From contig NW_003122425.1 of NCBI RefSeq assembly GCF_000003605.2, positions 14,863 to 63,504 on the forward strand: a DNA stretch of 48,642 nt, given 5' to 3'. The notes under the pieces are model-generated. The model saw nothing but the letters and a program-made list of their open reading frames with translations. It made no database searches and was not told the DNA's origin. This DNA is from Saccoglossus kowalevskii. Taxonomy: Eukaryota; Hemichordata; Enteropneusta; Harrimaniidae. Made by a program: the position numbers and the translations under genes. The stretch's first letter is position 1; every line of letters begins with the position of its first letter. Below, one piece after another: positions 1 through 48,642 of this stretch.

Positions 1-41
1 TGCGTACTTGGCATGCTCAATCAGGCAATCCATAGTCGAAT

Positions 42-385
42 GAAAACGAGTAAACAATATGACATACACAAATTTCGAAAGTTAATGACAAAGGTGTAAC
101 TAAACGTCATATCGACGAACCAGTTAATTTGTTTCTAACTATTTTAACACTTCCTAAATTAATTATTAACATTCATTGTTATAAATTAAATCAATTAAAT
201 TGAGTGTATGCAGTATCATCGTACTCCTATAAAGTGTTCCACAAACCATGATGGCGTATATGATCTTTTTATAACCTTTTCTCTTTATAAAATAAGGCTA
301 CAAATAAAACAATCTGTGGGTAACAAAAAAGACTGTTATGATTGTATGCATGTCTATGGTCTAGAATGCGAATTTAAAATATGGA
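42..385. repeat. Dispersed repeat, copy 1 of 2
   Basis: This stretch aligns by eye, with gaps, to about 1885-2293. Shared blocks include TTCGAAAGTTAAT, CATATCGA, a long common run around 180-213 (TTATAAATTAAATCAATTAA), AAGTGTTCCACAAAC, and near the end TTGTATG..GTCTATG.TCTAGA. The copies differ by many substitutions and indels, so this is an old duplication or two members of an interspersed family. The 113-codon frame at 208-549 lies mostly inside it and is not conserved in the other copy. Confidence 0.7.
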
Positions 386-1884
386 AAGATTACGCGCGTA
401 AGCGTCCTTTCAATAATCAAAATAAAAATGGCTACCATCAGGGTTTGATCGGACTACACAAAGAAGTTCTACACTTTTTGGATTTCGGCATTCTCATGGC
501 GTATTATTGGAAGGAAAAGATGTACGGAAATGACAGTAAGCTGCAGTAATTCTCCAGCTGTACTCTCTTCGTGTATACTTTGAGGTATTCTCGTAATAAC
601 GTATTCTCGGTTGGCATTTGAATGAGTCCGACTGTGTTAGAATACTATATTTCTACAATGATGGAAAGTAGGATTTATAACATTATAGTTTACATTAACC
701 TAAATACGCTAATATATTAGCACAATCAAATACCACAAGCCCTGATCGCCGAAATATTAATATTGTTCAGCGCAATGTCCAAGCTTAATGAAGGCTTGGA
801 AGAAGCGGGGGTCTTGCATAGTCAGATAAATGGGTGTTCCAGAAACACATAAACAGGGCTTTTTTTAATTCAATACGTTTCATCCAAAGAAATGAAATGA
901 CTAGATTTGTCTGGGATCGCAATAATTGTGGTGTTCATGCCTAAGCATTGTACAGTAACATATGCTTCATTCCCTTACAATCAGTGCTTTCAGTTTGATA
1001 CAATAATTTCACTTTAATCCAGTAGCACAAGCATAAGGAAACTGGACGTTATATTGTATTGCCTTTTAAATCCTATTTCATTAAAACAATAACGCATATT
1101 TCCGGGCATTAACATTTTTGCTGTAATATAATTTGTTAACATGTACATTTTTTTCATTTCGAACGGTAATTCGAATTTGGTATGTTCTATATAGGAACCG
1201 CATTTAAATTATCTATAATCAATTGGTATATCTAATTTGGCCATATTATATATAATATAATTAATGTTTTGACTATAACTGCTTCAAATGGATCGACAAC
1301 TCGTGGCATTACAGAATTTGTTACTTTTGTATTTATTGATTTTATAACCCGTTCACCTGAATTTACACATGTATATTGAGTTGTGGACATTAATTGTTTT
1401 TTAAAATAAACATTTTCAAAACATGTTGTTTTAACGTATTTAAAAATGTGTTGTTCAGACATTTTTTTAACATATCATATTTTAATTATACTGCCTCATC
1501 ATTGAATAAGAAAATCGCTCAGTTCCAATAATGATTTAAATGTAGAGACATACATTCAACTATTAAGTGATTTTGTAAAATCAGGACTATATATAATCAT
1601 CAGTAGCACCTGTGACAGTCTACTGAAGGTTGGAGTCGGTCTGATGATGCATATGCATTCAAAGAAAGATTGTCAACTAAATATTACAAAGGTCAGTAGC
1701 AAGCTGTGAGTTACAAAGCATTGTCGCACATGCTACGTGTGGTATAGACGTTTCGTCCGATGAGCTAAATAAGTTTATTGTTCATCCTAGCAATTGATGT
1801 GTAATCACCAGTTACATTAACGCCGTGTTCTAACTGTTTATTGCAATATGTTATGTACTGCGCCTGTTCAAGGTCGGGCGATAA

Positions 1885-2293
1885 CGAGTAATCAACGAGA
1901 AGTAACGTTTTCGAAAGTTAATCACATTTTTTCAAACCGCATATCGATGAACCCCTTTGTTTCTGACTCATTTGACACTTTTCGTTAGTATTCATGGTTA
2001 TAAATTAAATCAATTAAATTGAGTGTATGCAGTATCACGGTTCCCTGTCAACTACAAAAGTGTTCCACAAACTTCGATCAAGAGCGGATGCGTCTACATG
2101 TCATGTGTGGTACGCCTACAGAATACATGCATCTAACAGGGCTTCTAGTTCAAAAAAACAGCGAAATTCGTCCGGGCAGGACAACTCTTAGCAGAAAAAT
2201 TATGGCGGATATCACCTTTATTAAAATGTGCTTGCGATAAATAAAAAAATGTTATTTTTGTATGTACGTCTATGATCTAGATAGTCCCATATG
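1885..2293. repeat. Dispersed repeat, copy 2 of 2
   Basis: This is the partner of the repeat at about 42-385, in the same orientation. The best-conserved core is about 1998-2035. The rest is recognisable by ordered short matches (cgatgaac, aagtgttccacaaac, the tctaga-containing end). No coding frame is shared by the two copies, so it is treated as non-coding repeat. Confidence 0.7.
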
Positions 2294-2928
2294 GTACATT
2301 TGATCCTTCCATTGCAAGTTTCGAATACCGCGTACTGTCATTTACCGGTGTTTGGTCTCATTAGTTACAGCCTATATAAGCAACGAACCAACCAAGTAAA
2401 AGAAACAATAACAAAAAGCAACATAAATATGTATTCGGTAAACATTTTAAAAGCCAGTAAATTATAGAAATTTTTCAAATAATTAGGTAGTCGAATTCGG
2501 AGAAAAGTATTTTGTTAGCCAAAATTCTCGCTCACCTAAAGAAACCTTGACCATGAACCGGATTTAAGATGAGAATGTTATCGAGCAAACTACCACAGGT
2601 TGTTATGTCATGAATGTACTAGTTAGTAAATTATTTAACCAAGGATATGTACATAAATGTATGTATGTTAATTTTCATTCAGATTAGAAATGTACAATGT
2701 GCGTTGAAAGGAAACAAGTCACACAGATGGCGTTCCTCAATATAATTGGTTGAATGGGAATCATTACACAATTTTTAAAGGAATTAAAGGAAAAAGATTA
2801 CGATTGAATTTTGTGTAGAACATTTTTGTATGAAAATGACACATTTCGCGCAACGTGTTACCACATAATTCAGATGCCAATCATTTTATTTTCTGTTGTC
2901 TATTATTCGGAATAATCCAGATAGTTCT

Positions 2929-2977
2929 TATATAACGTATTGCATTGCGGAGACTAATCATTCGGGACTACAGACAG
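2929..2977 (+). promoter_or_regulatory. Gene A TATA box and short 5' UTR exon
   Basis: TATATAA at 2929-2935 is followed about 25-30 bases later by a plausible start site near 2960. A strong donor, ACAG|GTGAGT, falls after 2977. The matching acceptor is CTTCCCACAG ending at 3252, only 11 bases before the gene A ATG. This predicts an untranslated exon of about 18 bases and a roughly 275-base 5' UTR intron. Gene B has the same arrangement, which supports the call. The start site itself is inferred. Confidence 0.55.
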
Positions 2978-3263
2978 GTGAGTGTGAACACCATCGATGA
3001 TTATTTGACCAGTTTGTATGTAGATGAGAGAGACTACCGACGAAGAAGGTTCCGTACACGCTCAGAAATTGAACGATTAGATGAAATATTGCCGTTAACG
3101 CACTCGGGTATAAGTGTATATACAGTAACTAATTTCAGTTTTTAGATGTTGTTTTTTTTAAATGTATAATTGCCATGTTTCGTTACATATCCTAACATTG
3201 GTGTTAATGCTTGCTTTCGAGTACCGTCAAATTCTTAATTTACTTCCCACAGAAATATTCACT

Positions 3264-3329
3264 ATGGATTCAAGACTGGTAATTTTGCTAGTCCTGTTGG
3301 CAGTTTGCAGCGTGGTTGCTGCTAAAAAG
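3264..3329 (+). CDS. Gene A coding exon 1: signal peptide
   Basis: The exon encodes MDSRLVILLVLLAVCSVVAA followed by KK. It has one basic residue, a long Leu/Val core and small residues before a likely cleavage after VVA or VAA. It ends in phase 0 at AAAAAG|GTTAGT, the same phase and relative position as the signal-peptide exon of gene C. The ATG is the first one after the UTR acceptor. The next intron (3330-4985) carries a repeat copy. Confidence 0.85.
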
Positions 3330-6300
3330 GTTAGTACGTAAGATTGTCTTGATTGGCTATTTTCTCGTCTTTTCCTTGGAGCAAAGTTGCTAGTATAGCT
3401 TTCAGTTGGCAATAATTTTATAGATAAAATCACAAGTATTCAGGCGACCAGTACCAAGACAAATAGCATTGTTATATTTTTTAGTTGAGTTGGTAAGGTT
3501 GTTTGCGTTCTTTCTCAAAACATTCATTTTTACTGCGATCACACAATTAATCCTATTTGCTCGAACATGCATTTCCGGTCCCATCGTTTCATGGAAATAG
3601 AAACTCCTGTTTTGATATAAATGCCTTGATACGTGTGGATATAGCGATTGTAGTGGAACGACTCGCACGGCTTTGCAATGCATTGTTCATTAATTGACTG
3701 CTACAATTGTTTCTTGTGAGTTAGGAATTAGTAGTACAAGCGCTAGTACAAACAATATACAAACGAATACGGGTACGGTGTATGGAATGATAGGTAGTGT
3801 TTTGAAAGCTCTATCAGGGGGGAATTCTTCTCCACGGGGGTCTCCACACTTGTCAGGGGGAATCTCGTCTCGTCTCTATATCTCGTCCCCTTGAGGTATG
3901 GGATCGGGAAAGTCACTTATACTTTACAGTCAAATAAGACACACACAACGAAATACGTTTCAACTCTCGTCTTAGTCGATCAGTCGAGTACTCTACAAGA
4001 CACAGCGCCCTGGGGAAAAGTCCCCAAGACTATCGCAAGGCTGACCCAAGACTCTTTTAGACTGCGTCAGGGCTCGCCCCAAGTATCTCCAGGACTGAGT
4101 CTGTTCTTGTGTACTCCTCAAGACCAACTCAAACTCTCTTTATTCATTTTCAAAACTCTAACCAATTACAAAGCAGTAAAAAGACTCTAGGGCGTAACCT
4201 TCAATCATAAAGCCAATAACACTAAGTACTGAATACGTCATATCTTTTGATTAATCGTTCACTACATTAACAACTACGAATACCAACTGTCAGAATGAGT
4301 AGTCTGAATAGCGGCGGTTATCTGGTAATTAGTTTCAAATCACTGAGCCAAGTTCCGTCCAAAACTTCAAATAGGCCTAAACGATGACAGACATAACACA
4401 GCAATTCAGCTAATAATCAACTAATTAAGTCAGTCAACAGATACGCAAAAACAAATTCATGACAGCTCATACATTATGCATAAAGTTTGGAAAACTGGGG
4501 TGTCTTGAACGCATTCAGCTAAATGCCGACTATTGAAAACCCCTTCAACAAGTGGTGGTGTGCTGTTTCTTGGTCTATATTCAATAGTGGGCGATGAACT
4601 GCAAGCTGTTTAGAAAGCACACATATTTCAGAATTCAAGGCACCAATACAATTCGCGATAATTTTGCTCAGGTTTAATCGAACTTGATCAAATGAGCTTT
4701 GTCCTAATTTCCGTATTTAGAGAGGTTTTAAAGATTTCTCTGCTCTATGAATAGTTATCAAATGTCTTCTTTACATGCAATTATCGTCTCGAAGATATTG
4801 ATTTTTGTCAAGTGATGCAATGTTCATTACAAAATGATTATCACTCTCACTCTTTTAATAGATTTTGTTATTACTAATTATTATTAATTATTATTAATTA
4901 TGCTTTTCATAATATTTTATATATAATATCATAATTACTATATTGGCCTATTTTAATTATGTTCTCATTTCCAATGAAACACTAGAAAAAAGATAGTGAA
5001 GAGAACACTGACGTGGCCACTGACGAAGCCGCTGACGCAGCCGTCGAGGAAGCTGGCTCCGCAAGCAAAGACAAAAAAGAAAAAGAGGCAAGCGAATAGA
5101 AATTATGCTTTTGATAATATTTTTATAAATATATCATAATTACTATATTGGCTTATTTTATTTATGTTCTCGTTTCCAATGAAACACTAGAAAAAAGATA
5201 GTAAAGAGAACGATGGCGTAGCCGCCGAGGAAGCTGGCTCTGCAAGCAAAGACAAAAAAGAAAAAGAAGAAAAAGAGCACGGCAAAGGCAGTAAAGAAAA
5301 AAAGCACGGCAAAGGCAGTAAAGAAAAAAAGCACGGCAAAGGCAGTCATGAAAAAAAAGAAAAAACAAAAAAAGGAGGTAGGAACTATGGCGAATTATCG
5401 CTTCAAGAAAATTCATTGACTTCATGTGATTCAAACCATGTACTCCAAACTTAATGGTCTTTCATCTTGTTTTAATTTTGGCGATTGATTCAAGAAAGAA
5501 TTTCCTGCATTCATGTACGTGTGTTATATTTTGTATTGAATTTTATTGACTGGGCTATATACAATTAGAACCCCCCCTCCCCGAAGTGTATTGTGAAATT
5601 AGGCATTTTACAAATATAATACAATGTAATATGTTCATGTCTTAGGCTTTGAATAACTGAGAATATTTTTCTTATTCAAGCTCGCAAATTCAAACCCAGT
5701 AAGAAGCGACTGCCATTACCAGACAGTAAGTATTGTCACGGTCATAGTATGTATAATCGATTGTTGTTGGTGGTGGTAATAAATGATTCATTGTGCATTG
5801 ACAATATTCATGTTTGACAATTCTATGATATATATTTATATATGAGTGACCCTACAGATTTATTAAATGAATATAACTATACTCTTCCAATAAATATGGT
5901 ATTGTGGAATCACAAACTTGCCTTTATCGTGTGTTCATTTCACATCTTCTGCAAATATCGTATTGCGCGAGTTTTGATGTCACTTTGGATGCGCATCCAT
6001 ATCTCAAACATCTTGCTTGTCATTTTATATTTTAGACTTAGAGAAGGCACACATTTTTGCATGTGCGGCGCCGTACAATGGTGGCACTTACGTTCGGAAA
6101 TGCGACCACGATGTCAGTGTGAATGCATTAAACATCTTCCGCGATAGGTTATGAACTGCATTTCTGACAGTCGTGTTTTATTATTTATTCAATACTGCTA
6201 TGAACGTATTTTGATATCCTTGAAATATTTCTCACTACAGCCGTTTGCAACTGCGCCGCATGGGGAGATCCGCATTACATCAACACGAAGGGGACTAAAA

Positions 6301-9300
6301 TTGATTTCCAGGGGGATTGCGAATACCTGCTTTTTAAAGATAATGACCCCGATCACGACAACCCGCTCTTCATAGTGACTGCCAAAAATCAGTTTCGAGA
6401 TGAAGATGATGTGGTCACATTGACGGAAATGGTCACTGTTTTACTTTATGATTCAGAATACGATTATTACATAGAGGTTAAGATGTTCCAAAATAACGTA
6501 GTTCGTGTGAGTATTAACAATAATTATTCCACATTCAAAATAACTCCCTCAAACATCGACGTTTCATTCACTTGTAAAAATTTGCGCATGCATCGTCGTT
6601 CACAAAAACGTTTATGTCAAATTTACTATAGTGTGCATTTATGAAGAACAACATACATCATAGCTCACCAATATAGACATATATAGAGAGATTGTTCACC
6701 GAACGATTCTCCGACGCTTTTCCGATCAACTTTACTAGAGGTGTGACTGCTTTGGTTTAAAACTGTATCTCTTCGTACATAATGTACGACACCCTAATAT
6801 TAATTTGCCTTAATTAATATGTATATGTCAAGCCAAACTGAAGATCGTTTTTATTATTACAGATTGATGGAATTGACACGATACCCCCGATTCAAATCAA
6901 TGAGCATTATAGTCTTGACCATTACGGTAAGGGGGTTATTCTCATATCGGACTACGGTTTCTGGATGACGTGGGATTTCAAAAACCGCGCTGAGATGGGA
7001 GCCCCTGCTGAATACGAAGGGAAACTGGTCGGTATGTGCGGAAATTGTGACTTCACGTCCGACGATTTATTGATGCCAGATAACTCGATAGCGGAAGACT
7101 GGGTAACATTTGGTAATAGCTGGAAGACGGACAGCTCGTGAGTACAGTTCAGCGAGCACCATTTATTAAAAAACAGATAGCCACACAATTTGTCCTGTGG
7201 TAGCCATTATCATCACATGGCTGTGACAGCAAGCTGCTACTAAATTTAAAAAAAAAATATCTGACATGACTTTTTTTTGAAAACGATCATCACTTGATAT
7301 AAACACAAAGTCTAGCGGCGAACACGGTTATATGGCCTAAAATAACGGATATGAGTGGGAGCAGTGTAAGTAATCAGCTATAACAGATCTAAACATTATC
7401 GATGTGAACACATTTCGTTAAACCTATGTACGCCACAGAACTAATCAAGTAGAATAAAACTAATTATCACGTCTCGTTAAAAAAGACGCAATTACGATAA
7501 ACGCTTATTAATTACATTTGAGTTAGGTAGCATACTGTGAATGGAGATATAGTAGTTCTCATTTCAATAGGTGCATGAATCGAGAAAAAACGACTGAATC
7601 AACTCGAATCTTCGCAGATAATCATACACCTAAGAACATTGGCCAATTGATTCAGTTTTTGTTCACACTTGCACTTTATATGTTCATTCAGTTGCCTTGA
7701 TGTCACTGACACAGCCAGACCTTGCACCAGCGAAATGGAACTCGAGCACCGTGCTGATGACCAGTGTGGTATGATAATCGATCCCAATGGACCATTCAAC
7801 GACTGTGGGTTGAATGATCCTGACCTTGTATCTAGCTTGTATGAATCATGTATGTTCGATATGTGCTACACAAAAACAAATAGAGACGAGGCACTTTGTG
7901 ACAACTTGGGTACAGCCTATGACGAATGCAAATTGAACGGTTATACTCCCGGAGAATTCCGAACCGATACATTCTGCGGTAAGTGATATTACTATACTTT
8001 GTTTTGGTTTTTATTCAGAGAAACGTCAATTATTCGCTTGCATTGTCAAGATTTTAAATTAGGAGCTACAGCATATTGCTCTGCGTTTCTGTTACTTATA
8101 CACTGTGGTCACTTGATTTGTTTCTCGCGTTGATTGCTGTATTTGACGCGGGGTTTTAGAACCATTTTCTGCTATCTTCACAGATGATCCGTATTCTTCC
8201 GTATTCCATAGCTTTAAATCAGCATACTGCTGTCACTGCGACTAATGACAAAAACATGCGAAATATTGGAATGAAATTTTGCAAAGTTTTTGGAGTAGAT
8301 CTGAAACCGACTCGTATTGAAAACGAGTGTTTATTTGCCGCGAGGACCACCTATTGATCACCTTTACACTCCAGGGTCCCACATGTATCATACTATTTTT
8401 TGATCACCTGTTTCCCCTTTTCTGCAGCCCTACGGTGCCAAAACTATGCACGGTACGCCGAGGATGCACCTGCGTGTCCTAACACTTGCTTAAACCCCTT
8501 GGCTTCAACTGAATGCCCCGATGACCCTACTGAAGGTTGCAGTTGCATCGACAATTACCTATTGAGCGGTGATGAGTGCGTCCTGCCCGAGAATTGTGGA
8601 GCTGTTGACGAGAACTACATGTACCACAAGGTATATATCAAATTGTATCTACTTCGCTTATTCGGATGGTAGTGTGATCCGTCATGTCATTAACCTTGTC
8701 GATAGTATTTCATACGATGCGTATAGACAAACACTCACCATCGGAGTTCGCATTTGGTATGACATTTGATTCATTTCATAGAAAATGTGAAGATCCGATG
8801 ACAAGTCACAACTTCTACACAGTGTAAAAAGCAAGTTTTTATTTATTTATAATTTGTTGCTAGATTTAAACCCTCTTAATTCCGCACGCAACTGATCCTG
8901 TGTATTTGGCGTTTTGAATTACATCCCTTTTCCTTGCAAAAAGCGGAAATTAATGTCCTCATCGAATATTTGGTTCAACAGCTGGACGATCGCTGGGTTA
9001 CTGAAGGCTGCTCCGAAATGTGCATTGTAACGGGCCCAGAGACTATTGAGTGTGAGACATTTGGATGCGATATAGACGAGGAATGTGAAATTAAAGATGG
9101 AGGCTACCATTGCATCAGTAAGTTTCCAATCTATTTTTATAAATACCAACATAAATGCGGGTAATTGTCATTGAGAGTTTGTTAAACAAAATACATAAAA
9201 TCACAAGTTTTTGCAAAAGCGATATCCAAAGGTGTTGTTGAATTCTAAATCTGTCGATGCAGCAAAGCACAACGTTTCAAGCCAAATAGACCATAGCGCA

Positions 9301-12300
9301 AAGTTGTACACGTAGTGTACCAGTCATTTTGTTTAAATATTTGTTTATATATTTTATATACAGTCCGCGTAAACGTGACCTTGTCGATTGCACTTGAGTA
9401 CATTGCAGGGGTTCTCCAAACAAATGCGGTTGGCAGATAATCATAGCCCCTGGATTCCATTTAACTATTTTCCTTACACTAAATTGTGAAGTGCAAATAA
9501 AAAAAATTTGGGCATCGATAAATAAAATCTCGGATGATCAACATCAATATTTATTCAAACAGTCATCAAATGGTCTATATTGCGCGTCCGTGTCGTAAAT
9601 ACGTTTATCACATGGAGCGTGGACAGCAGCGCCAACAAAAGAAACAAAAACAAAGACAGCAAGAAATATATTGTATATACTGATACACACAAATTTTGCG
9701 ATTTACAAGTTGTTCATTCCTCTTTGTTCTATAACTCATACCATCACCAAATTGTTGAATTTGTATCCATCTGTCATTGCATATACGTGTACTAACACTG
9801 TTTTATTCATTCATTATTCCTATAGGTTCCGTAGAGGTGCGAGCCGCCCCCGATATTTTGAGCGAAGAAGAGTGTAACACCGTCGGAGGTATCTGCTCGG
9901 TATCCTGTGCGAACACCCCTCTTGGTGAACTAGCAGCAGACAACATGCTGTGTATTACGGGTCTTACGTGTTGTATTGTTCAGCAATGTACGTTTATTAC
10001 CATATTCTGTGAATTTGCCATTCTATAACATGCCCAAATAGTGCTGGCGTTTTTTTAAATAACTTTAAATCATTGTGCATTTATAATGACTAACTCATCG
10101 GTGCATTGTTACCTATTCTTTCGCTAGCTCTGTGCAGTAAGGACCATTACGGTGGTTTCTGTGATATAACATGTAACGACGGCTTGAATTCTATAAACGA
10201 TCCCGAGCTGTGCGAAGGTTTCCCAACAGGTTACGTGTGTTGCAAGCCAATAGGTAAGTATTGTATAGTTACCACCCACCAGACACTTGAGTTGTATCTA
10301 TATTACGCTTTCCGTGGCGTTTTGCGTGAGCAGTGTTGAGACAATTTTAAATGAACGCTACGAGTGCGTGAATTTTGAATAAATATTCACTAGCGGCGTG
10401 ACGGGTTTTGTGAGAAGGGAAAAGGTATAAATCTCCATTAGAAGCCAATACTGTACACAGGAAACAAGCCGATGTGCTCCAGGGCGATTGTTTCCATGAC
10501 CTGAGTATCTGTGACGTGTAAGTTGAGAAATCGTTTTTCCTTATTAACTCTTCCTTGTTTTGTTTTTCTCCCACAGTTGAAAGAAGAATTGGACGTAAGT
10601 ACCCCTTCGTAAACAACCCTTCGTAATTGTTTTTGTAGAATTATAAAATAACTGCATTGAAGTTAATGTTGGTCGTTTTTTTTTTTAAATTACAGTTTAC
10701 TTTCCGGAGCCAGCAATTGTTGACGGAGGTACGTGACTAGTTTTGATCACAGCTGTGTGATCCCATAAATAATGTGTCTCATTCGTTTTACCATAATCCC
10801 GCGAGCATCAATGACAACACAAATGGTTTCATACTTAATAATTATACACGATGATTATTTAATTTTTAATTTCACGGTTAATGAAATTGTACACTAAACT
10901 ATCGCTTTCTTTCATTCCGACAGAGCTTGGTGTTGAAAAACCATCGCCCGAGGGTAAATATTGTTAACATTTAATATCTATGGTAACAACTGCCCGTATG
11001 TCATATACAATAGCATGATACGGATTTGAAATATGCTAACTACTCTAAAAATGTCAATACTTCGTACTATACAAATTATAGTCATGTAATATTTGGATCC
11101 TATTCTTCACGCATACATTTATCACTTGAAATATACATACTTAGGGGCACTGGTTGTCGGGAAGAAAACATGTATATGTACTGCATGAATATTCGTTGTT
11201 GTTCGTAGAGATCGGCTCACATCCATCGCACACGATTGCGGCTACCGACCACCGACCTTTATTAATCGTCCTATTTTTTTTAAACAGATTTACCTCCCGA
11301 CGAGGAACTTGCAGCAGTTGGTAAGACACTTTTAACATTAGCAGTATTGTCGCACGTACAAATATAACGATGTTAATCACTATATGGTGCAATTAGTTTA
11401 CCTTTGACTGATATTTATTATTCGTTTGAACTTAGGTCCACCAGGCGAAGGTGCTCCTGCACCAGGTAAGACCATGCATTTCTTACCATAACATATCAAA
11501 CAATATTAGCTTTTATTTATTTGTTTGCTATCGTCAATACCATTGCCTATTTGACTTCAATCCTTTATCGCCAGTCACATTTGTTTTTTTCATTTTTCAG
11601 AAATTTATATCTTTTGTAGCCAATTGGAAATGCTGGTCATTATTATGACCGATTATTGAAACGAGCGTTTTTATTAGTCAATGGGTACCACGTGCTGCCC
11701 AGTTATCAAACAATAACTGGACAGTGCTTGAGGGCAATGTAACGAACGGACGAGTATGTGAACCAAATTTGTCCAACCGTTTCGCTTATGTGTACGGATC
11801 GTTTAAACATCAAACCCATCGCTAATAATTCATGTTAAACAATCTTGGCTATTTTTATCGTGGCACGACCCGTCGTAGATGCACTCAGTCTAATTACAAA
11901 GCAAGCATCGCCGGTGCGCTTGCTATGCGATCGTGTTATTCTTGTCAAGCACGCCGTGAGAAAATTGAATAAATGTGGTTCAAAATTAATATTATTGAAA
12001 AATACATACAATTTTGCAAAAGTTGTTTTGAATTCAATTTTGATAGAAAATATATAGAATTCAACTGAACAAACGTGCAATTAAACATCGAAATCAAAAC
12101 ATTAATTCGAATAACATGTAAAATAAATATTGTGTTTCTGGTAAAGTTGATAAACACACACAAAATATGTATGAAGGCAGACAACAGTTTTTAATTCACC
12201 AACATGTTCCATACAAATCTAATCTTGTAGTTAGTTATTATTAACACAACAATTGTGTGCATGCTGGTCTATATTGGAATCGATGAATGATTTTTTTTTC

Positions 12301-13997
12301 TTCAAAATGTGATATTTTACTTTTAAACTTATTCATAACACTGTTTTATTATTTTGTTCAGAGAATTACGTTGCTAGTGAAGACACCATAGGAGGTACGT
12401 TGAATATACTTTTACCACGCTGTGTTTTCACATAGGCTTTGATTAGTCGGGATTCCTATACGTATGAAACAAATCATCAAAACTGATAAAATTATCTCAA
12501 GTATTTCAAAGCGCTATTAATAATTAAAATTGTAATCATGATCCACTGTTGTTCACTCCAATGAAATCACAAACATTCTTTGTACAATATTTGTATGTAT
12601 ATGAAAAAGAAATGTATGCTTACAAATGTGGGTACAATTAAATATACTGTTTTGTTTTTATAGGTATTCCAGTTCCATCCTTCGGTCAACATGGTGAGTA
12701 AATACTGCGGAAATGTGTCACAAACTAATGCAATCATAGAATAGAATTACTTGTAAATTTTGTGTTTTGTAATTTAAATCAAATAGTACAGCCTTCATCG
12801 AACATTCATCGCAGAATGCCAAATGACATATGCAAAGTTAGACGTTTTGTAGTGAAGTTAGTAGGCTCAAGTTATTGAGTAGTTATCGAATTGAGTAGCT
12901 TACTGGACAGGTGCAATTGACGTACCCGCCTAGCACGAATGAGACTAATTTCATATATTTCTTTTCAATTTTTCTGCCAACAGGCGATCCAACTGGTAAG
13001 TTATCTTCCTTTTCTGATTTTGCGTTCATATACGCCCTTCTCTACTTTAATAACCGGCGAATAAGAGGCAGCAAATATATGCTTTTTATGAGAAGGCGAT
13101 GTGGTGATATACAATATACCTAATATATGATATATGTAGATGAATATGTTAAATATAAATAGATGTACACTATATGATTTATACATGCAAAGACGTTATA
13201 TCGTCAGTAGTATAGTAATATAACTACAAATCTAATGTTTTGCATTGATTACTATACCACAGCTGCCGGGGAACAAGGCGACCCTAGAGAAAAGACACAC
13301 GATGGATTACGCTACACGTTCATTGGTGATAAAGATGCATGTGATTATTACCTACTTCGCTCAACTAATCCCAGTGTCGATATCATAACCCACCATGTTC
13401 CGGGAACCACAGCAGGAGAGAAAGCTACATTTGTTTCTAAGATATACATAGAATATGAAGGGGTTAAGTTTAGGTTACTTCAAGACAATGATGTTGAGGT
13501 AATTTGTCTGCTTTCTTTTTTATCATAACCATCATAATGCATGGAAATGAAAGACATTTTTGCATTTGTGTTATTACTTATTGTTGTTTTTAATTATTAT
13601 TAGATTAACGGTGTGAATGTGAAAGATCAGATCTCTGTGGAATCACCAACGTCGTTTGCAAACGGACTTGTAGAAATACAATGGGCTACTCCGACAAGGG
13701 AAACATTATTGCTTTCGTTTGGCTCTGAACTTGCAGTAGTTTGGAGAGGCCACTTCAACCGTGTTAAGGTCTACACCACGTTGACAGGATTGTCTGGTCT
13801 TTTGGGAGACAACGACGGCAATAGTAGCAACGATCTGAACTACATGAAAGATGGAGAGTTGGTAATACTCGATCCCAAGACCGTTACTGAAGAACAATTA
13901 CGGGAATTTGAAATAGCCAACAGAGTGGGTCCATGTGTAAGTTTGTTTTATCACATTTACGTCATATATCATATTTTTTTCTCATTCATTCATTCAT

Positions 13998-14052
<55 letters not shown>

Positions 14053-14113
14053 TTCATTCATTCATTCATTCATTCATTCATTCATTCATTCATTCATTCA
14101 TTCATTCATTCGT

Positions 14114-14144
<31 letters not shown>

Positions 14145-14178
14145 TTCATTCATTCATTCACAGGGAACCACAAAATAA
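3264..14178 (+). CDS. Gene A: secreted VWD-C8-TIL protein with tandem defensin-like modules
   Basis: Predicted CDS join: 3264-3329, 4986-5087, 5191-5377, 5681-5725, 6036-6116, 6241-6506, 6863-7137, 7692-7978, 8428-8630, 8982-9117, 9826-9987, 10128-10253, 10577-10594, 10696-10728, 10924-10953, 11288-11320, 11436-11465, 12362-12394, 12664-12693, 12984-12995, 13263-13498, 13604-13936, 14164-14178. It totals 2739 nt (912 aa plus stop) with consistent phases. Order: signal peptide 1-20; Lys/Glu-rich 23-118; VWD 161-341; C8 341-436; TIL 437-504; TIL-associated/half EGF 505-549; defensin-like modules 550-603 and 604-645; micro-exon linker 646-718; divergent VWD 719-908. VWD-C8-TIL blocks are typical of mucins, zonadhesin-like and adhesive proteins, so a secreted, disulfide-rich matrix or adhesive role is inferred. 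Weakest junctions: the GC donor after 5087, the GTGTGA donor after 6116 and the last exon. Confidence 0.8.
3815..4464. repeat. Interspersed element, copy 1 (in gene A intron 1)
   Basis: This is about 650 bases, closely matched by 18281-18951 and 19401-20005. It starts at a G-run, passes through CTCGTCTCGTCTCTATATCT and TAAAAAGACTCTAGGGCGTA, and ends in AAATTCATGACA. It has no long open frame and no internal promoter that I can recognise. The reverse complement starts TGTCATGAATTT, so a solo LTR is possible. GCTC flanks both ends (before 3815 and after 4464), a possible short target-site duplication. Other copies differ by indels, including an extra CTCCACTGGACTGCG segment missing here. Confidence 0.8.
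4897..5282 (+). repeat. Tandem duplication of exon 2 plus its upstream intron
   Basis: Two units of about 200 bases sit head to tail: about 4897-5099 and 5101-5282. Each has the same A+T-rich intron end, the same acceptor (TTTCCAATGAAACACTAG) and an exon starting AAAAAAGATAGT. The units differ at scattered bases, and the second exon carries an added internal repeat. This is a clear local exon duplication inside gene A. Confidence 0.85.
4986..5377 (+). CDS. Gene A exons 2a and 2b: Lys/Glu-rich charged region
   Basis: Exon 2a (4986-5087) encodes KKDSEENTDV... rich in Asp, Glu and Ala. Exon 2b (5191-5377) starts KKDSKENDGV and ends in phase 1 at GGAG|GTAGGA. Exon 2b includes a nine-residue HGKGSKEKK-type repeat, about three copies encoded by near-identical 27-bp units at about 5277-5350. 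Exon 2a has no GT donor before its stop codon; the best candidate is the non-canonical GAG|GCAAGC after 5087, which keeps phase 0 into 2b. Alternatively 2a is skipped. The region should be highly charged and disordered, with Lys-rich segments that may bind polyanions (inference). Confidence 0.65.
5681..6116 (+). CDS. Gene A exons 4-5: basic linker and short Cys-containing segment
   Basis: Exon 5681-5725 (after TTATTCAAG, donor ACA|GTAAGT) encodes a basic Pro/Lys stretch, ARKFKPSKKRLPLPD. Exon 6036-6116 (after TATTTTAG) encodes a segment with two cysteines around PYNGGTYVRK that matches no family I know. Only the GTGTGA donor after 6116 gives the phase 1 needed by the following VWD exon. A stronger-looking site about 30 bases downstream would break the frame. 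This occupies the place that lectin domains take in gene C. Confidence 0.6.
6241..7137 (+). CDS. Gene A VWD domain (two exons)
   Basis: Exons 6241-6506 and 6863-7137 join in phase 0. Landmarks of a von Willebrand factor type D domain are present: CAAWGDPHY near the start, DFQGDCEYLL, a GVILISDYGFWMTWDF strand region, and VGMCGNCDFTSDDLLMPD with the Asp/Asn calcium-site pattern near the end. The exon boundary and flanking phases match gene C. In VWF-like proteins this domain supports disulfide assembly. The exon ends in phase 2 at GCTC|GTGAGT. Confidence 0.9.
7692..7978 (+). CDS. Gene A C8 domain
   Basis: One exon between acceptor CATTCAG and donor TGCG|GTAAGT, phase 2 to phase 1. It holds eight or more cysteines in the C8 pattern: an N-terminal SC, ADDQCGMI, NDCG, ESCMFDMCY, LCDN, DECKLNG and a terminal TFCG. 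C8 normally follows VWD directly and precedes TIL, as here. Gene C aligns throughout its length. Confidence 0.9.
8428..8630 (+). CDS. Gene A TIL domain
   Basis: The single exon is Cys-rich in the trypsin-inhibitor-like pattern: LRCQNYA, ACPNTCLNP, TECPDDPTEGCSCIDNYLL, GDECVLPENCG. It ends in phase 0 at CACAAG|GTATAT. In VWD-C8-TIL modules this unit caps the block and is usually structural rather than a true protease inhibitor. The final CGC of the gene C copy is CGA here, one cysteine fewer. Confidence 0.88.
8982..9117 (+). CDS. Gene A TIL-associated segment and truncated EGF
   Basis: The exon begins LDDRWVTEGCSEMC, a TIL-associated/VWC-like stretch. It then has FGCDIDEECEIKDGGYHC, the first half of an EGF-like domain, and stops at ATCA|GTAAGT. 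The gene C counterpart continues CECAPGYIGDGETCE, giving a complete EGF. The second half is absent here unless an unseen exon lies in 9118-9825. Confidence 0.75.
9826..9987 (+). CDS. Gene A defensin-like module 1
   Basis: The exon is in phase 1-1 and its cysteines are spaced C-x6-C-x3-C-x14-C-x5-CC (from ECNTVGGIC to LTCCIVQQ). This equals the beta-/big-defensin six-cysteine array. It is embedded in a large secreted protein rather than being a stand-alone peptide. Disulfide connectivity is not visible. Similar spacing could arise in unrelated small knots, so homology is inferred from pattern only. Confidence 0.75.
10128..10253 (+). CDS. Gene A defensin-like module 2
   Basis: The phase 1-1 exon has cysteines spaced C-x8-C-x3-C-x12-C-x8-CC: LCSKDHYGGFCDITC, PELCEGFP and VCCKP. 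The sequence NSINDPELCEGFP is close to the second modules of B (NSIHDPTLCSGFP) and C (VAIDDPVLCEGWP). It is therefore a conserved module type distinct from module 1. Confidence 0.75.
10577..12995 (+). CDS. Gene A linker encoded by eight micro-exons
   Basis: The exons are 10577-10594 (18 nt), 10696-10728 (33), 10924-10953 (30), 11288-11320 (33), 11436-11465 (30), 12362-12394 (33), 12664-12693 (30) and 12984-12995 (12). All are phase 1-1 with good AG and GT sites. They encode short Pro/Gly/Glu-rich peptides such as DLPPDEELAA, GPPGEGAPAP and GIPVPSFGQH. The series matches B and C exon for exon, so the smallest exons are believable despite their size. It probably forms a flexible spacer. The introns otherwise contain only A+T-rich sequence and one hairpin repeat. 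Confidence 0.8.
11685..11765. repeat. Intronic hairpin repeat shared with gene C
   Basis: The perfect inverted pair CCAGTTAT (11699-11706) and ATAACTGG (11713-11720) sits in a stretch similar to about 46268-46345: GGTACCACGTGCTGCCCA versus GGTTTCACGTGCCGCCCA, then AACAATAACTGGACAGTG versus TACAATAACTGGGAAGTG. It lies in a different linker intron in the two genes, so it looks like a small mobile repeat and not paralogous intron sequence. Confidence 0.6.
13263..13936 (+). CDS. Gene A divergent VWD-like domain (two exons)
   Basis: Exons 13263-13498 and 13604-13936 join in phase 0. The pattern is VWD-like: GEQGDPREKTHDGLRYTF, DACDYYLL, VVWRGHFNRVKVYTTLTGLS, GLLGDNDGNSSNDLNYMKDG. The GDPH histidine is replaced, and the usual GLCG cysteine before the calcium loop is missing (GLLGDND). 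Only two cysteines remain, one at DACDYY and one near the end. The same changes occur in B and C, so this is a distinct subfamily and not decay. Confidence 0.85.
13982..14160. repeat. (ATTT)n/(ATTC)n microsatellite
   Basis: About 180 bases of tetranucleotide repeat alternate between ATTT and ATTC blocks. It fills nearly all of the last gene A intron and runs directly into the acceptor CAG at 14161-14163, so it supplies the pyrimidine-rich tract of that splice site. It also creates artefactual open frames of repeating LFIY/HSFI. Confidence 0.95.
14164..14178 (+). CDS. Gene A last coding exon
   Basis: After the microsatellite acceptor the frame continues GTTK and a stop (TAA 14176-14178). The upstream exon ends GPC at CCATGT|GTAAGT. 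Genes B and C end differently (phase 2 junction), so this tail is less certain. Reading through the donor instead would run into the repeat. Confidence 0.5.
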   Translation, partial: GTTK

Positions 14179-14341
14179 CTTCTCCGAAAACAACTCCCAT
14201 GAGAAAATAACTATGGAACAACACGGCTCAGACTGTCGTATATGTAGCAGCTAGCTTTAATGGTAGAATCAACTAACGGTGCATGCAGGAATTCGAATTT
14301 TTGTTTAGTAGTATATAAATTTAGTTCGAACTGAAAATCCT

Positions 14342-14347
14342 AATAAA
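14342..14347 (+). terminator. Gene A poly(A) signal
   Basis: AATAAA lies about 165 bases after the predicted stop, in A+T-rich sequence. This is a standard cleavage and polyadenylation hexamer at a sensible distance. Confidence 0.55.
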
Positions 14348-17300
14348 TTATAAGAGCAATATGCAAAATTATTCAAGGAGTGTGCTTTATAGTACTATTA
14401 CATAATACGAAAGATAAAATGTGATATTTAAATATCCGTGAAAGACTGACAAACAATAATCATGGATTGAATCTCGTCTGAGCTAATAACACACCTTTAG
14501 TGGCGAAGAGCTTCTAACAGGTAAATAGATGGCACGAAGGTCTGTCACAAGGTAAACCACACAGTGAGATGCTATGGTGTGGTAGAATCGCCAAACGTAA
14601 TACAGAAATAGAACGGCCAAAATAAAGTACCGTCACCAACCTTGTGGTTGAGTTCTTCACCCAAAAATACACAATGTAAATAATGTATGGATATATTGGT
14701 ATTGATATATATCAATACGCAGTAATGCCAGTGTAGAACTTTGGGATAGAACACGCACTTCACTTCACACGCACTTCAAAAAACACAAGTTCATGTGGTC
14801 AACGAAATGTTTAATACGGGATAATCTCTATTATTATTTGTAATGAAATCACTATATTTGAGCATAAAGAATTAAAGCAATAATTACATAACCATTTAAA
14901 TGCAAATAACCATGATTAATGCACTAAACAACGTAATAAGTACATAATCCGTAAATACAAATAAATAACGTCATCAATCACTGTACCGTTACGACGAACT
15001 GTATGACGACGTAGAAATAACAACGCCATAGACTACTTAGATTTTGTAGTTGACCCAGTTTAATACACAGTGTTCGTGTGTCACGATTTAATGTCTCGAT
15101 GATGGTTTGACAATCTGCTAGGAATTTCTTCCCGATGACGATTTGACAAATAAGTTGGGGCACGGCTATGAAGACTCGGCGACTTCACCATGTAGAATAC
15201 CATAGTGGAGTTGGTCATAGGGTTTCCAAGACAAAGTATCAGGAACTGGCAACAAAATTCTCAAGACGTTAACTGTGACAAACAGCAGGGAGAAGTGATC
15301 CCTTTTTTACGCCATGTGACAAGTTAATTTATTCAGGAAGGTTTCGGATTTTCAGATGGGTTATTCACACCTATTAAAGTGTTAAATACAGCGCCAACTC
15401 TGGTCAAAATGATTAAACTTAATTAACAAACTGGAATAATATACATTCAAAAAATTAAAGTTAAGTTACCGAGAAATGACCCCTAACAAGGCCGTTAAAC
15501 GCGTCATCGTTTTTTGATCTGCAGTGGACAACCGATAAAAAACTAGGCTTTTAACGGATATTTGTATATTCTATATGATTACACGACCATACACAGTTGT
15601 TGAGTTGAACGATATTGCCTTCACCCATTAATAATAGTGTGACGTCACGTGAGAGCTCTGTAACCAGAGGCGCGATTTAAAGAAATCGGGTACTGAGTTT
15701 GCCTGAATCCCACAGCAGTATACAAGCATGTTGGAAAAGAAAGTGCACTATTTTATACTGCCTATTAACAAAGTGTATCACCCGGAATCCCGGGGCAGAT
15801 GTAATCGAGCTGTTCAAATTAAAATGTTTAATTATTTCACCGATTACTCGCGGCTTTATTGTGAAGGTATCATAGTCTCAATTGGTAACGGTATTTGGGT
15901 AACAAGGATCATGGTGACTTCGACTTCTTCACACCGAAGTATATCCGCCACCAGAAACAGATCTACTGTAGAGACACACTTGCATTATTCCTAACTAAAG
16001 ACAGTGTAGGTACAGGATTGAGGATACTCACAGCCGTACAAATTATTATTTACATTTTCACGGGCCAGTGGGAGCCTCGGAACGATTATATACACGGGAA
16101 CAAGAGATATGTAGAAGATTTTAAATATATTTTTGTTATACTCTCAATCAAACACACAAGCTCAAAACAAAGTTACAATTCGTCCTGTAGTTACAGCATC
16201 TGGCATAGTCAGTCCCTAAAAATTCACACAGTGAGTCCTTATATAAACAGCACAGCGCCATCATATTGTCCAATGGTTGGTACATAATGAAAATGCTTGC
16301 AAGAATAAATTCGATGTTGGCAACGCTACTACATTGTAAATTCCCAAAAAACAACCATATTCTGACTGACTAACTATTTAGAATGATTGCTAATATAATA
16401 TATTATTAACGCATGTGAATTTCGAACGTGGCATCTAAAGAATCTAAAATTTTGGCTTTTGACGTAATTTTAATTGATGAATCGGCGGTTTCATTTTATT
16501 GATTCGCTAAGACAAGCGAAAACTATAATTTTCCCAGTCAGGTCTGTTCTTTAGCGTCTGTGGGAATTCAGAAACCCACAACCAGTGTACTAATAAAAAC
16601 ACCAACGCCCACTTTTAGCTCAAATACTTCACAGAAAATGCAAATACAGATGGACGTTGCACGATTCGACGACTAAACTACCGTTGATTAATGCCCCGTT
16701 CATACGTCAGGTGGGAACCGTGACGTTTTTTTATTCATTACTTTTGTTGTTATTAAAATTCTGCACGCATTGTCTTAACATACGAGAAAATTACTCTGAC
16801 TTCCCCAACGTTATTCTGATTCATAATTATCTACAAAATTACGGACAATGACAAATATTTTAGTTTCATAGTTTAAATTGCAGATCAGTACCGAGGTTGA
16901 TTCCACCTGCATTTAAGTATTATTATTTTAGCTGGGCTTGTGGTCGCCGATTCGCTGCACAACAAAACTGACAATATCCCCTAGAGCGTCAATAAAACGA
17001 TCAGTCTCAAATCGTATTGTTGAAAACTAAATGTTGCCATCACAGGCATAACTTCGAGACTTTTTATTTTAAATTTCGATTGTTAACGCCATTTCATCAG
17101 TCGAAATCACACCAAAACCAATGTGTTAAATTCCAGAAAATATTAAAAATTCTCATGGTCATCATTAGCAGCTGACCGGTGAATCGAACATATAATCTCG
17201 TCTAGACCCTTTTTCGAATCCAATATTACACTGTTGGATAATTCATTATTGTTGTTATAAATCGCAATATTATATGATAATCCCAAATCCCAAACCAATA

Positions 17301-18280
17301 ACGTCCTAAAAACATATAACAATTCGGATAGTGGTGATTTATGACACACAATATTAGGCATTACGTTGTCATGAATTCAAATAGTATATTGTGGCATTAA
17401 AAGATGGTGCCAAACGCCTCATATTTTACTGAATGAATGTATGATTATGCAAATTATTCTGCATATTATTTCCTTTAAATATTAAGGATCATACCACTAG
17501 TTTGACACTTTAAAGTACTTGTTAAATACCCACTCATACATTTAAGTTTGGGGGTTGGTTTCTGCTGCACTGAAAGTATTTGAAAAACACAATAAATAAT
17601 AAAACATCATCAGTAAAATTGAAAAAAAAAGATCGTTGCCTCGCCCCATTCCTACCGCAATCGACATTTTCCATTGAAAAGGTGAAGCAATGCATGTGTC
17701 ATGCACTTAATATGGTAAAATCATCACGAACTATTGGTTTGGGTTTCTTGGCAAATTCAAACGTCTCAAAGAGACCAGAAGAAATGTATTTTCTTGAAAC
17801 TCAACAAATCGTTTTTTTGTTGGTTTTTTTTCGATTTTTTTTGTTTTAAGTATTTGATGTGGAGATTTGAATACACTTTAGTATTAGATTACCAGCAGAA
17901 TATTCTAGATTAGCGTATGCATTCTGGTTTGTCTATGAATGATAAACTAAACGATTTTGTATATGCATTTTACTAAACAATGCAATACATTTTAAAATGT
18001 ATTTCGCAATTCATTCCCCGTCTGTAATACATTTGAAAAGGCACGAGTCCGCGGATGTTTTTATGCGTATGTAGCCTAATGTCAATAATTTGACAACGAA
18101 ATCAGAATACGTAGACCACAGTCAACTAGCGTACACGTGGTAATAAAATAAATGCAAGCACTTTGCTAGTATTTACTATCATGAATACGGCTTGAGACTA
18201 AATAAAAAGAAAATTTATGAAACCGGTTTTTCAGATTCCTACAAATCAGGAAAAAAAATATCAAAATTTCACACCTTTAT

Positions 18281-18951
18281 CACGGGGGGGGGGGAAATCT
18301 TCTCTATGGGGTCTCCACACGTGCCAGGGGGAAACTCGTCTCGTCTCTATATCTCGTCCCCTTGAGGTGCGGGTTCGGGAAAGTCACTTATACTTTACAG
18401 TGAAATAAGACACACACAGCGAAATACGTTTCAACTCTCGTCTTAGCCGATCAGTCGAGCACTATATAAGACACAGCGCCCTGGGGAAAAATCCCCAATA
18501 CTATCGCAAGGCTGATCCAAGACTCTCTTAGACTGCGTCAACACTCGCCCCAAGGCTCTCCAGAACTGGAATCTCCACTGGACTGCGTTTATCGTGCTGT
18601 ACTCTCCAAGACCAACTCAAACTCTCTTTATTCATTTTCAAAACTCTAACCAATTACAAAACAGTAAAAAGACTCTAGGGCGTAACCTTCAATCATAAAG
18701 CCAATCACACTAAGTATTGAATACGTCATATCTTTTGATTAATCGTTCACTACATTAATAACTACGAATACCAACTGTCAGAAATAGTAGTCTGAATAGC
18801 GACGGTTATCTCGTAATTAGTTCCAAATCACTAAGCCAAATTCCGTCCAAAACCTCAAATAGGCCTAAACGATGACAGACATAACACAGCAATTCGCTAA
18901 TAATCAGCTAATTGAGTCGGTCAACAGATACGCGAAAATAAATTCATGACA
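18281..18951. repeat. Interspersed element, copy 2
   Basis: Full-length-looking copy, same orientation as the copy in gene A intron 1. It has a G-run start, CTCGTCTCGTCTCTATATCT, TAAAAAGACTCTAGGGCGTA and AATTCATGACA at the end. Nearly every block of copy 1 is present in order, and it has the CTCCACTGGACTGCG segment that copy 1 lacks. Confidence 0.85.
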
Positions 18952-19400
18952 TATCCCTTCACCCAAACTGAGATTATGCCTCCCGGCATTGCACGTTCAC
19001 AAATCTAAGATACCGTCCTCTACTCATCGTCATACGGGTTAAATACAATACTAATAAAAGTATAAATCAAAAGATTAAAACACACTAATTAAGTACAATG
19101 ATTATAATGTCTAAATACAATGGTTATAAAGTCTCAAATAAAACAAGGGAGATGCTACCAATCGACTCACTTTTCTCAAACAGTTCGCTGAGGTAACCCT
19201 TCGCTGCTCTGTCTCCGTTATTAAGGTTACAAACTTTATATCAAAAGGTCAAAAAAACTAAGGCGTGGCGGTGTAACCAAGCGATCAGCCAATCGCTGCA
19301 GTCGATAGCATGATCGCGTGATTACCAGGGATGCGTCTCTCGGTTAAAGCATTGCAAAGCGGTAACTAATAAACAATGAATAAACAAGCTATTAATCAAA

Positions 19401-20005
19401 CGGGGGGGGATCTTCCCTATGGGGTCTTCACACGTGCCAGGGAGGAAACTCGTCTCGTCTCTATATCTCGTCCCACACACAGCGAAATACGTTTCAACTC
19501 TCGTCTTAGCCGATCAGTCGAGCTCTATATAGGACACAGCGCCCTGGGGAAAAATCCCCAAGACTATCACAAGGCTGACCCAAGACTCTCTTAGACTGAG
19601 TCAACACTCGCCCCAAGGCTCCCCAGGACTGGACTCTCCACTGGACTGCGTCTATCGTGCTGTACTTACTCTCCAAGACCAACTCAAACTCTCTTTATTC
19701 ATTTTCAAAACTCTAACCCATTACAAAACAGTAAAAAGACTCTAGGGCGTAACCTTCAATCATAAAGCCAATCACACTAAGTACTGAATACGTCATATTT
19801 TTTGATTAATCGTTCACTACATTAAAACTACGAATACCAACTGTCAGAGTAGCGACGGTTATCTCGTAATTAGTTCCAAATCACTGAGCCAAGTTCCGTC
19901 CAAAACCTCAAATAGGCCTAAACGATGACAGACATAAACACAGCAATTCGCTAATAATCAGTTAATTACGTCGGTCAACAGATACGCGAAAACAAATTCA
20001 TGACA
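19401..20005. repeat. Interspersed element, copy 3
   Basis: Same family and orientation, about 450 bases downstream of copy 2. It lacks about 50 bases after the CTCTATATCTCGTCCC block (the CTTGAGG...TACAGTGAAATAAG part). It shares CTCCACTGGACTGCG with copy 2, so these two are closer to each other than to copy 1. TTAAT occurs at both ends (near 19393 and 20008), a possible target-site duplication. Confidence 0.85.
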
Positions 20006-20698
20006 CCTTAATGATGCATTTGGGAACTCACAGCCACGTTCACCAGCTTAAATCAGCGTCAATTGCTACAGCAAGCGATGTAACCCCAGCAAAAAAATGG
20101 CTCGACAACAAAACGGCAATGATCAACACGTTTCACACAAAATCCAAGAAGGTGACCAGTCCAAATGACTGATCAAACATATTGAGAATGATTGAAAATG
20201 CGAGACATTGAAACGCACCATTAGGGGACGTATTTCCAAAGACATACAGGACAGCCTGTTAAACCACATTATTGCATTCTTCTGGTCTTTGTGTTTTATG
20301 ATGCCCTTTTTATGATGCACTAATAAATACGAAAACTATATTTGACCAATTTCGTTCTTCTAATGACAATGTACAGTTCACAAACCTTAACATAAAACTA
20401 TATATACATGTACATACAAATATTGTTTTGTGCGAGTAATGATACAAAAACACGTCTAGATGTTCATGGTTTATTCCCAACTAATCTTTAAACTACAGAA
20501 AGGGGTTTTATTTTGACAAGAATCTACAACCATCTACAGCCACACTAACGATATGAGGGTATATGTTTGTGACAAAATCGGTATCTTCAAATTCTTCATA
20601 GTTTTTATTTCGTCGTAAAGGATTATAGTATATCAGTCAGGTCTGTGCGTATCTCCAATGCTTCGTTCAGCTTACTTCAACAACTGCAAAAATATAAA

Positions 20699-20700
<2 letters not shown>

Positions 20701-20757
<57 letters not shown>
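20701..20757. repeat. (ATT)n microsatellite at gap edge
   Basis: A pure trinucleotide tract of about 57 bases runs straight into the N block. The assembly probably broke here because of the repeat, so its true length is unknown. Confidence 0.95.
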
Positions 20758-20807
20758 NNNNNNNNNNNNNNNNNNNNNNNNNNNNNNNNNNNNNNNNNNN
20801 NNNNNNN
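20758..20807. other. Assembly gap (50 N)
   Basis: Exactly 50 undetermined bases, which suggests a placeholder and not a measured gap. It lies outside all three gene models. Confidence 0.98.
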
Positions 20808-21845
20808 ATATGTACTGCAGTCAAAATCAAAATCGGTATTTCCACACCTTATATGCAAATGAGGTCGGAGAGCAAATAAAGTAGTCATTTCAGGAGTACC
20901 GTTTTTCGAAACATAGCAGAAATAAACAATATTCAGAAGTGCGATATTTTTCCCTTGGGGTACATGAATATACTTGCCGAGTGAAATGAAATTTGAACAA
21001 CAGTAATGGTAATTTTAGTCAGTCACTTATTTTGACTAAAACTAATTTGCGTATCATCCATGCAATGATGTTTTTGGGTATTTTCACGGTCAAAATGCAA
21101 ATGAACATGACATTTTCCTTGTAGAAACATTTTCGTCTGCTATTTTTGTCCGGTTCAAATAGCTCATTTTTGGCATGTTAGGTGTACATCACATACTACG
21201 TTTGGGAGAATCTAATGTATGTTGACCACATGCACACTGAGTTCTATAAACTTTGAAGGCCCTCGGAAGATCCACCCACAGCCGGGACCCGCAGTGAAAT
21301 CAGTAATTACTACGGATCCGCAAACATCAACATCAATATATCAGAAGGTTTCTGCTGGCGACGTTGCGGCGTTACTCAGTTCCAAATAAAGATTACCAAC
21401 GCCAAATGAGCAACATTTAACCGGTAACCAAGACTCAGTCAATCCACGATCAGCAAGCAACATCACAAACGAATTTGTAGTGTGCAGCTCAGCGTCGACC
21501 GATGTCGACGAGTTATCCCGTCAGTGGAGTACCGCATTCTGTGGAGGTACTTTTAACTTCAACATAAACTGTGTATCATAGTCGTCCAGTTCAATTTTTG
21601 GTCCTGTCGTGGCCCCAACTAAACGTCCACGAGATATTTATTCGGACAGTGGCTCAGATTAGACGTTTGATTATTTTATTTCCACACAGTGACACGCGTG
21701 CTACACTAACACGCGTTGCTATGGCGTAACACTATCTTGGAACATATTCGCTCGTGAAAGTACGGCCACAGGATACACCGCATCACTCGTGAAAATAACT
21801 TCCATACGCAACGAAAGCCACGGGCAGGGTGTGGGGTTCGGTTAT

Positions 21846-21851
21846 TTTATT
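21846..21851 (-). terminator. Gene B poly(A) signal
   Basis: TTTATT on the given strand reads AATAAA for gene B. It lies about 118 bases after the predicted gene B stop at 21969-21971. Confidence 0.45.
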
Positions 21852-21968
21852 ACATTATGTAACCATTACATTTAGAACAGTAGACGAGATAGATTTCAAC
21901 GAGATTTCAACGAGATCTCGCTGTGCATTGCGCCAAAGGTATATTGTTCAATAAGAGTAAATTGGGAC

Positions 21969-22062
21969 CTATTTGTATATATTTATATTTAAGCGCTGCC
22001 ATTGTAAGCATAATTTGCATTGTTTATGTCGCGTGCAACGCGTTTGAAACACAGCGCGATAA
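21969..22062 (-). CDS. Gene B last exon (predicted tail)
   Basis: The acceptor CTTACTTTCTAACAG has a strong pyrimidine tract and comes 71 bases after the previous donor. The frame runs 31 codons, basic with three cysteines (QTRCTRHKQCKLC), to TAG. It resembles neither the A nor the C terminus, so it could instead be an intron edge or 3' UTR. Confidence 0.45.
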
Positions 22063-22133
22063 CTGTTAGAAAGTAAGTTACATTCTCATGCGTCGCATGT
22101 TTACGCGTCTTGAGTTAAAAAAACAACATATAC

Positions 22134-23047
22134 CTGTCAAGCCAATGTTCGCCGAACTTGTTCATTTCCTCCGTCGACGAAGTCTCGTCGAGCCACACCT
22201 CTTTTCCATCATCGCCTGTATAATGTAAGTCGTCACTCATAACCCCATTGTTATTCCCAATAAGACCGGATATATCCGTTAAATCTGTCTCTACAATCAC
22301 GTGTCCCAAGAGCCCGTTCCAAATAACAGAAAATTCACCGGGACCGAAGTAAAGCGTGACAAAATCTTTATTCTTGTTATTCCACTTAATTTCAATTCCG
22401 CCATTTCCGAACGTTGTTGCGTTGGTGCTTATAAATTCGGTGACGTTAGAGCCATCAACCTAAGAAAGTACATATATGATAAGTAGTTATAACTGTTGTG
22501 CCAGTTGCCACATCGTAAAATATTATCAATAGTTTGTGGGTATTCTCGGGGCGGACATCCGGGCTGTTTCGCCGCCTGGCAATCCATTACAGTGAAAAGA
22601 AAGGCCGAAATGTGTCAGAAAATGGTACATTGGAATAGTTGTTCAGACACCCCTGAATAGTGTAAAAAGATTACCCCCTCCATGTGAAACATATACAAAT
22701 TCGGTCTCGCAATCCTGTAAGTAACATTGCTCTGTAATAACCGAAAAAAACTAGAAAGAACGCTCATCGACACGAGATACACTAAAAGGCACGCTGCACA
22801 TAAATAATACGTACCCTCATACGATTTCCTTCTAGCAATTCTAACATAACGTCTTGATAGTAAATGTATGTTCGTGTGAGAATAGTGGCAGGTTGACCAA
22901 ATTGTGTCGCTTCAGTGTGATGGCTAACGACCCTGAAGGGAGGCTCTTTTGTTCTCTGCATCAGTATGTAGTTACATGGCCTTCCTAAGAATTTGTACTG
23001 AAGACCATCCAACGTTGTTATCAGAGGATCTCCGAATTCGCCGGGAC
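22134..23047 (-). CDS. Gene B divergent VWD-like domain (two exons)
   Basis: Exons 23047-22815 and 22459-22134. They show the same fold markers as A and C: GEFGDPLITTLDGLQYKFLG, GRPCNYILMQ, ELLEGNRMR, FSVIWNGLLGHVIV, SGLIGNNNGVMSDDLHY. GDPL replaces GDPH and GLIGN replaces GLCGN. The domain is intact, with the same internal phase-0 intron, and ends at GACAG|GTATAT in phase 2 as in gene C. Confidence 0.88.
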
Positions 23048-23237
23048 CTGTGGCAGTTGGTGTAATAGTATTCAATATATAATAGTCAATCACATTTTGT
23101 TCTGTTTTTTTTTTTTTTTTGTTTTTTTGCGAAACAGAAATGTAAACACATTTGTAAAACCTTGAAGAAGATACTGCTCCAAATCTACTAGATAGACATA
23201 TAGATAAATCAATGAAGGAATGAATGTTCTAACTTAC

Positions 23238-25531
23238 TTGCTTGCACATTCCCTGTGTATGTAATCAGTGGAAAAATTAATATCAGTATATATATAATAA
23301 ATACAATAAAATACAGTAACAGCTAAATGATATTACATGATGGTAGGAGTACACTGTTCCAACATAGGCACGAATGTGCGACATATCAGAAATATTATCA
23401 GAATAAATTACACGAATATTTTGAACATTTTTACACGTGTACTGCGGTGTCATAGGGTACAAGCTTGTTAAATAATATTGATAATGACTGCAAACAAAAT
23501 ATGCAAAAATACTCCTTTCCAAAGTTGAGATTGTTTTGGGCATTTCAATGCGCAATTGGAATGCCAAGGTGGATTTGTTGAAGCGTCATTTGTATTGTTT
23601 AATGTTATGGTCTGTTTCAAGTCTCGGTTAATTTATATATTTTAAACTGGACGGCTAACCAGTAATAAAATGGAAGGCATATTTACATTCATTATCTAAA
23701 TAAATCTCGCAAGATCATATGCTAAAACATGCATATAGATTGGCGCAGTGTACAATTCAACTTATGTATACTGTGACGATTTACTAATCTACGAACAAAC
23801 AAAGAGATAAATGTGGATATGAAAAATAAACGAATGAGCTGCTCACCAGGGTGAAAAATCTTAATCAATATAAGTGTATATGTTGAACTTACCACTAATG
23901 GGGAAATCTGGAACTTCAATACCTGTTAATAAACACAGATAAATTTCAATATAAACTACAGTGAATGCCAGCAATATGTGTGAACTTAAAGCAACGTAAT
24001 AACGAACATTATGAGTGGAAACAGTTGGGCTCAGTGACAAGCAGAACGATCATAACCGTGAATGGTAATTAACGAATAACAACAGATGAGACGCACCTCC
24101 ATACGTTTCACCACTTAAAATAAATCCATCTGAAAAATTAATAATAAAATATTCATACGTGTATCAGTAAACCATCAATCAGCTGAATTCAACTTCGTAA
24201 ATAAAACATTAAAGCATTACCTGGTGGGGGTTCGTCTCCGTCGTTAGGACCTGGAGAAAATATGAAAGATTGTCATGAGATATTTTATGAAGATTTCTTG
24301 AAATTTATACCAAGAAATTGCGCGGCTTTTCGTTTACATACCCAAATGGCTGGAGGTGTTCGTGTACTTAACGCATTCAGTGTACCTTACCTATAGCTTC
24401 TCGTTCTTCAGGTGGTGGCACATCTATAAAAAAAAATGCAAAGCAATTTTGAAATAGTTACAAAGAAACAAAAGAAAAAGGTTCAAAAGAACATTGAAAT
24501 CTGATGCAAACCCACATAATAGTATTATTTAGTATATAATAACATTCACAGTGGCGTTTATCATCTGTAGAATCACAAAAAAATAAACCAAAGTTCAACT
24601 GTTTTCAGTAAAACAAAACTGTTGGCAGTTAATTCGATTCGTGTAATTGCACCCACCAATATACAAGTACATGTTCGAAGCTTCACAGCAACTCCTCTCA
24701 AATAGAGAGTGGGATAATCGTATTCTATATATAATTGTATAAATGTGATTATAACCAACTTGTGAGTTCATAGCAAATACTTGAATTGTAATATGAATAC
24801 ACACATATGCCTTCTCGGTCTAGAGGTATAGATTGAATGTACAAATAGTTATACAAAGGTGGACTATTTAAGCAGAAGACGTTTACTAAGTTACTGTAGA
24901 GCGCTAATCGCATGCAATAATTACCTTTTGCCTTCAGCCGTGGAACGTCAAGCTCTGTAAACCAATGCAAAGCAAACAAATATTATTCGACACAAAAAAC
25001 CAGAGGTAGACATTCATTTAACGCAGAAAGTGAGTGAGCGAGCGTCCGAGTGAATGAGTGAGTGAGTGAGTGAGTGAGTGAGTGAGTGAGTGAGTGAGTG
25101 AGTGAGTGAGTGAGTGAGTGAGTGAGTGAGTGAGTGAGCGATCGAGCGTCCGAGTGAATGAGTGAGTGAGTGAGTGGGTTGGGTGTTGAGTAAGGGTGGG
25201 TGGGTGTGGGTGAATGGATGGATTAATGAATAATGACAAACAATATAGTGTATCAGAAAAACTGACCTCCATTTTCATCTTCTACTGGATCTGGTGCATA
25301 CACTATAGTGGAAATAAAATACAGTGATTAATTGACAGACAATACACCAAACTTTAAGTACCCTGGTTAATGTATTTTAAAACCAATGATCCAATATTCC
25401 AAAATCGATAAGTTACTTAAAACAAATTGAACATATGGATTGTCTATTATCTGTATATCTTATGACTTCTTTTTGGTATTTGGTGAATTAAAAAAATATA
25501 TCTTTCTACCAACCTCCAATACCTCTGACAT
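23238..25531 (-). CDS. Gene B linker encoded by eight micro-exons
   Basis: In transcript order the lengths are 18, 36, 30, 33, 30, 33, 30 and 15 nt, all phase 1-1. Peptides parallel A and C: VYAPDPVEDENG (C: FYNPLPIDENG), ELDVPRLKAK, DVPPPEEREAI, GPNDGDEPPP, DGFILSGETYG, GIEVPDFPIS. The 15-nt exon (23252-23238, GNVQA) stands where A and C have 12 nt. Conservation of length and phase in three genes validates the individual micro-exons. Confidence 0.8.
25030..25192. repeat. (GAGT)n microsatellite in gene B intron
   Basis: About 160 bases of GAGT/TGAG tetranucleotide repeat with short interruptions (GCGAGCGTCCGAGTGAAT occurs at both ends). It lies in the intron between the 36-nt and 30-nt linker exons and produces a spurious Thr-His-Ser-Leu repeat frame on the minus strand. 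Confidence 0.95.
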
Positions 25532-26583
25532 CTGTGAAAAAAGGAAACGTTGTTACATAATTTACAAACCATACAACATTACAGTCATCGTTCAATAATA
25601 GTGACAACCTCTGGATTTACTCTACGTCTATATAATATACAATGCACGTCCACTGAGATATTTATATTAAGTGGTGGGAGGACAGTGAAAGATCTGAGCA
25701 TGTTACTTGCCGATGTTAAAACCAATGAGCACTAGCATTGATTGTCATGTGACCTGTCAGTTCAGGGATCCGCTGTTTTGATTTGTGGTGACTGTTGGCC
25801 CATCTGGTACTGTGTCATACACAAACAGACGTGCCGTTGTAAGTTATTCATTTTCTTATTCAATTTATCAAGACATACTGTTGAATTAATTGGTACAGTA
25901 TCGTTTGAGAAATTCAGTTTGATATTAGAAAGTATGGTGGCTCTTCAGGTTTTTCAGATCTTGTCTTGTTTAAATTTCTGCTCCGTGCGACTCACATCCC
26001 TTTCCTAAACAGTTCTCCGTCCGTAAAGGGTAATCATGAACTTTTGGCAGACGCACTTGCTCATAAAATGATTTGGCAAGTAAAGCCAAAATGTTAAAAG
26101 TTCAAGTTGTGCTGTTTTACACGAGATATTGTTGTTGCTGTTCTTTTTACATTCCATCTCCAACTGACTTACAAAAAGTAAACTTTCATACAATCACTTG
26201 CTTTGTTAGCGTTTTTTTTTCAAATTAAAATATTATTTGAATGTTTAAATAAATGAAGAAAGCCGGGCTATAACGAAAAGAGGGTTCTCGCAAAACAAAC
26301 AAGAGACTTAATTTGGAAGTTGACGTTACATGACGTCACATATTTACATATCATACATAATTTACATACCACACGATTTGGTGTGCGGGCACGCGATTGC
26401 TGGGTTGCCGACTAAAACACAAGCCACACAACTGTCGTATCGCTAAGAACTAAGAAATACACCATACGCAACCGTATATTCACAGAGCATAGACAAGCTT
26501 ATTTATAAAAAATATAAACCAAAAATTAGGACTTCGAGTTTCTACGAAGTTGTATCTATATCTAAACTGTATCCCATACTTAC

Positions 26584-26709
26584 ATGGAGGTTTGCAACAA
26601 AAGTATGTTTCGGGAAATCCACTACACAGTGTTGGATCATGTATCGAATTCATTGAATCGTCACATTCGACACTACAAAACGCACCAAATATGTTTTCAC
26701 TGCACATAT
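26584..26709 (-). CDS. Gene B defensin-like module 2
   Basis: Cysteine spacing is C-x8-C-x3-C-x12-C-x8-CC, identical to gene A module 2. Key blocks are MCSENIFGAFCSVEC, SIHDPTLCSGFP and YFCCKPP. The exon is 126 nt, phase 1-1, the same length as in A. Confidence 0.8.
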
Positions 26710-27224
26710 CTAGTTAAAAAAATGAATCAGAGTTTCGTTAGTCGTTTCACGAGCTGTGCCATACATTGGTGATTGATTGATGGATTTTACAGGCTTTACA
26801 GAGCTAATCTAAACTAGCAAATTCGTGGGTAATATTCATCAACAGTCTTTTCGGAATGACTAGTTTGTTTATTTTATCGGCAATTGTCAGCATCATATGA
26901 CATACTTCAAATTAGTTATAAATTGTATTCCCACTTTTTATGGTTTGCATAAAACCTTTAAAACCTTGACTCATGTAAACATTCTAACGCTTTGGAATTT
27001 GCACAGTTTAGTCTTGAACATTTCCCGAAATCGAAATTATAAGAATCATTTTAAATAAAGCATGAGAAAACAAAATTCAAATTAATTTTAGTGAACATTT
27101 GGTGATTATACACTAGGTTCGTGTGCTCCTATACAGATTTTATTAACTCCGCTGTCATCACAGATTACCCAGCGGAGCTGTCGGTATGGGCGTCTTTCAT
27201 GGCGTCGTCCGTACCGTGTCCCGC

Positions 27225-27690
27225 GTGAAGTTCTCCTTTAAACGACTTCTTCTTCAAAAGTACTTGACCAATTATATTCATATTCGTACTAAAGGTACTT
27301 GGGGTGGTCCTCTTTCAGATTTGTCAAATTCGTGTCAAAATATGGAAATTTGGATTTTTAGTATATATTTTTGTCATTTTCGGTAAAAAAAATATTTTCA
27401 ACAACTAGTCCAAAACCGTAAGTCCAATTGCTTCCTTATTTGCAGCAAGGACACGTGGGTTGGTCCTCCGTGAAATTTGTCTCAAAGTATGCAAATTTGG
27501 ATTTTTAGTGAATATTTTTGTCATTTTTGGTAAAAAATGTTATTTTCGGCAACTAACCCGAAACCGTAAGTCCAAATGCTTTGATATTTACAGCAATGGT
27601 ACTTGGGGTGTTCCTCTCTCAGATTTGTTAAATTTTGTCAAAATAAGCAAAAATGTTACTTTCGACAATTAGTCCGAAACCGTCAACCAC
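27225..27690. repeat. Approx. 151-bp tandem repeat, about three copies
   Basis: Anchors CTTGGGGTGGTCCTC (27298), GTGGGTTGGTCCTCC (27449) and CTTGGGGTGTTCCTC (27600) recur every 151 bases or so. They are followed by AGATTTGT.AAATT, ATTTGGATTTTTAGT, TTTTTGTCATTTT.GGTAAA, and CGAAACCGTAAGTCCAA-type blocks. It lies in the intron between the two gene B defensin-like exons. No coding frame is kept from unit to unit. Confidence 0.85.
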
Positions 27691-27789
27691 AGTGCGACTT
27701 TACTGATTTTTGTTCCATGATAATGATGACAGCGGATCTATTTCGACCGTCGACTTGTGTGGAGTGAAAATAGAAAAAAAAAGACTTAC

Positions 27790-27942
27790 AATCTTCAGTG
27801 AGGCAACATACATCCCCTTCATTGCAAAGTAGTGAGTAAATGGCAACTCTGCCAATAGTGTTCCCTGTATCGCATCTGGCTTGACATATTCCTCCCACTT
27901 CATTACAGTTTTCTCCAGTGTTTCGTCGCCTCAGCACGGAAT
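27790..27942 (-). CDS. Gene B defensin-like module 1
   Basis: Cysteine spacing is C-x6-C-x3-C-x15-C-x5-CC (NCNEVGGICQARC, LLCNEGDVCCLTED). ECNTVGGICSVSC of gene A is clearly related. It is preceded by a basic stretch SVLRRRNTGE. Phase 1-1, 153 nt. Confidence 0.8.
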
Positions 27943-28927
27943 CTATTTGATTACACATAGATATATACATGTATCAATTGCAATGTGAAGTGCAAGTAGT
28001 ACATTTAAAAATTCGTGTGTGTGAAACTTAAGATTTGTCAAACTCTAATAAGAATTTCGTTCAATTTCCAATCACATACAACGTCCTCTGGAAATATATT
28101 ACGAACATGGTTTTCATGATTTTATTCAGCGAATTCGAAATGACGAATTTGAAATATTTTATCATTCACAGCATTGTCGAACAAACAATACGCGACGAAA
28201 ACCAAGTAATGCGACGGTGCCGTTTTTTTATTATTATTTTTATTTTTATTTTTAACTGATAGTAATAACGAAATAACAGTTTATTTAGAAGATATTGCCA
28301 AACAGGGGAATTGTTTCCTATTATTTTTAGCCGAGACTAATTTTCAGTGGAACCAGCCTCAAAAAGATTCAAATATACAAATGTATATGAACTGAACGAT
28401 AACATTAAAATAACCATGGAAATTCTATTAATAACACATACAAACTGAATTGGGCAACTTGTTAAATATATAACGATAATATTTCTGACAATTTCAAAAA
28501 CCTACAACGGCCTTAACTGCAAGTGCGCGACCATCACCGCCTAAACTAACGTGAGCTTGCATAAGATTCGTAAGCGTAATACCAAAAAATCATAATTTAT
28601 GTGTCATTTTGATAGTGCGAGCTGGTCTCGTGATAACAAGCCCATCGCCTAATACCATTAGGCTGGTTGTTGACACTCTTGAAAGTAATGGGCAGTATTA
28701 TACACTCACAGCAGGCGTATTGTTAATACTAGCCCACGGCGTTACTCGGATACACTCGTTTTACAAATAAGTGATATCAGATGATATCTCAATGGTATGG
28801 ATGTGTTACTGCCTTTACCTCTCATAATCAAGGATTACTCACTAAATTAAGATCATTGATTTTTTCAAGTATATATGTACAATGTTACATGTGTATCAAT
28901 ATAATATATATAAAATAAATGGCTTAC

Positions 28928-29015
28928 CGTGTACGTTGAGTTCATATTTGCGGTCCTTGTGTAAGCAAAATGAATGGCAGAACACGAATTAAACACAAAA
29001 AAGTATGTTAACCAT
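28928..29015 (-). CDS. Gene B first coding exon (signal-peptide-like, in-frame TAA)
   Basis: The acceptor ATATTTCAG lies 7 bases before the ATG. The frame starts MVNILFCV, meets TAA at codon 9, and continues hydrophobic and then charged to DRKYELNVH, ending in phase 1 at CACG|GTAAGC. The hydrophobic residues on both sides of the stop look like one interrupted signal peptide. Another acceptor (TTTTGCTTACACAAG) before DRKYELNVH could exclude the stop if an unseen upstream exon supplies the start. Confidence 0.5.
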
Positions 29016-29741
29016 TGGAACGCTGAAATATAATTTTATAATTTTTCCCTAATTAAAATAAAATAACATAATTGTTTACAGTTTTTATTTTTACTGAAAT
29101 GTTGACCAAGACTATGGTCAGTAATAAATGTATTTATTTTGTCTGAATGTTACGAAGCAAAAAGCATATTTCAGTGTTAATAACGTTTCTGGAGGGAAAT
29201 GGATGACAATGGATGACATGTGCTACGAAAGTTGTATTAATATTATTGAATCAATATCACAAATAAAGGAAATAAACTTGCCTCCTTTTCTGCAGCGACG
29301 CTATATGCTGCCACCACAGTCAATAATATTAATTTTATCCACATTGTCAATATCTGTAAGATAAATTGTACATTATTGTTACTATTATGGTTGGTGATAG
29401 ACGATCGACATAGCACAATTGTTGGAAATAACTTTTCAAATGATTTTCAAACTACCCAATGCGTACGAATGACACCGGAAAAAACAGAATAGTGTATGTA
29501 CCATTGAATAAATGTACCGAGAGGTGATCATTAATTGAAAATAAATAATAGGTAATACGTGACGGTGTCGTATGAGAATTTCCACATTAATAAATATATA
29601 TCAAGAATTGTCTTTATGTGTTTGTTCGGGGCCAGAAAACAAACCGAATGTTTCGTTGCCATTCAAAATACAACCTAAATATTAGACGAATAACCGTTCA
29701 GGATATAGCAAATATAAGCAAAATGCGATATCCATACTTAC

Positions 29742-29792
29742 CGATTGACAGTCAGACAATGCATCTAGTATTGTTTTTTATCTGTTTATATA
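29742..29792 (-). promoter_or_regulatory. Gene B TATA box and short 5' UTR exon
   Basis: On the minus strand CTATATAAACAG (TATATAA at 29792-29786) is followed by about 20 bases of predicted UTR exon and a donor CAATCG|GTAAGT after 29742. The acceptor just before the gene B ATG is about 720 bases downstream. The layout copies that of gene A. The start site near 29760 is inferred. Confidence 0.55.
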
Positions 29793-32700
29793 GTGCTCCA
29801 TAAACACAAACGAAAAATGTAATAAATTAAACGTAACATGTTGTGAGAGAGAGAAGTCGTTTGTATTAAACTATCTGAGCTGATGCAACATGTCTATAAA
29901 TAGATAGCACTTCGTCACAGACTGTCCGACAAATAAAAACAAATTTAAATGTTTCTAACCCAACTAATACTAAGGGAGAGGCCTCAGTATTCAATTGTTA
30001 GTTTTAATCGATACAGTGCTTACATATTAATTAAAAAGTATGACCAGCTTAAACACATTGATGTCAGAAACTACGAGTTTCTGGTCAGCAGTATTTCATA
30101 CATTATGATTGAAATGCCTCTAAATCACATAAATGCCATAAATCCCGACAAATTGACCTACAAATGAGGTACCGAACCTATATTGGAATGTTACGTAAGG
30201 GTGTTTTTTTATGTTTTTTAGTTTTCTACTACAAGAGTTGTTAATGAACTCATATCATTCCATGTGAATTAGCGATTCCATCGTTTCATTTGGACCCACA
30301 AATGCATATATATACATGCAACACGTACTCTGGAATACAACTAAGATTATGTTACATGAAACAACAACGAATAAAAGTCATTGTTAATGATATCGTGACC
30401 CGCATATCCAATGAGATATCTTGAAGTTCATTTTGAATAGTCAAAATCAACTATATAATAGTAACTAAAAGTGGAATGTTACTTTAATAATCCTTCGTTT
30501 TACAATGACACGGTACGTACGATTAATGACCCATACGCAAACCCAGGGGCAACAGATGTAGCCGAAACAAAACATAAATGAACAATAGGTCCGTATATCA
30601 CTTGCTGTTTGTAGACATACTTGTTCCCTAACTCATGTGGCGCCTGGCATTAATTGCACATACACCGTCGCAGATGTTACCCACACAGATTCCTCATGTA
30701 AACCACACTTTAAATCTATGTTCTTGTTGACATTTCATAAATGGTCTTTTTGATTTATTAAATTGCTGGCTCCACGTATTTTGTGATATAAGGGCACAGA
30801 ATGGAAACAAACAATAACATTTTGGACTTTGAAGACTGTGTCTTGATTGAGAACAAAACAATGCATCAGTTCTTCAGGAAATGTTAATCTATTTTTAACT
30901 TCATACATGGACAGTATAAAAAGAATATTTTTGTTCGATTTTACGTCTGATCTTTGAATTTTCATTGCTCAAAATATACTAACTATGCTATTTTCTAACT
31001 AAATTCAAAGTTCTACTTTTAAATGGGCTTCATTTTCAAAAAAAATACAAATTGATATACTACATTGGTGTTAAAAATGCTTGTTGCTTATCCGAGGACT
31101 AGAAGATACAGAAGTTAATGTGTTTGCAATTAGGAACAAGTTTAAAGTACTAGTATTTTCATGAGCTAGTATGAAGATATAACAAAAACTATGCTACTTC
31201 AATTCTACGGCTATGGTATCTGAGTTGAAATATGATATTTACGATGTCGGGTTAATTGGTGGGAGGTTTTTCTTGTGTCACATTAGTGTTTTATTTGGCC
31301 AACGCATGCGTCGATTTGCAGAAGAATGATTTAGAAATACAAATAAAACGAAGCACTGACAATGCTAAGTCATCGTTACTTCATGTAAAAATGAAACGGA
31401 GTTTTTTTTTCACTCTAAATCATGTGATAACGTTTGTACGACGCATTGACGTCAGTTCGTACGTGTTTTTAACCAGACTTGGACATATTTCATATTTTGT
31501 TTCAAGACCAAAACATTGTCAGCTAGCGAAATGCTACTGGATTATAACTACAAAAATATGCTCATGTGGCTCAATTTACAAAGAATTCTAGACGTCACGC
31601 TCCTTCAATGTATTTCCTGTCCGCTAGACTGAGTCGGGGTACGGTAGGGTTCTAAATGTTATGCCTAGACTGAACTAGGGATGCAAATTTTATACAATTT
31701 ACTGTACGAGCGTGGGGTAGGTACAAATTATTTAAAAATGTCTCATTCAGATCTTCGTCACAAATGTTTCCCAATCACAATAATTTTTAAAGACAAACTT
31801 AAACATAATATTTATTTAATTAAATTATTTTATTTAGTTACGTTTGTAAAGATATGTAAATCAATAATTCAGAAAAAATACATTCAATAGTGCAGGCATG
31901 CAGCGCTGCCACTATGAAGCGTAGTAACACAGCGCAATATCTGACGCTACACCAAAGCGTTACTTTGATAGCATTTTAAAATAATTCCAAACATTTTTAT
32001 ATATTCAGTAAGCGTTTACTTTGGTGTTTACTAAAATTAAAAGAAATCATACAACACGAGGCAGGAAATTGGTTCGATTGTGTTTGATATGATCCGTAAC
32101 GTAAATTAACTACGGACACCCATCTTCGCAAAGACATTGTAATCGACACAGATTACATCATTGTTCGTGATCACTTTTCGATTGCCGGGATCAACAATAA
32201 CAAATCACAATACACTATTTGTTTATTGTGACGTCATTTAATTATAACAATCTGTATCAACAGTATGTGTGTGTATTATTGAACGCATTAGCGGGGCGTC
32301 ATGTTATTGGTGTGTTAAATATAAGGTAGCTGCATTAGTGGATTTGTAATGAGTCCTAAAATTTCTAACTGAAATGCTTAAAAACGTCACTTGAAAACAA
32401 TGATTTTCACCAAGTAAAAGGAGATCATTTTATTCTATTTCTTGACTGAGTTATAACTTACCAGCTTCTTGCCTCGTGTGCGATGCAGAATTATTGGCTG
32501 CGAGTATTAGTCACGCGTTCATTACACCCTACTTCGTGGCTTATTTTGGGGGACAGTTAGAGGTGCGCAGTGAGATACGTGCCTGCCTACAACGGTAAAG
32601 CATGTTGTCGTCGTTAGTTCGAATTCAACATATGTTCTCAGTTTACTTTGTTTCGATCCAGATGGCGCTTAACATGTACGTTTGCCTGAGGGCAATTTCA

Positions 32701-34520
32701 ACTAGATAGGGTATACCGACCCCGAATGTTCTGTTGATGTATGTCGTTGATGTCAAAGATCAAGCCTGTGCGAATTCGTCTAGTCGCTGGGGGCGGGGGC
32801 GTTCATGACATGAATCCCAGAGCCCACACAAGCTGACTGCTAACTGCGCAAAAAATAATAAACACGATATCGTTCTATCGCATGGTGACAATATAAACCA
32901 TCTGTGACGTTTGCTGCTTCCTTCCTAGGTCTTGTTTAGCTCAGTTTTTACTTACAGGATACTGCCTTCGTACGAGGACACTTCCGGGACATAGCATCCT
33001 ACTCGAGTTAAAATATTTAGACAGATATTCGAATATAAAACCCAGTACCAAAAAAAGATATTTTTGGCCATTTCTCATACATAGGTTTGAAGACATTTAG
33101 TGAGCTGTCTTTTGATGCTATATGGTGGTCTTCGCAAAATGTATGAGAAGAGCATAAAAACGTCAATGTATGCACAATGTATGGGAACTACATGTAATAT
33201 ATTTGACTTGAAAAAAAATACTCGAATTTGACGACGTTTTAAAACTCAAAAATGAAACGTTTTGATTATTCAGGAAAAATGGGCTTTTTACCTTCTGGAA
33301 GAAGTAGTAAACACGTAGGAGTGTTTGGTACTCAATGTTATACAGATTCAATCTTCGTTAACTGTGAATTATAATTCATCAGAATTATGAATATCTTCTT
33401 CAATGTGTCAAGAACAACGTCCTCCCACATACCCATCCCACACAGCAGAGTAGAATCTATGGACAAACCCCATATATTTTAGCTTACATGATATGTTTTT
33501 TCCGATGTGTTCTGCGTCTCAATTGGATGAACAATTTGTTATCTCCACCATAACGTTGAAGAAATAGATACAGATCATTTCAAGGGATAATTTCGTTCAT
33601 ACTGTTAATACTTGATACGAATTTTCAAACATGCAGTTATTTTTTTACAAATCACATATAGTATGTATATATATACTTAAAATATGTCCACGCCTTTTTC
33701 AATACATGGGTTATTATGGGGATATCAGAGCTGTTCTTCGGACCGAGGAAGCTTATCTCTACTTGTTGAATTGTTGATTAATGTCTTCGTCACCAAATTG
33801 GATTTCGATATGGATTGATGATGTAAATTGCTTTGTAATAGAAATTACGATATTTCTGTCTCACATCTAGCAAATTAGTTATTTCTTAATTGTATGAATA
33901 TAACAATGGTGTATTGCCAACACTATATTAGTAGTTTCTTTTAAACAATAACATCCCCTCCTACAGCGACATATGGGACGACGAGAAGGGTCTATAGCAA
34001 GATATAAAACAAAGAATTTTAATTTGTAGTTTTGTTTGCGTATCATAGTGCCTTCAAAAAGCCTCTAATTCTGGTAAAGGCGAATTCAATTAACTCTTAG
34101 TGCCAGCGTTTGGAAAATTATCAGTTATAAAATTATACACACGTACAAAACATGAATAAGACAAAAAAATATGAACAAAATATTGTCCCAGTAACTATGC
34201 AGAACATTGAACATAGATTCAATCGAATGGCTAATAGTAATCTGGAATGTTATATCTCAGAATATAATATAATGGGTTAAAGATACACACTCAATTTCCA
34301 TTGGTACCACTGTTTGGGGTTCAAGTAAAAGTTCAAGTGGAGTTCACTTCATAAAGTCAATAAGTTCGACTAAGTGGTTTGTAAAATAAAATTAGCAAAT
34401 GAAAAGAGTCCAACAGTACTGGTATTTACTGGGATCTGTAACTTGACTCCCGGATCGCCTTTGAAAGAAACAGTAATCTGAAAAGAATTTGTTCAAATTG
34501 ACAGACTTTCTCATGTTTCA
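29793..34520. other. Intergenic region between divergent genes B and C
   Basis: No lectin, VWD, C8, TIL or defensin-like exon is recognisable on either strand, so the missing N-terminal part of gene B does not appear to be here. The longest frame (31256-31591) has no domain or convincing signal. The region must hold the upstream control sequences of both genes, but I cannot identify specific sites. Confidence 0.55.
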
Positions 34521-34528
34521 CAGATATA

Positions 34529-34646
34529 ATCTTATATGCAATCTGCACGCATTTAATCGACAATGTGTGATATTCAAACAAAAATAATAGTACATTAACG
34601 ATCGCGCATTTTGCTAATAGTTATTGCGATCACGCAGCGACAAGAG
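34529..34646 (+). promoter_or_regulatory. Possible gene C TATA and 5' UTR exon
   Basis: CTTATATGC at about 34528-34536 could be a weak TATA box. A donor CAAGAG|GTAAGA follows 34646. The acceptor GCGAGAATAG ending at 35077 is 6 bases before the gene C ATG. The pattern parallels A and B, but the TATA is poorer and the implied UTR exon longer. Confidence 0.35.
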
Positions 34647-35083
34647 GTAAGAACATATTTTCATTTATTCCGAACACTGGAAGTACTTTTTCATCTTTGG
34701 TTTTTTTCTTTTCAAAATCTCTTAGTTGTCGCTGGAAGAACAATTACGTTGTATTCATGTGAGCATATACAAAATATACGTACATTTATGTTTTAGATGT
34801 TTAGCGCATTTTTATATTGCTACTTAAATTGCATTTTTGCGAAAATGATAAATGTTGAGATGGCGATTTTAATGTTTCCGATTATTGAATTCCGGGAGTA
34901 GGGATAGAAATTCACAAATATGACCGTGGATTTTAAAATATTTTATAGCTCTATTCAGGCTGTAAAATTACATTCAACGCAATCATGCTTATCTCATTAG
35001 TGGAAATGTACATGCAAATATAAATGATTTTCTAACACTAATCATTTTTTTAATTGACTTTTTCATTGCGAGAATAGTCCATA

Positions 35084-35140
35084 ATGAAGTTCGCCATTTT
35101 AATATGGGTCACACTAGCCGCCTATGTATCAAGTCAAAAG
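35084..35140 (+). CDS. Gene C coding exon 1: signal peptide
   Basis: MKFAILIWVTLAAYVSSQK is a textbook secretory signal with likely cleavage after VSS. The exon ends in phase 0 at AAAAG|GTAATA, matching gene A. Two small exons follow, 35866-35887 (LNGRSAR) and 36374-36400 (ALVRRTELL), which add a short basic propeptide-like stretch with RR. Confidence 0.85.
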
Positions 35141-38100
35141 GTAATACATCTTTACTGAAATTTCTTTGAATATATGAAGCTACATTACAAAGGTGTGTGT
35201 CGTGATAAATATATGTAGCAGTATTTTTTTTATTGTTAAAGAAAACTCAAATAATAACTACATGTGTCTGCACCCTAATAATTCTTTACATTTCATAACT
35301 TGTTTCTGCTTGCATATAAAATCTACGATTCGATATAGCGAACATAAATATGACTTGTTCAAATTACGTCACTAATTATTACACCCTGTTCGATTCGGAC
35401 AAAACAAAATGACTGACTAGAAATTTAAGACAAAACATGTTTCTGACATGGAATGACAACCATGCTTTATTGTACTTAGGTCTATGTCCATTTTTAGGAT
35501 ACGACTACAATAAAGACCATTACATTATAACTGTTGTTACAAGTAATGTTTGTGTAAAGTTCAGACAATACATATTCTTGGTATATTTATCAAATCACTG
35601 AAAGTCCTAGTAAAGTATCCGTTGGGGTTGAACATGTCTTTGTTATCTGCACACGTAATCTTGTCAAACGATGTATAAAGTTGACTAGTTGGCAGGCGCA
35701 GATAATTGAGTTATAAACACGAGCATTACAAATATTCTCAAGTGCTCTACTTGAAACAGACGTACATACCGTGCAAAATATAAACTAGCTGTGTGAGAAT
35801 TAAACACAATTCTAAAACTGTTATCTAAAATTATTATTTTTAAATGTGTCGTATATTCATTTCAGTTGAATGGAAGATCTGCACGAGGTAAGTAATGAGC
35901 TTGATAGGTATCGATAAAACGTATCGGAATGAATTCCTATCTAAAAACCGGAAACGCGATACCATATACTTTGCAACAGCTGTCGCATGCCCGAGGTCAA
36001 GTGCATTGCCGTGGAATAAGCAGAAATGTACACATACTTTAATATCAACTCTAAATATTAGTTATGTTTGATTTTAGCTTTGCATGTGTAAGCACTTATT
36101 GGGACCAGCTGTGTCCCTCCATGATCGTGGTATGATGACGTCATGCTACACTCAAACGAAACTATAATATGCGATGCATACATGAAATAAACATGTGATC
36201 TACCGTAAAAAAACACTCAAATCCTTGATTATGTGGATTCCAACTCAACTTCCCCTGCAATAATATCTACAGCAGTGTGTGAATATTATTCTGTGACGTT
36301 AAATTGCAACAAGGTGTGTTAGTATGTCTCACATGCAGATAATCCAATAATTCTTGTTTTATTTTTTGTCAAGCTTTGGTACGCCGTACAGAATTACTTG
36401 GTAAGAACATCCATCAAAATATTTGTCGTTGAAAATTGTTAAGATAACTTTGTTGTATGTATTTTATGTATTGTATTCCTAATTGCTGGACGCCTAACTT
36501 GAATATGAGCAATACAATTCCGTTATAGTTCATTATTTATAGCTACTAGCTTATCCATACGTCGTCTTGAGCAAAACATTATTGAAATGTATGTTAAACC
36601 AATACGAGAGATCATATTACTATTGACGTGTCACGTGTTAAATATATTCTAGGCTCTGATTCTCACATTTTCGACCCTGCATAACATTTTAACATGTATA
36701 TGCGCATATTTGAAAAGCATATCACCGTGGGTTAGACCATCACCAACATCTAACAGTTTTAATACCGATAACACTACCACTGTCTCGGTGTTGTAGCGGA
36801 TACAATTCTCGATGATGTTTAATGATGATAGCAGATTGTATGACACCGACTATACTATAAGCTACATATAAGTTATTGTGTACGGGTACGCTGGTGCTGT
36901 GTCGGCCACTAATACAGTAATGACAGGAATATGTGCCGTACAAACAATTGATGAAACAAAAGTGTGGTGTCTTGTTTCAGTGCTTGAAAATAAATAAGAT
37001 TATCCCATCTGTGACACTCTTAAATCAACTAAACCAGTGATGAATTAACAGATGGTATCGATTTGTTATTGGACACTATACAATGCGTTTGGTGACGTCG
37101 CGATTATTTTAAATTATACGTATGTGGCACATGCGATGTGTCAATCATTTTTTTGCGCTGGCATTTCAGATTAGGTTATTGACATTTTCCAGTTCTCTGC
37201 AAACTGTACAAAAAATAATCAGCGACATTGTATTTAGATACTCGATTTTTCTTCTTCCTCGTTCCTAAAATCTAACAACGTTTCCGTATTATTCTGATGC
37301 GCTGAAATATACAGACTGGTTCTAAATTAAAGTACCTAACTTTCTACATTTTATTGCTGTTGCTTTAAAAAAATATAGGTATAACAAGTAGCTATGTAGT
37401 AACTCGGATAGTAACTACGTAAAACATATTTCAGTTCATAAATTGATTCAAAAAGTATTTAATTTTGAATTGTGAATAGTTTAAATCAATCAACTTACAG
37501 TTTGCTGAGCTATGCATGGTGTTCCCTGTATATATCTGAATTCTTAGCCAGAGAACAAACATATCTTAGGTAGTTTCATCATGATTACGTAAGCAGCGAT
37601 TTGATAGTGTACTTTTCCTCGTAAAAAGTAATACGAACATTATGCACCTGGCATTTTTTAGTTTATTTACACAGATTTATGTCGTCTATTTATCTAATTT
37701 ATCACTACAGTACTAGACTATACATATGACAGACAGTTGATTTCGACTTTGAAAGACAATTAATTAAATAAACAAAAGAAAACATGAGCGATCCTATGTA
37801 CTTGACTTCTTTTAATTTATAACAGCTGGTCCTTGCGACGAAGACGACATTATCTACAAGAATCATTGTTATCTATTTGTAACTGACAAGCAAACTCACG
37901 ACACGGCGAAAGCAATGTGTGAAGAACATGGGTACGGCCTAGCTTCGATCTCGAGTGAAGATGAGAGGCAGTTCCTGAAGAATACCATTCAGGCTGATAG
38001 TAGTTTGAGTGGGAACGTATACTGGGTTGGTGCAACGCGTGTTGATGGAGTGTGGACGTGGGACTCGGGTGAAGAATTTGTCGACAGCTACTGGGGTGGC

Positions 38101-41100
38101 GGCCAACCTATAAGCACAAAACTTCGTGACTGTGCATATATTTACCCACAAAAATTCAAACTCTCCAATAGAAAACGATGCAATAAGTTCACAGCTAGAT
38201 ATATATGTGAGAGAGGTGAGTTGAAAAGATGGCTTCAGGGTTTTATTATCGTGTACTTTTTTCACCGATTACAACATAAAATTTGCCGTCTCGTTTTCTG
38301 CAAGTTGGAGTGTGAATGTGGGTGTGTGTGTGTGTGCACAGGATGTGTTTCTGCATTTTATAAACTACAAACGAGTCTACAGGCTGCTAGCGCAATCAGA
38401 AAGAATATAGCGCGCACCAATAAACCGCAAATTGTATTTTAGCTTATTATTATATGAGATCATTATTAGAAATAATTACAATGTTTGTCAATATTACGTG
38501 TATTTTCACTATGCAGTATGTGCACCATTCATACAACCATATACCGATACATTTTAACCCGACTAAAACAATTCGAGAGTTTGCAAAGAGACAAACCGGG
38601 ACACCAATTATTTGTTCCAGGCGATGAGAATCGGGATCATTCAAACAATATTCCATTGCAAGTGAATTGCGAGCACATCTTAGTTTTTCAAAAAGACTGC
38701 TGTATCATAACTACAACAGTGCGACAATATACATATGCCAACTGAAGCGGTATTTACGGGATTCTTTGGAAAGGATCCATATAGTACATAGCCAGTAGTT
38801 GTATTTCCACCATGTGCAATTTGTGCCTGACTAACTAGCGTAGGTCTCCTTTCCGTTTACATACCTCCAACAGTAACAAATGTAAAACTTTACTGCATCT
38901 TCAAGTGTACCAATTCCACTTGCAGATCAAGGAGAACCTCCTAGCAAACTTGCCAGTGTTTCCCATATTGGATCCTGCGAAGGTGGTGAATTCAGGCATG
39001 GCGACCACTGCTACACAGTCAGTACTAGCAAAAGAAATCTGGACGGTGCTTACAGTACCTGTGAACAGATGGGTTATTATCTTGCTGGTGCTAATACCGT
39101 TGATGAACTCAACTTTGTTCGTGGTCTTGGCAGTGATGATGGCAACAACGATATATGGATCGGTGGGGTTTCCATGCCTGGGTACGGTGGTTTTGAATGG
39201 CTGTCAGGCGGTACATGGCTCAGAGAAAGTTGGGGTGATACCGGCTCTCCAAAGGTGAAACAGGCAGAGATGGCATGTTCTTCTATGCGTCGCAAAAAAG
39301 ATTATTACCTTCGTAAGAACAAATGTTCCAAGAAGTACACTTATATTTGTGAGAGAAGTAAGTATACTGTCACATTTTTGTTAAACTAAGTTAATGATGC
39401 GTTTAGACACCATTATCAGTGTGAACGTCCTCCATAGACCCGCACAAAATATCTCAATAAAATCGTCTCACACATACACTGTTGCACCCTCTTATCGCCA
39501 GCCTGTTTGTCACATTATTGAAGCACCTTAAACCTACTAGTATACAAAAAGGGGTATTTGCCAAGAAGTATACGATAATTTCAGCATAATTGTACATTTA
39601 TCAATTCTAATCTGAATACTGAGACATATACCCTTGCGAATTTTCCCCAATTCGCATTGTATGACGATATATTTTAGTATTACGAATCAGTTATCGATAT
39701 ATTAAAACAAATATTCTGTGATACAAAAGCTGATTACTCTACACGTCTGAGCACCGCTGTACATTCGGTCTTTGAATATAACTTGTTCTTAACTGATGCA
39801 TAAAACCGATGTATTGCCTTAATAATGGTATCACTGAATATCCAATGGTGTAACGAGTAAACAGGGATAGACACATATATTTAGTAAAAATAATTATATT
39901 GCTAAAGACTAAGATCTAATTATTTTCAGTATACTATACTTTGTCGCAAGATGTTTCAGATACACGTGATTTGCTTATACCTGAAAACCACTTTTATTTG
40001 TATATGGTCATCGTTTATACCATTCCCGTGCTATTAAAACGTGATATTCGAAAATTCAAACCGACCGAATCAAAAACTATAACTACAAATACACTTCATA
40101 CAAACATATATCATTCCACGCAAACAGTAATTAGTATATTTTCGACTTTAAAGAAATAAAGTAGTTTTCAAAACCATGTGATCTGTATAAACAGCTTGTC
40201 GTAAAATATCAATGTTCAAAAAAAAATACTAGGGCGTGTATGTTTCTCAAATGCGTATGTGTACAACTATCTATGTCATTAACAGGCATACCGTACAGGA
40301 TGAGGGCGTGCGAGGGAGAGGACTTGAATCTACAATGCGAAGAAGGTGCAATCAACATCATTGAAGCCAACTTTGGAAGGACAGCGGGAAATAACGTGTG
40401 TCCAAGTAGTAATATTCAAAACCAAGATTGCTGGAATGAAGTTTCATTGGCGAAAGTACAAGAATTTTGCGAAGGGAAAACACAGTGCATCGTTCCCGCC
40501 ACGACGGATGTCTTCGGTGAACCATGTGCGGGAACCGATAAGTATCTGGATGTAATTTACAGATGTAAGTATGACGTCACTCTCCTTCTTCTTTTGGTGA
40601 TTTCAGGTTGGTACCCAACAAGAATTGCCTATTGTTAACAATTCACACCAGAATGAGAATAACTCTGATTCTCATAGATTGTGTTTATTTTATTCGTATA
40701 ACAGGTGGGTCTGGAAAAGCGTCACCTGAGAGAAGAACCCCGATTGCGACAGGTACGATGTGCACCTAGAGGCTTAAATATAAAAAGATGTTACGTCATT
40801 GTAGCTAAAGTAATTTGTAATTGCTTGCAGATTGTTAAATTCATTGAAAGACAAATAGTAGATTTCTAATTATATGTGTTAAACTTACACGTGTTGTATA
40901 ATTTATTCTTGTCTCTAGATGGCTGCAAATGTATTGCTTGGGGAGATCCACACTACTTAACCTGCGACGGGTTGAAACATGACTTCCAAGGGAACTGTAC
41001 CTATACAACTTTCCTTGACCAACTACATCCTGATCCCTATTTTGAGGTGAAGGCCAAGAACTCGTTCGCCGAAAACCGTAAAAACCCAGTCTCCTTTCAA

Positions 41101-44100
41101 GAGAAGATCACTGTTCATGTGAAACACCCACTCTATACACGTTCTCATACATTCCAATTCTTCAGAAACAGGACAGTGAATGTAAGTCTTGTTCAGTTAT
41201 GCTAAACAATTATGGAAATGATCCATTTCTATGCATTTTATATATATATATTGCATCATTCAACACAGGCTAACAAATTCGTGAACTCAAATGTCTTTTA
41301 CAGACATATAGGTCCCGTGTTTTGGCTAATTTGGTAATTTGGCTTTAGCATCAACAATATTAACCTTTTAGAACCTGGTTATAGTACGTAGTTAACGTAG
41401 TCTGTCAGATGGAAAGTCTTCACATGCCACGAAAATGATATGGAATTTTTTATTGAAATATTTAAAAAATCATGAAATTGAGCAAAAAATGTGTGAATCT
41501 ACTTAATTCAAACCACCCAATGAAATCGAAATTTGGTATGTGATAATGTATAAAAAAGAGAAAATGGGAATTATTATATGTAATGTTATCTACATAAATT
41601 CTCTCGTTTCATTCCAGATGGATGGATTACCAGTTACCCCTCCCATCAGTCCGGAAAACGATTTACTCCTTGATACCATAGGCATGGGGGTCATTCTCAC
41701 AACAGGATACGGGTTCTGGATGACATACGATTTTGAACATCGCACTGAAATGCGAGCACCACCAGAGTATGCGAACATGATTGGGGGAATGTGCGGGAAC
41801 TGTGACGGCAATCGACACAACGATTACGTCATGCCTGACGGCAGCCAAGCATCATCCGCTTACGAATTAGGGAACAGTTGGAAAGCTGGTACAAGGTTGG
41901 TGTAGCTGTTTTGTGTTATTAACACCATTAACACATCCCCACTAAACACTTATAGTCAAGTATACACAAGGACTCGTAGTAGGATTGGGGGAGTTATAGA
42001 ATTTTTGTATGTTAAGTGTTTTCAATTATTCTTTTTACGGCGACTGGCTGTGAATTCTAAACTACCTTCCACTTGAGCTGTTGCAACATCTAGTCATTCG
42101 GTTCTACACCCCTAAATCATTACAGAACCTGAAACAATGATGATGACTTTTCTCAACAATTATGATGAATGTTTGCCCGAGCGTTAAGTGCACTCCAGCG
42201 TTACGCATTGCTTTTTCTGTTGTACCCCACCAGCTGCCCCGACGTTGTAGATGATCTGCCTGAATGCGATGCTGCTATCATGAGTTGGTACTCTCAGAGT
42301 GATCAGTGTGGAATGATAAAGGACCCCTTAGGCATCTTCGCTGACTGCATATCGGCGTTGGACCCTGCCTTGGTTACTGAGCACTTCGACACATGCATGT
42401 TTGACATGTGTTACCTTGGTGATGATGCAGATCTATGTGACAACATTGGTGCTTTATATGACGACTGCTTACTGAACGGGGTTGAAATTCCTACTTTCCG
42501 CACGTCTTCATTTTGTGGTAAGTCCCACTAGTGAACGGGTATAACGACATATTTTGTTAGAAATATAATATATTGAGTTCTCTGTCATATTGTTGCAATA
42601 TATGCATATATTCGTGTCACTTAAGTAGTACATAATGCCCCTTTAGAAAGAACACATACTATGGGGACACAATCTTGAACTACCTGATTACCCCCAAGGT
42701 ACAATAGAATATTACTTCACTAGAAACGTTTCCTCATTCTTCAGCTTTGGAATGTCCAAACAACAGTATATATAACCCGAGCATGCCTCCGTGTCAAAAC
42801 AGCTGTGTTGATCCAACGGCAGCTTCGGCGTGCCTCGACCCCCTGGCCGAGGGTTGTGAATGCGAAGAAGGATTTGTCCGTAGTGGTCTCGAGTGCGTGC
42901 CTCTAGCTGACTGTGGATGTTTCGGTCTTGACGGTTCATATCATAAAGTAAGACTGCTGAAACGACTATTACTCATGATTAAGCTAGAATCAAAACTATC
43001 TCAAACTGATACCTATATCGATAGTTGTGATAAGAAGAATTTGTAATTCTTTCACCAGCACAATATTGACATAGCGCACGATTTAGTGGCGCTGTATATT
43101 TTCCGTTAACGCGAGTGATTTATAGTCAAACGTGCTTTTGGTTAGCATAATTACCATTATATTGTTTAAAAATATGTGAAACTGCGAGATACTATGTTAA
43201 AAGTAGCACAATACATCTTCTTGGCTGCAGTAACTTGTATCATTATCATATAAACAAATGGGTTTTACAATCAACAAAATGTATCAAAAGAAAGACGCTA
43301 TTGCGTGAATAATGATGGTGTATTTGACACGTTATTTCGTACTTCAATAATATACGATCCAATATGATCTTCTGTGGGCTGTTGCTACTGTATCGCATAT
43401 ACGTAAAATTGTGCTGTATTATTGGTTTAAAAATCAATATACAATCTTATCATAACCCTACAGAAAGGTGACACGTGGGTATCAAGTGACTGCAGACAAT
43501 TTTGCACGTGTACGGGTGACGGCGATTCAGAGTGTGAAGAGATACCATGTGATGAACACAGTATATGCGTTACAATTGGTGGCACACGCCAGTGTGAATG
43601 TGCTCCAGGATATATAGGGGACGGGGAGACCTGTGAACGTGAGTAAACATGATCGTATTTTGCTTCAACCATAGTTGCATGCGATGTTGTAAATGAACGA
43701 AATTTACACATGCCTCTATAATCAATTATCCAATGTCGAATCACTATTAGTCATTCAACGTAACTAACAACCTATTTTGTATATTGTTATGTGTATATAT
43801 ACAGAACAAGACAGTCCAGACACGGAACAGTGTCCAGCAGTAGGTAAGAATTATACCATGTTATTCAATTTCAGGCATGTATATTGTATGTATACGTAAC
43901 AAATAACCAGGGGTGTATTTGGAAAATTACTGCGGGTTCTTAAACATCGGACAATGAGACTTAACATGACTATATTAAACACATAAATATAATATATCGC
44001 GCATTGATATTTACATGTGTATTATTATATTAGGAGAAACTACAGCGTGTTCGAGTGTTGATGGTCAATGTAAAGGCATATGTGGACCAGACGAAACTCT

Positions 44101-47100
44101 TGCTCTGAATACCTTGCTCTGCCCCGAAGGTTGTTATTGCTGTCACCAGCGCACTGGTAAGTCTTCCAATAATAAGAAAAATGTATAACAAATATCAACT
44201 GAAAAAAACTAATGATTCACTGGTTCACTTGTTTCATAATAGATCTATGTAATGATAATTTTGGTGCGTTCTGTGCGAGCGAATGTGATGACAGCATGGT
44301 TGCCATTGACGACCCTGTTCTGTGCGAAGGATGGCCATCGCACGAAAATCGAAAGTGCTGCAAACCAAAACGTAAGTATATAATAATGTGATAAATCACT
44401 ACGCCTGTATTTATGCTAATGTTTTACTCGATTGAGTGAACGTATGGTAGGATGAATAAGTAGCTGTAATTATTGTCTACACTGATAACCACATATACAA
44501 TCGTGCTACAACGCTTTTCATGCGTTATATATATAAACTCGAATAATCGCAGTATGCGTTATTGTAATTATTTCATTCAATCTTGTGGATAAATTGCGTT
44601 AATGACACGCAGTTTAAGTTATTTATTTTCCCGCAAATACACAAGTTACATTATGGTATCCTTTGTTTCACCTTTGCAGGAATCCCTGGAATCGGATGTA
44701 AGTGTTATGTTTTTTTGTTTGCAAAGATAACCACATAGGTTGATTATCGACGTTTATGAACATCACTACGAATTCATATCACAATCAATGCATTAGCTTG
44801 GGAAAACATTTAGTTCGTAATATATGCACTTTTTGTTTTTGTTTTTCAACAGTCTACAATCCTTTACCCATTGATGAAAATGGCGGTGAGTTACTCGTAT
44901 TTGTTTTCTATTTTTACTTTTGTTTACGAATATTTGTGTTTTTTCTATATTGTATTGTATATTGTGTTCATATTATGTATTTGTTTTACATTACAGTGGC
45001 TATTCTACCTCCACTTTTACCGGAAGGTAAGGCAAACATGCTCCATGTAATAAGATCTTGCTACTTCTTATTACTATATCTAGCATTTCAATTGAATGTT
45101 ACATATGTACAATGACAAACACAAAATCAATAGTTAAAGAGGTGGAGTCATCACCTGCGCATGCGTCAGATGGCCATAGCGTGTCATTGTTTACAAACAA
45201 GCGTCTACCCACGAGCCTTTGCATTTTTAGTGTGACTTGTTATCATCGCTTGGGACTAAATTTTTGTTTTCTCAACTTATTTTGTGATTTCAAACTAGCT
45301 GATCTAAAGTCTGATTGAAATTTTGAATAATAGTCTTGTGAAATTAACGCGATGCACAGTATTCCTGTCTAGCGAATCCGATTCTTACATTCTAACCAAT
45401 CAGAAAGCAGACAATTTGATGGGCTATGAACAGTCGACAGCATATGGTTTGTATACCTGTACCTTCTGCTAAGTTTGTCACAATGAATAACAAAACACAT
45501 CTCTCCCTATGTCGGATAGTTTCAAGATAAATGCTTCTAAGATGAAATCAGTTTTATAAAGAATGAACAATTATTGTCTTGAGCACTACCCATTATATAA
45601 TGCTGCATACAACCACTATCGACTAAAAGGGGATTAGGGAACCCAGACTCTAGGAAGTGTTGTCGGATTAACTGTAACATCCCATTTTACATAAAGACGT
45701 CTCTAAAATTGAAAGAGACAGTTTTAAGCTGGGGTCAACCATTTGAAATCATGGTGGACGCCTAGATCAACTCGATGACGTCACCTATGGCTTTATTATT
45801 GCTTATTATATTTCAGACATGCCATCGCCTGGAGCTGGTGTCGGATATGGTACGTATTACTTTTCATTTCTATAAATAATATTCCATATATTAGTACTGA
45901 CATGTATCCGCATATTCATACAAAAGAATACAAGTGGTATGCGCATTGTGTATTTATAATACCCCTTTTGCGAAACTATATATTCTGGCTGTATTACTAA
46001 TAACAGTATTTAATGATTTATGCAGGGCCTCCAGGTGAAGGAACGTGGCGTGGTGAGTACCTCAAGCAGTCATGTGTTTCTCTTTTAATCAATAGACAGA
46101 TATTATAGTATTCATGTATTCATTAACACCATATGACAATTGCCTTTTTTTCAGACAACTTTGCATTCTCTGGTGAGATTATCGCAGGTATGGGCAGTTT
46201 GATTATTAGTTATTTTGTCTCATTAATAGTTGTAATATCTTGCGCTGCTAATTATTAAAATATTATTGGTCAATCGGTTTCACGTGCCGCCCACGTATTA
46301 TACAATAACTGGGAAGTGTTTAAGGTCAATTTACTAAATGTGTGATTTATTTTATTGTAGGAATCATCATTCCAGAGTTTTCGTTAGGTGGTGAGTTTCA
46401 CATTTTAATATATAAAAATATATTTATACATTTCTTGTGACAAAGCGTGAAACCTGATATATGTAATGCATATATAATGTAGCATATTAATAAAAATGGT
46501 TCAGTAGTATTGAAACAACGTGAATGTGTATGTAGTATTAACAGTCGGTTCTCTTATCATTTTCAGGCAAAGGCGGCGGTAAGTATAACAAATTTTGTTT
46601 TTTTTTGAAGCAGAACATATTTGGTGATGCGATCCCGGTCGTGCCATGTTGCATATTATTGTTCAACCCTATTTCCACATTTGAATGTTAAATTACAGGA
46701 CCCGGTGAACAGGGAGACCCGCTTGTAACTACTGGGGATGGTTTCAGATACAAACTTCTTGGCAAGCCCTGTGAGTATATTATGTTCCAGGAGGACTCCG
46801 CAACTCCGAGTTTCAGAGTAATAACCAATCATGTCGGTGGGACAGTGTTCGGAGAGGAGGCAAGTTTTGTCGGGTCGGTGAAAGTGGAGTATAACGGCCA
46901 GGTTGTAGAACTCTTGGAAGGTAATGTTATTAAGGTTAGTGCCATACATGTGTCTGAACGTAATAAATTTTGTGGTTGAGCTAAAACGTGGTATTAATAG
47001 TCGCACAAAACGCGGGAGTGATATAAACAAGCAGATGACGTATGTCAGTGGACGTAAGACGGCGTGACGTCAGAATGTTGAGGCTATGACGTGTTAAAGT

Positions 47101-47923
47101 CTTGTTTGTATTAATGGGAATAATAATATGAATGTAAAAAAAAAAGAAAGAAATCTAGTTGTATGTATGAAGTCTGACTATTGAGTCTAGGTAATTTGAG
47201 TGGTTTTAATTTTATCTTTCATCTTATTCACAGTAAATTCTTTGTCTTCACTAACTACAGGTCGACGCGGTTGACGTCACAGCCGATCTCACAGTAGATT
47301 ATGCATCTTTTGATGGGATCAGTCTGCGCTGGAACAACCACGTACAGAAATTCGTGACCGTTGACATTGGACCTGGACTCTTTGAGATTGTGTGGAATGG
47401 TTACAAAGGTCACGTGCTCGTCCACCCGAGTGCTGACTTTTCCAAACAAGTAACTGGTCTGCTTGGTAATTTTAATGAGGACCAGTTGGATGATTTACAA
47501 TACAAAGACAATGGAGTCTGGAAGACCTTGACATTAGACGCTTCCAGCGAAGACATGGCGGCGTTTGCAAGCGGCTGGCTTCTGGATCCTAACAGGTTGG
47601 TCTACAGTACTCTAATTAACCTAGCGAGATGTTTCTCTGTCTAATATCGATTGAAATGTATTTATACATAAAAGCAGTAAACACGAGTTTACGAAATCGC
47701 CTAGTATTCAGCTATTTAACAATCGCAATACGGAGACAGACCGCGCGCGGATGAGCATACAACAGTTACATAACATTCACTATAAACAATATTCCTAGAT
47801 GTACAATTCAACATTGTGGTAGTTTCCACGTGCGTGAAGTATGTGTACTTGATTCTACGTGCATTATTATGTATGTTGTTTGTTATAAGCCTGGTATTTT
47901 TTTTCTTCAACAGCTGTTCTTAA
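35084..47923 (+). CDS. Gene C: secreted lectin-VWD-C8-TIL-EGF protein with defensin-like modules
   Basis: Predicted join: 35084-35140, 35866-35887, 36374-36400, 37826-38215, 38926-39357, 40286-40564, 40705-40752, 40919-41181, 41618-41895, 42234-42517, 42745-42947, 43464-43638, 43805-43843, 44034-44156, 44243-44371, 44680-44697, 44853-44885, 44997-45026, 45817-45849, 46026-46052, 46155-46187, 46361-46390, 46567-46578, 46699-46934, 47261-47595, 47914-47923. Total 3546 nt, 1181 aa plus stop, every phase consistent. Order: signal peptide 1-18; C-type lectins 36-165 and 166-309; SUEL lectin 310-403; VWD 419-599; C8 599-693; TIL 694-761; TIL-associated plus EGF 762-819; defensin-like 833-873 and 874-916; linker 917-988; divergent VWD 989-1178. 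Carbohydrate-binding and polymer-forming domains together suggest a secreted adhesive, mucus or surface-coat protein (inference). Confidence 0.85.
37826..38215 (+). CDS. Gene C C-type lectin domain 1
   Basis: Single-exon CTLD of the six-cysteine long form: GPCDEDD, NHCYLFV, AKAMCEEHGYGLASISS, VYWVGATRVDGVWTWDSG, RDCAYIY, KRCNKFTARYICE. There is no EPN or QPD calcium/sugar motif (GGQPIS occurs near that place) and no WND. Calcium-dependent sugar binding is therefore doubtful and protein binding is possible. The phase 1-1 exon is suited to shuffling. Confidence 0.9.
38926..39357 (+). CDS. Gene C C-type lectin domain 2
   Basis: A second single-exon CTLD, phase 1-1, after a Ser/Pro lead-in. Markers: SCEGGEFRHGDHCYTV, AYSTCEQMGYYLAGA, DIWIGGVSMPGYGGFEWLSG, MACSSM, NKCSKKYTYICE. 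It also lacks EPN/QPD and WND. It is only distantly similar to domain 1, so the pair is not a recent duplication. Confidence 0.9.
40286..40752 (+). CDS. Gene C SUEL-type galactose/rhamnose-binding lectin domain
   Basis: Exons 40286-40564 and 40705-40752. The domain matches the sea-urchin-egg-lectin (Gal_Lectin) pattern: MRACEGEDLNLQCEEGAINI, EANFGR, VQEFCEGKTQCIVPA, CAGTDKYLDVIYRC. The final Cys codon is split by the intron. The second exon continues as a Ser/Pro/Arg linker into the VWD. SUEL domains bind galactose or rhamnose and are frequent in echinoderm, mollusc and fish secreted proteins. Confidence 0.9.
40919..41895 (+). CDS. Gene C VWD domain (two exons)
   Basis: Exons 40919-41181 and 41618-41895 join in phase 0. 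Markers: CKCIAWGDPHYLTCDGLKHD, QGNCTYTTF, GVILTTGYGFWMTYDFEHRT, GGMCGNCDGNRHNDYVMPDG. All the expected VWD landmarks are present, and alignment with gene A is continuous. It ends in phase 2 at ACAAG|GTTGGT. Confidence 0.92.
42234..42517 (+). CDS. Gene C C8 domain
   Basis: Cysteine pattern as in gene A: SCPDVV, SDQCGMIKDP, ADCISA, DTCMFDMCYLG, DLCDNIG, DDCLLNG, SSFCG. Phases 2 and 1 at the ends match gene A. The exon follows the VWD directly, as usual. Confidence 0.92.
42745..42947 (+). CDS. Gene C TIL domain
   Basis: The TIL pattern is complete: LECPNNS, PPCQNSCVDP, SACLDPLAEGCECEEGFV, SGLECVPLADCGC. The exon is exactly the same length (203 nt) as the gene A TIL exon, phase 1 to 0. Confidence 0.9.
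43464..43843 (+). CDS. Gene C TIL-associated segment, complete EGF and short linker
   Basis: Exon 43464-43638 encodes KGDTWVSSDCRQFCTCTGDG, then an EGF with CDEHSICVTIGGTRQCEC and APGYIGDGETCE. Exon 43805-43843 (39 nt, QQDSPDTEQCPAV) leads to the defensin-like modules and has one extra cysteine. The EGF lacks an N-terminal Asp-x-Asp/Asn-Glu calcium motif, so it is probably not of the calcium-binding type. Confidence 0.85.
44034..44156 (+). CDS. Gene C defensin-like module 1
   Basis: Spacing is C-x6-C-x3-C-x12-C-x5-CC with an additional cysteine inside the last loop (ACSSVDGQCKGIC, LLCPEGCYCC). The seventh cysteine could pair with the lone one in the preceding 39-nt exon, or make an intermolecular bond (inference). 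Confidence 0.75.
44243..44371 (+). CDS. Gene C defensin-like module 2
   Basis: Spacing is C-x7-C-x3-C-x12-C-x10-CC: LCNDNFGAFCASEC, AIDDPVLCEGWP, KCCKPK. Very close to gene B module 2 (NIFGAFCSVECDDSM versus NFGAFCASECDDSM). Phase 1-1. Confidence 0.78.
44680..46578 (+). CDS. Gene C linker encoded by eight micro-exons
   Basis: The exons are 44680-44697 (18 nt), 44853-44885 (33), 44997-45026 (30), 45817-45849 (33), 46026-46052 (27), 46155-46187 (33), 46361-46390 (30) and 46567-46578 (12). All are phase 1-1. Peptides: RIPGIG, FYNPLPIDENG, VAILPPLLPE, DMPSPGAGVGY, GPPGEGTWR, DNFAFSGEIIA, GIIIPEFSLG, GKGG. One-to-one correspondence with A and B holds for every exon. The 790-base intron 45027-45816 has no recognisable content. 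Confidence 0.8.
46268..46345. repeat. Intronic repeat related to gene A 11685-11765
   Basis: GGTTTCACGTGCCGCCCA followed by TACAATAACTGGGAAGTG matches the gene A intron repeat. The hairpin left arm is degenerate here. The position is a different linker intron. Confidence 0.55.
46699..47595 (+). CDS. Gene C divergent VWD-like domain (two exons)
   Basis: Exons 46699-46934 and 47261-47595. Markers: GEQGDPLVTTGDGFRYKLLG, KPCEYIMFQ, VELLEGNVIKV, LFEIVWNGYKGHVLV, VTGLLGNFNEDQLDDLQYKD, FASGWLLDPN. GDPL and GLLGN again replace the canonical GDPH and GLCGN. It keeps the N-x-N...DD acidic loop. It ends in phase 2 at AACAG|GTTGGT. Confidence 0.9.
47914..47923 (+). CDS. Gene C last coding exon
   Basis: After a pyrimidine-rich acceptor (TTTTTTCTTCAACAG) the frame closes within ten bases: the split Ser codon, Cys, Ser, TAA. 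A C-terminal cysteine right after the VWD-like domain is consistent with covalent cross-linking, and gene A also ends its domain with a cysteine. Confidence 0.7.
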
Positions 47924-48079
47924 ATCAGCAGTGAACCAGAGAATAAGATGTAAATATTTGAAACCAATACCTGAAATCCAAAACACGTCATAGTTCATAT
48001 GTGTATGATATATCGTAGTCGATGAGAAGGTGGTGGGAGTGATTTTTTTTTTCAATCATATCGGATAAACATTCAGATC

Positions 48080-48085
48080 AATAAA
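48080..48085 (+). terminator. Gene C poly(A) signal
   Basis: AATAAA about 157 bases after the stop. The distance is very similar to that in gene A (164). Confidence 0.6.
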
Positions 48086-48642
48086 ATATAAATTATTGCA
48101 TTTGTGCATTTTGTTTTTGTCTCGAACGTAGCCCTCTAGAAGCAGTTCAATAACATTACGAGCGACACATATGTAAAAATGTACATTTGTCGAAGTGGAA
48201 ACAAATATTATGCTTACAGTTTAAATTATAGTATTGTACATTGAATTCGAGTTTTAATTAACAAATGTAATCACATGGTCGTATGTTTTGGCGATGTACA
48301 CATACAAAAATACATGAATTTATTGGGTTATCTTCCAGGTTGTAATCTGCGGTTAGAATCAAAATAACTGATTATATTCTCGCTGGAATGATTCGAAGCG
48401 AACTGTACGTGCAAACATTTTGATATATAGCGAATGGCTGTTAAACAAATATGAAAATATGTTATAGTACTGCATCCGGCAAATGTGACGGTGGCGGCGC
48501 TGTTCAAATAAAGGTTTCAATAAATGCATTGATGTGCGAACAATAGCAGCAGCTGGCGTCATTGACGCAGGTGTGGATATGATATAAAATACTATTATTT
48601 AAAGCGATGCGTTCAGCGTATAAGCGTCAGATGAGTAATTCG
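48086..48642. other. Region downstream of gene C
   Basis: A+T-rich. Nothing recognisable on either strand; the short minus-strand frame at 48359-48562 has no supporting feature. Confidence 0.5.

Follow-up and report, generated by a model that had tools for sequence, protein, structure and literature searches.

The window analysed here, a 48,642-nucleotide stretch of the Saccoglossus kowalevskii genome (contig C1503, positions 14863–63504, within an assembly of 572 Mb), contains genes A, B and C, each of which carries a pair of cysteine-rich module exons followed by a VWD domain. Gene A lies on the forward strand, and its spliced model lacks the 5′ end, for which reason the residue numbers of the preliminary description (550–645) were not reproduced. 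A first VWD domain with a GDPH motif (6241–7137; exons 6241–6506 and 6863–7137) is followed by exons for a C8 domain (7692–7978), a TIL domain (8428–8630) and a TILa (E) domain (8982–9117). VWD (6e-36, in two stretches), C8, TIL and TILa all score above their Pfam cut-offs, and gene A belongs by this definition among the D-assembly genes. A second VWD domain, poor in cysteine and with the motif GDPR, is encoded at 13263–13936 (exons 13263–13498 and 13604–13936). The preliminary description had placed the modules between a VWD-C8-TIL-EGF block and this second VWD: the placement holds, but the supposed EGF domain is the TILa/E domain of the D assembly, since it scores as Pfam TILa above cut-off. 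The order in gene A is D assembly (VWD-C8-TIL-TILa), module pair, a linker of microexons and the second, Cys-poor VWD.

Several other features lie close by. A long TTTA/TTCA tandem repeat occupies positions 13980–14165, in the last intron of gene A, and a Lys/Glu-rich open frame with GSKEKKHGK repeats, possibly a 5′ exon, is found upstream of the gene at 5191–5454. A repeat of ∼0.7 kb is present in three copies (3694–4473, 18147–18996 and 19325–20047), the translated pieces of which are mostly 70–97% alike; it is probably a mobile element.

The modules of gene A are two adjacent phase 1-1 exons, as had been proposed, and both are bordered by AG and GT. The first (9826–9987, 162 nt) encodes the array C-x6-C-x3-C-x14-C-x5-CC and the second (10128–10253, 126 nt) C-x8-C-x3-C-x12-C-x8-CC, that is, spacings of 6-3-14-5-0 and 8-3-12-8-0. 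The big-defensin spacing claimed for them at the outset describes the first array, though its last loop has five residues rather than four; it does not describe the second, in which the loops are longer. The strict pattern of the first array matches once in the six frames of the window and never in 60 order-2 Markov windows, and a looser pattern matches four times against none in the same 60. Judged by their spacing, these four matches correspond to the two modules of gene A and the two of gene B. With the loosest pattern, one exon of gene C joins them, for a total of five.

The pair was also said to recur in genes B and C, and both copies are present. Gene B lies on the reverse strand, with a first module at 27790–27942 (spacing 6-3-15-5-0), a second at 26584–26709 (8-3-12-8-0) and a second-type VWD domain with the motif GDPL at 22134–23047, VWD being the sole Pfam domain type listed for this gene. 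Module pair, linker and second-type VWD make up what is seen of it: the stretch upstream of the pair showed no VWD-C8-TIL block, no exon of a D assembly and no candidate for a signal exon. Gene C, on the forward strand, is more elaborate. Three lectin domains, two C-type and one SUEL (37828–40564, Pfam), stand in front of a VWD domain (GDPH), a C8-like exon, TIL and TILa (40919–43638); then come the first module (44034–44156, spacing 6-3-12-3-1-0, with a seventh cysteine), the second (44243–44371, 7-3-12-10-0) and a second VWD with GDPL (46699–47595, Pfam). C8 is absent from the Pfam matches of gene C at E-values up to 0.01, and the C8-like exon is 48% identical to the C8 segment of gene A; besides TILa, gene C has EGF matches that stay below their cut-offs.

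Outside the window the pair is found in gene D, on the same contig, and in gene F, on contig C3423, where it again precedes a second-type VWD. The second VWD of gene B, used as a query, recovered the second VWD of all five genes together with six weak places, on C4555, C361, C1362, C3531, C4504 and C348. The 4–5 kb upstream of four of these six were read and a module was present at one (contig C4555); the module pattern was not found upstream of the weak matches on C361 and C1362, and the stretch on C3531 consists mostly of N. The C4555 module, which was reached by way of the VWD query and not by way of a defensin, scores 24 bits, and from it two more modules were found, one on C4555 and one on C4304. 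The exons kept thus number 13, from five paired genes and three single modules, and every one is a phase 1-1 exon with AG/GT borders. Beside the C4555 module lie further candidate Cys-rich exons with other cysteine arrays (C4555, 251986–252096, 255356–255604 and 257869–258000); these were left out of the 13, and of the two that were scored neither matches the profile. A further D-assembly gene, gene E, is located on contig C1503 at 70650–72697 on the scale of the window, and its continuation enters a stretch of N.

Module pair and second VWD are joined by a string of phase 1-1 microexons. Gene A has eight (10577–12995, forward strand) of 18, 33, 30, 33, 30, 33, 30 and 12 nt, giving a linker of ∼70–73 residues; gene B has seven (23893–25531, reverse strand) in nearly the same size order, and gene C eight (44680–46578, forward strand). 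Across genes A, B, C and D the numbers are 8, 7, 8 and 7, with sizes of 12–36 nt, all multiples of three and in near-identical order. The spliced models of genes A (incomplete at its 5′ end), B and C are free of stops. Skipping of any one microexon would be predicted to leave the frame intact, and linker length could be tuned in this way because all of the sizes are multiples of three.

We then asked what the modules resemble. A profile built from ten modules, searched against 177,635 PDB sequences, gave helianthamide (E 3.6e-4) and the vertebrate beta-defensin DEFB106 (E 5.9e-3) as its top two matches and the sole ones below an E-value of 1; a human beta-defensin (E 3.2) and an unrelated chain (E 3.3) followed at the level of noise, such that three of the four matches at E up to 10 have the beta-defensin fold. 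Profiles of eight modules and of four tandem pairs matched DEFB106 and helianthamide only. Three control profiles, in which the non-cysteine columns had been shuffled, returned 0, 1 and 10 PDB matches, none of them a beta-defensin. The best of these reached E 0.039 on cochlin, an unrelated chain, and E-values near 0.01 are for this reason weak by themselves.

A further comparison keeps the cysteines of three defensin segments (DEFB106, 6mjv and helianthamide) in place and shuffles everything else in them 1000 times. With the ten-module profile no shuffled sequence reached the real score of any of the three segments (0/1000 each), and the same was true of the 13-module profile, in a test that is biased in favour of these segments because they were picked as best matches. 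The signal is concentrated in the first module. Its profile alone gives helianthamide 24.3 bits (0/1000), DEFB106 17.5 bits (1/1000) and 6mjv 6.4 bits (21/1000); that of the second module alone gives 8.7 bits for helianthamide (31/1000) and 0.5 bits for DEFB106 (166/1000), with 10/1000 for 6mjv, and returned no defensin from the PDB. The three outside modules by themselves make a profile that is weak on defensins (DEFB106 69/1000, 6mjv 3/1000, helianthamide 4/1000). First and second modules are nonetheless related to each other (hhalign probability 72, E 3.5e-5).

Searched as a single sequence, module A1 matched no defensin in the PDB, just two dehydrogenases (E 0.96 and 1.5); for module C1 the matches were DEFB106 (E 0.11), helianthamide (E 2) and, between them, an unrelated chain (E 1.6). 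The real modules have no match among the Pfam defensin models. A consensus drawn up by hand for the first module has a single Pfam match, to Defensin_beta_2 (E 0.036, residues 2–17, below cut-off); the same model gives three matches across the genome, all under cut-off, and the sole match in a Pfam scan with eight members was to a MYND zinc finger, which is unrelated (E 0.8). CLIP, in which the gap between C2 and C3 is longer, and WAP, which has eight cysteines, were considered as identities for the module and set aside; both were missing from the Pfam and PDB results.

Three further characters bear on the question. Six cysteine columns are invariant in all 13 modules, and the beta-defensin superfamily array, taken generously as C-x(4-9)-C-x(3-5)-C-x(9-15)-C-x(4-8)-CC, accommodates A1, B1, A2, B2, D2 and F2; the last loop of C2 is longer. 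A glycine two residues before C2 (GxC), a hallmark of beta-defensins, is present in five of five first modules and two of five second modules. Secreted mosaic proteins often have phase 1-1 exons, and the phase 1 intron that lies just 5′ of the cysteine region in all 13 exons is therefore weak evidence on its own; according to the available text of PMC7203481, big- and beta-defensin genes share a phase I intron at the 5′ border of this region. Taken together, profile matches, GxC and intron position support the view that the first module is defensin-like at the level of sequence. The second is a diverged relative of the first, without a defensin match of its own.

All six modules in the window (genes A, B and C) are acidic, with net charges of −2 to −5. 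Across the 13 modules nine are negative; the positive ones are F1 and the three outside modules (the latter +4 on C4304, +2 and +2 on C4555); the choice of module ends matters slightly, other ends giving 0 for D2 and +2 for F1. A seventh cysteine occurs in six of the 13 (C1, D1, F1 and the three single modules), and cross-linking through it is possible in these, whereas the modules of genes A and B contain exactly six. The amylase-binding motif YIYH is absent from each of ten modules checked.

These data can be read in more than one way, and the readings differ greatly in probability. Least credible is that the modules are chance open frames or decaying pseudo-exons rather than a feature of genes. 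The genes are known here from their sequence alone and gene B has no upstream block, as might be expected on such a reading, but cysteines, phase and order are conserved in five genes on two contigs, the spliced models are open throughout and the Markov windows are empty of the pattern; we consider it extremely improbable. Convergence of an unrelated small-knot family upon the defensin spacing, with no homology to beta-defensins, would sit well with the lack of Pfam defensin matches for real modules, with E-values that are moderate and with a second module that matches no defensin. Yet no other small-knot family is found among the PDB matches of the unshuffled profiles, residues other than cysteine contribute to the score, and GxC is retained in every first module and some second ones: convergence is in our judgement unlikely.

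Other alternatives concern what the modules do. They could be purely structural knots, acting as disulfide-rigid spacers or as points of covalent cross-linking between the D assembly and the second VWD. The seventh cysteine in nearly half of the modules is compatible with such a role, as is the participation of D assemblies in the disulfide-linked polymerisation of mucins (in the portion of PMC10880436 available to us); set against it are the six-cysteine modules of genes A and B and the share of non-cysteine residues in the defensin score, and we judge that a structural role alone is improbable. The preliminary description preferred built-in antimicrobial modules, knots that kill or agglutinate microbes held in mucus or glue. 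The defensin-like profile, the lectins of gene C and the positive charge of the relatives on C4304 and C4555 are in keeping with this, but the modules of the window genes are acidic without exception, and among solved relatives the one with the best score inhibits amylase, while its kin magnificamide showed no antimicrobial activity. An antimicrobial role thus finds no support for the window genes and seems to us quite doubtful, although the odds given to it and to the other functional alternatives overlap; membrane lysis in particular is made less likely by the acidic charge. The mucus or adhesive setting that was proposed along with it remains plausible, given the D assembly of gene A and the C-type and SUEL lectins of gene C.

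The explanation that we favour, and regard as probable, is that these are tandem binding modules with a beta-defensin fold, gained as phase 1-1 exons and then duplicated, in a secreted VWD/lectin mosaic family. A binding knot is preferred because of the acidic charge, the lack of antimicrobial activity in magnificamide and the precedent of the sea-anemone mucins. A beta-defensin-fold module would have been acquired as a phase 1-1 exon and its duplication would have produced the tandem pair; three disulfides would turn each module into a small, protease-resistant binding unit; and the pair would be displayed on a mucus or adhesive glycoprotein. Each module may bind another protein, for example a foreign hydrolase, as is thought for the helianthamide-type domains of sea-anemone mucins, while skipping of microexons could set the length of the linker. 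Given that YIYH is missing from all ten modules, the target would differ from that of the amylase inhibitors.

Beta-defensins are usually free-standing small peptides and have been studied as such. A wider reading, which we put forward tentatively, is that a beta-defensin exon of phase 1-1 was moved by shuffling and came to be present throughout a family of VWD/lectin mosaics, where the fold serves anew as an acidic binding knot; the case would then exemplify the exon-shuffling route to vertebrate beta-defensins. Exon shuffling is one of two routes proposed for the vertebrate genes in the available text of a 2020 paper (PMC7203481), in which big defensins are reported as apparently absent from hemichordates and echinoderms. 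If the reading is true, then a related fold is present in a deuterostome lineage reported to be without big defensins. The mitochondrial contig of the assembly (17,037 bp) encodes a COX1 with an in-frame TGA read as Trp; its gene order, with the other genes named by eye from their frames, resembles that of deuterostomes, and ATA fits Ile at conserved sites, which tentatively points to a hemichordate. A stable format with the fold as an exchangeable exon in a large secreted protein would make visible the movement of defensin exons; it would also separate the defensin fold from antimicrobial function.

Each of the systems to which the modules can be compared is similar in part. The six cysteines of the vertebrate beta-defensin DEFB106 align in register (E 0.0059), and vertebrate beta-defensin genes share the phase 1 intron 5′ of the cysteine region (PMC7203481, in the part available). 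They encode small free peptides, however, of which the two compared segments are cationic, whereas most of the modules are acidic, and they belong to a larger protein. Big defensins have the spacing C-X6-C-X3-C-X13(14)-C-X4-CC, with bonds C1-C5, C2-C4 and C3-C6 (available text of PMC2958110), which A1 fits except for one extra residue in the last loop. Their hydrophobic N-terminal domain (PF14862) was not matched by the models of genes A, B and C at E-values up to 0.01; the Pfam big-defensin model found nothing across this genome, but gave no match in control genomes either.

As for the host protein, gene A resembles FCGBP-like D-assembly proteins in its VWD-C8-TIL-TILa order and its GDPH motif, which FCGBP also carries (PMC10880436, in the text available), and differs in adding the defensin-like pair, the microexon linker and the second Cys-poor VWD; gene C adds lectins. 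No VWD protein with a beta-defensin-like or defensin-like domain was found in the parts of the open-access literature available to us, and print beyond open access may differ. Helianthamide and magnificamide represent the nearest type by profile: helianthamide is the best PDB match, its segment is likewise acidic and its 3-12-4-CC end spacing is that of module D2, although the YIYH binding motif of this type has no counterpart in the ten modules checked. The absence of antimicrobial activity in magnificamide is taken from the available portion of PMC6835510. On the sources available, the closest precedent for an embedded domain of this kind is the sea-anemone mucins, where in some anemones a beta-defensin-like domain is part of a mucus protein and is assumed by the authors to protect the mucin sugars from foreign glycosidases (PMC10604346, as far as its text was available). 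In that protein the domain is accompanied by trefoil domains, whereas here it forms a tandem pair within a VWD mosaic.
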